Below are positions 1 to 64,000 of a DNA stretch of 64,000 bases, piece after piece. The stretch is from Microthrixaceae bacterium (GTDB lineage: Bacteria; Actinomycetota; Acidimicrobiia; Acidimicrobiales; Microtrichaceae). The stretch is from NCBI GenBank assembly GCA_027493675.1, contig JAOSKI010000003.1, forward strand, positions 62,001 to 126,000, in the 5' to 3' direction. The translations under genes were made by a program, and so were the position numbers. Under the pieces are notes generated by a model that did no database searches, was not told the origin of the DNA, and saw only the letters and a list, made by a program, of their open reading frames with translations. Numbering within the stretch: position 1 is the first letter of the stretch; every line of letters begins with the position of its first letter.

Positions 1-835
1 GGTCCACGTCCTCGCCGAACCGCAGGTCCTCGTCGAAGCCGCCCACAGCACGCACCCCGGCGGTGCGCACCACCAACGCTGCACTCGGCACGTAGGGCAC
101 CCTCGAGCGCGGTCGCACGATCGCCGGTTCCGCGCCGAGGTCGAGGGGACCCCGGGCCTCCTCGTAGCGGGCGAGCAGCCCTTGGCCTCCTGTGTTGCGC
201 ACCCGTGGGGCCACCGCCACCACCTGTCGGCCCTCCAGGTGCGCCAGGAGGGGTTCAAGCCAGCGCGCCGGAACCCGGACGTCCGCATCGACGAACGCCG
301 TCACCGGTGTGTCGACGACTGCGAGCCCGCTGTTGCGGGCTGCTGCTGGGCCACGCGCCTGTTCGTGGCGCACGAGAACCGCTCCGTTGGCAGCCGCCAG
401 CGAGCGGACCGCACCGGGATCACGTGACCCGTCGTCCACCACGACGGCCTTCACCCGTGTTGCACTCTGCACACCGGCGGTGCCGGGGAGGTTCCCAGAG
501 AGGTCGCCCAGCACCGCAGCGAGCCCTGGGGCGTCGTCGCGCACCGGGATCACGACGGTCACCTCGCCGAGATCTTCCTCGTCACCCTCGCCGCGAACCC
601 GCCGTGGCGCCGGATGCACCGCACCTGCGTTCAGGAGCCGGTCCCGGAGGCGCTCTTCGCCATCGTCGGTGGGATGCCAGCTCCCCGACTCGACAAGGCC
701 TGCCAACACGCGGTCTCCCCGGTCGCTCAAGCGGAACAACCTCAGCGGTGAGCCACCCAACCACATCCCAGGCGAAATACGACGGAGCGTCGCATCCGCG
801 ATCACCGCGGATCGCGCCGCTGCAGCGCTCGTCAC
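1..835 (-). CDS. mftF: Mycofactocin-system glycosyltransferase MftF (partial, runs off window start)
   Basis: Single open frame on minus strand read directly: ...GEVTVVIPVRDDAPGLAAVL...KAVVVDDGSRDPGAVRSLAAANGAVLVRHEQARGPAAARNSGLAVVDTPVTAFVDADVRVPARWLEPLLAHL...AVGGFDEDLRFGEDVD; GT2 fold motifs; mft context. Confidence 0.85.
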   Translation of the reverse strand, partial: MTSAAAARSAVIADATLRRISPGMWLGGSPLRLFRLSDRGDRVLAGLVESGSWHPTDDGEERLRDRLLNAGAVHPAPRRVRGEGDEEDLGEVTVVIPVRDDAPGLAAVLGDLSGNLPGTAGVQSATRVKAVVVDDGSRDPGAVRSLAAANGAVLVRHEQARGPAAARNSGLAVVDTPVTAFVDADVRVPARWLEPLLAHLEGRQVVAVAPRVRNTGGQGLLARYEEARGPLDLGAEPAIVRPRSRVPYVPSAALVVRTAGVRAVGGFDEDLRFGEDVD

Positions 836-845
836 CCGAGGATCC

Positions 846-1634
846 TCACGTGGCGGTCATCCCGGCGTCCACGGCGAGAACCGATCCGGTCACCCCCGAG
901 GCACCCTCGCTGCACAGCCATGCAACGGCATCGGCCACCTCCACCGGCTCCAGCAGACGACCCGATGTGTGGTGATCGGCGAACTCCTGGGTCGACTCGA
1001 GGTCGTAGACCGCTGCGGAGGCGGCGAGCATGTCGGTGTCGGTCGAACCGGGTGCCACGGCGTTGGCGGTGATCCCGGAGCCGGCCAGGTCGGCCGCCAT
1101 GGAGCGCACCAGGGAAACCACCGCAGACTTGGAGGCGGCGTATGCGCCCATCCTGGGCAGACCGCGTTGCGCGGCGGACGACGCGACCACGACGAAGCGA
1201 CCAGGCACCCCCGCAGCCAACATCGGGGGAATCGCCACAGCCGCGGTGTTGAGGACTCCCTCGACGTTGGTGCGGTGGATCGCCGACCATGCATCGGGCG
1301 GCGTCTCCCAGACCGCGGCGCCACCCCAGAGCACTCCGGCGGCGCACACGACCGCGTCGAAGCAACCCACGCCCAGACGGGAAAGCGACTCGTCGAGTGC
1401 CGCCATCAGCGCCGTGCGGTCACCGACATCCGCGGTCACCCCGAGTGAGCCGTTGGAGCAGTCGGCAACCACCGAATCGAGTTGTGCCCGGGTCGCGAGC
1501 GGGTACTCGATCGCCGCGTCGTCGCTGCAGCGGTCCAGCGCGACGACCGTCGCCCCGTCGGCTGCCAGGCGCCGGGCCACCGCGGCACCCATGCCCCGCG
1601 CGGCGCCGGTGACGAGAGCCGTCCTGTCGCTCAC
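846..1634 (-). CDS. SDR family oxidoreductase, probably mycofactocin-coupled
   Basis: VSDRTALVTGAARGMGAAVARRLAADGA...YAASKSAVVSLVRSMAADLAGSGITANAVAPGSTDTDM; TGxxxGMG and YxxxK motifs; adjacent to mftF. Confidence 0.85.
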   Translation of the reverse strand: MSDRTALVTGAARGMGAAVARRLAADGATVVALDRCSDDAAIEYPLATRAQLDSVVADCSNGSLGVTADVGDRTALMAALDESLSRLGVGCFDAVVCAAGVLWGGAAVWETPPDAWSAIHRTNVEGVLNTAAVAIPPMLAAGVPGRFVVVASSAAQRGLPRMGAYAASKSAVVSLVRSMAADLAGSGITANAVAPGSTDTDMLAASAAVYDLESTQEFADHHTSGRLLEPVEVADAVAWLCSEGASGVTGSVLAVDAGMTAT

Positions 1635-1788
1635 GACCTGCGTTCCGAACCGGTTGCCACCACGCCTCCAGCGTGCCACGCGGGCACTCCCCCACACCCA
1701 CTGCAGATCCTCCGTCTCGCAGCCGGTCGAAGGGCCAAGGCCACCTGGTCGGCTGGGGTGCCGGCCGGGCCGGCGGTAGCGTGCTGGC

Positions 1789-2727
1789 ATGATCGCAGTG
1801 GTGCCCGTGCGCTCCGGCGCACTTCCCGCCGGTGGGGCCGAGACGGTGGCGACCGCAGACGGCAACGTGATCCTCGTCGGGGAGAATACGGCCGCCGCGG
1901 TCCTCGAACTGGGTGGGCTCGCAACCGCCGTGCGTTGCTGGGAGACCCCCGGCTTCCAGCCCGGTCGGTGGGCCGACGCCTTGGCCGGGGTCCTCGCGGA
2001 CGAGCCGCTGGTGCTGTTGCCCGCAAGCCCCGACGGCCGTGACCTGGCCCCGAGGATCGCCACGGTGCTCGGTCACGAGCTCTTCAGTGCAGCAGTCGAG
2101 CTTCGCGACCACATCGTGCGCACCGTGGGCTTCGGTGGGGCGGCCATGCTGGAGCACCACATCGGTGACGCAGCGGTCATCACCGTTCAACCCGGAGCAC
2201 GTGGAATCGACCCGGCCACCGACACACACCCGGGTGAGCCACAGGTCACCTCGATCCACCCGGAGCTCCCCGACGTACCCGACTGCACAACCCTGGAGGT
2301 CCTCCCAGCCGACGCCTCCACCATGGACCTGGCGGAGGCCCCGCGCATCCTCGCCGGTGGCAACGGTCTCGACGACGCGGACCGGTTCACGAGGCTGAGC
2401 GCGCTCGCGGCGGCCATCGACGCGTCGGTGGGCACCACCCGTGTCATCACCGACAAGGGCTGGTTGCCGCACGAACGCCAGATCGGGACCACCGGGGTCG
2501 TCGTTGATCCGAAGCTGTACGTGGCCTTCGGCATCTCGGGCGCAGTGCAGCACACCAGCGGGTTGGGCCGCCCCGAACATGTGATCTCGGTGAACACCGA
2601 TGCGCACTGCCCGATGATGTCGCTCGCGGATCTTGCCGTGGTCGCAGACGCCAACGCCACGCTGGAGGCGCTCTGCGAGCTGATCGGCGTGTCGGACGAC
2701 ACTCATGTGGGAACCATCGGTGGCTGA
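1789..2727 (+). CDS. Electron transfer flavoprotein alpha subunit (mycofactocin-associated type)
   Basis: C-terminal ETF-alpha-like FAD-binding region: GWLPHERQIGTTGVVVDPKLYVAFGISGAVQHTSGLGRPEHVISVNTDAHCPMMSLADLAVVAD. Confidence 0.85.
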   Translation: MIAVVPVRSGALPAGGAETVATADGNVILVGENTAAAVLELGGLATAVRCWETPGFQPGRWADALAGVLADEPLVLLPASPDGRDLAPRIATVLGHELFSAAVELRDHIVRTVGFGGAAMLEHHIGDAAVITVQPGARGIDPATDTHPGEPQVTSIHPELPDVPDCTTLEVLPADASTMDLAEAPRILAGGNGLDDADRFTRLSALAAAIDASVGTTRVITDKGWLPHERQIGTTGVVVDPKLYVAFGISGAVQHTSGLGRPEHVISVNTDAHCPMMSLADLAVVADANATLEALCELIGVSDDTHVGTIGG

Positions 2728-4047
2728 CACGCCCCCGACCTCAGGCAACTCGCCCGACTTCGACGCTATCGTCGTGGGTGCGGGTCCTGCGGGTTCCGCC
2801 GCGGCGATCGAGCTCGCCCGGTCCGGACGCTCGGTCGTGTTGGTCGAACGAGGTCCCTTCCCTGGTTCCAAGAACATGTACGGCGGCGTCGTCTACGGAC
2901 GCATCCTCGACACGCTCGTCCCCCGATGGTGGACCGAGGCACCGATACAGCGCTGGGTGACCCGACGACAGACGATGATGATGACCGGCGAGCAGGCCCT
3001 CACCGTCGACTACCGCACGGAGGCCTGGGGGCGACCACCGTTCAACGGTGCAACGGCATACCGCCCCGACTTCGACTCCTGGCTGGCCGACAAGGCCGTG
3101 CAGGCAGGCGCCACCCTGGTGTGCTCCACCACCGTGACCGGGCTCATCCGCTCCGGCGGGAGGGTCGTGGGGGTTCGCACGGACCGCCCGGACGGCGATC
3201 TGCGCGCCCCGGTCGTCGTCGCCGCCGACGGCGTCAACTCCTTCCTCGCAAAGGAGGCAGGCCTCTACGGCGAGGTGGATCCCGCCAACTACACCGTGGG
3301 GGTCAAGGAGACCATCGCGCTACCCCGCCATGTGATCGACGAACGCTTCGCTGTCCGCGGCGACCACGGTGTCGACATAGAGATCATCGGCGCCACCGGC
3401 GACGTGCCGGGCGGCGGCTTCATCTACACCAACACCGACACCGTCTCGATCGGGCTCGTGCTGTCGATGCCCGCGCTGGCCCGAAGCGACAAGCGTCCCG
3501 AGGAGTTGCTCGCACGCCTCAAGGCACACCCCGCCGTCAGACCCTGATCGAGGGTGGAGAGGTGAAGGAGTTCTCGGCTCACGTGATCCCCGAGGCGGGT
3601 TACGACATGATGCCCGAACTCGTGGGCGACGGGATCCTCGTGGCGGGCGACGCTGCGGCCATGTGCCTGGCGGCGGGGATCTGGTTGGAGGGTGTCAACT
3701 TCGCGATCGGTTCGGGGGCGGCGGCAGGCCGTGCGGCTAGCGCTGCGATACGGCGCGGCGACACGACCAGGGAGGGCTCGCCGGGTACCGGGACGCGGCT
3801 CGAATCGAGCTTTGTGCTCGCGGATCACCGCAAGCTCCGGGAGGCACCGCATCTCGTGATGGGGGACCTCGCCCAGCGCCAACTTCCCGCCATCGCGTGC
3901 GGGGTGGCCGAGTCGGTGTTCACCGTGACCAACCCGGACCCGAAGCCCGGATTGGTGAAGATAATCAGGACGCACCTGAGACACAGCGGCCTCAGGTTTT
4001 CCACCGTGGCCCGGGAGACCTGGCGGGCGTTCAGGGCCTACGGTTGA
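2705..4047 (+). CDS. FAD-dependent oxidoreductase, FixC / ETF:quinone oxidoreductase-like (frameshift near 3540)
   Basis: DAIVVGAGPAGSAAAIELARSGRSVVLVERGPFPGSKNMYGGVVYG...; continues in another frame LIEGGEVKEFSAHVIPEAGYDMMPELVGDGILVAGDAAAMCLAAGIWLEGVNFAIGSG. Confidence 0.85.
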
Positions 4048-4109
4048 CACCCGGACGCAAGGGTCCCCACGTGCACAGCAACAGACCACGGACACCGACA
4101 CCGACACAG

Positions 4110-4409
4110 ATGACGCCTTCCACCTACCCGCTGATCAGCAACGAGACCCGGATGGGCACCGTGGAGTTCAGGGTCCACGAGCGCGCCCACATTGTCGTCG
4201 ACGACACCAGGTGCCGGGACTGCTCGGTGCGTGGGTGCGTCACCGCGTGCCCGGCGAACCTGTTCGTGCCGACCTCCGACGGCGGCATCCTGTTCAACTA
4301 CGAGCAGTGCTTCGAGTGCGGCACGTGCTACATGGTCTGCAACGCCGAAGGCGCCATCACCTGGTCCTATCCCGAAGGGGGCCATGGCGTGGTGTTCCAC
4401 ACGTCATGA
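4110..4409 (+). CDS. FixX-like ferredoxin family protein
   Basis: CRDCSVRGCVTACPANLF...NYEQCFECGTCYMVC cysteine motifs; ATGA overlap with next gene. Confidence 0.85.
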   Translation: MTPSTYPLISNETRMGTVEFRVHERAHIVVDDTRCRDCSVRGCVTACPANLFVPTSDGGILFNYEQCFECGTCYMVCNAEGAITWSYPEGGHGVVFHTS

Positions 4410-5257
4410 CGAACGCCCCGATCGGGCCGATCGCGGCGTGCGTCAAGTGGGTGGACCTGCACCCGGAGACAGACGTGGCCAACGGGGTGCCCAGGCCTTC
4501 GGCGCACAGCTGGGGGTTCTCCGAGGCGGACCGGGCGGCACTCGAGGTCGCGATGCGCCTGGGCGAGGCCGCGGGCACCGACGTGGTGCTGGTCTGCGCC
4601 GGGCCGATCGAAGCCAAGGGGGCCCTGGGTGAGCTGGCCGCCTCGGGAGCATCGCGAGCGATCCTGGTCGACCACCCGCTGCACTCTGCGGCCGGAACCT
4701 CCGGCGCGGTTCTCGCAGGTGTGCTCGGCGCCGGTGGCCTGGGGGTCCATGGCGTGGTGTGCGGCGACATGAGCAACGGTCGCGGGTCGGGGTCCGTCCC
4801 GGCGATCCTCGCCCATCACCTTGGTGCCGCCCAGGCACTCGGGCTGCTCGAGGTCTCCGGCGCGCCCGGCGAACGGATCCGGGCGGTGAGGCGCCTCGAC
4901 GGCGCGACGTGAGGTCGTCTCGATCCACGGCCTCGCAGTGCTGTCGGTGGAGGGTTCGGTTGCGCACCTGCGGCGCGCCCCGTTGTCGGCGACCCTGGGT
5001 GCCGGGGCACCCGAGGTGGAGGTGATCACCCCGGGCGCACATCACCCCGCACCGCGCATCGCCCGGGTGTTGCCCTGGCGACCCCGCCCCGCCGGCTTCC
5101 CGCACCTCACTCACCCGACGCCTTCGCACGAGTGCTCGAGCTGACCGGCGCCCTAACCGAGCACACCCCTCCCCGTACGGTCGAGGTCTCCCCTCGTGAC
5201 GCGGCACAGGTGATCCTCGACCAACTGCGGACGTGGGGATACCTCGACGACGGATGA
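4406..5257 (+). CDS. Electron transfer flavoprotein beta subunit (mycofactocin-associated type; frameshifts near 4910 and 5095)
   Basis: MTNAPIGPIAACVKWVDLHPETD...EVAMRLGEAAGTDVVLVCAGPIEAKGALGELAASGASRAILVDHP; later frame ...LDQLRTWGYLDDG*. Confidence 0.75.
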
Positions 5258-5973
5258 CCGTGACGCGATCCGGGAACACCGGTGATCTTGGGTCGCTCAC
5301 CTGGGTCGACCTCGACGGTGACCGCCGCCTGCTGGTGGTGCCCGTCGGCAGCTGCGAGCAACACGGCCCGCACCTGCCGTTGGACACCGACACGCTGATT
5401 GCGCAGGCGTTCGCCGCCGACCTGGCGGCCGCACGCGACGACACGCTCGTGGCTCCGGCACTGTCCATCGGCGCTTCGGGCGAGCACCGTGGATTCCCCG
5501 GCACGCTTTCCATAGGCACCGCGGCCATGACCTCGACGTTGGTGGAACTGGCCCGCAGCGCGCTTCCCGAACCGGGGTCGGGGAACCCGGGTGCGTTCAG
5601 CGCGGTGCTGTTCGTGAACGCCCACGGCGGGAACCTCGAAGCTCTCGAAGACGCACGGTCGACCCTCGCCGCCGAATCCCGCAGAGCGGACTTCTGGCAC
5701 CCCAGGGTCGACGGTGGAGATCCCCACGCAGGGGCGACCGAAACCTCGCTGATGCTCCACCTGCACCCCGAGCGGGTTCGCATGGAGCTGGCCGAACCCG
5801 GCTCCACGGCCAGGTTCTCCGACATCCGCGACGAGCTCACCGCCGGTGGGCTCGCAGCTGTCACGCCCAACGGCGTCCTCGGCGACCCGACGACGGCCTC
5901 GGCTGATGCCGGCGCGAGGCTCTTCGGCACACTCCGGGTCACGTTGTCGGAGGCGGCCGAGCGGCTCCTGTAA
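5254..5973 (+). CDS. mftE: Mycofactocin peptidase MftE (creatininase family)
   Basis: VPVGSCEQHGPHLPLDTDTLIAQAFA...SIGASGEHRGFPGTLSIG...FVNAHGGN creatininase-family metal ligands; ATGA overlap with etfB-like gene. Confidence 0.9.
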   Translation: MTVTRSGNTGDLGSLTWVDLDGDRRLLVVPVGSCEQHGPHLPLDTDTLIAQAFAADLAAARDDTLVAPALSIGASGEHRGFPGTLSIGTAAMTSTLVELARSALPEPGSGNPGAFSAVLFVNAHGGNLEALEDARSTLAAESRRADFWHPRVDGGDPHAGATETSLMLHLHPERVRMELAEPGSTARFSDIRDELTAGGLAAVTPNGVLGDPTTASADAGARLFGTLRVTLSEAAERLL

Positions 5974-6031
5974 CCCACCGCAGGCCGGATGCAACACGTC
6001 GAACCCACCCCTGGTGCATACGCTGGTGCCC

Positions 6032-6957
6032 ATGGCGCACGACCATTCGCACGGCCCGTCCGGGCACAACCACGGCTCTGCGCTGGCCCGTTCAGGTGAG
6101 GCCGCCAAACGCCCCCTTGAGCATGGCGCTGGGCATCACGGCGGTGACCCTCGTGGTCCAGGTCGTGGTGGGAGTGACCACAGGGTCGCTGTCGCTGCTG
6201 GCCGACGGTGCTCACCTGCTGACAGACGTGGGCGGGATCGTGCTGGCGCTGTCAGCGGTCACGCTGGCCTCGCGACCCACCCGCAGCGAGCGGACCTTCG
6301 GCTTCTACCGCCTCGAGGTGCTCTCCGCGCTGGCCAACGGGGGCGCTGCTCGTGGTGGTCGCCATCTGGGCGCTGCTCGAAGCCGTGGAGCGGATCCAGG
6401 ACCCTCCGGATGTTCCCGGCCTTCCCGTGCTGGTGGTGGGAGCGCTCGGCCTCGTCGCCAACCTCGTGTCGCTGCGGCTGCTCAGCGGCGGCGGTTCGCT
6501 CGCAGCCGAAGGTGCCCGCCTGGAGGTGCTTGCCGACGCTGTGGGCTCGGTCGGGGTCGTGCTGGGTGGGGGGCTCATCATGTTGACCGACGAACCGGTG
6601 ATCGACGCGTGGATCGGCCTCGCGATCGCGTTGTGGATAGTCCCACGGGCGCTCCGGCTGGCGTCGGCATCGCTGCGGATCCTCCTTCAGGAGGCGCCGG
6701 CACACGTCGACCTGCCGGCTGTGACCGACTCGCTGGAGGCGATCCCCGACGTGGTGGACGTGCACGACCTGCACGTGTGGACCCTGACCACCGACATGGA
6801 CGTGCTGACCGCGCACCTGATGGTCGGAGCCGAGGCCGACCACCACGGAGTGCTCGACCGGGCGCGCGAAGTGCTGGCCAGCGAGCACGGAATCCACCAC
6901 GCCACCCTCCAGGTGGAACCGGAGACCCATTCGGGTTGTGACCAAGTGGACTGGTGA
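6032..6957 (+). CDS. Cation diffusion facilitator (CDF) family transporter (frameshifts near 6110 and 6345)
   Basis: His-rich N-terminus MAHDHSHGPSGHNHG; SLSLLADGAHLLTDVGGIVLAL; VADSLEAIPDVVDVHDLHVWTLTTDMDVLTAHL-type C-terminus across frames. Confidence 0.85.
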
Positions 6958-6970
6958 AGGCCTGCTGCGG

Positions 6971-8919
6971 TCACACGAGGGCCGCACCGACACGCTCGCC
7001 GTCGATCACCGCCGCGTGTGCCCTGCGGGGCGCCACGGCGTCGCCCACCCTCAGCACATCCGCACCGGTTGCGACCAGTTCGTGGTACAGCCCGTCCGCC
7101 GGGGTCGGCGGCACCGCCAACACAAGCCAGTCCGGGCTGCGCGTGACGGTCTGCTGGGTCGGATGATGCTGAAGGTTCACGACGTGACCCTCCACACCCA
7201 TGGGCACCAGCTCGGTCGATTGGGTGATTCCCTTGGCCTGGGCGCGTATCCAGAAGTTCTCGAGATCCAAGGTGATGCCCAGGTCCTGGCCGACCACCAT
7301 TCCGGGTGTGACGATCTCCACCGACGCTCCGCGGTCGGCCAGCAGCTCCGCGACCGATGTGGCCTGGTGGAACCCGAGCTCGTCCAGCACCAGCACCTCA
7401 CCCTCGGGATGCACCGCGCCGCAGAGCACGTCGCGCACGTCCACGATCCACTCCGCGTCGGCCGGTGCCCACCACGGTCTTGCGGGAACCGATCCGGTGG
7501 CCACGATCACCCGGTCGGGCCGTCGCCGCGCCACCTCAGCGGCGTCCACGGTCACCCCCGTACTCGAAGGTGACGCCGAGGCGGTTCGCCTCGTGGAGCT
7601 GGTTGCGCACCAGATCCGCGAACTCAGCTCGGTTGGGGACCGTTGCCGCCAGGGCGACCTGACCTCCCGGAGCGTCGGTCGCCTCGCACACCGTCACGCG
7701 GTGCCCGTTGCGTGCCGCAGCGATCGCGGCCTGCATGCCGGCGGGCCCGGCACCCACGACAAGCACGTCACGGCGCACCTCGACCGGAACCGCCTCGCCC
7801 ACGCCCTCGTGCTCGCGACCGGTACGTGGGTTCTCGATGCACCCGAGCCAGCGGTTGAGGCCCATGCGGCCCACGCATTCCTGGTTGCAGCTCAGGCACA
7901 GCCGGGTGTCGTCGGCCTCACCGGCGCGGGCCTTGGCCACGAAACCCGCGTCCGCGATCTGACCACGGACCACACCCACCAGGTCGCAGTGACCTTCGGC
8001 CAGCGCTCGCTCGGCCTGAAGGGGATCCTGAAGCGGCCGACGCCCACCACGGGGAGTTCGACCGCCCGCCGGATCGCAGACGGTATGAACATCGCGTAAC
8101 CCGGCGGGATGTGCATCGACGCCTCGATCATGAACAGCGATGCCGTGGCAACCCCGATCGAGGTGTTGATGTAGTCGACCTGCCCGGTGGCCTCCACCAT
8201 GCGGGCCACCTCGACCGCATCCTCGATCGTGGTGCCTCCCTCGATGAGCTCGTCGCCACAGATGCGCACGCCCAGGGCAAGCTCCGATCCGATCGCCGAG
8301 CGCACCGCGGCGACGATCTCCAACAGGATCCGCGCCCGGTCGGTGAGGGGCCCCCGTAGTCATCGGTGCGCCGGTTGGTGGCCGGTGAGAGGAACCCGCG
8401 CACGATCGAGGAATGGGAGCACTGCAACTCGATGCCGTCGAAGCCACCTTCGGCGCAGTGACCGGCCACGAGAGCGTAGGACTCGACGATCTCGGCTATC
8501 TCATGCCGGTCCACGGCCTTGGGGACCTCACGGAACAGCGGATCCGCGACCGCGGAGGGCGCCCAGACCGGCAGGCGTGAGTACATCGAGGAGGCCTGGC
8601 CTCCGTTGTGGTTGATCTGGGCGAAGATGGGCACGCGGTGGCGGTGGACCGCATCGGTCATTCGCCGGTACCCGGGTATCACCTCACGGTCGAAGCCGTG
8701 GATCAGCTTCTCGTAGGGCCAATCGGTGGGGTGGGTGGAATGCTCCTCGGTGATGATCAGCCCGGCTCCCCCAGCGGCACGCTCCTCGTAGTAGGCGGCG
8801 TGTTGCTCGGAGGGGAGGCCGTCGCGGGCGTAGTTGGTCAGATGCGCCGAGAACACGATGCGGTTGCGCACCGTGACAGGCCCGATCTGCATCGGTGACC
8901 ACAGGAGCCGCTCAGCCAT
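6971..8919 (-). CDS. Mycofactocin-system FadH/OYE family oxidoreductase (frameshifted)
   Basis: N-terminal OYE domain MAERLLWSPMQIGPVTVRNRIVFSAHLTNYARDG...; CLSCNQECVGR FeS motif; DVLVVGAGPAGMQAAIAAARNGHRVTVCEATDAPGGQV flavin domain. Confidence 0.85.
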
Positions 8920-8991
8920 CCACCCAAGCTAGTGCCGGGTCGCCCAAGGCGGGAACGGCGCCTGTCGGCCCGATGCGCAGGCGAACCAGGC

Positions 8992-9346
8992 TCAGGCCGC
9001 AGCGACCGAGCCGCGCCGGCCGCGCAGGATCGCCACGGTCACACCGGCGACGGTGGACGCAGCCGCGGCGGCGCCGCCGGCGATCGCCGCGACCCTGCCC
9101 CCACAGGAAGTGCCCGCCATCGCCGTCGAGGAGATCCTCCACACGTCGCTCGGAATCGACCACCACGTCGCCGACCGGCTCGAGACCGAACCCCACCAGT
9201 CGACCCTTGTGCACATGGCCGAACATGCCACCCGGGAGCGACACCGCCACGTCGTCGTGAGCGCGGAAGGCGCTGTTGGCGGCCTTGGCGAGATCGAGCG
9301 CCTGCTTGACCGTTGCATCCAGGACGTTCTTGGTGGTCGAGAGCAT
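8992..9346 (-). CDS. Hypothetical small protein (probable frameshift near 9090)
   Basis: MLSTTKNVLDATVKQALDLAKAANSAFRAHDDVAVSLPGGMFGHVHKGRLVGFGLEPVGDVVVDSERRVEDLLDG; alternate frame ends in Ala-rich hydrophobic segment. Confidence 0.5.
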
Positions 9347-9505
9347 TGTCTTCTCCTGCGGCTCCATTGCCATCATCGCACAGGTCCCCGCCACAGAGAC
9401 CCTGGGTGATTGTACCTGCAAGTGGACATCGGCGATACGGGCAATGCGGTCGCGTTGCACCCGTGTCCCGCTCCGGCAAGGCGGAACCCACGCTATTGTC
9501 GAGCC

Positions 9506-10316
9506 GTGGAGAAGCCGGAGGGGACGATCCGATCGTGGTTCGCCAGTCAGTCGTTCACCCGCCGCCAACTGCTGACGGTTGCGGTGGCTGCGACGACGGT
9601 GGTGGTTGCCGTCGGCGGATACGCACTCGGTATGGCGCAAGCGGACTCATCTCACAACACCACCGGCTCCCCGGACGTCGAACCCACCGCCACTGTCAGC
9701 AGATCGACTGCTCCGAACTCATCAGGCCCGCCGACCACCGGGTCGACCCCTCCCGAATCGACCACGTCCACCAGTGCCGCAACAACTGAGCCGCCGCCGA
9801 CTTCAGCGGCAACCCCGAAGGAGCCGGAGTACGCGTTTCCCATCCAACCGGCAGCGGGGGTGGCATATGACCCATCACATCACGACTATCCGGCGGCCGA
9901 CATGTTCGCCGAGTGCGGGACCGAGGTGGTGGCCCCGCATGCGGGTGTGATACAGGATGTCAGCCACCAGGATCGCTGGTCGTCCTCACATGACACCCCC
10001 CGACTCCAGGGAGGCCTGTCCTTCTCGATCGTCGGCGACGACGGGGTCCGTTACTACGGCAGCCACCTGGAGTCCATCGACCCGGCCGTCCGACCTGGTG
10101 CACGTGTGGCAACCCGACAACGGATCGGTACCGTCGGCGACACCGGAAATGCCAAGGGCACGGGCTGTCACCTCCATTTCGGCATCTCGACGCCGTGCGG
10201 CCCGGGTGACGTGCTGCGCCGCCGCGGGAGAGTTCTGGCCGCAGGACTACCTCGACGGATGGCGCGAGGGCACACAGGTGTCACCGGCCGATCTCCCCGA
10301 CCCATCAGCCTGTTGA
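9506..10316 (+). CDS. M23 family metallopeptidase, membrane anchored with Ser/Thr/Pro-rich linker (frameshift near 10215)
   Basis: TM segment LLTVAVAATTVVVAVGGYAL; HHDYPAADMFAECGTEVVAPHAGVI...GSHLESI...GTGCHLHFGI (HxxxD...HxH pattern). Confidence 0.85.
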
Positions 10317-10331
10317 CCCAGGGACGGACAC

Positions 10332-11051
10332 ATGAACCCATATGACGACCGCTTCGACCCTCCCACCCGGCCGCTCAAGGCGTGGTCCCGGGCCCGGGGG
10401 CCATGCCTCCGCCACCTCCGAACAACACATCCGGTTCGACGGTTCGGACCGCGGCGATCGCCGCCCTGGTGACCGTCGTCGTGGTGGGCATCATCGGTGG
10501 TGCCTACATGCTCGGTCGTTCCGGCGGCGACGACATCGTGGCCACGGAGTCCACGACCACGACCTCGAGCAGCACCACAACCGAGGCGACCACCACCACA
10601 ACCACGACGAAGGTCACCACCAGCACGACGGCAGCGCCACCCACAACCATCGCGGCGCCACTCGGCAATGTGCTCCAGGAGCCCGACGGGCTCCTCTGCA
10701 AGGACTTGGAAGCCAAGGGATACTCGTATTCTGCCGCTGTCGACTACTGGCGTTCTCACGGACAGCCGAACCGCATGGACTCCGACCGCAACGGGATACC
10801 GTGCGAGACGGTCTACCCGCGATCCGACGTCGTCGCCTACTGGCCTCACAGGTGTACGACGCGACGCCCTCCTACGGCTATCCGTCGGGTCTCCTGTGTC
10901 GCGATCTGGCGAGTCGAGGTGCGGACGTCTACGACGCCCTGCGCTACTTCATCTGGGAGGGCTACCCGTCACGCATGGACGCCGACGGAAACGGCATCCC
11001 TGCGAAACCGTCTACCCGGATGCGGCCGAGGTCTGGCTCTGGGACTTCTGA
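10332..11051 (+). CDS. Membrane protein with two Excalibur-like Ca-binding repeats after a Thr-rich linker (frameshifted)
   Basis: TM then TTTTSSSTTTEATTTTTTTK; DGLLCKDLEAKGYSYSAAVDYWRSHGQPNRMDSDRNGIPCETVYP followed in other frames by SGLLCRDLASRGADVYDALRYFIWEGYPSRMDADGNGIPCETVYP. Confidence 0.75.
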
Positions 11052-11103
11052 ACCGGGACTTCTGACCCACCCCGTGGCGACAGACCGACAGGGTGACGCC
11101 CTG

Positions 11104-11176
11104 CTTGTCCTACTCGATGGTCCAAGCGCTTGTCCTACTCGATGGTCCAAGCGCTTGTCCTACTCGATGGTCCAAG
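11104..11176. repeat. 25-bp tandem repeat, ~3 copies, over the korB stop codon
   Basis: tgtcctactcgatggtccaagcgct; tactcgatgg recurs at 11111, 11136 and 11161. Confidence 0.95.
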
Positions 11177-12205
11177 TGGAACCCGAGTGCAGAAGCTCCG
11201 AGATCAGCTCCCGCCCCGGTGGACGTTCGGGCACCGGGTTGCGTGCTCCGTAGACCGGCTTGTCCACCGCCCTGAAGACACCCATCGGTGTGGGCTCGTC
11301 CATGTTGGGTGACAACCGCGACAGCGCGAACGCGACCGAAGGGTGGTCACGGGCCTCGTTGTGCACGAGCAGCGCGTCCTCACCGACATCCGCGACGTCC
11401 ACGACCACCGCACCGTGCTTGGGGTCCAGCACCACGCCCTTGGAGCCGTCCGGGCCGAAGCGGATCGGTTCGCCCTGCACCAGCGGGATCAGCATGTCCT
11501 GGCGGGTGTCCCGCGAGGTGATCTGCTGGTAGGCGTGGTTGTTGAACACGTTGCAGTTCTGGAGGACCTCCACGAAGGCGGCTCCCTGGTGGGCATGGGC
11601 CCGCTTGAAGACCTCCTCCATGTGCTTGCGGTCCATGTCGTGGGTCCGCGCCACGAAGGTGGCATCCACGCCGAGGGCGACCGACAGCGGCAATAAGGGC
11701 GCGCCTCGGAGCCCTGGGGCGAGCTCTTGGTCACCTTTGCCCTGTTCGGAGGTCGGTGAGTACTGGCCCTTGGTGAGTCCGTAGATGCGGTTGTTGAACA
11801 AGAGGATCGTGATGTTCACGTTTCGGCGCAATGCGTGCAGGAGGTGGTTGCCGCCGATGGAGAGCAGGTCGCCGTCGCCGCCCACGACGAACACCGAGAG
11901 GTCAGGTTGGCAAGCGCCACCCGGTCGCATCGCAGGCGCTCGACCGTGGATCCCGTGGATCCCGTAGGTGTTCATGTAGTACGGGAAGCGCGCCGCGCAC
12001 CCGATCCTGCCCACGATCACGGTGTCCTCGCGGCGCACCCCCATGTCGGGCAGGGCGAACTGCATCGCCGCCAGGATCGTGTAGTCGCTGCAACCGGGGA
12101 CACCAGCGGACCTCCTGGTCGCTCTGCCAGTCGGCGCGGGTGGTGGTGGGTATGTCGACCGGCGTCGAGGTGAGCCCGGCTGAGGTGGGATTCTGTGACA
12201 GTCAT
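11160..12205 (-). CDS. korB: 2-oxoacid:ferredoxin oxidoreductase beta subunit (frameshifted)
   Basis: WCPGCSDYTILAAMQFALPDMGV...VGRIGCAARFPYYMNTYGIHGIHGRAP...PDLSVFVVGGDGDLLSIGGNHLLHALRRNVNITILLFNNRIYGLTKGQYSPTS; TPP GDGD motif. Confidence 0.85.
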
Positions 12206-14135
12206 CGTGTGCTCCGTGTGTTCCCGTTGCCGCCGGCCTGCTCCCCGGTTCCTCCGTCGGCGACATCGCCGAGGCATTTTCGGATCTCCACCTCGACCTC
12301 CCCTGCTGTGAAGGGCAGGCCCGCCACCTTGGACAGGCTCCGTGCGTCCACCAGGTACTCCGCACGCAGGATCATGGCCAGCTGTCCGGTGTTCATCTCG
12401 GGCACCAGTACCTTCGGGTAGGCCCTGATGATGTCCCCGAGGTCGCGGGCAGCGGGTTGATGTTGCGCAGGTGCACCTGGGCGACCCTGCCGCCGTCGTC
12501 ACGGACGCGCTCGACGGCGGCCGCTATCGCACCCCCAGGTGGAACCCCACCCGATCACCAGCACCTCCGCGCCGTCGACGTCACCCTTCACCTCGAGTGG
12601 CGCGTACTCCTCGCCACGCCGTCGATCTTGGCCGCACGCAGGTCGGTCATGCGCTGGTGGTTGTCCGGATCGTAGGAGATCTCCCCGGAGCCGTCGGCCT
12701 TCTCGATGCCACCCACCCGGTGCTCCAGACCCGGCGTTCCGGGGATCGCCCACGGCCTGGCGAGCGTCTCGGGATCACGCAGGTAGGGCCAGAACTCCTC
12801 GACCCCATCCGCGCTGGTGTGGTTCAGCTCCGTTGCGTAGCTGGTGGAGAGATCCGGCAACTTCTCCACGTCGGGGACGCACCACGGCTCGGAGCTGTTG
12901 GCGATGTAGCCGTCGGATAGGAGGATCACCGGCGTGCGGTACTTGATCGCCATCTCGGCGGCCTGGATCGCGCACTCGAAGCAGTCCGCCGGTCGGCTCG
13001 CTGCGATCACGGGCAGAGGCGACTCGCCGTGACGCCCGAAGATCGCCTGGGTCAGATCCGACTGCTCGGTCTTGGTGGGCAGTCCGGTGGAGGGCCCACC
13101 ACGTTGGATGTCGACGATCACGAGGGGCAGCTCGAGGCTCACCGCGAGATCGATCGTCTCGCTCTTGAGGGCAAGACCCGGACCCGAGGTCGTGGTCCAG
13201 GCCAGGTCGCCGGTGAAGGATGCGCCCACAGAGGAGGCAGCGGCCGCGATCTCGTCCTCGGCCTGGGAAGACCCTGATCGACGCCTCGGGATGCTTCGCG
13301 AGCTCGTGGAGGATGTCCGAGGCCGGCGTGATCGGGTACGAGCCGAGGTAGGTCGGCAGTCCGCTCAGCTGTGCCGAGGCGATGATCCCCAGGCGATGCC
13401 AGTGTTGCCGTCGATGTTCCGGTAGGTCCCCGGAGGGCGTTCCATGGGTGCCACCGAACGGGTCACAGGGATCAGCTCGGTGGTCTCCCCGAAGGACCAA
13501 CCCACCTCGAAGGCGGTGAGGTTGGAGTTCTTGACAAGCTCGTTGGAGGAGAAGCGCTGCTCGATCCAGTCGCGCAGATCAGAAGGGTTGCGGCTGTACA
13601 TCCAGCACAGCAGACCGAGTGCGAAGAAGTTCTTGGAGCGCTCGGCGTCGCGGCCTTTCACGCCGAGCTCCTTGACCTTGGTGACCGTCAGGCTCGTCAT
13701 GGGGACCTCGACCACGTGGTACTCGTCGAGGCTGCCGTCCTCGAGCGGATTGGCGTCGTAGCCGGCCTTCTCCAGATCACGCTCGCCGAAGCCGTCCCCG
13801 TTCACGATGACCATGCCACCCGGACGCACCTTGGGCAGCTCGGAGCGGAGCGCTGCGGGGTTCATGGCCACCAGCACGTCTGCGATGTCGCCGGGTGTGG
13901 AGATGTCCTCCGAGGAGATCCGCACCTGGAAGGCGGAGACCCCGGGGAGGGTGCCCGCCGGCGCCCGGATCTCCGCGGGGAAGTCGGGCAGGGTTGCGAG
14001 GTCGTTGCCTGCGAGCGCGCTGACGGCAGTGAACTGGCTGCCGGTGAGCTGCATCCCGTCGCCCGAATCGCCGGCCAGACGGATCACCACATCGGTGATC
14101 TCCTCATGCGGCTTCGTGGCCGTGTCGTCCGTCAC
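12202..14135 (-). CDS. korA: 2-oxoacid:ferredoxin oxidoreductase alpha subunit (frameshifted)
   Basis: VIRLAGDSGDGMQLTGSQFTAVSALAGNDLATLPDFPAEIRAPAGTLPGVSAFQVRI...; ERPPGTYRNIDGNTGIAWG; SGLPTYLGSYPITPASDILHEL; ...DLAWTTTSGPGLALKSETIDLAVSLELPLVIVDIQRGGPSTGLPTKTEQSDLTQAIFGRHGE. Confidence 0.85.
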
Positions 14136-14288
14136 GATGACCCTCCGTCGTCCACCACACCCTCGTTGGTGCAGTGTTCACAGCCACCCACGGCGACTCG
14201 AACGGAGCCGGGTGCACGGCCTTTCGCCTACCGTACCAATCCCCGGCGTCGAAACCAGATTGCAACCATGTGAAATCCGCCCACCCAT

Positions 14289-14344
14289 GGCGAACTGTCC
14301 GGTGTGGTGCGCGGATTCCGCGGTTGACACCGGTCAGTTCGCCG
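14289..14344. repeat. Dispersed palindrome family A, copy 1
   Basis: GGCGAACTGTCCGGTGT...ACACCGGTCAGTTCGCC, ~17-nt arms with one mismatch; core ggtgcgcggattccgcggttg shared with 21588-21644. Confidence 0.8.
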
Positions 14345-14500
14345 GGGTGCGCCCCGGTGAAGCCGGGGTGCGCCGGGTGCGCCGGGGTGCGCCCCGGTGA
14401 AGCCGGGTGCGCCGGGGTGCGCCGGGGTGCGCCCGGTGAAGCCGGGGTGCGCCGGGGTGCGCCGGGGTGAAGCCAGGGTGCCGGGGTGCGCCGGGGTGAG
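14337..14500. repeat. GC-rich minisatellite with GCCGGGGTGCGCC-like units
   Basis: Repeated gccggggtgcgccccggtgaagccggggtgcgccgggtgcgcc... between korA start and the upstream OYE gene stop. Confidence 0.9.
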
Positions 14501-14504
14501 CGGC

Positions 14505-16544
14505 TCAGGTGATCTCGAGAGCCCGGCGACGGCCCTCCAGTACGGCCTCGGCGACGGTGCGCGGGGCCACGCAGTCGCCTGCTGTGGCCACGCGGTGCCC
14601 CGTCGAAGCCGTGACCTGCTGCGCCAGCGCGTCGTCGGGCAGACGGTGTCCGCAATCGACCACCCACGTCACAGCGAGCTCGTCGAGGTCCTCCGAGAAG
14701 CGGTCGGACAGCACGACATCGGCCTTGCGGACCTTGCGCAGGATCCGGACGACGGTGCAGGTGGACCCCCGCCTGAGCAAGGCGCGCGTTGGCGGGCCCC
14801 ATGTCACCGCTACGCGCAAGCTCGTTGCCCACGATGTAGTCCGGCGTAGCGACGTGCACTGTCCGCCCTGTGCCGTCACCTGCCAGCAACTCCGCCACGG
14901 CGACGCCCGTGGGTCCTCCGATGGGATCCCACACGAGCACGTCACCCGCTGGAAGTGCCCCCGAAGTCACCTCCGGCGCGCCAGCGGCGCCGGCTCTCGT
15001 TGCCAGCACGTCCGCTGCACTCAGCACGGTCGCCGCCCTGGTCGACTCGAACCCGGCCTCGCCTGCGCGCCCGCCCGTCGCGACGATCAGGCATTGAGCC
15101 GACGTCGCCCGCTGGAGATCGACTTCGGCTCCTGTACGAACCTCCACGCCCAGGAGCCTGCACTCGGCCTCCAACCATCTGGCGAACACGCTGAGGCGGT
15201 GACGACCAGGCTGGCGGCCGTGGCGTGAAGCATGCCCCCGGGGCGCTCCGCGCGCTCCTCCATACGAACCGAATGCCCCTGGGTGGCCGCGACGCGTGCC
15301 GCCTCCATACCGGCAGGACCGGCGCCGACCACGAGCACCTCACGGCTGATGGCCACCGGCCCGGACGGCATCGAATCGGTGGTCTCGTGGCCGGCGAAGG
15401 GATCCACCACGCAGCTCACGATCGGGTTGCGGTTGTCGCGCACCGAGCACAGCTGGTTGCACAGCACGCAGGGCCTGATCCGCTCCGCCTGCCCTGCACG
15501 CAGCTTGGCGACCAGGCGGGCATCGGCGATCTGAGCGCGGTCATCTCCACCGCCCCGATGCGTGAACCGGCAACGAGCTGCTCGGCCATGGCGCACTCCA
15601 CGATCGAGCCCTGCGCCACGACCACCGTGCGGCCCTGCGTCGCGTCGTGGACCGCGTCGGCCACGTCCCTGCAAACCTCGGCGTTGAACCCCTCGGGTGT
15701 GTGACCGTCGGGGCGGGTTGCCCCCGCGGAGAAGATCGAACCCCGCACCACCGTGAGCATGTCGACCAGCGGGCGGTCACCGTCATGGTCCGCGTCCGCT
15801 GCGTCTCCGGGGGAACGCCCGATGACCAGCTCGGCGGCGAGGCTCGGCGCCACATCCGCGGTGATGCCCGCCCACGGTGCCAGCTCGTCGCAGCTGAGGC
15901 GCAGCGGAGCACCCGCGTCGGGCCGATCGCGTCACGAACCCCTGCGATCACCTCGCGCAGGAACCTCGGACGGTCCGCACCCCACTGATCGTCGCGGGTG
16001 TTGGTGAGCCCGGAGAGGAACTGGCGCGCGAGCGAGAACTGCCCGGCGTTGATCTCCACACCCGCGCAACCAGCGCGGACCGCGGTACGGGCAGCCTGCG
16101 CGAAGCCGTCGATCACAGCTTCGATGTCGCGCTCCTCCATCTGCTTGGGAACCTCACGGGTGTTCACCTCGGGGACCGCTCCCGGAGCCCAGAGCTCACG
16201 TTGGGACCAGTGCGAGGTCCCCTGGCCTCCGGCGTGACCCAGTGCTGCCAGCACCACCGTGCCGTGTGGTTCGCAAGCCGCCGCCACCTCGCGCCAACCG
16301 GACTCACAGCAGCTCGCCAGGGGGCGCGCTCATAGGGCCAGTCCGGAGTCGTGGACCGACGCCTCCTCGGTCACGACCACCCTGCACCTCCTGCCGCCCG
16401 GCGCTCGTAGTACGCGACGTGGCGCTCCGAGATGGCACGCCCGCGCCCGAGGTTGGTCTCGTGCGGCCCGAAGACGACCGCGCTGGGCGCGCGAACCGGG
16501 CCGATCTCGAGCGGGCCGGTCAGTCCCGTGTGGGTGTCAGGCAC
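14505..16544 (-). CDS. Second mycofactocin-system FadH/OYE family oxidoreductase (frameshifted)
   Basis: VPDTHTGLTGPLEIGPVRAPSAVVFGPHETNLGRGRAISERHVAYYERRAAGGAG (read by hand); VLCNQLCSVRDNRNPIVSCVVDP; EVLVVGAGPAGMEAARVAATQGHSVRMEERAERPGGML. Confidence 0.8.
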
Positions 16545-16593
16545 GGCTCAATGCTGGCGCGGCGATACGCGGAGGTGGAAACCGGTGTGCGGT

Positions 16594-17256
16594 TCAGCGC
16601 TTGCGTGCGAGCATCAGGCCGTCGCCGACGTTCACCAGGAGCGCGTCGACCCGGTCGTCCGCGGTGACCATGTCGTTGTAGGCCCGGATGGCCACCGTGT
16701 CGTCGTCGTGGTCGTCCTCGTCGAGCACCCGTGCGGACCACAGTGTGTTGTCGGCCACGATGAGCCCGCCCGGGCGCATCCGTGGCAACAGCTGCTCGTA
16801 GTAGCGCGCGTACCCGGTCTTGTCGGCGTCGATGAACGCGAAGTCGATCTCCTCGGCTGCGGGCAGCCCGTCGAGGCCCGTCGCAGCAGGGCCGATCGTC
16901 ACCTCGATGCGGTCGGCGACACCGGCTTCGGCCCAGTAGGGACGTCCGATGTCGACCCACTCCGCGTTCACGTCGAAGCACCGCAAGCGGCCCTGCACCC
17001 CGAGTCCCTCTGCGGTGCACAGCGCCGAATACCCGGTGAAGGTGCCCCCCTCCACGGCCTGGGTCGCACCGATCAGGCCCACCATGAAGGTGAGCCAGGG
17101 TCCCTGCTCGGGTGACACCTGCATCGTCGCCCGGTCCCCCATCACCTGTGCGGTGTGGGCGATCAGACGCTCATGCACATCGGAGCGCGGTGGGTTGCTG
17201 TGAGCGACCAGGTACTGGGTCAGCTCGTCGGTCACGGGTATCGCCTTGCCTGCCAT
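16594..17256 (-). CDS. Class I SAM-dependent O-methyltransferase (CCoAMT-like)
   Basis: VEGGTFTGYSALCTAEGL...RCFDVNAEWVDIGRPYWAEAGVADRIEVTIGPA...IDFAFIDADKTGYARYYEQLLPRMRPGGLIVADNTLW. Confidence 0.9.
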   Translation of the reverse strand: MAGKAIPVTDELTQYLVAHSNPPRSDVHERLIAHTAQVMGDRATMQVSPEQGPWLTFMVGLIGATQAVEGGTFTGYSALCTAEGLGVQGRLRCFDVNAEWVDIGRPYWAEAGVADRIEVTIGPAATGLDGLPAAEEIDFAFIDADKTGYARYYEQLLPRMRPGGLIVADNTLWSARVLDEDDHDDDTVAIRAYNDMVTADDRVDALLVNVGDGLMLARKR

Positions 17257-17389
17257 CGGCACCTCCCTGGTTGCGCCTGTGGACCAAGTGTCGCAGGGTC
17301 CGACGGGTGACCTGTGGCGCCCGCGTGGAGCGCGGCCCGCCGGCTCGGACGCGGCGCGCGCCGCGCCCTGCGCGGGCAAAGATGTGCGC

Positions 17390-18267
17390 ATGCACCCCGC
17401 GGAGTCCCGAGACCTCTGGCATCTGATCGAGACCGTCCATGCGGTCACCTACTTCGCGCCGCGTTGCCGGGAGGCCAACGACGAGATGGGCTTCCGGGGC
17501 TTCTGGATGGGCTACTTCGGTTCCCGCGCCGCGCCGATGGGATCGGTCGGCCCTGGTGTCGTCACTGCTTGCTTCGGGGGTTCGAACCGTCGATGGTCGA
17601 AAGGGCGATCCCCGACGCATGGGCGGTCGTGACCCCGGATGCGGCGGTGACGGGTCGGGCGCGCGCCGCAGCATCCGCCCTACGCGCTGCACTCCCGGAG
17701 TGCGAGAACCTGGCCGATGACCTTCTGGGGGTGCTCGACAAGGCGATCGAAGCCTGCGAACCGGCCGGCCGGTCCATGTACGCCGCCAACAAGGACGTGA
17801 CCCCCTTCGAGGACCCCGTAGAGGATCTCTGGCAGATGTGCAGCACCCTGCGGGAGCACCGCGGCGACGGGCACCTTGCGGTTCTGACCTCGGAGGGTGT
17901 GGGGGGATGTGAGAGCCATCTCCTGGCCATCGCCTCCAGGGGTGAAGGCGCCGAGGTGCTGCGGGAGTCGCGGGGCTGGGCGGACCAGGACTGGTCCGAC
18001 GCCATGGCCACCCTCACGGCGGCGGGTGTGATCGAGGCGCCGGTCGAGGTGGCACATCTCGACGATCTGGTGCTGACCGAACGCGGGGCCAGGTTGCACG
18101 GCCACCTGGAGTCGCGCACCGACGACCTGGCCTCACCGCCGTATGCAGCAGTCGGGGAGGCGGGCCGCGAGGCGCTTCGCGACGGCCTGATCCCGATCGC
18201 GTCCGCGGTCGCGGAGCAGGGGTGGATCCCGTTCCCCAACCCGATCGGGCTGCCCGAGGTCGTCTGA
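17390..18267 (+). CDS. SCO6745-like conserved hypothetical protein (frameshift near 17570)
   Basis: MHPAESRDLWHLIETVHAVTYFAPRCREANDEMGFRGFWMGYFGSRAAPMGSVGPGVVTACF; second frame to ...EQGWIPFPNPIGLPEVV*. Confidence 0.7.
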
Positions 18268-18285
18268 GGCCACCCCACCGCCGGC

Positions 18286-19150
18286 TCAGGGGTCGTAGCG
18301 GTACTTCTCCGGCAGGTCCAGGGTGCCGTCGATCCCATCCAGCACGGCCGCGCGGACCTTGAAGAAGTCGGCGACGCCGGCGACGTCGTGCACCCGCAGG
18401 ATGTCTCCGGTCTCCACCTCGATGGCGGAGAGCGCCCCGTAGGTTCCCGGGTCGCGCCCCGAAGGCATCCGCTGCACGATGGCGCCGACGAAGTCCTTGC
18501 GTGAAACCGCCCACAGCACCCGGCGCACACCGAGTGCCGTTCGCAGCCGGGGCGTTCCACGCAGCACCGCGATCGACTGCTCCGGCGCCTTTCCGAGATC
18601 AGGTCCCGGATCCAGGATCACACACTCTCGGGCCACGCCTGCGGCCTCGAGCCGATTGAGGCGATCCCGCAGGAAGGCAATGGCGTCGGCCATCGGGTTG
18701 GCCACCAACCGATCACGGCTCATCCGCACCTTGGGCGTCGCGCGGCTGTACGCCACGACGAGGTCCAACCCGCGTTCGGCCACCAGCTCGGCCATGTCGG
18801 GATCGACCAAACCGGAGGGATCGTTGACCATGGAGGCACCCGCGTCGAGGGCGCGCTCGGCCACCGCCGCACGGTAGGTGTCGACCGACACCGTGCAGCC
18901 GGGACAGGCCGCAGTTACCGCCTCGATGACCGGGAGCACCGTGTCGAGCTCCTCGGAGACGGTGATCTCGCGACGGTCGGTTCGAAGCGACTGGCCACCG
19001 CAGTCCAACACCGACGCGCCGGCGGCCACCATCTGCGTGGCAAGCTCCTTCGCCCGAGCCGCGTCGACTCCCCCGGTGAGCGAATCGAGGGATGCGTTGA
19101 CCACCCCCATGATGCGCGGGGTGACTGCTCTGGTCGGGTCGCGGGTCACG
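18286..19150 (-). CDS. folP: Dihydropteroate synthase-like protein (start uncertain)
   Basis: PRIMGVVNASLDSLTGGV...LDCGGQSLRTDRREITVSEELDTVLPVIEAV...VSVDTYRAAVAERALDAGASMVNDPSGL; LDPGPDLGK. Confidence 0.8.
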
Positions 19151-19285
19151 ATTCCATCAGCCGAACCGCGGTCGCAGGAGCGCTCGCGGGGGCGCCGTTC
19201 GTCGTGGGCTTCGTCGCCATCGGCCCAGACCGTAGCGATCCTGTGCCGTCCCTGCCCGCGGAACGTCCATCGGCACCCGCGTGGG

Positions 19286-20107
19286 TCACTCGCTGGTCGG
19301 TCCCTCGAAGTGTGGGGCACGTCTCTCACGATGCGAGGCGAGACCCTCGACGACGTCGGGACCGCCGAAGCCGTAGAACTCGAGTCCCCATGAGGCATCG
19401 AAGATCGAGCTGTGATCGCGATACCAGTTGTTGAGGCTGTGCTTGGTCCAGCGGATCGCCGACTGCGAACCGGCGGCGAGTGCCTCGGCGACCTGCATCG
19501 CCCGGGTGTGCACCTCGTCGTCGTCGACGCACAGGCTGACCAAGCCGATCCGTTCTGCTTCCTCACCGGTTAGCGGATCACACGTGAGCAGGTAGTACTT
19601 GGCCTTGGCCATGCCGCACAGCAGCGGCCAGCAGATCGCAGCGTGGTCGCCCGCAGCGACACCCAGGCGGGTGTGGCCGTCGATGATCACCGCGTTCCGC
19701 CCTGCCACCGACACGTCCGCGAGCAACGCCGCCACGAGCCCGGCCCCCACCGCGGGACCGTGTATCGCCGAGACGACAGGCTTGGAGCAGTTGATCACGT
19801 TGAACACCAGGTCCCTCGCCTCTCGCAGCACGAGGGTGCGTTCGGCGAAGTCGGCGATCATGTCGTCGATCAGCTCGAAGCTGCCCCCTGCCGACAGAGC
19901 CTTGCCGGCACCCCGCAGGACGGCCACCCGCGTGCGGGGGTCACGATCGACCACCTGCCACACGTCTGCCAGTTGGCGGTGCACGGTCCGGTCCACCGCG
20001 TTGAGACCGGGCGCGTCGAGGGTGATGCGCAGCACCCACTCGGAGGGACGGTCGATGTGCAGGCCCGTGAACTCGCCGTAACGCTCGTCGTCGCAGGGGG
20101 TGCTCAT
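19286..20107 (-). CDS. Enoyl-CoA hydratase/isomerase family protein
   Basis: [24 protein letters not shown]...[61 protein letters not shown]. Confidence 0.85.
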
Positions 20108-20191
20108 CCGGCCCGGTCATCGCGCCATCCTGCCAGGTGGGCGTGTACCACCCGGGCATCGGCGTGACCCGGCACCGCACGGCGGGTCATC

Positions 20192-21568
20192 ATGGCTGTC
20201 ATGGCCCGCGCAGCACAGACCGATCCGAAGATCACCCTGGTGGGAGCAGGTGGGATGTCGTTCGGACCGTCGATGGTCAACGACGTCGTGCACACACCCG
20301 AGCTCTCGGGATCGCTGCTGATGCTCCACGACATCGACGCCGACCGGCTCCAGCGCGCGTACCAGTTCGCCGCGAAGCTGAACGCGGCCGCCGGTGCGCC
20401 CGTGCGCCTCGACTACTCCACCGATGCAGCCGTCGCCCTCGAGGGCGCGCAGTACGTGATGGCCAGCGCCGAGCACAACCGCTTCGAGTACTGGCACCAG
20501 GACTACGAGATCCCCAACGCCCATGGCGCCACCCAGATCACCGGCGAGAACGGCGGACCCGGGGCGGTGTTCCACTCGCTTCGCAGCATCGCCAACACGC
20601 TGGACATCTGTGCCGACATCGAGCGCCACTGCCCCGATGCGTTCCTCATCAACCTCACCAATCCCATGAGCCGGGTGACCCTTGCGATCAACCGGGGCAC
20701 GCGGATCGCGAACGTCGGGATGTGCCACGAGATGCCGATGGGAATCAACCGGCTGTGCCGGCGCCTGCGCGTCAGGCGCTCCGAGGTGACCGCCAAGGCG
20801 GCGGGGGATCAACCACTTCACGTTCTTCACCGAGTTCCGCAACGTCGAAACGGGTGAGGACCTGTTGCCCCGGCTCCGTGAGCTCTTCGCCGGCCGGTTC
20901 TTCGACTACGGGCCGCGCGCCCAGGCCATCGCCCGCCGCCTCGACCGCACGATGCCAGGCGCCGGCCTGGTCGAGTTCAACTACCTGCCGCTGGTGGCGA
21001 AGGTCGCCCGCGGACCGGCTACGTGGCGTGTTCGGTCGACAGCCACATCGGTGAGTACCTGCCGTTCGCGCTCGATGCGGCTGATTGGATGCCCACACCG
21101 ATCGATTTCCACGGGCCTGTGTCGGAGGTGGCCGAGAAGGCAGCGTCCTGGGCGGCGAGGACGAAGGTGCCTCTACCGCTACAGATAATGGGACACTCCC
21201 CCGAGGAGGTGGTACCGATCATCGCAGCCATGCACACCGGTGAGCCGCGGTGGATCATGGCCGTGAACGTCCCGAACCGTGGCTTCCTGCCCGACGTCGC
21301 CGACGGAGCGGTCGTGGAGGTGGGCGCAACCGTCGACGGCGACGGCATCCACCCCGACGAGATGGACCCGATCGGCGAACCCGTCGCGGGCTGGATCGCC
21401 ACCCAGGTGGAGCTCCAGGACCTGGTGGTCGAAGCGGTGTTGCAACGCGACCCGGACCTCGCGTTCGAAGCGCTGCGCAACGATCCCAACTCCCCGGCGG
21501 ACGAATCCGCCTGCCGCACGATCTTCGACGAACTCATGGCACGCCAGGCAGCGCACCTGCCGTTCTGA
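20192..21568 (+). CDS. Glycoside hydrolase family 4-like protein (frameshifts near 20810 and 21020)
   Basis: KITLVGAGGMSFGPSMVNDVVHTPELSGSLLMLHDIDADRLQRAYQFA...INLTNPMSRVTLAINRGTRIANVGMCHEMP; C-terminal region in another frame. Confidence 0.8.
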
Positions 21569-21587
21569 CCTCACCCCCCGCCCCCTG

Positions 21588-21644
21588 CCGCCAACTGTCC
21601 GGTGTGGTGCGCGGGTTCCGCGGCTGACACCGGACAGTTTGCGG
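21588..21644. repeat. Dispersed palindrome family A, copy 2 (between convergent genes)
   Basis: CCGCCAACTGTCCGGTGTGGTGCGCGGGTTCCGCGGCTGACACCGGACAGTTTGCGG. Confidence 0.85.
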
Positions 21645-21664
21645 GGTTGGCGGGGGTTGGCGCG

Positions 21665-22652
21665 CTAGTGCGACTCGTTGGCACGATGGCGAGGCAGCAC
21701 CTCCTCGGAGACCGTCCGTAGATATCGCCACGCGATATCGGGCGGAAGCCCTCCGATCAGGGGGTGCAGTTGTAGCAACCCATCGCGGTCCATCACAGCG
21801 ACCGCCTCCTCCACGGTGAGCACGCGGTGACTGGCCTCAGCACGGCGCAACTCGTCGACGCTCCCCGCTTGTGACATGCTCGCAGTGAGCCCATCGGCGC
21901 GGTTCCACTCCGCGTAGGTCGTCACGTCGTGCATCAGATACGGCCCGAGTTCGTCCCACGCGCGATCGGGGTCGTCGCACACGAACACCGTGGCAGCGAA
22001 CTCGTCGCGGGCAGGAAGCAGATCCCCGGCTCGTGGCCTGCCGAGCGGGCGGCCTCCTCATAGGCCTCTCGCATGCCGGGTGCCCGACGCTGGGCGAACA
22101 GGCCGATCCCGTGACGACCGGCACGCCTCGCCGCCGCGATGCTGCCACCACCCCACGCGACCATCGGACCACCGGGTGTCAGAGGCGCGGGGGTGACCTG
22201 CATCGACTGCCCGCGGTGCTCGAACGGCTCGCCGGTCTTGGCCCGCAGGAGCAGTTCGAGCTTCTCCTCGGCCGTTGCCCCCGAGAGGAGAAGTCGACAC
22301 CGAACACGTCGTACTCCTCACGGCGGTAGCCGAGTCCCGCCACCAGGCTCACGCGCCCATCGCTCAACACGTCGAGCACGCACAGGTCCTCTGCGAGACG
22401 GATCGGGTCGTAGAAGGGAAGGATCGCCACCATGAGCCAGATCGGCACTCTGGCGGTGCGCGCCGCCATGGCGGATGCCATCACCACCGGTGACGGGAGG
22501 TACCCGTCCGCGGTGGCGTGGTGCTCGCTGAGCAGAACCATCATGGCGCCGTGCTCGTCGGCCCACTCGGCCATCTCGAGCGCAGCAGCGTAGAGCTCGC
22601 GGGCCGGCGCACCGCCGGCGGGTGCCTGCATGTCGAATCGAAGCGTGAACAT
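21665..22652 (-). CDS. LLM-class flavin-dependent oxidoreductase (frameshifted)
   Basis: MFTLRFDMQAPAGGAPARELYAAALEMAEWADEHGAMMVLLSEHHATADGYLPSPVVMASAMAARTARVPIWLMVAILPFYDPIRLAEDLCVLDVLSDGRVSLVAGLGYRREEYDVFGVDFSSRG. Confidence 0.85.
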
Positions 22653-22763
22653 CGGTCTCCTCGGGACGTCACACCACGATGGCACGCTGTCGGGGCTTCC
22701 CCGACACCCCCGGACCACGACCGCCGGAGGACCAGCGGTCACGATCGACACAGGAGAGGTACC

Positions 22764-23153
22764 ATGTCGGTGAGCAACGCACAGCGCCACGATCTGCACA
22801 GCGGACTCAAGGAGGTGCTCGGCCCTCAGCGGGCTGAGGTTCTCATGGACTATCTGCCACCCGTCGGCTGGGCCGACGTAGCGACCAAGCGTGATCTCGA
22901 CGTCGGGCTCTCAACCCTGTCCGCGAAGATCGACACCGAAGTCGCGGGCCTCTCCGCGAAGATCGACACCGAAGTCGCGGGCCTGTCTGCGAAGATCGAT
23001 CTCGAGACTGCGAATCGCCGCACCGACGTCGAGCGGCTCGAGAAGTCGATGGAGGCGCTCAAGGTCGCCGTGTTGCGCGAACAGCGGATCCACCTCGTGG
23101 CGATGGTCACGGTGCTCAGCGGGGTCATCGCGCTGGTCAACCGCATCGGGTGA
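22764..23153 (+). CDS. Coiled-coil protein with 11-residue repeats and C-terminal TM segment
   Basis: MSVSNAQRHDL...STLSAKIDTEVAGLSAKIDTEVAGLSAKIDLETANRRTDVERLEKSMEALKVAVLREQRIHLVAMVTVLSGVIALVNRIG*; aggag SD-like sequence upstream. Confidence 0.8.
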   Translation: MSVSNAQRHDLHSGLKEVLGPQRAEVLMDYLPPVGWADVATKRDLDVGLSTLSAKIDTEVAGLSAKIDTEVAGLSAKIDLETANRRTDVERLEKSMEALKVAVLREQRIHLVAMVTVLSGVIALVNRIG

Positions 23154-23216
23154 CCGCCGCGCCCCACTCATCGGTCCATGTGACACACCCCGTGGCGGTT
23201 CCCAGGATGGCGCCGA

Positions 23217-23663
23217 TCACCCACCCACGGGGTCGAGGGAAGGGGTGTCGACGCGGTCGTGGATGGCCTGCAGGGCGTCCCAGTCGTCCTGGTCGAACAC
23301 GAACCGTCCCGAGGAGAACAACTCGGCGTCCTCCACCTCTATGTGCGCCGACAGCTCGTAGTACTCGCGTCGCCCGAAGCGCCCCTCGCTGATCGTCATG
23401 TGGATGTCGTCGTGCTCCGCCTCGAGGGTGCGCAGCGCTACGTCGCTCAACTCGCCCAGGTCGTAGAGCATCGGGTAGAGACCCGTCTCCTCCTTGGCCA
23501 CATGCGCGTCCAGCAGCGCCAGCAGGCGTTGCTTCACCGGCTGATCCTCCACGCCTGAGCGGATCGACTCGGCGAGAGCCCACGCCAGGTCAAGGATCAC
23601 GTCGTGTTCGGCGGTCAGCTCCGCCACCGGTGTGAACTCCCGACAACCGCAATGGTCACACAT
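23217..23663 (-). CDS. Hemerythrin-domain protein
   Basis: MCDHCGCREFTPVAELTAEHDVILDLAWAL...LLDAHVAKEETGLYPML...LEAEHDDIHMTI...HIEVEDAELFSSGRFVF; His/Glu spacing of hemerythrin fold. Confidence 0.8.
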   Translation of the reverse strand: MCDHCGCREFTPVAELTAEHDVILDLAWALAESIRSGVEDQPVKQRLLALLDAHVAKEETGLYPMLYDLGELSDVALRTLEAEHDDIHMTISEGRFGRREYYELSAHIEVEDAELFSSGRFVFDQDDWDALQAIHDRVDTPSLDPVGG

Positions 23664-23704
23664 GCCTATTATTTCTACTAGCTGGCCGACTATTTGTCGA
23701 CGGC

Positions 23705-24918
23705 TCACCGGGCCCGACGTCGCGGGACCGCCACCGGCACAGTCGCGCCCGGACGCGTGCGATCCACCGACGGCCGGGGGCGCTGCGATCCACCCGCACC
23801 CGGCGCATCGGCACCCGAACCGACGGGTCCCACTGAGAGCGCTGCGAGCTTCTCATCGGCCGCGCCGTGGACGCACTCCGGATCCGGGTCGGTGAGGTCG
23901 AGGCCCACGAAGAACTTCGACGCCATGCACCCGCCCTGGCAGGCGTCGTAGCTGCCGCAGCTCGCGCACGCCCCGGGATGGCCGGGCTCCCGCAACGAAG
24001 CGAACAGCGCGCTGTCGGTCCACACCCTGGCAAACCCCCCTCGTCGCGCACGTTGCCGGCGCGGAACTCGTCGTGGATCACGAACGGACACGCGTACACG
24101 TCACCCACAGGGTCGATCAGGCACACCACCCTGCCGGCACCACAGAGGTTGAGGCCGGGTAGCGGCTCGCCCAATGCCGAGAGGTGGAAGAACGAATCGC
24201 CCGTGAGCACGTCCGGGCGCTCGAGCAGCCAGTGGTACAGCCGGCGCTGCTGGGCCTGGGTCGGATGCAGATCCTCCCACGAGTCCACTCCCCTGCCAGA
24301 GGGCCGTAGGCGTGTGATGCGAAGTTGTGCACCCAGGTCGTCCGAGAGCGCCTTGAAATCGTCGAGCTGATCGATGTTGTGACGGGTTGCCACGATGCTC
24401 ACCTTGAACGGACCGAAATCCGCTTCGGACAGATGACGCATCGCGGCGAGCGCCGCCTCGTGCGAGCCTTCACCCCTCACGAGGTCGTTCACGTCCGCTG
24501 TCGCACCGTCGATGGAGACCTGGACATCGACGTAGTCCATGTCGGCCAGCCGGTGAGCGGCGGCTGCGTCGAGGAAGGTGCCGTTGGTGGAGAACTTCAC
24601 CCCCACGTCGTGGGATTCGGCATATGCGAGTACGTGGAAGAAGTCCCGTCGCAACATCGGTTCACCACCACCGATGTTCACGTAGAACACCTGCATGCGC
24701 GCCAACTCGTCGACGACCCTGAAGCACTCCTCGGTGGTCAGCTCGCGTGGATGGCGCCGACCCGAGGAGCTCAGGCAGTGGACACAGGCCAGGTTGCACG
24801 CATAGGTGAGCTCCCAGGTCAGGCAGATCGGCGCGGCGAGGCCCTCCTTGAAGTGCTCCACCAGCGGGCGTGTCGCAGTCGGTGGCTGCGCGGCGACCAG
24901 GGTCTCAGGTACGGGCAC
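23705..24918 (-). CDS. mftC: Mycofactocin radical SAM maturase MftC (frameshift near 24040)
   Basis: CLTWELTYACNLACVHCLSSSGRRHPRELTTEECFRVVDELARMQVFYVNIGGGEPMLRRDFF (CxxxCxxC); SPASM-type Cys: GACASCGSYDACQGGCMASKFFVGLDL. Confidence 0.95.
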
Positions 24919-25169
24919 GAATCATCTCCGACGATTCCGAGGGTCTCGAGGGCCTTGAGGAACGAGCTCCAGCGTCGGGGACTGATGCCGGCCGATTCGG
25001 GAGCCGCTCCGAGGGACGGCTCGGTGTCGAGCTGCTCCAACACGCGAAGCAGGTCGGGATGTTTGAGGAACGACAGCTTCCGGTTCCCGAAGTGGTACGC
25101 CAGGGCACCGAACTCCTCGGGCCGGAGGCTCACCTGTGGATCCAGTCGGTAGGGCGTATCCAGGTCCAT
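24819..25169 (-). CDS. mftB: Mycofactocin RiPP chaperone MftB (3' end may be affected by an indel; overlaps mftC)
   Basis: MDLDTPYRLDPQVSLRPEEFGALAYHFGNRKLSFLKHPDLLRVLEQLDTEPSLGAAPESAGISPRRWSSFLKALETLGIVGDD. Confidence 0.9.
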   Translation of the reverse strand: MDLDTPYRLDPQVSLRPEEFGALAYHFGNRKLSFLKHPDLLRVLEQLDTEPSLGAAPESAGISPRRWSSFLKALETLGIVGDDSCPYLRPWSPRSHRLRHARWWSTSRRASPRRSA

Positions 25170-25242
25170 CGCTCCGTTCCTCCAGCATCCTCTCGACTCG
25201 AGCGGTCCGCTCCGGCATCGACGACCGACGCCGGAGGCACGC

Positions 25243-25437
25243 TCAGTAGACCCCGCACATCCCGTCGATGGAGACCTCCTCGACCAGCAACTCCTCCTCG
25301 ACCAGCAGCTCGTCCTCGACCAGCTCTCCGGCCGATCCGGTCGAATCGAAACCATCGGTCGGATCACCCGTTGCCGGGTCGCTTGTCACCCGGGGCGATC
25401 CGTGGCGCTGGGGGGTCGTCGTCGTGGTTGGCTCCAT
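25243..25437 (-). CDS. mftA: Mycofactocin precursor peptide MftA
   Basis: 64-aa ORF ending in the diagnostic ...LVEEVSIDGMCGVY* immediately upstream of mftB-mftC. Confidence 0.97.
   Translation of the reverse strand: MEPTTTTTPQRHGSPRVTSDPATGDPTDGFDSTGSAGELVEDELLVEEELLVEEVSIDGMCGVY
25277..25323. repeat. 18-bp direct repeat (3 copies of tcctcgaccag core) inside mftA leader
   Basis: tcctcgaccag at 25277, 25295 and 25313; encodes LVEDEL-LVEEEL-LVEE. Confidence 0.9.
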
Positions 25438-25589
25438 GGACTGATCCTAGGCCCGGCCTTCTGTGCAACGCATCGCAGGTCGGCCATGGGACCCCGGCGC
25501 AACGACGGCACCGCACATGAGGTAGAACTACCCGAGGCATGCCGTGGCATGCCCACAAGCGGAGAACCACCAACCGACAAGGGGATGCC
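25438..25589. promoter_or_regulatory. Divergent intergenic region between mftA and the NDMA-type alcohol dehydrogenase
   Basis: ~150-bp non-coding gap between divergent starts; no specific promoter element assigned. Confidence 0.5.
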
Positions 25590-26714
25590 ATGCCGACGAC
25601 CACCCGTGCCGCAGTGCTGTGGGGCGACCACCAGGACTGGAAGGTCGAGGACATGACCCTCGACGACCCGGGCCCCGGTGAGGTCCTCGTGGAGATGGCC
25701 TATGCGGGGATGTGCCACTCCGACGAGCACGTCGTCACCGGAGACATGCCGGTCCCGTTCTGGCCGTTCGTCGGAGGACACGAAGGTTCGGGCGTCGTCA
25801 CCCAGGTGGGCGCCGGCGTGACCCATGTGGCGGTGGGCGACCACGTCTCGATGGCGTTCATGCCCGCCTGCGGGCACTGCAAGTCCTGCTCGACGGGCCA
25901 ACAGAACCTCTGCGACGAGGGGTTCAAGTTGTTCGACCTGCAGATGATGACCCGCAGCGAGGGCGAGCGGTCGCACACCATCGGCGACTCCGAGGCTGCC
26001 CGCTTCGCCCAACTGGGCACCTTCTCGGAGAAGATCCTCGTGTCGCAGGACTCCCTGGTGCGGGTTGAACCCGACCTTCCCATGGACGTCGTCGCCCTGG
26101 TGAGCTGCGGCGTGGCCACCGGGGTCGGTTCCGCGGTGCACCGCGCGGAGGTGCGTGCCGGACACAACGTCGCCGTGGTGGGGATCGGCGGTGTGGGCAT
26201 CAACGCCGTGCAGGGCGCGGCCATCTCGGGCGCCAAGCGCGTGATCGCCGTCGACCCGGTGGAGTTCAAGCGCGAGAAGGCCATGGAGATGGGCGCGACC
26301 CACACCTACTCCTCGGTGGAGGAGGCGCTGCTCGCGGTTCCCGAGCTCACCTGGGGTGAGATGTGCGACTCGGTGATCATGACCCCCGGCGTCATCACCG
26401 GTGACATGGTCGAACCTGCACTCAACCTGGTCTCCAAGGGCGGAAGGCTCGTGGTGACCGCCCTCAACGGCATGCTCGAGAACGACGTGCAGCTCAACCT
26501 GTTCATGCTCGCGATGATGAACAAGTCGGTCTTGGGCACCGTGTTCGGTTCCGGCAACCCCCGCGCCGACATACCGGAGCTGCTCTCGATGTACCGCGAG
26601 GGCGTGCTCGACCTCGACGGCCTGATCACCAACCGCTACTCGCTCGAGGATGTGAACCAGGGCTACCAGGACCTGCGCGACGGCAAGAACATCCGCGGTG
26701 TCATCGAGTTCTGA
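25590..26714 (+). CDS. NDMA-dependent-type Zn alcohol dehydrogenase (mycofactocin-dependent family)
   Basis: Intact 374-aa ORF: AYAGMCHSDEHVVTGDMPVPFWPFVGGHEGSGVVTQVGAGVTHVAVGDHVSMAFMPACGHCKSCSTGQQNLC; adjacent to mftA. Confidence 0.92.
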   Translation: MPTTTRAAVLWGDHQDWKVEDMTLDDPGPGEVLVEMAYAGMCHSDEHVVTGDMPVPFWPFVGGHEGSGVVTQVGAGVTHVAVGDHVSMAFMPACGHCKSCSTGQQNLCDEGFKLFDLQMMTRSEGERSHTIGDSEAARFAQLGTFSEKILVSQDSLVRVEPDLPMDVVALVSCGVATGVGSAVHRAEVRAGHNVAVVGIGGVGINAVQGAAISGAKRVIAVDPVEFKREKAMEMGATHTYSSVEEALLAVPELTWGEMCDSVIMTPGVITGDMVEPALNLVSKGGRLVVTALNGMLENDVQLNLFMLAMMNKSVLGTVFGSGNPRADIPELLSMYREGVLDLDGLITNRYSLEDVNQGYQDLRDGKNIRGVIEF

Positions 26715-26776
26715 CACACCGACCGCGGAGGTCCGCTTCCGGACGGGACCTGCTCGACCGCCTCACGACATCCGTC

Positions 26777-27540
26777 GTGGGGCGGTCCCGCGAACTGGAG
26801 GTCGTCGTCGCAGCGCTCGCGGCACGGCGGCACCTGCTATTGGAAGGACCGCCCGGGACAGGCAAGTCGACGGTGCTGCGCGCCATCGCGTCACACGCCG
26901 GGGTGGGGTTCGAGTTCGTGGAGGGCAACGCAGAGCTGACACCCGCCCGACTGGTGGGTTCGTTCGATCCCGCAGCGGTGCTCTCGGAGGGATACGTGCC
27001 CGAGGTGTTCGTGGACGGACCTCTGGTGACCGCGCTGCGGGAAGGGTCGATCCTCTACCTCGAGGAGCTCAACCGGGTACCCGAGGAGACCCTCAACGTG
27101 CTGATCACCGTGATGAGCGAGGGTGAGCTGCACGTACCGCGCCTGGGACGCATCGGGTCGGATCCAGGGTTCCGTCTGGTGGCGGCCATGAACCCCTTCG
27201 ATGCGATCGGCACCGCGCGGATAGCGTCCGCCGTGTACGACCGGTGCTGTCGGCTCTCGATGGACTACCAGTCGGCCACCGAGGAGCAGGCGATCGTCGC
27301 GCGTGAACTTGCCGAGGCCGTGCCCCGGGCCACCACAGGCGACGCCGACGGCCCGCTGGTGTCCGCTTCGGTTGCGATGGTTCGCGACAGCCGCCGGCAT
27401 CCCGACCTTCGCGCCGGCTCCTCGGTTCGCGGCGCGATCGACCACACCCTGTTGTGCCACGAACTCGCGATGCTGCGAGGGTGGCCGTCGATGACGGCGG
27501 CGTCACTCTCGATGCAGCGGAACTGGCTTTGTCAGGCCGG
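26777..27540 (+). CDS. MoxR-like AAA ATPase (start uncertain)
   Basis: VGRSRELEVVVAALAARRHLLLEGPPGTGKSTVLRAIA...ILYLEELNRVPEETLNVLITVMSEGELHVPRLG...FRLVAAMNPFDAIGTARI. Confidence 0.9.
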
Positions 27541-28641
27541 CTCCGCTTGCGTGAGGGGTGCGCGCGTCGACCCGAGGACGTCGTGGCGGAGCTGTGGGCG
27601 GCCCACTTCGGACCTGTCGCCGCCGACGGCGCCACTGAGACCTCGGGGCCGGCGGGGATCCGGGAAAGCCTGGCCCGCCTCCCGGTGGGCCCCGACCAGG
27701 CGGCGACGATCGGATCCTGGAGCACCAGGAGGCTCAGCAGGCCGTCGCCGAAGCAGGGAGGCGCACCACCTCGAGACGCGACCTGGCACGTAACGAACGC
27801 TTCGCCGATGTCAGCCCCGAGGTCGGCGTACTCGACGAGGACGCACTTGATGCCTTGCTGGCCGACGGCCCCGACGAGGCGATCACCCTGTTGGCCGACC
27901 TGGTCGGTGCCACCGACCGGGCACTCGCCGAACACGCCCGACGTGTGCGGCGCGCATCTCGATCGACATGGCACGAGCCGGCAGCCCCCGCGCAGGAATC
28001 GGGCGCCTGCGAACGCAGCCGGCGGGCTCCGCGACGGGTGACCTGGACCTGGATTCGTCCCTCGACGCACTCCGCGCAGGACCCGAGGGTCGACCGACGG
28101 TCGGAGACCACGGTGCACTGCGCGTCACTTCGTGGATGCGCCATGACACCGCACTGTGCCTGCTGGTGGACCGATCCCGGGTTCCATGGCAGGCGATCGG
28201 CTCGCAACCGCAGCGGTTGCCGCGGCCGCGACCATGTCACGCTTCCCGGAGGACTCCTCGGTCGTCTGCTTCAGCGACTCCGCCGTGGTGGTGGCGTCAC
28301 GAGGGGGTCTCATCGACGCACCGAGGACGTGCTGGGCGACCTGTTCACGCTGAGGGGGTTCGGGATCACCGATCTCGGTCTGGCGTTGCGCACGGCAGCG
28401 GACCAGCTGTCACGCTCGGCGGCACGACGACGTGTTGCGGTGCTGTTGTCGGACTGCCGGGCAACCGCGGGTGGTGACCCGCTCCCACACGCCGCGGGGA
28501 TCGACGAAGTGGCTGTGCTGGCTCCGGCCGACGACACCGCGGACGCCGAGGCGTTCGCCGCCGCCCTGGGGGGCCCGCTGGTCCCCGGTCGGGGGGCCCA
28601 GCGACATCCCAGCTGCGTTCCGTGAGGTCCTCGGGCGTTGA
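27541..28641 (+). CDS. VWA-domain protein (frameshifted; start not defined)
   Basis: Frame-corrected TALCLLVDRSGSMAGDRLATAAVAAAATMSRFPEDSSVVCFSDSAVVVAS...GFGITDLGLALRTAADQLSRSAARRRVAVLLSDCRATAGGDPLPHAAGIDEVAVLAP; MIDAS DxSxS. Confidence 0.8.
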
Positions 28642-28699
28642 CCGACCAGGGTCGGCGACGGCATCGACCGGCCGCGCTCAAGTGCGGCCGGTCGACAGG

Positions 28700-30276
28700 T
28701 CAGGCGACCACCAGGGCGCTCACGGCCTGGTCGAGCACGGCCAGGTCGTCCTCGGTCTGCGCGAGCCCTGCGAAGAGCACGATCGATCCCGGCACGTCGG
28801 CGCTGGCCGCCGCGAACACCGCACCCACGTTCGGTGAGCAGTCCAACAGCGCCAGTGGACCGACCAGGCTGCCGTTGTCGAAGGTGTCACGGCTCGACTC
28901 GGTGCACCCCGCACCTTCGATGAAGCTGTCGACGACCATTGTCAGGTTCTGCTCGCTGGGGTCCACACCGTCGGCGATGATCGTGATCACCCCTGGCCCG
29001 GAGTCGGTGTTGAAGGCCTGGATCGAGGGTGCCGCCATCAGGGTGGGCTGGGGTGTGCCGAGTCCGAGGAGGTCCTGTTCGGAGCCGTCCACGTCGGACC
29101 AGGTGCCGGGGACCGCGGTTGCGATCCGCCCGGTGGAGTCCTCGATGGATACGTACTCGTCGGCAGGGGATGGCCTCGCCCGTTCCGGGTTCGACCTGGT
29201 CCGCGAAGCTCGCTGGCGAACGAGTAGGTGGTCTCGAGCGTCTTGTCGCTGAACAGCTCGCCCTCCATCTCCTCCTCGGTGTCGAAGCGCAGCACCCTGA
29301 TCGAGATCGCGTCGCCTTCGTTGGTGGAGCGCAGAACGTCGCAGTACTCCTCCATGGTGCCGCTGTCGAGCTCCACGCCGTTGAGGTTGGTGATCACGTC
29401 ACCGGCTTCACACCCGCCTTCTTGGCCGGCCCACCGGCGTCCACCGCGTTCACCCAGACGCCTGCGAGTCGGACTCCTCGTCTGCGACGGCGGTGCCATT
29501 GACACCGATGGAGAGCTCGTCCCCATCCACGCAACTCGTCGGCGACCTCCTCGGCCAGCTCCGCGCCGATCGCGTGAACTGCTGGGTGGTCGTCGCGTCG
29601 TTGGAGTAGCTCGCGTAGTTCACCCCCCACCACTTCACCGGCGTCGTTCACGAGTGGGCCACCGGAGTTGCCGGGCTGGATGTTGGCGTCGTGCTCGATG
29701 ACGCTCGCGACCGACGCCCAGTTGGTGTTCCCGTCGGCCTCGGCCTTGGAGACCACGCCCTTGGTCGCTGTGTACTCGGGATCACCGAGCGGGAACCCCA
29801 ACGCGAACACGTCGGTTGGCGGCTCCGGGTTCGCGGACGAGAAGCCGAGGTAGGGCCATGGACCTTCGTCGTCGAGCTGGATCACCGCAAGGTCGTTGCA
29901 CTCGGAGACCCCGAGCACCTTGGCGGAGATCTCCTTGTCGTCTCCTCCGACCAGCACCTTCAACGAACCTGCGCCGGCGACCACGTGGTTGTTGGTCACG
30001 ATCATGCCCGAAGGATCCACGATGAACCCCGAGCCGGACCCGGCGGTCGCCACCACGCCGACCTCGGGATCGCGGGAACTCGCCCTCTGCCACGATCTGC
30101 ACCACCGCACCCTTGGCGTCCTCGACAGAGGTCACCGCGCCCTTGGCCTCGGACTTGGCGTTGGAGTCCTTGGAGGCACCCCCATCCGAACCACAGGCCG
30201 ACGCGACGAGTGAAACGGCGGCCAGCACGATCGCCGTCGTGTGCAACACCCTGCTGGTGCTTGAGAGTCTTGACAT
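28700..30276 (-). CDS. HtrA/DegP-like trypsin-family serine protease, predicted lipoprotein with PDZ (frameshifted)
   Basis: Lipobox SLVASAC; GSGSGFIVDPSGMIVTNNHVVAGAGSLKVLV...NDLAVIQLD...IEHDANIQPGNSGGPLVND; PDZ GPAKKAGVKPGDVITNLNGVELD. Confidence 0.88.
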
Positions 30277-30373
30277 CGTGGTCTCCTTGTCGAGCCGGGT
30301 CGGCCGGCTGGTTACTGCTCCTACACGGTCACTGACAAAAACCGTCGGAAATGACCGACGAGCCATCTCGGGC

Positions 30374-31835
30374 TCACCGCGGGATCTCCGGTCCGCGTCC
30401 CGGTCCCCACGACGGCACACCGTCGTCGGTCGCCATCCGCGCCCTACGTCGCTTCTCGGTGTACATGTCCACATCCGCGCGGTGCAACAGGTCCACTGCG
30501 CTGTCCCCCCACCTCCGACAACGCAACCCCCAGCGAGATGTCGACACCGGGGAACTCCGCCAACGACTCGCTGACCGCGGATCGGCACCTGGTCATGAGG
30601 TTCATCGCCTCCGAGGGGCCTCGCACCATCCGCACCGCCACGAACTCGTCGCCTCCGATGCGACCGATCGTCGCGCCCTCACCCGCACCCACGCGCAAAC
30701 CCTGCGCAACGGCCACCAGAACCGCGCCGCCGGTTCGATGACCCAGTCGGTCGTTGAGCGTCTTGAACCCGTCGAGGTCCCCGAAGACCAGCGGCCACCG
30801 AACCCGGCTGTGACTCCTTGATCAACACAGCCATTCGCTCTTTGACAGCGGCGCTGTTGTAGAGCCCTGTGAGCTGATCGGTCTCGGCTCGCTCCAGCAG
30901 CGCCTGCTCGGAATCAGCCCGCAGCGACGCGGCGTGCACGAGGCCACCGGATCACGCCAGCGAGGTCGGCGTTGAAGTCGTCCCAAGCGCCCACGCCGGC
31001 ACGTTGGTTCAGTTCCGCCACCAGAACCCCGGCTTCGCTGCGACTGCTGGGCAGTTCGATCTCCACTGCCTCCACCATGAGGGGCTCCGCTCTCCTCGTC
31101 GGGGCCGTGGTGCACGACGTAGCCGTCGGAGGCAAGCACCTCGGCAGGAGCGATCGGCCTGGGAACCGAGTCATGCTCACCACGGGTCCAACTCGTGGAC
31201 AATCGGGACTCACCGTCATGACAGCTCCACACGGCGACACCGCTGGCCCCGATGACGGCCGCCAGGTTCTCCATGATCGTCACCAGCGCGCCCCGTTCGT
31301 CGGAGCGCATCTCCGAACACGTGAGTGCCGCCTCCTGCGCGAGGACCTGCAGCCTCGCCCGGCGGCCCAGGACGAGGTCGTCGTCGGCGACCGCACGGAT
31401 GCTCAGCACCCACCACGTCTCACCGTCACGATCGAAGGTGGCCGAGGATGCCCGTGTGGGCACCCACACGCCCGTGGCCGACCGCAACCTGCACTCCACC
31501 GCAGCATGACGGCCCTCGAAGCGGGTTGCCTCGGCTATTCCGTTGACGATCGGAGCGAGGTCCTCCAGGTGCACGATGTCCGCGATCCCCGCACCGATCA
31601 GGTCGGTCTGCCCATAGCCGAGCACGGCCTCCACCGAGGGCGAAACCCAGCGGGCGGTGAAGTTCACATCCAGCACCGCTAACACGTCCGGGCACTCGTT
31701 GCCGGCAAGGCATGCAAGCAGATCGTCGTCCACCTTCGGTGGTTCGCTGTCGCCTATCTCCATCAGGAACCCTGTCGGCAACTCGGCCCGGACCCTGAGC
31801 AGCACGGCGAGATCTGCAGTGACTCCCCACAACAC
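30374..31835 (-). CDS. PAS/GAF sensor diguanylate cyclase (frameshifted)
   Basis: PAS: DVLAVLDVNFTARWVSPSVEAVLGYGQTDLIGAGIADIVHLED; GGDEF: RAETDQLTGLYNSAAV...IGRIGGDEFVAVRM...GVDISLGVAL. Confidence 0.85.
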
Positions 31836-31856
31836 CCGGTCGGCGCGCTCATGTCA

Positions 31857-33854
31857 TCAGAAAAGCACTGCTATTGCATCCAGGGACTGCGGATTGGCGA
31901 GCGCGGAGGTGTTCCGCACCGTGCGACCGTTCACCCGGTCCGACACGGCGAGCTCCGCCAACTTGCCTGAGCGCGTGCGGGGCAGGTCGTCGACCGCCAA
32001 CACCAAGGCCGGGACATGGCGTGGTGAACACCCCGTGCGGATCCGGCTGCGGATGTCCCCCACCAGCTCGTCGGTGAGCACGGCACCGGCGGCGAGGCGC
32101 ACGAGCAGAACGATCCGCACGTCGCCGTCGACCTCCTTGCCGAACACCAGCGATTCCAGCACTTGGGGATCTGCTCGGTCTGCCGGTAGATCTCGGCGGT
32201 GCCTATGCGCACACCCCCGGGTTGAGGGTCGTGTCGGATCTGCCGTGGATCACGATGCCACCGTGGTCGGTGGCACTGGCGAAGTCGCCGTGCGCCCACA
32301 CCCCGGGGAAGCGCTCGAAGTAGGCGGCCCGATAGCGAGGGCCCACTTCGCCTGGATCCCCGTCGTTCCAGAACCGCAGCGGGGTGGAGGGGAAGCCCTC
32401 GGTGCACACGAGCTCACCACGAACCCCCGGCGGGCACGCGGCCCCCGTGTCGTCCCATATCTCCACGGCCATCCCCAGTGCCGGCCTGGATCTCGCCGCT
32501 GAACACCGGCCTGTGGGATCGCCGCACACGAAGCACCCGCACAGGTCGGTTCCACCCGATATGGACGCGACGTGAAGCCCGTACTCCGAGGATGCCGGCG
32601 CCACCGCCTCGTACAGCCACTTGTTCGACTCGGGTGAGAGCGGAGACCCGGTGGAGGCGAGCGTGCGGAAGGCTCGACAGGTCGACCGAGCCTGCAGGCC
32701 GGTAACCGGACTTCGCGACGGCATCGACGTACTTGGCGGACACCCCCAGGAACGTGAGCGACTCGTCTACGGCCAGCTCCCACAGGCGTTCAGGCCCGGG
32801 ATGGAACGGGTTGCCGTCGTAGAGCACCGCCGTCGCACCCGACGCCGGCACCGAAGCCAGCCAGTTCCACATCATCCAACCCGCAGTGGTGAAGTAGCAC
32901 ACGCGGTCACCCGGACCGATGTCGCAGTGGAGTCGGTGCTCCTTGAGGTGCTGCAGGAGCACGCCCCCGCTTCGGTGCACGATGCACTTGGGCACCCCCG
33001 TCGTGCCGGAGCTGAACAACACGTACCACGGGTGGTCAGAACGGGAGCTGCTCGAAGGTCACCTCCACTCCCCGGTGTGGTTCGACCCATCCCCAGAAGT
33101 CCTCGGCCGGGTCCACGTCTGCAGGACCGGCCGGGTCGAGGAACCCCAGCACCAGCGTGCGCTCGAGGCTGGGGAGCCCTGCGGTGATCTCGGCGAGCTG
33201 GGGCCTGCGATCGAACGCCCTGCCACCGTAGAAGTAGCCGTCGGCTGCAACCAGGACCTTCGGTTCGATCTGGCCGAACCGGTCCAACACCCCGTCGACA
33301 CCGAAGTCCGGCGATGTGGAGCTGAACACCGCACCTATCGAGGCCGCTGCGAGCATCACGAGCATGGCGACCTCGGTGTTGGGCAACCACACCGCCACCA
33401 CGTCGCCTGTGGTCACACCTTGCGCCCGAAGCGCAGCGGCGATGGCTCCGACCATCGAACGGGCCTCGGCACGGCTCATCACGCGCCGTCGACCCGCCTC
33501 GTCGATCGACACGAACATCGGGTCGTCGGCACCGGCGACGAGCTCGCCGACCCTTCCGTCGAGGATCAGTTCGGCGACGTTCATGGTCACGCCACCGAAC
33601 CACTGCAGCTCCGCGGGATGCGCCCCGGGGTTGCCGATTGCCGCTCCGGGGCGTTCCAGCCCGGGCAGCAACCAGTCGAACAGCACCTCCCAGAACTCCT
33701 CGGGCCGATCGATCGACCACCTGTGCAGGGCGACCGAATCGGCGAACGAACCACCGGTGATCGCCTCAGCCCTGGCACGGAACCGTTCCATCGCACTCGC
33801 ATCCACTCGCCGTGGTGCAGGGATCCACAGTGGCTCTCCGGCGTCGTCGACCAT
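31857..33854 (-). CDS. Acetoacetyl-CoA synthetase (frameshifted)
   Basis: [25 protein letters not shown]...[113 protein letters not shown]. Confidence 0.88.
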
Positions 33855-33972
33855 GTTCGGAGTCTGCCACCTCCGCCACCGCTGCAGGCGCGGTGCGCAC
33901 GTGACCACACCCTGTCTGGCGGATGCCGGAACACCTTCGGCGCGTCCGGGCGGCATGGTGAAGAATGGCGGG

Positions 33973-35679
33973 ATGGAACGCCTCACCGGCTTGGACGCAA
34001 CTTTCCTGTACATCGAGACCCCCGAAGCGCACATGCACGTCGCCATGACCGGGATCTACGACGTGACCTCGATGGAGGGCGGTACAGCTTCGATTCGATC
34101 AAGGAGCACATCCGTCAACGACTGCACCTGGTCCCACCCTTCCGGCGCCGGCTGGTGCAGGTGCCCTTCCAGTTCCACCATCCCGTGTGGATCGAGGACC
34201 CCAACTTCAACCTCGACTACCACGTTCGACGCATCGGCTGTCCGGCGCCCGGTGGCAGGCGCGAGCTTGCCGAGGTGGCTGCGCAGATCGCATCCATTCC
34301 GCTCGACCGGACGCGTCCCCTGTGGGAGGCCTGGGTGATCGAGGGCCTCAGGCAGGACCGCATCGGTTTCGTGGTGAAGGTCCACCACTCGGCGATCGAC
34401 GGTGCGTCGGGTGCGGAGATCATGACCGAGATGTACGACTTGACCCCTGAGGGCCGCGAGCTGGACCCTCAGCCGGTCGAACCCGAGCGCATCCCCACCG
34501 ACCAGGAGCTGATCACCTACGCGGCCCCTGTCGAAGCTACGCCTGGCGAGGGATTCATTCGGCCTGGTCAAACGCACCGTGGAGAACGTTTCGCATCTCG
34601 TCCGCGCCGCACGTGATCCTCACATCATCCACGGGGCAGTCCCCCTCTCCGCTCCCCGCACCCCGTGGAACCGCAGCATCGGGCCACACCGAGCGGTGTC
34701 GTTCGCGAGGCTCCCGCTCGATCAGGCCAAGGCGGTCAAGAACACCCTCGGCGTCACCTTGAACGACGTGATCCTGGCCATGTGCTCGGGCACCCTTCGC
34801 CGATATCTGACCGATCACGGGGGCATCCCCGAGCATCCCCTCATCGCCACCTGTCCGGTGTCGGTGCGCGGAGGACGACAAGGGCACCTTGGGGAACAAG
34901 GTGTCCGCCATGTTCTCGTCGCTCGCAACCGATGTGGAGGACCCCGAGGAACGGGTGCGCATCATCGCTGCCTCCACAGGCGGAGCCAAGACGGATCACG
35001 AGCTGATCGGGGCACGAACGCTCACCGACTGGGCCGAGTGGGCCGCGCCACGCACCTTCGGGCTGCGCCGCTCCTCTACGGGTCCATGAACGAGTCGCTG
35101 CGTCCGGTTCACAACCTGGTGATCTCCAACGTGCCGGGGCCGCCGTTCCCGCTGTACCTCGGTGGCGCAGAGCTTGTCGCCGCCTACCCGATGGGCCCGG
35201 TCATGGACGGCGCAGGGCTCAACATCACGGTGCTGTCCTACCGGAACCACATCGACATCGGCTTCATGGCCGACCGCGAGCTGGTGCCCGACGTGTGGGA
35301 GCTGGCCGAGGCGGTGCAGCCCGCATTCGACGAGCTGCTTGCGCTGGCAGAGGAAAGGGACCCGACTGTCACCAAGTCCGCGGCATCGGTGACCGCCACC
35401 TCGAAGGCTGCCAGGAGAAGGGCCGCCGCGGACAAGAAGGCCGGCGCGAAGAAGGCCGGCGCGACCAAGAGGAAGGCAGCAGCCAAGAAGGAGCCGGCAG
35501 CCAAGAAACCGGCCAGCAAGAAGGCCGCCACCAAGAAGGCCGCCACCGAGAAACCGGCCAGCACGCGGAAGAGGACCGTGGCTCGCAAGAAGCCGGTCGC
35601 CACGAAGACGGCTCCCGCCACTGTGGACACCGTCGCCGGCGCGGCACCTGCACACACGGTCTCCGACACATCCGCATAG
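33973..35679 (+). CDS. Wax ester synthase/diacylglycerol acyltransferase (WS/DGAT) with Lys/Ala-rich C-terminal tail (frameshifted)
   Basis: MERLTGLDATFLYIETPEAHMHVAMTGIYD; VVKVHHSAIDGASGAEIM (HHxxxDG); tail KKAGAKKAGATKRKAAAKKEPAAKKPASKKAATKKAATEKPASTRKRTVARKK. Confidence 0.88.
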
Positions 35680-35761
35680 ACACGGCCAACCAGACACGGC
35701 CAACCAGACACGGCCGCCGTCCGCGTCGCTCCCCGATCACGGGCTGCTCTAGCCTCGGTGC

Positions 35762-37417
35762 GTGGCCTACAACATCGCAGACCTCTTCGAGCACACAGTC
35801 GACGCGGTCCCGGACCGCACGGCGCTGATCTACCAGGGGCGCAGCTGGACCTTCGAGGAGTTGGACCGACGCGCCAACCGGGTCGCCCACTGGCTGGCCG
35901 GCCACGGCGTCGCCCCTGGTGCGCACGTGGGCATCTACGCCATGAACTCCGAGGCCTGGGTGTCGACCATGATCGGCTGCCTGAAGATCCGCGCGGTGCC
36001 GATCAACATCAACTACCGCTACGTCGAGGCCGAGCTCGAGTACCTGATCCACAACTCCGAGATCGTGGCATGCGTCTTCGACGAGCAGTACGCCACGCGC
36101 CTCGAAGCCGTCCGCTCGGCATCACCTGCGCTGACGACGTTGGCCCACGTCGAATCCCACGACCCGCTCGACGGCGAGCCCCCCGAGGACACCGCCGGTG
36201 CCCTCGAACGGCTCGGATCGGTGCCGTTCGAGGAGGTCTGCGCAGCGGGGTCACCGTCCCGGGACTTCCCCGAGCGCTCCGGTGACGACCACTTCATCAT
36301 CTACACAGGTGGCACCACCGGCATGCCCAAGGGCGTGGTGTGGCGCAGCGAGGACATCTACTTCGCGCTGGGCCAGGGAATCGACGCGCTGACCAAGGAG
36401 CGCGTGGCCAGTGAGTACACCAGGGCCGAACAGGCGGCGGCATCGGAACAGGGGCTCGTCTTCTGCGTGATCCCACCGCTGATGCACGGCGCCGCCCAGA
36501 TCGCCACCCTGAGCCAGTGGTTCATCGGGTCCACGATCATCATGTTGCGCCGCTTCGACGCCGAAGCCGTGTGGGATGCGGTCGACCGCTACGGGCTCAA
36601 CTCGATGATCATCACCGGCGACGCCATCGCACGTCCGATGATCGATGCACTCGATGAGAACCCGGGTCGTTGGAACACCGACAGCCTGTTGAGCGTGTCC
36701 TCGTCCGCGGCGCTGTTCTCGCAGTCGCTCAAGGACAGGTTCATCGAGTACTTCCCGAACGTGTTGATAACCGACTCGCTCGGCTCCACCGAGGGTGGCT
36801 TCAACGGGATCAGGATCGCGCCCAAAGGCGAGCGTGCCGAAGGTGGCGGCCCCAGGATCGACCCCGGCCAGGACGTCGTGATCCTCGACGAGAACCTCGA
36901 GCTCGTCCCCAAGGACGACCGGACTCCCGGGATGCTCGCACGGGGAGGCAACATCCCACTCGGGTACTACAACGATCCGGAGAAGACCGCGGCCAACTTC
37001 GTGATCGCTGCCGACGGCAAGCGATACGCGATTCCGGGTGACCACGCACGCTGGAGCGACGACGGCTCCCTGGTGATGCTCGGCCGGGGCACCGTGTCGA
37101 TCAACTCGGGAGGTGAGAAGATCTTCCCCGAGGAGGTCGAGGCCGCCCTCAAGTCCAATCCGGCGGTCTTCGACTGCCTGGTCGTCGGGGTACCCGACGA
37201 GCGCTTCGGACAACGGGTGGCCGCAGTGGTGCAATGGCGCCCGGGCCAGAGCGCCACGCTCGCCGAACTTGACGCCTCCGCACGCAAGCTCGTCGCCGGC
37301 TTCAAGGTCCCGCGGGAGTTGCACACCGTGGAGGAGGTCGTGCGTTCGCCGGCTGGCAAGCCCGACTACCGGTGGGCCAAGGAGCTGGCCGAGTCCGGAA
37401 CCCACCTGGTCGACTGA
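35762..37417 (+). CDS. Acyl-CoA synthetase (AMP-dependent ligase)
   Basis: Intact 551-aa ORF; IIYTGGTTGMPKGVVWRSEDIYFAL; SINSGGEKIFPEEVEAALKSNPAVFDCLVVGVPDERFGQRVAAVV. Confidence 0.92.
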   Translation: MAYNIADLFEHTVDAVPDRTALIYQGRSWTFEELDRRANRVAHWLAGHGVAPGAHVGIYAMNSEAWVSTMIGCLKIRAVPININYRYVEAELEYLIHNSEIVACVFDEQYATRLEAVRSASPALTTLAHVESHDPLDGEPPEDTAGALERLGSVPFEEVCAAGSPSRDFPERSGDDHFIIYTGGTTGMPKGVVWRSEDIYFALGQGIDALTKERVASEYTRAEQAAASEQGLVFCVIPPLMHGAAQIATLSQWFIGSTIIMLRRFDAEAVWDAVDRYGLNSMIITGDAIARPMIDALDENPGRWNTDSLLSVSSSAALFSQSLKDRFIEYFPNVLITDSLGSTEGGFNGIRIAPKGERAEGGGPRIDPGQDVVILDENLELVPKDDRTPGMLARGGNIPLGYYNDPEKTAANFVIAADGKRYAIPGDHARWSDDGSLVMLGRGTVSINSGGEKIFPEEVEAALKSNPAVFDCLVVGVPDERFGQRVAAVVQWRPGQSATLAELDASARKLVAGFKVPRELHTVEEVVRSPAGKPDYRWAKELAESGTHLVD

Positions 37418-37448
37418 CCGGAACCCTGCGGTAATCCAGGAGAGCAGT

Positions 37449-39454
37449 TCAGGAGCCGGCCGTCTCCAGTTCCTCCTGGGCGGACATCCACTGCGACATG
37501 AGCGACTCGGCCCGCTCCTTCGCCATGTCGTGCTCGTCCGCGAGGGCCCGGACCCTCTGGTGGTCGTCGTAGATGTCCGGGTCTGCCAGTTCGGCCCCTA
37601 TGCGTTCCACCTCTGCCTCCGCCTTGGCGACCTGACGTTCGAGGCGCTGCACCCTCTTGCGCACCTCGCGGGTCTCCGCCGCGTCACGCTGACGGGCAGC
37701 CGCGGTGCGCCTGCGTACCTCCGCTCGGTTCTCCCGGCGGCCGGCGCTCTCGCCGTCGCCGGACGCCTCGGAGACAGCGGTCCCGGCTCGGGAGTCACCG
37801 GAGGCGACGGGCGTGGCGGGCGCCGCGGCCGACGTCGCGCCGCTCGGCGCCAGCAGCTCCTCGTCCACCCCCTCGTGCAGGACGGCCCGACCGTCCTTGA
37901 CCACCACCAGCGCATCGGCGACCTCGCGGATGAGATACCGATCGTGGGTGACCAGCAGCACGGTGCCCGGGTACGCCACGAGCGCATCCTCCAACACGTC
38001 ACAGCTCGGCAGGTCCAGGTGGTTGGTGGGCTCGTCCAGCACCAGCAGGTTCACCGGCTCCACCATGATTCGGGCCAACGCAAGGCGCGTGCGCTCGCCC
38101 CCGAGAGGTCACCGACCTTGCGGTCCACCGCATCACCGGGGAACCCGAAGCCGGCGAGCACCGATCGCAGGTTGCGGCCGTGCTGCTCGCCGACTGCGGC
38201 CCGCAGCTCCTCGAGCACGGTTCTGTCGAAGCGCAACGAATCCACCTGATGCTGGGTGAAGTGCGCCACGTCGACGTTGGCTCCGAGCCTCGCGGTGCCC
38301 GAATCCGGTTCGAGCTCACCGAGGATCATGCGCAACAAGGTGGTCTTGCCCGCACCGTTGGGACCGATCAAGGCGAGCTTGGCACCGCGCTCGACGACCA
38401 TGTCCACATGGCTCAACACCGGGGCGCCGTCGAAACCGACCGTTGCGTCGTCGAGCTCCACGACGACCCGGGAGCTGCGCTGCGGTTTCGGGAAGGCGAA
38501 GTTCGCCGCCTGCTCGGCCCGGTCGGGCATCTCGATGCGTTCCAGGCGTTGGAGCATCTTGATGCGGCTCTGGACCTGGCGGGCCTTGGTCGCCTTGTAG
38601 CGGAAGCGGTCTATGAACTGCTCCAGGTGCTCGACCTGGCGCTGCTGTTGGGCCTGCGCGGCACGCAGGCCCGCCAGGCGCTCCTCGCGTTGCACGACGA
38701 ACTCGGCGAACCCGCCCACGTACTCAAGCGCCCGCCCGCCCGAAACCTCGATGACCCGTTCGGCGACGGCATCGATGAAGTCACGGTCGTGGCTGACGAA
38801 CAGGATCGCACCCGGCCAGTCGGCCAGGTAGCGCTCCAGCCATGCCACGGACTCCACGTCCAGGTGGTTGGTGGGCTCGTCGAGCACGAGGAGGTCCGGT
38901 GCCGACAGCATCAGCCGTGCGAGCGCGACGCGCATGCGCCACCCCCGGACAGGTCGCGCACCGGACGGTCCATGTCCCCGGAGGTGAAGCCCAGGCCTGC
39001 GAGCACGCGGCGGCCCTCGGCTTCGATCCCGTAGCCGCCGAGGGCCTCGAAGCGGTGCTGGGCCTCGCCGTAGGCGTGCAGCGCGTGCTCATGGGCGTCG
39101 ACATCCCTCGTCGGCTCCGCCAGGCGCGGTGGCGGCCACGTCATCGAGCAGGCGAGCCATCTGGTCCTCGAGGTCGGTCACATGCGCCACCGCACGCATC
39201 ACCTCCTCGATCACGGATCCGTCGACCTGTTCGGTGAGCTCCTGGGGCAGGTACCCGATCCGGGTGCCCTTGCTGGCGTGGACCTCACCCGAATCCGCTT
39301 CCTGCTCACCGACGATGATCTCGAGGATCGTGGTCTTGCCCACCCCGTTGCCGCCCACGAGCGCGACACGACGCCCGGGCATCAGACGGAACGTGACATC
39401 GCTGAAGAGGGTTCGCCCGCCGTGTGCCTTGGCGAGTCCGGAGACGGTGATCAC
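37449..39454 (-). CDS. ABC-F family ATP-binding protein (frameshifted)
   Basis: VALVGGNGVGKTTILEIIVGEQEADSGEV; LALIGPNGAGKTTLLRMILGELEPDSGTARLGANVDVAHFTQHQVDSL; two copies of VLDEPTNHLD. Confidence 0.9.
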
Positions 39455-39517
39455 GTGGGCCAAGCGTACGCAGCCCCCACTCCCCAGCGAACCCGGCCCC
39501 CAGCGAACCCGGCCCCC

Positions 39518-39576
39518 CAGCGAACTGAAGGGGTGTGGGCCACCCACGCGGTGGTTGAGACCATTCAGTTTGCGGG
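39518..39576. repeat. Dispersed palindrome family B, copy 1 (with degraded left-arm copies at ~39483-39517)
   Basis: CAGCGAACTGAAGGGGTGTGGGCCACCCACGCGGTGGTTGAGACCATTCAGTTTGCGG. Confidence 0.85.
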
Positions 39577-39731
39577 AGGTGGGGCCGCGTGTCGCGGGTG
39601 CGTCGTAGTCTTGCGAGTGCAGGTGGGCTCCACCGACCACCGGTGGCTTCCCCGTGAACTTGGCTTCCCTCTGACCTGACTTCCCCTTGGACCCACGGTC
39701 CCCCGAATGGTGCACCACACAGGAGGAAGTC

Positions 39732-40756
39732 ATGACTCTGCCGGCACTGTTGGCACTCCCAGCAGCGAATCATGGACTGATCACCCTGGACCAGAGCAAG
39801 TCGGTCGGGGGTGTCCAGGAGGCAATTGAGAGCATGGAGCAGCGCGGCCTGGTCCGCCTCGTGTACAACAACGTCTGGAGCGCCGGCGGGAGCTCCCACA
39901 CCTGGCATCAGCGTGCTCTCGGTGCCACATGGTGCACCGGCGCCGGAGCGTTGTTGTCACACCGGTCTGCGAGTGCGATCTGGGGCCTTCAGGAGTGTCG
40001 TGGTGTGGAGGTGCTGGTGCCGATGAACACCGGTGCCCGCCCACCTGGAATCCGGGTCCACCAGACGAGGTTCCTCACCGGCGTCGACGTGGATCAGCGA
40101 CAAGGCATCCGTGTCACCTCGATCGAGCGAACGCTGGTGGACATGGCGGCCATCACCCCGCTCGGCCAGCTCGCCAGGCTGGTCGACGCATCGGTGGCCG
40201 CCGGCCTGGACCTCCTGTGAGCAGGTCATGGAACGACTCGTCACGATGCCCACGCGGGGCCGAAAGGGCATGCCGGTGCTCAGGATGCTGTTGCAGGAAC
40301 GCATCGGGTTCGACCTGGTCGATGGGAACCCCTTCGAGAGCCTGATGGCCGCGCTGATTGCGCGATCGGACCTCCCGAAGCCGGCTCGCCAGGTCATGGT
40401 GGTCGGCTCGGAGTCCCGGTACTACCTGGATTTCGCGTTTCCGGAATAGCAAGGTCGCCGTCGAGTGCGACGGATTGATGGGGCACGGCTCACCGAGCGC
40501 CCAGAGCTACGACTTGAAGCGACAGAACGAGATCATCGAGCAGGGCTGGAACCTGCGCCGCTTCTCCTGGTCACAGGTGAACACCGACAAGACACAGGTC
40601 CTGGCGAGCATCCGCACGGCGATGACCGCAAACGGATGGCGTCCCTGCCCCCACCCCCAGCGAACTGAATGGCCTCAACCACCGCGGGGTGGCCTACACC
40701 CTTCAGTTCGCTGGGGTGGGTGGGTGGGGTCGGCGACCTGGCGGGCCCACCGGTAG
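39732..40756 (+). CDS. Winged-helix/DUF559-like protein with Vsr-like C-terminal region (frameshifted; 3' end uncertain)
   Basis: MTLPALLALPAANHGLITLDQSKSVGGVQEAIESMEQRGLVRLVYNNVWSAGG...; KVAVECDGLMGHGSPSAQSYDLKRQNEIIEQGWNLRRFSWSQV. Confidence 0.75.
40658..40714. repeat. Dispersed palindrome family B, copy 2 (inverted relative to copy 1)
   Basis: CAGCGAACTGAATGGCCTCAACCACCGCGGGGTGGCCTACACCCTTCAGTTCGCTGG; its reverse complement aligns with copy 1. Confidence 0.85.
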
Positions 40757-42379
40757 TCGGCCTTGCCGGCCGGTGAGCGCTTGATCTCGCTCACCACCGT
40801 CACCGCCTTGGGCGCCTTGTACCCAGCCAGACGGTCCTTGCAGTGCGCTGCGAGCGACTCGACCAACGCTCTCGCCCTCGGGTAGCTCCACCCCTGGGGT
40901 GGGCTGGATCACCGCGGTGACCTGCTCGCCCCAGCGCTCGTGTGGCACACCGACCACGATCGCGTCGTAGACCCCGGGATGGTCCTTGAGGACGCTCTCC
41001 ACCTCTTCGGGGTAGACCTTCTCCCCACCGGTGTTGATGCTCACCGAGCCACGACCCAGCAACTGGATCGAGCCGTCTTCGGCGACGGTCGCCATGTCAC
41101 CCGAGACGACCCAGCGCCGCCCGTCGATCTCGTGGAACACCTCAGCTGTCTTCTCGGGCACGTTGCAGGTAGCGCAGCGGCACGTACCCGCTGTGCGCGA
41201 TCCGCCCGATGACCCCCGACCGGGAGCCACCTCGGCACCTTCGTCGTCGATGACCTTGGTCCCCTCCGCGACCGAGTCGAACACCGCGGTTCCGAACACC
41301 TTCTGACCCGGCTCCAGGCGCGAGCTCCCCTGGATCCCGGTCTCGGAGGACCCGAAGCCGTCGGTGAACATGCACTCGGGTAGGAACTCCATGAGCCGGG
41401 CCTTCGTCGAGTCGGCCAGAGGGGGCACCCCCGTTGGTGAACGCGTACATGGAGGCCACCTCGAAGGGGCCGTGGGCCTCCCATGCATCGGCCAGGGGGC
41501 GGGCCATGGCGTCACCCACGACGGTGGTCACCGACACCTTCTCGCTCTCGATCGTGCGCCACACCTGCACCGGATCGAAGCTCCCGTCGTGCAGGATCAC
41601 CTTGGCCCCAGCGAAGAACCACATGAACGCAACCCACTGGGCGGCCGCGTGCATGAGAGGCGCCACGCGTAGAAGTTGAAGTCGAAATCGATGATCCGGT
41701 CCATCATCTCCGCAGGCGTGGACACCGGACCGTTCATGCGAAGCGGGTCACCACCGGAGAGGCATCCGAAGAACGCGTCCCCCATGCGCCCACACCACGC
41801 CCTTGGGCAGTCCGGTGGTGCCACCGGTGTAGATCACGTAGAGGTCGTCGTCACCCCTGCCCGACACCACCGGTCGCTCCTCCGACGAGGAGGCGAGTGC
41901 GGACTCGTAGCCGTACACCTCGGCATTCCCGAACGGCCCGGTGGGTTCGTCCGGACCGGCACCGGTCACCAGCACCAGCCGCAACGAGTCGATCCCGGGC
42001 GCCACCTCGGCAACACGCTCCAGGTACTCCGGCGGACACACCACCGCGGTCAGCGGTCCGTCCGCGAACAGGTAGGCCAGCTCGTCGGTCATGTAGCGGT
42101 AGTTGATGTTGACCGGCACCGCCCGAGCTTGAAGCACGCGAGCATCGTCTCGATGTACTCCACGGAGTTCGGCAGGTAGCAGCCCACGAAATCACCGGCG
42201 CCCACACCCTTGGCGCGGAGGTGGTTGGCGAGACGGTTCGCCCGCTGCCCGAGCTCGCCGTAGGTGCGCCGCTGCTGCCCGCACACCACGGCCTCACGCT
42301 CGGGGATCCGGTCGGCCACCGCCTCCCACACGTCCGCGATGTTGTAGCTGGAGGGAACGGTCGTCTCGTCGGTGCTCAC
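40675..42379 (-). CDS. Acyl-CoA synthetase (AMP-dependent ligase; frameshifted)
   Basis: SSYNIADVWEAVADRIPEREAVVCGQQRRTYGELGQRANRLANHLRAKGVGAGDFVGCYLPNSVEY; DLYVIYTGGTTGLPKGVVW; SINTGGEKVYPEEVESVLKDHPGVYDAIVVGVPHERWG. Confidence 0.85.
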
Positions 42380-42487
42380 GCTCCGGAGGATAGTTGCGAT
42401 GCCGGCGTCCTCATCCAGAGCGTCCTTTGGCAGCAACCGACGCGCGCCTGCGCAACCGGGAACGGCCACCTGCGCCGGACCGGCCCC

Positions 42488-43534
42488 TCAACGGGTGCCG
42501 AGCACTTCGACCGCGGTGGGCGGGTCGGCGGCGTTGATGCCGTCGACGCCGAGGTCGAACAGGCGGTCGTAGCCCTGCGCGTTTCTCCCACTCCCGCGAG
42601 TTGGGCCATACCCACATCACCAACCTGTCGCCATGCGCCCGTTTCACGGAAGTCAGCGGTCACCAACTCGATTCCTTCGTACTCGGGCGGTATCTGCACG
42701 ATCTCACGATCCTCCCCAGCGGCTGCCCGCCGAGCACGTAGGCCGTCATGGCCTCGAGCCCGGGGTGATCTCCACCGTCGGTGCGGCCTCGCTGAACGCC
42801 TCGGCCAAGTCGTCGTCGAAGGCCGTCACGACCGCCTGGTCGAGCCGACCTGCCTCGGTGAGGATGCGGGCGAGCTCCTCGGCGGCAGGCACGTCCGCGG
42901 GGTAGGAGCCCTTGATCTCGACGTTGAGCGGATGGTCGGGGTACTTCTCGATGATCTCCTCGAAGGAGGTGACTGCGAAGTCGTCGGGTTCGTAGCCCTC
43001 TGGAGGCTCCACATCGCCGGTGCGGATGCCTCGGTAGACGTACTCGTCGGCCGGCTGGTCCTCGCAGGCGCTGCAATCGGGGGTGAACCAGTATGCGGCA
43101 TCGAGGTCGTGCAACTCCTCGTAGGTCATCTCCGACACGAGCCCGGTGCCGTCGGTGGTGCGATCCACGTCCTCGTCGTGATGGACAACCAGCACGCCGT
43201 CGCCGGTCAGGCGCACGTCGAAGTCCAGGATGTCGACCCCTGCTGTCACGGACTCGCCGTACGCGAACGGCGTCGAGTGGGGATGCGCGTTCTCACCGCC
43301 TGCGTGTGCCAGCACCACCGGGCGGTCCAGCGCCAGGACCTCCTCGATCGTCGTGGCATCGGGGGCCTCCACCGCGGGGCTCGACTCCGTAGTCGACTCC
43401 GTGCTCGGGTCCGTGGTGGACCCGCCTCCTGTGTCGCTCGTGCCTTCGTCGTCGCTGCACCCTGTGACCGACACCAGCGCCACCAGCGTCACGGCCACGA
43501 CCGCACGAACCACTCCGCCGCCGACCTGTCTCAT
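42488..43534 (-). CDS. Glycerophosphodiester phosphodiesterase family lipoprotein (frameshifted 3' part)
   Basis: Signal/lipobox VAVTLVALVSVTGC; VVLAHAGGENAHPHSTPFAYGESVTAGVDILDFDVRLTGDGVLVVHHDEDVDRTTDGTG. Confidence 0.88.
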
Positions 43535-43595
43535 CGGTCACTCATCGGTCACTCATCGGCTGCTCACCGGTCCCATGGGTGGATCGTAGATGCCC

Positions 43596-44229
43596 TCAGA
43601 CACCGAAGGATGCTTCGCGCACTGCCGAGACGGCGTCTTCGGGCCCGTCCAGGTTGACCTGCGCCGCCGACTGCCGGCCGTAGGCGAACAGCGCGAGCTC
43701 CCCCACCTCACCGCTCACGGTGACCATCGGCGCGCCGCCCTTTGGAACCACCGAACGGCCGTCGGCGGTGACCAGGGTGAGCCCGGCCGGAGCCTTGCAG
43801 CAACAACAGCTTCGACATTCTGCCCACGATCGTCCACAGCTGATCGGCGAAGTCGTCATCCAGGTGGCGCGGCGCCTGGTCCTGCGGCCGACGCAGATCC
43901 TCGTGGTGTACGAACAGCTCCATGGTGTTGGCCAGACGATCGACGCCGGGGATCGCGAACAACGACAACAACGGTGGCCCGGTTCGCACCAGAGAAACCA
44001 GCTCACCCCACGGCTTCCCGGCATAGGAACGGCGGACCTTCTCGGAGTAGCCGGCCAACGGTCCCCAGGGGATTCCCACTGCGGCATCGGGTCGGCGCTC
44101 CCGGATCACCAGGTGAGCGGCCAGATCCGCGGCGTTCCAGCCGTCGCACAGCGTTGCTGCATCGGGGCCGACCCCGTCGAGGGTCTCACACAGTTCGATG
44201 CGTTCGGTTCGGGCGTGATCCACGGTCAT
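43596..44229 (-). CDS. TIGR03085-like / DinB-maleylpyruvate isomerase-fold protein (frameshifted)
   Basis: MTVDHARTERIELCETLDGVGPDAATLCDGWNAADLAAHLVIRERRPDAAVGI...NTMELFVHHEDLRR. Confidence 0.75.
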
Positions 44230-44334
44230 GGGGGTCGAGTCTCCCATCCGAGGCATCGGCTCCGGGAGCGGGCCGGACCGGATCGGGTCGCACGACCCGC
44301 TGACGGCGCAACCAGGCCCGGTTACGTTGCCGCC

Positions 44335-45666
44335 GTGGGTGAACTGGGAGCCGATCCGGGGCAGCTGCGTGATCTGGCTTCGGTCATGCGGGACGAGAGC
44401 AGGCGCGCCCGGGAGTCGTTGACCAGGGTCTCCGGCGCGATTCGAGCAGCTCACTGGCGCGGCCACGACGCCGAGCGCTTCAGGAGCGTGTGGGCTCAGC
44501 TGTGAACGGGTCGTCCGATCCGCCACCGAGCAATTGGACCATGCAGCCGCCGACCTGGAGCGCAACGCGGACGACCAACTGCGCGCCTCCGACTCGGTCG
44601 TGGACGCGACCGCCGGCACCCCGACCCCGGCACCTGCCGCGCCCGGTACCTCCATTCACACGACCGCTGGAGATCCGGGGCCACCGCCTCTCGGGGACCC
44701 GCTGCCGCTGCGCACCGAGGTCTGGGAGATCGGAGGTGCTCTGGCCGCGGGGCTGGGGGCCTCGGGCACCGCACGCATCACGGTGAGCGAACTCCCCGGT
44801 GGGCGCTTGGCCGCCTGGCTGGAGGACGTCGATGCAGTGACCGCGTCGGTCGGTGCGTCCGTGGACGTTGGCGTTCAGGCGGTCCCGGGTTGGAGCTGGG
44901 CGCCGACGCCGGCGGCGAGCTGTCCGTGCACACCCGCGAAGGTTGGTATGTGGACTCCGAAGAGCTCCCCTGGCTGTTGAGCAGGCTCGGGCTCAGGGAG
45001 CTGATGGGCGCCGGGGTCCTCTCACCAGGTCTTCCTGCAGCACCCGGCGGTGGTCTCGGATCGCTCCTCGAAGGCGCAACCGCCCTCCTCGGGTTGAGCG
45101 CTCCCGAACCAGTCGCCTCGGAGCGGCTGATCGCCCTGGGAGGCACCGCCGGCCTCAGCGCAGCGGTGGGCATCCCGCTGCTGGGGGCAGCGGCGCGGTC
45201 GCACATACCGCCGGCATCCGCACGCGGGGCGGCGAAGCCAGCTTGGTGCTTGGCGCCACCCTCGACGGTTCGGCGAGAAGCCCGGGTGGGAGAACCTCGG
45301 GCGGCAGGAGCCTCGAGGTCGAGATCCCCCTCGGTGAGCACGGTCAGAACCACATGATCGCCACCACCACCGAGAAGGTCCACGGCGGCGAGGTGTTGGA
45401 GCGCGTCGTGTACCGCTTCGACCGCGACGAGACGACCGCACACCTACAACGCGCCGCGCGGGCGGTGAGCGCCGGCGACCTGGACGGCACCGCAGGTGCG
45501 CTGGCGGCGCTGTGGGACCACATCGAGCTCCAGCCGATCTGGTCCGATGCGGTCGGTGGGGGTGATCGACGACGACGTGGAGTCCCTCGACGTGGGCGCG
45601 GCACTCGGGCCGGACCTGAGCGGTTCGGTCTCAGCTGGTCGACGCGTGGTCACCTACCGGAGGTGA
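44335..45666 (+). CDS. Hypothetical protein with WXG100-like N-terminal helical hairpin (frameshifted)
   Basis: VGELGADPGQLRDLASVMRDESRRARESLTRVSGAIRAAHWRGHDAERFRSVWAQ; ends ...AGRRVVTYRR*. Confidence 0.55.
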
Positions 45667-45752
45667 GATCGCTGCCCACGGCACGGCCGCAGCGAGTGCA
45701 CCGTAAGGCGGGTGCACAGCCGCCGCTAGTGCACCGCCGGGCGGCGGCACAG

Positions 45753-46328
45753 TCAGGCGAAGAGGCTCCCGACCGCCTCGGCCAGACGCGCCTGGACCTC
45801 GCCCGCCTCCTCGGTGCCGCAGATCCAGCCGACCAGGGTGGCGAGCCAGATGTCCGACAACAGGTCGATCCTCAACATGTCGTCGTCGGAAACCGCACCG
45901 TCGCCGGCATAGGCGAAGGCCAGCAGGCCACGCATCTCGTCGCGAACCATCTCTACCACCAGCGCCACATCGGTGTTGCCCGACACCAGGGCCTTGATCA
46001 TCGCCTTGGTGGCCTCCGGGGTCGACTGGAGCGCCTTGTTGGCCCGGGCGAGCACCTCCTCGACACACGCCGCGCTCTCGGTGGCCGACGGTGGGCGCGC
46101 GGAGATGCGCTCGGAGAGGTCCCGGATCTGCTGCAACATCACCGAGACGAGCAGGTTCTCCTTGGACGGGAAGTACCGGTAGAGCGTCCCGATCGCCACG
46201 TCGGAGCGGGCAGCCACCTCACGCATCTGCACCGCATCCCAGCCACCATCGGCCGCCAGCTCCAGCGAGCTGGCCAACATCCGTTCCCGGCGGGCGATCT
46301 GGGATGCCGTGAGACCACTCGAACGCAC
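45753..46328 (-). CDS. TetR family transcriptional regulator
   Basis: ARRERMLASSLELAADGGWDAVQMREVAARSDVAIGTLYRYFPSKENLLVSVMLQQI HTH. Confidence 0.9.
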   Translation of the reverse strand: MRSSGLTASQIARRERMLASSLELAADGGWDAVQMREVAARSDVAIGTLYRYFPSKENLLVSVMLQQIRDLSERISARPPSATESAACVEEVLARANKALQSTPEATKAMIKALVSGNTDVALVVEMVRDEMRGLLAFAYAGDGAVSDDDMLRIDLLSDIWLATLVGWICGTEEAGEVQARLAEAVGSLFA

Positions 46329-46354
46329 CGGGCCAGCCTACGGGTAGCGACGTG

Positions 46355-47743
46355 TCATTCCGAGCGGCCCCATGCATGGATTGGACCTGCGGCGGCTTCG
46401 AACGCCTCGGTCCCACCGAGGCGGACCGGCACGTCGTCCACCCGGACCGTGGTGGCCCCGAGGTGCTCGCGGAGCAACTCCACGTGCGCGTCGGCGGATC
46501 CGAAGCGGCCGCCATCACCGCCCGGTTCGTCGCGCCACACCTGCAACGCCACTGGACGCTCCGGTGCTCTCCGCGAATGCGAGGACGGCGGCCGTCTCGG
46601 GCGCGTCGAAACCCGCGTCGTCGGTCACGGCGAGGACCGGTCGGTCCTCCATCCTGCAAACCAGAGCCGCCGCAGCGGCGAACCCGGCGGCCTCCGTAGT
46701 GCTCTGCGCTGCGGGGACGCACAGCGAGTTGGGGATCGAGGTGGGGAACGTCCGTGCGGCCCAGAAGCCGGCCAGACCCGGGTCCACCACCGCCATCCCA
46801 CCCTCGGGGAGCGCCCCTGAGAGGTGCAGCGCAGCCCGCGGCCCACTCAACGGGGCACCCGCGTCCTCGTACAGGGGCCTCACGACCTCCGAGATCACCT
46901 GATACAGAGCCGGTCGTCCGGCGGGCTCTCCACCCGGGGAGTCCCAGCGGCCACACAGAGCACCGAGCTGACCGGGATGCACCTCCTGGATCACGGGATG
47001 GCCCAGGTCCGCCATCGACAGCTCCACGGGGTCCAGGCCCGACACGATCACGACGTCGGCGTCGGGGACACCGCCGAGCTCCACGTCACGCCGCTGGAGG
47101 CCGATGGTGCCGAAGTGCCAAGGCGAGTCCCAACGCTCGATTCCCTTCGCCCCCAGGTGTTGATCACACCCGCTGCCGCGGCCCGACTCAGGCTCTTCAG
47201 ACCACCGACGCCGCCTGCTCGCACGACACCTGGGCCCACCACGACCACGATCCGCAGGTCCGCCAGGGAGGGATCCAGGGTGAACACGGTGTGACGCTCG
47301 GCCGCCACGGTGGGGACCGGTTCGTCGTCGAGCTCCATCGCGAGGTCGACGTCGAGGTGGATCGCGCTGGTGGCGGGCGTCAACAGGCCGGGTGGCTCCA
47401 CGAGCGCATCGAGCAGCTCCTCTGCACTCGTCACCGTACGTGGGGCAGCGGTGCCACCGGGTCGGCTCGAGAGGTGCAACACGCCATCGGGAAGCAGCGC
47501 AGCCCCCAGCCGCCCGTGGCCGTCGACCTCGCCGATACGACCGTCGGCATCGGCGAGCAGCACGGCCAGGTCGGCCTCGGGCACCGGGACATGGGCCGGC
47601 AGCGTCAGCGCCTGAGGCGCATCCGGGCGACCACCGGCGTCACCGGCCGACCGACCGGTGTGGGTCACCGGGATGGGTTCACCCCAGATTCTCCGCACAC
47701 CCAACTCCGCCAGGCGTCGGGCAAGCACATCACCGAGAATCAC
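46355..47743 (-). CDS. TPP-enzyme-like protein with apparently degenerate cofactor motif (frameshifted)
   Basis: VILGDVLARRLAELGVRRIWGEPIPV...; GVINTWG...; STTEAAGFAAAAALVCRMEDRPVLAVTDDAGFDAPETAAVLAFAE. Confidence 0.5.
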
Positions 47744-48606
47744 GGCGACTCGGCCTCGGCAGCGAAGTGGTCGAGCGCCCGTTCGAGGGCATTGATGAGA
47801 GCGGAGTCGAGATCCGAGAAATCGTCGGCCGCCGCCAACACCCGTCTCCAACCCTCCCTCGGTGTTCCCCATCCGAGGCGCTCACACACACCGCTCTTCC
47901 AGTCCTCGCCCCTGGGGACCTCGGGCCACCCGTCGATGCCCAGCGACTTCGCCCGCACGCACTGCCAGATGTCCACGTAGGGGTGGCCCACCACCAGCAC
48001 GTGCGACGAGACGACACCGTCCGCTATGCGCTGCTCCTTGGAGCCCGGAACCAGGTGGTCCGCGAGCACCACCAGGCTGCGGCCCGGGCCGGGCGAGAAC
48101 CGCTGGACCTGAGCCGGCAGGTCGTCCAGGCCGCCGAGTGGTTCGACCACCACGGCCATCTCACGCAGCTCGTCGCCCCAGATCCGCTCCAGCAGGCGGG
48201 CGTCGTGGTCGCCCTCCACCCACAGACGCGACGCACGGGCGACCTTGGCACGCTGCTCGGACTCCACCAGCGCGCCCGAGGCGCTGCGCTTCATCGTGCT
48301 GCCCGCAGCGCCGGGAGTGGACGCCTCGGCGCTCCGGGGCGACGCACGCACCAGAGACACGGTCTCGCCGTTCACCGCGAACGCGCCCGGACGGTTGCGC
48401 AACGTGTGCCTGGCGCCCGCGGCATCACACACCTCGACCGCCTCACCGGTGAATCGGCTGATGCGCCCCCGCAGTCCGCTGGGGCGGTGCAGCACCATCA
48501 GACCCGTCCGCGCCTCGACGCAAGGATGGCTCTGCGACGGACGCGCCGTGGCCGCGGCGAAGTCCTCGAGGATGTCGTCCACCTGACGGACCGGACGCGA
48601 CGTCAC
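47740..48606 (-). CDS. DUF3097-like protein
   Basis: Intact ORF: KVARASRLWVEGDHDARLLERIWGDELREMAVVVEPLGGLDDLPAQVQRFSPGPGRSLVVLADHLVPGSKEQRIAD...VLVVGHPYVDIWQCVRAKSLGIDGWPEVPRGEDWKSGVC. Confidence 0.8.
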   Translation of the reverse strand: MTSRPVRQVDDILEDFAAATARPSQSHPCVEARTGLMVLHRPSGLRGRISRFTGEAVEVCDAAGARHTLRNRPGAFAVNGETVSLVRASPRSAEASTPGAAGSTMKRSASGALVESEQRAKVARASRLWVEGDHDARLLERIWGDELREMAVVVEPLGGLDDLPAQVQRFSPGPGRSLVVLADHLVPGSKEQRIADGVVSSHVLVVGHPYVDIWQCVRAKSLGIDGWPEVPRGEDWKSGVCERLGWGTPREGWRRVLAAADDFSDLDSALINALERALDHFAAEAESP

Positions 48607-49460
48607 ACGAAGAACCGCTCGGCGTACGAGCGGATCAGCTCCTCGGCCTGGTCCCCCTTGGGCTGGGACTCACCGGCGACGATCCATGCCGAGGTGAGGA
48701 TCGTGGTCACCCCGACGGCTTCAAGCGTCTCGATCAGATCCGCGCTCGGGAACGCGAGCGGTGAGGCGACGATCTCGAACGGGCGGTCCGCGGTGCCGGC
48801 GTCCTCGCGAACACGTTGCAGCGTCTGGCAGTGCTCGATGAGTTGCCTGGGCTTGTAGTGCACGCCGATCCAGCCGTCGTGGCGCGCCGCGCGGGCGAAG
48901 GCCACCTCGGAGTCCCCACCCACGTACACCGGCACCTGAGCAGGAGGTGCCGGCTTCATCTCCAGTTGGTCGAACTCGTAGAACTCGCCGTGATGCTCGA
49001 CCATCCCGCCAGACCACAGCACGCGCATCACCTCGAGCATCTCGTCCATGCGCTTGCCACGCCGCTCGAAGGGCTGCTCGAGCAACTCGAACTCCTCGCG
49101 CATCCAACCGGCTCCGATGCCGAGCGCGACGCGTCCGCCGCTCATGTAGGCCACCGAACCGATGGCCTTGGCCACCACGAACGGGTTGCGCAGCGGCAAC
49201 ACGTAGATGTTGGTCATGAAGTCCAGATCGGTGGTCAGCGCTGCCATCGCGGAGATCGCCACCCACACATCGGGCCAGTGCTCGTCGGGTGAGAACTGCG
49301 GTGAGCCGTCGGGGGTGTAGGGGTACTTGGAGCGCAGGTACGAGGGGAACACCACATGGTCCGACACCGACACCGAGTCGAAGCCGACCTCCTCGGCCAC
49401 CTGCGCCAGGCGGCCCCAGTCGAGCGGATCCGCACCGATCATCGCATTGCAGAACTTCAC
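48603..49460 (-). CDS. LLM-class (F420-type) oxidoreductase
   Basis: Intact ORF: KFCNAMIGADPLDWGRLAQVAEEVGFDSVSVSDHVVFPSYLRSKYPYTPDGSP...LDFMTNIYVLPLRNPFVVAKAIGSVAYMSGGRVALGIGAGWMREEFELLEQPFERRGKRMDE. Confidence 0.9.
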   Translation of the reverse strand: MKFCNAMIGADPLDWGRLAQVAEEVGFDSVSVSDHVVFPSYLRSKYPYTPDGSPQFSPDEHWPDVWVAISAMAALTTDLDFMTNIYVLPLRNPFVVAKAIGSVAYMSGGRVALGIGAGWMREEFELLEQPFERRGKRMDEMLEVMRVLWSGGMVEHHGEFYEFDQLEMKPAPPAQVPVYVGGDSEVAFARAARHDGWIGVHYKPRQLIEHCQTLQRVREDAGTADRPFEIVASPLAFPSADLIETLEAVGVTTILTSAWIVAGESQPKGDQAEELIRSYAERFFV

Positions 49461-49546
49461 GTCGTCACCTCATCACCGTTCCACCGATCGCCACTTCAGC
49501 GATCGCGCATTCGAGCCGATCCTCGTGACCGCTCCACCGGAGACCG

Positions 49547-51175
49547 TCACCCGCGAGCCGCTCTCTCGCGCAACTCGTAGCGGAGCACCTTGCCGCTCGC
49601 GTTGAGGGGCAGGGCATCGACCAGTTCGACGGTCCTCGGGACCTTGTAGTTGGCCATGTTGTCCTTCGCCCAGGCCACGATGCCGGCGGGGTCCACCTCG
49701 GCGCCCGCGACAGGGACCAAGAAGGCGTGGGGCACCTCGCCCATGCGTTCGTCGGGCACCCCCACAACCGCGGCGGCTGCCACCTCCGGGGTGCCGCACG
49801 AGCAGCGACTCGATCTCGGCCGGATAGGCGTTGAACCCACCCACGATGAACATGTCCTTGAGGCGGTCGGTGATGACCACGTACCCGCGCTCGTCCATGG
49901 TGCCCACGTCGCCGGTGTGCAGCCAGCCCTCGGGGTCGATCGCCTCCGCGGTCTGTTCGGGATCCTCGAAGTACCCCTGCATCACGTTGTACCCGCGCAC
50001 CACGATCTCACCGGGGGTCCCCCGTGGCACCTCCCGGGAGCTCTCGTCGACCACCATCACCTCGACACCGGGAAAGGCGCGCCCGGACGTGCGCGAGATC
50101 GTCTCCGCGTCGTCCTCGGCGCGGCAGGCGGTGACGATCCCACAGGACTCGGTGAGCCCGTACGCGGTGATGACGGTCTCGAACCCGAGAGTGTCGCGCA
50201 TGGCCTCGACCAGCGGAACCGGGACCGCTGCGGCACCGGTGACCGCCAGGCGCAACGTGTCGACCGCAGCGGGGTCGAAGCCGGGATCGTTGAGCAGCGT
50301 CTGGTACAGGGTGGGCGGACCGGGGATCATCGAGATGCCCTCTGCGACGATCACCTCGGCAGCACGACCCACGTCGAAGGTCGGAAGCGGCACGAGCGTG
50401 CACCCGGTCATCAACCCCGCGAGGATCCCGGCCTTGTAGCCGAAGGTGTGGAAGAACGGGTTGATCACCAGGTAGCGGTCATCGGCACGCAGGCCGACGA
50501 TGTCGGCCCAGTCGGCGAACGCCCTCAGGCTGGCTGCGTGGGTCTGGATCACGCCCTTGGGTGCGCCCGTGGTACCCGAGGTGAACAGCAGGTCGCTCGT
50601 GTCGTAGGGCTCGACGCCCGAACGCCGTTCCTCGAGCACCTCGTCGGGCACCTCGCCGCCCGCCTCGACGAACTCGGCCATGCTCCGGGTCCGCTCCCCG
50701 GTGGTGCCGACGCCGCGCATCACCACCACGGTCTCGATGGCCTCGGCCACCCCGGGGGCGGCCTCGCTCAGCATCGTCACGTAGTCGTTGCCGAGGAACC
50801 CCTCGACGGTGAAGAGCATCCGGGCCCCCGAGCGCGCCAGGATGTCCGCCGCCTCGATGCCCTTGTAGCGGGTGTTCAGCGGAACCAGCACCGCACCCGC
50901 CGACTGCAACCCGAGTAGGGCCACCACCCACTCCCAGCAGTTGGGGGCCCAGATGGCCACGCGGTCACCCGGACCGATGCCCGCCGCGATGACGCCTCGC
51001 GCCACCCCTTCCACCCGGTCGGCCAACTCGGCGAACGACAACCGCACGGGCGCCTCACCCGACAGGTCGACCAGCGCCTCGGCATCACCCCTGCGCTCCA
51101 CCGAGTCGGCCAGCAACGCCGGTATGGTCCCCCACCGCAGGTCGCCGCGGGTGCCCTCGTCTTCCAAACCTTCCC
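49547..51175 (-). CDS. AMP-dependent acyl-CoA ligase (FadD-like; frameshift near 49795)
   Basis: [120 protein letters not shown]. Confidence 0.9.
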
Positions 51176-51258
51176 CGATCCTCGGTGTGTCCGGGACCCA
51201 GCTCGCCGTACGCCCCCGTCGGTGCGACGAGACTAGCGAGTGCGCCCCCGGCGTTGCG

Positions 51259-52503
51259 TCAGTTGCCTTCGCCGAACGCACCTGCGGCTCGCAGCGCCTC
51301 CACCCGCTGGGCGTCGTAGCCGAGCACATCGGTCGATGACCTCGTCGTTGTGCTGCCCGGCGGTGGGCGCCGGAGTCGGGTCCACGGGGTCCTCGCCGAC
51401 GAATCGCACCGGCGTGCCGATCATGTCGGCACCGTGGGTCTCGTGGTCCATGAAGCCCATCCGGGCCTGGAACTGCGGATCGTCGGCCAGGGTCCTGGGG
51501 GTGTTCACCGGAGCGATCGTGGTGTTGTGCTCACCCGACCAGGCGACCCATTCGTTGGTGGTCCGTGTGGCGAAGATCGCCGCCAGCTCCGCGCGCAGCT
51601 CCTTGTTGCCCCGCGCGTGGTCGCCGTACTGGCTGCCCGGCCAGCGTTCGAAGAGGTCCATGCGGCCGACGCCTTCGCAGAAGTTGCGCCAGAACTCCTG
51701 TTCGGAGGCCATCAACATCACGTGGCCGTCGGAGGACTCGTAGATCTGGTAGCGCACGCCTTCACGCATTCCGGCGGTGCCGGGCGCGCGGCGCTCGTAG
51801 TTGTCGGCCTTGTTGCCGGTCACCTCGGACTCGGGACGCTCGTAGGCCTTCCAGGTCTCCGAGCGCAACCAGTCCATCGCGGCCGCCGAGTCCGACTGGG
51901 CGATCTCGAAGTAGGAGCCTTCGCCGGTCTCCCTGGCGCGCGTCACCCCGGCGAGGATCCCGAATGCGCCGAACAGCGGACCCGCGTGGATGCCCACCGA
52001 GGGGTGCTCGGGGATGCACGGGTAGCCGTCCTCGTCGTACTCGGGTATCACCAGACCCGCCCAGGTGTCGTACGCGATGCCGTGGCTCGGCAGGTCCTTG
52101 TAGGGGCCCGTGGCGCCGTAGCCCGAGATGGTGCAGAACACGATCTTCGGGTTCACCGCCAGCAGGTCCTCGAACCCGAGCCCCCGCTTCGCGAGCGCCC
52201 CTGGTCGCATGGCCTCGATCACCGCATCGGAGCCTGCCACGAGATCCAGGAAGATCTCCTTTCCCCGTCGGTGCGCAGATCGAGGGTGATGGAGCGCTTG
52301 CCCCGGTGGATGTGCCAGTGCAACAACGACGACCCTTCGATGATCGGCCAGGTCATCTGTCGGATGTAGTCGCCCTTGGGTGGCTCCACCTTGATGACGT
52401 CCGCACCCAGATCGGCGAGGTGCGTGCCGACCGCGCCCGGGCCCAGCAGCGACACCTCGATGACGCGCAGTCCGGCGAGGGGGGCCTGTGAGGGTTTTGA
52501 CAT
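51259..52503 (-). CDS. CaiB/BaiF-type CoA transferase (frameshifted)
   Basis: PLAGLRVIEVSLLGPGAVGTHLADLGADVIKVEPPKGDYIRQMTWP; VNPKIVFCTISGYGATGPYKDLPSHGIAYDTWAGL. Confidence 0.9.
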
Positions 52504-52551
52504 AGGTGCTCCAGGTGCAGTGATCCGGCAGATGGTCAGGAGACGGCGGCG

Positions 52552-52737
52552 TCAGGTGATCGAGATCACCGCGATCGCGAGGACCACGACGAGCACGGCG
52601 ACGATCCAGATCGGCCAGCCACCGAAGTCGACCTTGCGCTTCTCACGCAACTCGTAGTCGCGGTTCGGCTTGGTCCCCACCTTCGGCAGGTGCTGGGAAT
52701 GCGAAGGTTTCCTGGGTTTCTGACCGCTGCTGCCCAC
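52552..52737 (-). CDS. Small single-TM hypothetical protein
   Basis: VGSSGQKPRKPSHSQHLPKVGTKPNRDYELREKRKVDFGGWPIWIVAVLVVVLAIAVISIT*. Confidence 0.6.
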   Translation of the reverse strand: MGSSGQKPRKPSHSQHLPKVGTKPNRDYELREKRKVDFGGWPIWIVAVLVVVLAIAVISIT

Positions 52738-52815
52738 GTTCGCCACCCTACCGGCTGCTGTGCATCCGGCCCTTGCTCGGTTCATGTGGATCGAGCACGG
52801 CACTAGGGTTCGGCC

Positions 52816-53592
52816 ATGGACGACACCACGCCGAATGTGTTGGTCGACACCGACGGCGAGGTGCTGATCGTCACCATCGACCGACCCGGGGTGCGCAACG
52901 CGGTCGACGGCCCGACCGCGGCACAGCTCGCGGATGCCTTCAGGGCATTCGAGGCGGACGACGACCTGGCCGTGGCAGTGCTCACCGGTGCCGGTGGCAC
53001 GTTCTGCGCCGGCGCGGATCTCAAGGGGATCGCCGAAGGCCGCGCCAACCGTGTCGACAGGGACATGGCCGCCGACGGCCCGATGGGCCCGTCGCGCATG
53101 GTGCTGTCCAAGCCGGTGGTGGCAGCGGTCGAGGGTCACGCGGTGGCAGGTGGGCTGGAGCTCGCCATCTGGTGCGACCTGCGGGTCGCAGCCCGCGACG
53201 CCGTGTTCGGCGTCTACTGCCGGCGCTGGGGCGTGCCTCTGATCGACGGCGGCACGGTGCGGTTGCCGAGGCTCATCGGGCACTCCCATGCGCTGGACCT
53301 GATCCTGACCGGCCGTGGTGTCTCCGGCGAGGAGGCACGGACCATGGGGCTCGCCAACCGGTTGGTGGAACCCGGTGACGCGCTCGGGGAGGCGGTCTCA
53401 CTGGCCCATCACATCGCGGCATTCCCGCCGAGGTGCATGCGGAGCGACCGACGCTCGGCCATCGACTCCTGGGACCTGTCCCACGACGCGGCGATGGCCA
53501 ACGAGGTGGACCTGGGGCTCGCCACCATCGCCTCGGGCGAGACGATCGAGGGCGCTGGGCGCTTCGCTGCCGGAGAGGGCCGCGGCGGCTGA
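52816..53592 (+). CDS. Enoyl-CoA hydratase family protein
   Basis: Intact ORF: VAVLTGAGGTFCAGADLKGIAEG...LSKPVVAAVEGHAVAGGLELAIWCDLRVAARDAVFGVYCRRWGVPLIDGGTVRLPRLIG. Confidence 0.92.
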   Translation: MDDTTPNVLVDTDGEVLIVTIDRPGVRNAVDGPTAAQLADAFRAFEADDDLAVAVLTGAGGTFCAGADLKGIAEGRANRVDRDMAADGPMGPSRMVLSKPVVAAVEGHAVAGGLELAIWCDLRVAARDAVFGVYCRRWGVPLIDGGTVRLPRLIGHSHALDLILTGRGVSGEEARTMGLANRLVEPGDALGEAVSLAHHIAAFPPRCMRSDRRSAIDSWDLSHDAAMANEVDLGLATIASGETIEGAGRFAAGEGRGG

Positions 53593-53599
53593 ACCCCGT

Positions 53600-53648
53600 G
53601 TTCTGTGGGGTGTGCGTGGCGCTCAGCGCCACGCACACCCCACAGAAC
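53600..53648. repeat. Dispersed palindrome family C, copy 1 (49 nt, perfect 24-nt arms, 1-nt centre); candidate bidirectional terminator
   Basis: GTTCTGTGGGGTGTGCGTGGCGCT-C-AGCGCCACGCACACCCCACAGAAC. Confidence 0.95.
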
Positions 53649-53668
53649 GGAGTGGAGATTGCGGCCCG

Positions 53669-56600
53669 TCAGGCCAGGTCGTTCACCTCGAAGGTCAGGG
53701 TGAAGGACTTCGGGGCCCACCACTTGCCGGTGAACCCGGTCAGCTTCCCCGATGCGACCGAACCCGAACCGTCGATGCGGGAGAAGAACGCGTGCGCCGT
53801 GACGTTGATCCCGGAATCCGCATCCACGACCTTCACCTTGCCCGTGTAGAAGGGGAGGATCCAGATTCGCTCCAGGTTGAACGTGACGACGCTCTCGCCC
53901 GCTCCACCGCTGACCGAGGGCACATGAGCGGTGCCCTTCACCGAGCGGATGCCCCGCGTATCGGTCTTGACGGTGAGATCACCCGAGTTGATGCATCCCG
54001 AGTAGCCACCCGAGACCGAGCCGCTGAGGGCGATGTCGAGCTCGTCGAGCTCGCAACCGACCACCACCGGCTCGACCGTGACGTCCACCGTGGCGGTGTC
54101 GGTGCCGCCGTTGCCGTCCGAGACGGTGTAGGTGAACGAGTCCGGAGCCGCTGAAGCCGGCATCGGGCGTGTAGGTGCACACACCCGCCCCGGTGCAGCT
54201 CACCGTGCCGTTGGCGCCCTGGGGAGTTGGCGCTCACCGACAGAGCGTCGCCGTCGGCATCGGTGTCGTTCGCCAGCACATCCACCGCGCCGGCAACGCC
54301 CTCGTCGGTGATGAGCTCGTCGTCAGCCGCCTCAGGCGCCGTGTTGGTGACCACCTCTTCGACGGTCACCGCAACGGTCCCCGGAATCGATGCCACCGTT
54401 GCCGTCGTGCACGGTGTAGGTAAACGAGTCCGACCCCACGAAGCCGGCATCGGGCGTGTAGGTGCACACGCCGGCCCCGGTGCAGCTCACCGTACCGTGC
54501 GCGCCCTGGGTCGACTCGGTGACCGTGAGCGTGTCGCCCTCGACATCGGTGTCGTTCGCCAGCACGTCCACGTCTGCAGCGACATCCTGATCGGTCACCA
54601 ACGTGTCGTCGGTGGCGACGGGTGCGTCGTTCACCGCGTTGACGGTCACGGAAACGGTCGCGGTGTCGGTACCGCCCTTGCCGTCGCTCACGGTGTAGGT
54701 GAACGAATCGGTGCCATGGAAGTTCGCAGCCGGCGTGTAGGTGCACGATGCTCCCCGCACAGCTCACCGTGCCGTGCGCGCCTGGCTGGACGCCGAGACC
54801 GTCAGGGTGTCGCCGTCGACGTCGGTGTCGTTGCCGACCACGCTCAGCGTGCCCTGGGTGTCCTCGTCGGTGATGAGCACGTCGTCGGTGGCGACGGGTG
54901 CGTCGTTCACCGCGTTGACCGTCACCGAGACGGTCGCCGTGTCGGTGCCGCCCTTGCCGTCGCTCACGGTGTAGGTGAACGAGTCGGTTCCGTTGAAGTT
55001 CGCAGCCGGCGTGTAGGTGCACGTCGCACCCGCACAGCTCACCGTTCCGTTGGCACCCTGGGAGAACGCCGAGATGGTCAGGGTGTCACCGTCGACGTCG
55101 CTGTCGTTGGCCAGCACGTTGGCCGACCCCGGGGTGTCCTCGTCGGTGCTCAACACGTCGTCGGTGGCCACCGGCGCAGGTGTTGCCTGCGGGGTTCACC
55201 GTGACCGCGACGGTCGCCGTGGCAGAGCCGCCCTTGCCGTCGCTCACGGTGTAGGTGAACGAATCGGTGCCGCTGAATCCGGCTGCCGGCGTGTAGGTGC
55301 ACGTCGCACCCGCACAGCCCACGGTCCCGTTGGCACCCTGGCTGAACGCCGAGATCGAAAGGGTGTCACCGTCGACGTCGCTGTCGTTGGCGAGCACGTT
55401 CGTCGAACCGGGCACCCCCTGGTTGGTGTCGATCGCGTCGGGGTTGGCCACAGGGTTGTCGTTGACCGGTGTGACCGTGAGGTGCACGGTTCCGTTGTCG
55501 GACGCTCCGAGACCGTCGTCGACCAGGTAGGTGAACGAGTCGGTGCCGTGGAAGTCCGGATTCGGCGTGTAGGTGCACACACCGGCGGTCGTGCAGCTCG
55601 CGGTGCCGTGGGCAGGTTGCGTCGCCAGCAGCACGCTGGGTGTGGCAGTGGCGGCGAACAGGTCGTTGGCGACCACGTCGACGTCGACCGCTGTGTCCTC
55701 GGGCGTTGTGGCCTGGTCGTCGATGGCGATCTCGAGGTTTGCGCCGGCGTCACAGCCGTCCTCGCCGGCCGCCTCGACCCGCAGGTTGTCGATGATCGCA
55801 CCCGAATCGAGGACATGGTCGCCGGCGTCGAACACCGACAGGTACAGCGAGTGGGCACCCGGGGTGACCGGGGTCTGTGCCCGCAGGCGCGGGGTGGAGC
55901 CGTCGTACTCGGTACCGGTTTCGGTGACGACCCTCTCGGGGTCGAAGAACGTGCTGTTCACGCTCACCATGTCGCCGCCGGTATCGAACGCGAAGTTCCC
56001 CGGCGCGGTGATGTCGTTGCCGACGGTCGCCCAGGTGTGGTCGTCCAGCTCGGCGAGGAAGGCGTCGTTGTACGCCCCCGACATACTCCGGGTACTCCTC
56101 GCTACCGAAGGTGAAGTCGAACGCCAGGCAGGTCTTGCCGGCAGGTACGTCGAGGTCGAGGCGCAGCACCTGCACGTCGTTCGCTCCACGGTAGGAGTTG
56201 GGTGCGACAGGTGCGCCGGTGGTGCCGGAGGTGTCGTTGGGTGGCTCGGCCGCCTCCACCGTGCCGCTGGTCATCATGAACGAGCTCGCACCGGTTGACG
56301 GCAACAGGGGCGTGAAGTTGGTGACGGCTTCGTTGCTGGTCGGGCCGGTGCAGGCGAGCCACGCGTAGCCGGTCACGATCCCGGAGTCGTCGAGCGCGCC
56401 CGTCGGGTCGTTGCAGACCGCGTTGGTGATCGTCACCTGCGCGGGCTCCGATGTGAGGGTGCCGTCGGTCGCCTGGTAGGTGAACGAGTCCGTGTCGGGC
56501 ATCGGATCCGGCGGGAAGTAGGTGCAGCCCGCGGCGTCGCAGTCGACCGTGCCGCCGTTGGTCGTGGCCGTACCGGTCTGCGCCACCACCGTCAGGGGAT

Positions 56601-57402
56601 TGCCGAGAGGCGAGTAGTCGTTGGCCAACACGTCGATCGCCAGCGAGGCACCTCCCAAGCAGCCCGCCGTGTCAGGAGACGCAACAGGCGCTGCCGATAC
56701 GAGGCTGGCATACCCGGTCACGGTGTAGATGCCATCTGTGATGTTGTAGTAGAAGTAGTCGGACTGCGGCATCGGATCCGGTGGCGTGTAGGTGCACTTC
56801 GCGGTGTCACAGACGACCTCGCCACCGAACGCGCTCGTACCGGTGAAGGGAACGACGGTCATCGGCAGCGACTTGGGATGCGAGGCCACCGCCAGGACGT
56901 CCACCTCGATCGGTCCGGGCCGCTAACATAGATCGTCTGGCCCCCGACCACCGGCATGTGCGGCTCAAGTAGATGGACGCGTAGCCGGTCACGGTCGAGG
57001 TCCCGTCGCTGATCTCGTACCCGAAGTAGTCGGAATCAACCGGTGGTAGCGGATCGGAAGCGGTGTAGGTGCACTGCGTGGTGGTGCACTCGACGGTCCC
57101 ACCGTTGAGGCTGGTGCCGCTGCTGGGAACCACCGACAGGGGTCGCCCTCCGGGTCCGACGCAACTGCGAGCACGTCGAGCACCACCGTGTCGGTGCCGA
57201 CGTCGAGGGCTTGCACGAATCCGAGGTACGGCGGCTCCCCGGATGCGGACGCCACACCGGCGCCACCCATCAGGCCGGCCAGCAGCGCCAGCACCGTCAC
57301 CACCGCGAGGTGCCTTCCACGGGGTCCCGCCCGTCTCGATCGGTGTTCTCTCGCTCCACCGGCACCGTGGGTACCGGAAAGTCGTGTCCTTGGGTGTTCC
57401 AT
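53669..57402 (-). CDS. Large secreted protein with cadherin-like tandem repeats and a choice-of-anchor-L-like domain (frameshifted)
   Basis: Signal-peptide-like [20 protein letters not shown]; repeated [41 protein letters not shown]; anchor-like ALVSGYAW.../[17 protein letters not shown]...[34 protein letters not shown]. Confidence 0.85.
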
Positions 57403-57453
57403 CCCGCCTCCTCTGGGTAAACAGACTCGTAAGAGGTGAGGATTACCCACAAC

Positions 57454-57472
57454 CACTGACATCTCACTGACA
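57454..57472. promoter_or_regulatory. Candidate SARP-type operator: two CACTGACA direct repeats with 11-bp period
   Basis: cactgacatctcactgaca in the divergent region between the surface-protein gene (start 57402, minus) and the BTAD gene (plus). Confidence 0.45.
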
Positions 57473-57670
57473 GAATGCTCAGGATGCGGCGGACACCAGC
57501 TGAAGAGCACACACCGCGCGAGCACTTGCACAGTTGTGCCACTCTGCGTGGCACGACCGTGATGCACGGGCCATACTGGTGTCGTCAGGGTCCCGATCGC
57601 GGGGCACCGCACACACGCTGATGAACGGAAGGGCAGCACTCCGGGGGAGGCTTTCGGTAATCCCCGCCTG

Positions 57671-59545
57671 TTGGTCGACGGCGAACCGCTGGTGCTCCGA
57701 GGAGCACAACGGCGGCGGATCGTCAGCCTCCTGTTGGCGCGCTCACCCGAACCTGTTCCTATTTGGGACCTCGCGGACATCGTGGATCCCGAAGCGACGA
57801 GCCCCAATCCCTCCAACGTCGTGCAGGCGCACATACGCCGCCTCCGCAGGGACCTCGAACCAGGAGCCGCCGGACGTGATTCGCGCTGGCTGCACACCCT
57901 CGAAGGTGGCTACGCGCTGGTGCCCGATTCACTCGACCTGTGGGAGTTCCGCTCCGCGGTGTCGCGCGCCGCCGACATGGAGGACCACAATGCAGCCGAT
58001 GCCGCAACCTCGCTGAGGAATGCGCTCGCCCTCTGGGTCGAGCCCTTCGGAAACCTCGGTGACGACGAGGGGCTGTCGGGGGTCACCCACGAACTGCACG
58101 CGCTCCGCCGCACGGCAGAGGACCAATGGTGCAAGCTGGCGGCCCGCCTGGGTGCGAACGACTTGGATGCAGATCAGATCCTCGCGTATGCCATGGCCGA
58201 ACCGCTACGCGAAGCACGCTGGGAGACCGCCATGGCCGCCCTGGTCGGACTCGGGCGCCAAGCGGATGCCCTCAGGGCATACGAGACAGCACGCCGGCAC
58301 CTCCGCGACACCCTTGGGGTGGACCCCGGCGTCGGACTCAAGCGAATGCACGAGAAGGTGCTGGCGCAGGACCCGAGCCTGAGCTCACCCGACAGGGTCG
58401 TGCAGGGATGCACCCCACACGGCACCTCCCTCCAGGCATCCGCGTACACCGAAGAGACCGCGAAGTTGACGGCCCTCGTCGAACACCACCGTCTCGTGAC
58501 CGTCTCAGGCCTCCCGTCGGTGGGCAAGTCGAGCCTTGTCAAGCGATGGCTGAACGAGGACCATCCCTACCACGATGCACTCTGGGTCGTGGTACCTGAG
58601 CAGGGTCACGAGCGCAGCGTCACCGACGCTCTCGGCGAGGCCCTCGACAGGGACCTCGCACCCCGGCTGCGGGCAGACCACCACGCACTCCTCAGCCACT
58701 TGCCTCGTGGCGAGGTCCTGGTCGTGTTCGACGGCGCCGAGCAGCGGATCGACGAAGTGGCGGACCTGGTCGATGCACTGCTGAGGAGTCACAACGACGC
58801 CCGCTTCGTTGCCACATCCACGATTCCGCTCGGCCTTCCGGGAGAACAGGTGCTTCACCTGGACGCGCACCACGGCGTCCCTGCGGTGGCTGAGGGATCG
58901 GACGGCACACCGAGGCCAGGACCCACCGTGTTGACCTCCGCAAGTCCAATCGATCGCCCGACGGACACTGCATGTGTCGATCTCCGCGTCCGGGCGATCG
59001 AAAGGGTCATCGAGCACCTCTCCCCGAGTGCGCGGCAGTTGCTCGCCGTGGCGTGCGTGAGCCCGGACGGCGTCAGCCGGCAATCGAGCGAATGGGTGTG
59101 CAACGCCGGCGAAGACCACAGAGAGGACGACCCCTACGAGCACTCGCGTTGCATCGGAGAGCTGGTGAGGGCGGGCCTCCTACTCACCGCTCCGGCCTTC
59201 AGCGGTTCGCGCTACCGCCCTCCCGATCCGGTGACCCAGGTGGTGCTCGCCGGCCTGGAAGCCCGCTCAGTGCGCTCCGCACGGGCCGGCAATGCGAGGT
59301 GGATAGCCCACCTGGCGGGTTCAGGTTCGCCGGCTGAACGGCGGGATGACCCCGGATGCCGAGATCTCCTGCTCGACGAATGGCGCAACGTCGTCGAAGC
59401 CCATCGCTTCCTGCAACAGGACTCGCCCACGGACCTCGCTGCATTCGTGATGGCACTGGCCCGGCGCCTGGACCGCACACCTCGCGCCCATCAGGTGAGG
59501 AAATGGATCGCGGACCTGCCCGAGGGCGATCGCGTGACCGCGTGA
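57671..59545 (+). CDS. SARP/BTAD-family transcriptional regulator with NTPase-like region (AfsR-like; true start may be upstream)
   Basis: LVDGEPLVLRGAQRRRIVSLLLARSPEPVPIWDLADIV...VVQAHIRRLRRDLEPG...RWLHTLEGGYALV; BTAD AMAALVGLGRQADALRAYETARRHLRDTLGVDPGVGLKRMHEKVL; VSGLPSVGKSSLVKRW. Confidence 0.88.
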   Translation: MVDGEPLVLRGAQRRRIVSLLLARSPEPVPIWDLADIVDPEATSPNPSNVVQAHIRRLRRDLEPGAAGRDSRWLHTLEGGYALVPDSLDLWEFRSAVSRAADMEDHNAADAATSLRNALALWVEPFGNLGDDEGLSGVTHELHALRRTAEDQWCKLAARLGANDLDADQILAYAMAEPLREARWETAMAALVGLGRQADALRAYETARRHLRDTLGVDPGVGLKRMHEKVLAQDPSLSSPDRVVQGCTPHGTSLQASAYTEETAKLTALVEHHRLVTVSGLPSVGKSSLVKRWLNEDHPYHDALWVVVPEQGHERSVTDALGEALDRDLAPRLRADHHALLSHLPRGEVLVVFDGAEQRIDEVADLVDALLRSHNDARFVATSTIPLGLPGEQVLHLDAHHGVPAVAEGSDGTPRPGPTVLTSASPIDRPTDTACVDLRVRAIERVIEHLSPSARQLLAVACVSPDGVSRQSSEWVCNAGEDHREDDPYEHSRCIGELVRAGLLLTAPAFSGSRYRPPDPVTQVVLAGLEARSVRSARAGNARWIAHLAGSGSPAERRDDPGCRDLLLDEWRNVVEAHRFLQQDSPTDLAAFVMALARRLDRTPRAHQVRKWIADLPEGDRVTA

Positions 59546-59562
59546 CCGCGGACCGCCTTGGC

Positions 59563-59611
59563 GTTCTGTGTCGCGTGCGTGGCGCTGAGCGCCACGCACG
59601 CGACACAGAAC
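59563..59611. repeat. Dispersed palindrome family C, copy 2 (49 nt, perfect 24-nt arms)
   Basis: GTTCTGTGTCGCGTGCGTGGCGCT-G-AGCGCCACGCACGCGACACAGAAC. Confidence 0.95.
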
Positions 59612-59663
59612 GGAGGTGGGGGTGGGGGCGGTGCCGGGGAGCTCCATGAGGCAGGATCGCGGG

Positions 59664-60720
59664 ATGGAGATCGAATACGACCGACCGATCCAGTTCCGGG
59701 TAGCGAGTCGGCTGCTGGCCATGCCGGACCCGCTAATCGGATGCCTGGCGGGAGCCCCGATCGAGGTCGACGGACGCACGCTCAACAGGTCCGTGCAAAT
59801 CCTGCTGCGGATCTCCGGAGTTGCTGGACCGCAACGGCCTGGCCCAGGGATCGGTGCAGCAGCGACGCGACGAGCTGTCGCGGGCGGCTTCCCATGGGAA
59901 TGCCCCGTGCCCGGAGGATGCACGTGGTCGACCGCACCATCCCCGGCCCGGAATGCGACCTCGGGATCCGTGTCTACCGACCGTTCAAGCTGGGTGACAC
60001 CCCACCGGCGATCGTGTACTACCACGGTGGCGGCTGGGTCGTCGGAGACCTCGACACGCACGACGGCTCGTGCCGGGCCCTTGCGGCATCCTCGGGTTGC
60101 GTGGTCGTCTCGGTCGACTACCGCCTCGCACCCGAGAACCCGTATCCCGCGGCACCCGATGACTGCATGGCGGCGTTCTGCTGGGTGCTCGACAACGCGG
60201 CGGACCTCGCCATCGACCCACGGGCGGTCGCGGTCGCCGGCGACAGCGCAGGCGGCAACCTCGCCGCCGTGGTCGCCCGCCGAGCACGCGATTCCGGGGG
60301 ATCCCGCCTGCGGCGCAGGGGCTCATCTACCCCGGCACCGACTTCCGGATGCAGACCCGCTCGATCGAGCTGTTCGCAGAGGGCTTCTTCCTGACCCGCG
60401 AGTCCATGCTCTGGTTCCGCGACCACTACCTGCCAGCGGGCACGCCGCTGGAGGATCCCGATGCGTCTCCGCTGCTGGCGGAGGACCTCTCGGGTGTTGC
60501 TCCGGCGTGGGTGTGGACCGCCGGGTTCGATCCCCTGCGTGACGAGGGTCAGGCATACGCGCAGCGTCTGGACGAGGCAGGCGTGGTGGCACACCATCGG
60601 TGCTACGACGACCAGGTGCACGGCTTCTTCGGGATGGGAGCCCTTCCGGGTGGGCTCGACATCATCGAGGAGATGGGCACGCATCTGGGCGCCTTGATCC
60701 GCGCCAGTGCACCAGGCTGA
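59664..60720 (+). CDS. Alpha/beta hydrolase, HSL-type esterase/lipase (frameshifted)
   Basis: PPAIVYYHGGGWVVGDLDTHDGSCRALAASSGCVVVSVDYRLAPENPYPAAPDDCMAAFCWVLDNAADLAIDPRAVAVAGDSAGGNLAAVVA (HGGG, GDSAGG). Confidence 0.9.
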
Positions 60721-60796
60721 GTGCGCCCACTTGGGCCTTTCACGTTCTCAGGTCCGAGACCTCCAGAAGCCACCCTGACGTGCCGATCCGAGTGGG

Positions 60797-61300
60797 ATGC
60801 AGCGACGCACGCCCCTGTGGTTGAGCCACCACTTCCCCCACGAGTACGACCGCTGCATCCGTGTGGGCGACCGCCACCTGTGTCGACGCTGCGCGGTGTT
60901 CTACCCGGTGACCTTCGCCGTGATGTTCGCCACGCTCGCCGGCATGCGCTGGCCGACTGCCGCGGACCCGTGGTTGCTGTGGCTGCTGCCGGTGCCCGTG
61001 GTCACCGAATGGGCACTCGAGCAACTCGGCCTGATCGGCTACTCCGCCCGCCGCAACACCACGCTCACGCTGTTGTGCGCGCCCGCGGTGGGAGTGGGCC
61101 TCGCGCGTTACATGACCTCATCGGGCGACACCCTGTTCTGGTCGGTGGTCGCGTGCTACGCGGCGATCTGCATCATCGCGGTGATGCTCGGGTGGAGGGT
61201 CAGGCGCCGGTCGCCCCCATCAGCAACAGCTCCCCCAACGTCGACGGTGGCTCGAAATCAGACGCCCCGATGCCGAACGGAGGCAGGGTCAACTCGATGA
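60797..61300 (+). CDS. Small membrane protein, DUF2085-like; 3' end overlaps the convergent gene
   Basis: LSHHFPHEYDRCIRVGDRHLCRRCAVFYPVTFAVMFATLAGMRW... Cys-rich N-terminus plus TM helices. Confidence 0.6.
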   Translation: MQRRTPLWLSHHFPHEYDRCIRVGDRHLCRRCAVFYPVTFAVMFATLAGMRWPTAADPWLLWLLPVPVVTEWALEQLGLIGYSARRNTTLTLLCAPAVGVGLARYMTSSGDTLFWSVVACYAAICIIAVMLGWRVRRRSPPSATAPPTSTVARNQTPRCRTEAGSTR

Positions 61301-62633
61301 GGTTGTCGATGTCGACACGGTGATCGGGGGCACGAACCGCCACGGACCCGGGTCGTGGACCTGCACGTCGGTCACCGCCTTCATCAACAATCGGTTGAAG
61401 TTCCAGGAGAAGTTCGGCCTGATCCCTGGCGACTCACCGAGTGGGTCACCGAAGACCTCCGGTGGGAACCCCATGCGCACGACGACCATGTCGAGGCTGG
61501 GGATCACGATCACGTGCTGGTCGAACAAGCCCGAGAACGCGAAGGCATCGCGGGGTAGGCCCGGCCAGTTCGGCTCGTCCTTGCGCTCGTAGTGGGGAAA
61601 CCCCGAGTCGATGTTCCAGTCACCGGAGTTCGTGCGCCACAGGAAGCCGTAGCCGGGGTTGGCCTCGGTGCCCTCACGACCCTGGAGGATGTAGTCGGCG
61701 TCGAGCAGGCGGCGGCCACCCCACATTCCTTCGTCCAGGAGCAGATGACCCAGCGCGTCCCACGCCACGGGCGCCATGTCCAAGAACGCGAACCCTTGGA
61801 TCCGGCCCGACCCGTCACGGCCCCAATGCCACTGGATCCGGGGATCCCCAGTGGTTCGAACAGCTCACGCCGGGCGAAGTCCCCGAAGTCCTCCCCCGTC
61901 GCCGCCTCCACGACCGCGACCAGCACCGTGACCGCTGTCTGCGCGTACAGGAAGGTGCTGCCGGGTTCGGCCTGGAACGGACGTGCCAGTTCGTCGGCCG
62001 CCGAATCGGTCGACCCCGCCGCCCACAGGTCGTTGACCCAGGCCATGCGCAACCCGGTTGTCTGGGTGAGGAACTGCCGGATCGTGAGCTCGCCGTGCGC
62101 CTGGTCCAACTCGATCCCCTCGAAACCGTCGAGGTACTTCGAGATGGGGTCGTCGACCGACAACAGCCCCATGGCGGCAGCGCGCCCCACCACCACCGAG
62201 ACGACCCCCTTGGTCATCGACCACCCCGCGAGGCGCATCTTCTCGGTGACGGGGTCGTTGCCGCTGCGGGCGACCAAGCACCCGTGCCGGTAGATCCGCA
62301 CCGACTGGGCGCCTCGGGCCGTTGCGTACGAGACCGCCCGCCGCAGGCGTTCCCGGTCCATGTCGAGGTCCTCGGCCCCCGCGGCAGCGAACGGATCCGA
62401 GCCTCTGGGTACAGGACACGTGAGGTGCCCCCCGTCGGGCCTGTTGCCGCCTGAGCCGTCCGGCTCCGCGACGGTCACCGACAACAGTGGGGTTGCGCAC
62501 GACGCCGACACTGCGACCGACAGCGACATCACCGTGAGCACCACGACCACCCGACGTATCCTGGGCCCCTCCCTGCGACGAACGAGCGACCAGAACGACG
62601 ATCCCATCACGACATGCCTCCACACACGCGACA
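61200..62633 (-). CDS. Beta-lactamase-family serine hydrolase (frameshifted)
   Basis: HGCLVARSGNDPVTEKMRLAGWSMTKGVVSVVVGRAAAMGLLSVDDPISKYLDGFEGIELDQAHGELTIRQFLTQTTGLRM (SxxK). Confidence 0.88.
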
Positions 62634-62704
62634 TCGCCCCTCGGAGGCCAGACAGTAGCCCGATCCAGACCGCTGGGCAGGCGACCGACGGTAGCGTCAC
62701 CGGT

Positions 62705-63736
62705 GTGGCTCCCGTCGATGAACCTCTCGAGGTCGAAGCCGCAGGCCGCGCGGTACGCATCACCAACCCGCACAAGGAGTTCTTCGCCCGCATCGGGCTT
62801 ACCAAGGCGGGCCTCGCCGAGTACTACCTGGCCGTCGAGGGGCCCCTCATGGAAGCCATGGGTGGCCGGCCGGTGCTGATGGAGCGCTACCCCGACGGTG
62901 TGCCGGGCAAGAGCTTCTTCCAGAAGCGCGTCCCTGCCTCGCGGCCCGACTGGCTGCGCACCACCGTGGTGTCCACCCCCAACGGCACGACCTCGGACGC
63001 GCTGGTCGTCGACGACGTGGCCCATGTGCTGTGGGCGGTCAACCTGGGCTGTCTCGGGTTCCACGTCTGGCCCACACGCGCCTCGGATCCCACCCACGCA
63101 GACGAGTTGCGCTTCGACCTCGACCCGATGCCCCGGGTGACCTTCGACGAGGTGCGGACCGCGGCGTCACTCGTGCGCGAGATGCTGGACGGCCTCGGCA
63201 TACGCAGCTGGGTCAAGACCTCGGGCAGCAGAGGGCTGCACGTCTACGTGCCGCTGCTCCCGCGATGGGGCTCCACCACGGTGCGCTCGGCCGCGGTGGC
63301 CGCGGCACGCGAGCTCGCCCGCAGGCATCCCGGGTTGCTCACCGACGCCTGGTGGAAGGAGGAACGTGGTCGTCGGGTGTTCGTGGACTTCAACCAGAAC
63401 GCTCCGCACAAGACGGTGTTCGGTGCCTGGTCGGTTCGCCCGCGGGTGGGTGCACAGGTGTCCACCCCCATCCGCTGGGAGGAGTTGGACTCGGTCGATC
63501 CCGAATCGCTGACCGCCCTCACGGTTCCTGCAACGCGTTGGCGAGCAGGGGGACCCGTGGGCGGATCGCTGGGAGGACCGTCAGTCGATCGAAGCGCTGC
63601 TCGCACTGCACGAACGGGACATGGCCGCCGGCCTCATGGACGCCCCATGGCCACCCCAGTATCCCAAGATGCCGAACGAACCCCCAGGGTGGCCCCGAGC
63701 CGCGCCCGCGGAACCACACCCCCCACAGCGAACTGA
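62705..63736 (+). CDS. ligD: LigD polymerase-domain protein (NHEJ-type primase/polymerase; frameshift near 63535)
   Basis: VRITNPHKEFFARIGLTKAGLAEYYLAVEGPLMEAMGGRPVLMERYPDGVPGKSFFQKRVP...LRFDLDPMPRVTFDEVRTAASLVREMLDGLGIRSWVKTSGSRGLHVYVPL...VFVDFNQNAPHKTVFGAWSVRPRVGAQVSTPIRWEEL. Confidence 0.92.
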   Translation: MAPVDEPLEVEAAGRAVRITNPHKEFFARIGLTKAGLAEYYLAVEGPLMEAMGGRPVLMERYPDGVPGKSFFQKRVPASRPDWLRTTVVSTPNGTTSDALVVDDVAHVLWAVNLGCLGFHVWPTRASDPTHADELRFDLDPMPRVTFDEVRTAASLVREMLDGLGIRSWVKTSGSRGLHVYVPLLPRWGSTTVRSAAVAAARELARRHPGLLTDAWWKEERGRRVFVDFNQNAPHKTVFGAWSVRPRVGAQVSTPIRWEELDSVDPESLTALTVPATRWRAGGPVGGSLGGPSVDRSAARTARTGHGRRPHGRPMATPVSQDAERTPRVAPSRARGTTPPTAN

Positions 63737-63836
63737 AGGGTGTGGGCCACCGATACGGTGGCTGAGCCCCTTCAGTTCGCCGGAGGGGGGCCTTCAGTTC
63801 GCTGGAGGGTGTGCCTTCAGTTCGCTGGAGGGGGCC
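63726..63836. repeat. Dispersed palindrome family B, copy 3, followed by two extra right-arm copies
   Basis: CAGCGAACTGAAGGGTGTGGGCCACCGATACGGTGGCTGAGCCCCTTCAGTTCGCCGG then ccttcagttcgctggagg twice. Confidence 0.85.
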
Positions 63837-63837
63837 C

Positions 63838-64000
63838 TCAGAACGTCTGCCAGGGCTCACCTAGGGGGACCTGGCCCACTCCGGGAACCGACCAGTCGCA
63901 CACGCCGTCGGCGAAGATCTCCTCGAGGCGGGCCACCTGGGCGTCGGTGAACTCCACCTCGTAGATGTCGGCCGCGATCGCGTCGTCGACGGATTGCAAC
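63838..64000 (-). CDS. C-terminal fragment of a DUF6351-like protein (partial, runs off window end)
   Basis: Minus frame ...AIAADIYEVEFTDAQVARLEEIFADGVCDWSVPGVGQVPLGEPWQTF*. Confidence 0.45.
   Translation of the reverse strand, partial: LQSVDDAIAADIYEVEFTDAQVARLEEIFADGVCDWSVPGVGQVPLGEPWQTF

What the first reader, a model, noticed from the sequence alone, without database searches (positions are those of the whole stretch)
1789..5257. ETF / ETF-quinone-oxidoreductase-like / ferredoxin module embedded between mftF and mftE: candidate respiratory outlet for mycofactocin
Seen: etfA-like, fixC-like, fixX-like and etfB-like genes read in one direction, with ATGA overlaps fixX/etfB and etfB/mftE. 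Established: mycofactocin is a redox cofactor for nicotinoprotein dehydrogenases, and ETF plus ETF:QO passes electrons to quinone. Mycobacterial loci are described as using a GMC-type protein (MftG) for re-oxidation; I see no GMC-type gene here. Inference: this lineage may re-oxidise reduced mycofactocin through a dedicated ETF to quinone chain.
Basis: partly seen in the sequence, partly recalled or inferred. Interest (0 to 1): 0.75.

Follow-up and report, generated by a model that had tools for sequence, protein, structure and literature searches.

The report
Mycofactocin-dedicated ETF–quinone electron-transfer operon
Next to the genes that make the redox cofactor mycofactocin, this actinobacterium carries its own small electron wire (an electron-transfer flavoprotein plus a quinone-reducing partner), which in other genomes is fused into the mycofactocin operon and may replace the exit route known from mycobacteria.

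Summary
In detail: etfA, fixC, fixX and etfB lie at 1789-5257, ending in mftE, though fixC and etfB are frameshifted here (intact in all relatives) and mftF lies divergently behind an mft-coupled SDR. NCBIfam already names EtfA/EtfB "mycofactocin-associated". Across 397 Actinomycetota genomes, this EtfA occurs in 12, all mftC-positive. FixC occurs in 16 of 73 mft genomes, always at or beside the mft genes, never in genomes with true MftG. OYE pair and mftD never share a locus (27 versus 44). EtfB has lost the acyl-CoA-dehydrogenase recognition loop. ETF and MftG are near-alternatives, but at least three genomes carry both, and about 40 of 73 mft genomes have neither. Best reading: a dedicated OYE -> EtfAB -> FixCX -> menaquinone chain of mftD-less mycofactocin systems. 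Whether it re-oxidises mycofactocinol or takes electrons from the step MftD normally performs is undecided. New variant of a known kind; nothing biochemical is shown.

The parts
1..835 (-). mftF, mycofactocin glycosyltransferase (runs off the window start to about -593)
   Evidence: TIGR03965 323 bits on L008:11693-12832
846..1634 (-). mycofactocin-coupled SDR oxidoreductase
   Evidence: TIGR04504 299 bits, cut-off 250
1789..2727 (+). etfA: mycofactocin-associated ETF alpha subunit
   Evidence: NF038209 346.7 bits; own clade, support 100/99
2705..4047 (+). fixC-like ETF:quinone oxidoreductase flavoprotein, frameshifted near 3540
   Evidence: both halves hit PRK10157/PRK10015 FixC; 86% and 72% identical to the intact congener gene
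4110..4409 (+). fixX-like ferredoxin, CxxCx4Cx3C and CxxCxxCx3C motifs
   Evidence: PRK15449 54 bits, Fer4 domains
4406..5257 (+). etfB: mycofactocin-associated ETF beta subunit, two frameshifts
   Evidence: TIGR04503 111.4 + 31.8 bits in pieces, 127.9 joined
5254..5973 (+). mftE, creatininase-like peptidase
   Evidence: TIGR03964 263.9 bits
6971..8919 (-). OYE_2: mycofactocin-system FadH/OYE (TMADH-fold) Fe-S flavoenzyme, frameshifted
   Evidence: TIGR03997 in three pieces, 351/204/203 bits; 4Cys motif CLSCNQECVGRMGLNRWLGC
14104..16539 (-). OYE_1: mycofactocin-system FadH/OYE paralogue, frameshifted (start approximate)
   Evidence: TIGR03996 in three pieces, 165/56/85 bits
23855..24918 (-). 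mftC, mycofactocin radical SAM maturase, frameshifted near 24040
   Evidence: TIGR03962 489 bits
24819..25169 (-). mftB-like (by resemblance to mftB of relatives; ends approximate)
   Evidence: sequence reading; not HMM-tested
25243..25446 (-). mftA precursor frame ending IDGMCGVY
   Evidence: pattern scan
25539..26714 (+). NDMA-dependent (mycofactocin-type) alcohol dehydrogenase
   Evidence: TIGR03989 522.6 bits, cut-off 440

Best explanation
The genes encode a dedicated electron-transfer chain of the mycofactocin system that ends at the quinone pool. A TMADH/FadH-type Fe-S flavoenzyme of the same cluster (OYE_2, perhaps OYE_1) oxidises a mycofactocin species; EtfAB takes the electrons; FixC (FAD) with FixX ([4Fe-4S]) passes them to menaquinone. 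I think the main flux is re-oxidation of mycofactocinol, making this the counterpart of MftG in a lineage whose clusters also use the OYE pair where others use MftD. Shown by sequence: families, conserved operon, mft-dependence, single mft-linked FixC, loss of the EtfB recognition loop, near-exclusion with MftG, OYE/mftD alternation. Inferred: the donor, the order of carriers, the direction of flow and menaquinone as acceptor.
For: EtfA over cut-off in 12 of 397 genomes, all mftC+ (hypergeometric 7e-10, not corrected for phylogeny). FixC in 16 of 73 mft+ genomes, in the mft locus or next to mftE/mftF, otherwise absent. Operon mftC-OYE_1-OYE_2-etfA-fixC-fixX-etfB-mftE/F in Acidimicrobiia, Pseudonocardiaceae and other actinobacterial MAGs, with divergent versions in f48 and G327. 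Strong OYE hits at the mft genes in exactly the FixC+ genomes of the phylum sample. OYE_2 keeps an invariant 4Fe-4S motif and belongs to the fold of TMADH and histamine dehydrogenase, where TMADH, dimethylamine dehydrogenase and Pno reduce ETF, and Pno sits in a cluster with etfAB and an ETF:quinone oxidoreductase (PMC7688666; PMC8097209). EtfB lost EPRYPSFKGIMAAK and gained a C-terminal arm, while the same genomes keep canonical ETFs. MftG in 0 of 22 ETF+ versus 5-7 of 12 ETF- OYE-type Pseudonocardiaceae, MftG clade checked by tree. PMFT midpoint -255 mV (PMC7491314) leaves room for quinone reduction. The MftG paper leaves open what replaces MftG in about 25% of mft genomes (PMC11778925).
Against: At least three genomes have both ETF module and MftG. 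About 40 of 73 mft+ genomes have neither, so a dedicated outlet is not obligatory. In the MftC tree the MftG carriers of Pseudonocardiaceae form one clade, so the exclusion reflects few events. The OYE/mftD alternation fits a biosynthetic role at least as well. OYE_2 is as close to 2,4-dienoyl-CoA and 2-naphthoyl-CoA reductase as to TMADH and lacks the cysteinyl-FMN Cys (Pno lacks covalent FMN too).
Confidence: 0.5

Rival explanations
1. [quoted passage not shown] The module then serves cofactor synthesis, not cofactor turnover.
For: mftD is absent from every OYE/ETF-type locus examined (44 plus 26 named loci with mftC) and the OYE pair from all 27 mftD loci; the two types alternate several times on the MftC tree; MftA still ends in GVY, so the same deamination is needed; MftD does this step (PMC7491314); Pno is an ETF-reducing CH-NH dehydrogenase of the same fold; mftD was already noted as not universal (PMC3023750).
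Against: 12 of 30 OYE-type Pseudonocardiaceae loci have no ETF, so OYE function does not need it; it does not predict the association with MftG absence; a four-gene respiratory chain seems large for one turnover per cofactor molecule.
Confidence: 0.25
2. Reverse flow: the ETF carries electrons from quinol or a nicotinoprotein to OYE_1/OYE_2, which act as ene-reductases on an unknown unsaturated substrate (compare FixABCX in carnitine reduction).
For: Closest solved relatives of OYE_2 include reductases (6qkg, 1ps9); E. coli fixABCX lies next to carnitine genes.
Against: Nothing in the locus suggests a reducible substrate; the genes sit inside the cofactor-making operon; mft-dependence is strict in the sample.
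Confidence: 0.1
3. FixABCX-like electron bifurcation: mycofactocinol or NADH electrons are split between quinone and a low-potential ferredoxin, for instance to feed the radical SAM enzyme MftC.
For: Same gene content as FixABCX; EtfB model matches 7koe among others; FixX has two 4Fe-4S motifs.
Against: EtfB fits AMP-type and bifurcating ETFs equally; most mftC genomes do without the module.
Confidence: 0.08
4. An ordinary ETF for acyl-CoA dehydrogenases that happens to lie near mft genes.
For: ETF folds are shared.
Against: Own clade, recognition loop lost, canonical ETFs present elsewhere in the same genomes, synteny in many genera.
Confidence: 0.02

Closest known systems
NCBIfam NF038209 (mft_etfA) and TIGR04503 (mft_etfB)
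   Same: EtfA of the window is a member above cut-off; congener EtfB too
   Different: The family records name the association only; FixC/FixX partnership, OYE pair, mftD absence and MftG relation are not part of the model names
MftG (TIGR03970), mycofactocin dehydrogenase of mycobacteria
   Same: Proposed role: electrons from mycofactocinol to the respiratory chain
   Different: Unrelated GMC protein; not found over cut-off in this genome; alternative in most genomes
FixABCX / YdiQRST of E. coli and EtfABCX (7koe)
   Same: Same four protein types: two ETF subunits, FixC flavoprotein, FixX ferredoxin
   Different: Gene order etfA-fixC-fixX-etfB, inside mft clusters, distinct EtfA/EtfB, EtfB arm
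Pno-EtfAB-Euo of nicotine degradation and TMADH-ETF
   Same: Fe-S flavoenzyme of the TMADH fold clustered with ETF and ETF:quinone oxidoreductase
   Different: Substrate is an alkaloid or amine; here presumed a mycofactocin species; QO is FixC+FixX rather than fused ETF-QO
mycofactocin system FadH/OYE oxidoreductases TIGR03996/TIGR03997
   Same: Window OYE_1 and OYE_2 are pieces of these families
   Different: Known only as functionally unassigned neighbours; here tied to ETF/FixCX and to absence of mftD

Membership tests
mft_etfA (NF038209) | score over curated cut-off 240 | tested here: met
   346.7 bits
mft_etfA (NF038209) | occurs only with mycofactocin biosynthesis | tested here: met
   12 of 12 mftC+, 0 of 324 mftC- genomes
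mft_etfB (TIGR04503) | score over curated cut-off 200 | tested here: inconclusive
   127.9 bits because of frameshifts; congener G254 209.0 bits, met
FixC / ETF:quinone oxidoreductase | homology over the full FixC model | tested here: met
   halves cover about 5-266 and 266-408 of PRK10157; curated cut-off not reached by fragments
FixC / ETF:quinone oxidoreductase | reduces quinone | not testable with these tools
   needs enzyme
canonical ETF for acyl-CoA dehydrogenases | EtfB recognition loop (EPRYPSFKGIMAAK) | tested here: not met
   absent in 18 of 18 mft EtfB, present in close variants in all 14 canonical paralogues compared
MftG (TIGR03970) | GMC protein over cut-off in this genome | tested here: not met
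   best hit 111 bits, frameshifted GMC; congener none at 1e-20
bifurcating FixABCX | second FAD in EtfB, ferredoxin reduction | not testable with these tools
   model matches both ETF types
TMADH/histamine dehydrogenase (for OYE_2) | FMN-barrel plus 4Fe-4S plus nucleotide-binding domains | tested here: met
   full-length or near full-length matches 6de6, 3k30, 1djn; four Cys invariant in nearly all members
TMADH/histamine dehydrogenase (for OYE_2) | 6-S-cysteinyl FMN cysteine | tested here: not met
   no Cys at that position in the alignments to histamine dehydrogenase

The most novel reading that the evidence does not exclude
There are two chemically different ways to make and run mycofactocin: the MftD type, with an outlet such as MftG, and an OYE type in which a pair of Fe-S flavin dehydrogenases both forms premycofactocin and re-oxidises the reduced cofactor, handing all electrons through a private ETF-FixCX chain to menaquinone.
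Probability: 0.25. Interest if true: 0.85.

Novelty: new variant of a known kind. Interest (0 to 1): 0.62.

Why it matters
It offers a concrete candidate for an open question stated in the MftG paper (what serves the quarter of mycofactocin genomes without MftG) and for a second one (who performs the MftD step where mftD is missing from the cluster). Both become testable in culturable Amycolatopsis and Pseudonocardia strains. It also suggests functions for two protein families (TIGR03996, TIGR03997) known only as neighbours.

Tried and rejected
No paper held mentions mycofactocin together with 'electron transfer flavoprotein'; the one paper holding it with 'old yellow enzyme' was not followed. 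Rejected: chance adjacency and an acyl-CoA-dehydrogenase ETF. Considered strict ETF/MftG exclusion and dropped it after three double genomes. Considered that the G322 GMC (389 bits) is MftG: it falls outside the MftG clade, so 17 rather than 18 sample genomes carry MftG. P values for co-occurrence are not corrected for shared ancestry; the tree shows few independent changes for MftG, more for OYE/mftD.

Full report
Observation. etfA, fixC, fixX and etfB read left to right at 1789-5257 and run into mftE, with ATGA overlaps fixX/etfB and etfB/mftE. NCBIfam assigns etfA to NF038209 (346.7 bits, cut-off 240), the etfB pieces to TIGR04503, mftE to TIGR03964, the divergent SDR to TIGR04504 and the divergent glycosyltransferase to mftF, TIGR03965. 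fixC has one and etfB two frameshifts in this assembly. mftC and both OYE genes are broken as well, while fixC is uninterrupted in relatives; the genome scores 55.8% complete at 3.44 Mb against 96% for a 3.5-Mb congener, so indel errors are likely.

Distribution. In 397 genomes of the phylum, mftC is over cut-off in 73 and mft EtfA in 12, all of them mftC-positive, with a gap from 312 to 174 bits below. Within the window's own order 11 of 11 etfA genomes are mftC-positive (35 of 47 genomes are; p = 0.024). A FixC query finds 16 of 73 mft genomes, all in the mft locus or beside mftE/mftF: the 12, plus G327 and three genomes of family f48 with divergent modules. EtfA forms its own clade (support 100/99), apart from canonical EtfA of the same genomes. 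A scan of GTDB contigs found 161 relatives; 80 were fetched, mostly Acidimicrobiia MAGs but also Amycolatopsis, Pseudonocardia and other actinobacterial records. Of these loci, many truncated by contig ends, 78 hold fixC, 70 fixX, 68 etfB, 56 mftE and 51 mftF; the window's divergent arrangement occurs in four, at least three of them Microthrixaceae by title.

The missed partners. The most frequent further neighbour is a pair of FadH/OYE flavoenzymes, TIGR03996 and TIGR03997, directly before etfA in many loci; both lie in the window, at about 14104-16539 and 6971-8919. In the 73 mft genomes strong OYE hits at the mft genes occur in exactly the FixC-positive genomes, the window's being fragmentary; G335 and G041 have only weaker hits, not on the mft locus. 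OYE_2 carries the cluster motif CLSCNQECVGRMGLNRWLGC in nearly all members. Its closest solved relatives are 2-naphthoyl-CoA reductase, 2,4-dienoyl-CoA reductase, histamine dehydrogenase and TMADH. TMADH, dimethylamine dehydrogenase and Pno pass electrons to ETF, and Pno sits with etfAB and an ETF:quinone oxidoreductase (PMC7688666; PMC8097209).

mftD. No OYE/ETF-type locus holds mftD, and no mftD locus holds the OYE pair: 44 against 27 loci with mftC in view, plus 26 named OYE loci; ten loci have neither. In Pseudonocardiaceae the contrast is 0 of 30 against 5 of 8 (p = 1e-4), with several changes along the MftC tree. Three genomes carry two mft clusters, one of each type in the cases seen (for one of them, G526, the ETF-type locus is inferred from positions). 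MftA ends in IDGMCGVY in OYE-type loci, so the same core must be deaminated. MftD performs that step in mycobacteria (PMC7491314).

MftG. In the phylum sample 18 genomes pass the TIGR03970 cut-off; a tree leaves 17. None has FixC (p = 0.008). In OYE-type Pseudonocardiaceae, MftG is in 0 of 22 ETF-positive genomes and in 5 (7 with two near-cut-off members of the clade) of 12 sampled ETF-negative ones (p = 0.003 or 0.0001). IMCC26207, P. acidicola and P. bannensis have both. On the MftC tree the MftG carriers form one clade in which P. acidicola keeps the ETF and its sisters lack it, as expected if MftG arrived first and the ETF was then lost; but this is few events.

Proteins. All 18 mft EtfB compared have lost the recognition loop EPRYPSFKGIMAAK of canonical EtfB, reading LRRAxL or a close variant instead, and gained a C-terminal stretch around YRPRxRVLPxP and LTGAL. 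An AlphaFold2 model of Amycolatopsis EtfB (pLDDT 80) matches human, W3A1 and bifurcating EtfB about equally.

Reading. The gene content gives a chain OYE -> EtfAB -> FixC/FixX -> menaquinone that belongs to the mycofactocin system. I favour re-oxidation of mycofactocinol as its main job (0.5), with the biosynthetic role as acceptor for an MftD substitute the chief rival (0.25). The potential of PMFT (-255 mV) lies below that of menaquinone (about -74 mV, own knowledge), so the flow is downhill. Donor, direction and acceptor are inferred, not shown.

Noticed in passing
window 11163-14135 (-): 2-oxoacid:ferredoxin oxidoreductase alpha and beta subunits lie between the two OYE genes.
   Followed up: no
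window 26777-27793 (+); L055 12020-13879 (reverse-strand coordinates): A MoxR-type AAA ATPase follows the NDMA-dependent alcohol dehydrogenase; a MoxR/VWA-like gene also sits beside mftD in L055.
   Followed up: no
window 23217-23708 (-): Hemerythrin-like gene directly after mftC.
   Followed up: no
window 16594-17448 (-) and 18286-19566 (-): An O-methyltransferase and a dihydropteroate-synthase-like protein near the mft genes.
   Followed up: no
G493, G526, G576 (L206, L221-L224): Pseudonocardiaceae genomes with two mft clusters, one OYE/ETF type without mftD and one mftD type.
   Followed up: partly
L049, L050, L051 (family f48): Divergent mft clusters with MftA ending DGICGVY, a single OYE and a divergent ETF/FixCX module.
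   Followed up: partly
L052, L174, L175, L178, L182, L183, L200, L202, L204: mft loci with neither mftD nor OYE in view; who makes premycofactocin there is unknown.
   Followed up: no
L084, L087, L130, L096: Record titles name Bifidobacterium breve or Ferrithrix thermotolerans although the mft/ETF loci resemble those of Acidimicrobiia MAGs; probably mislabelled.
   Followed up: no
20 named loci, about 0.7 kb before etfA (e.g. L133:4379-5098): A VTT-domain (DedA-like) membrane protein precedes etfA.
   Followed up: no
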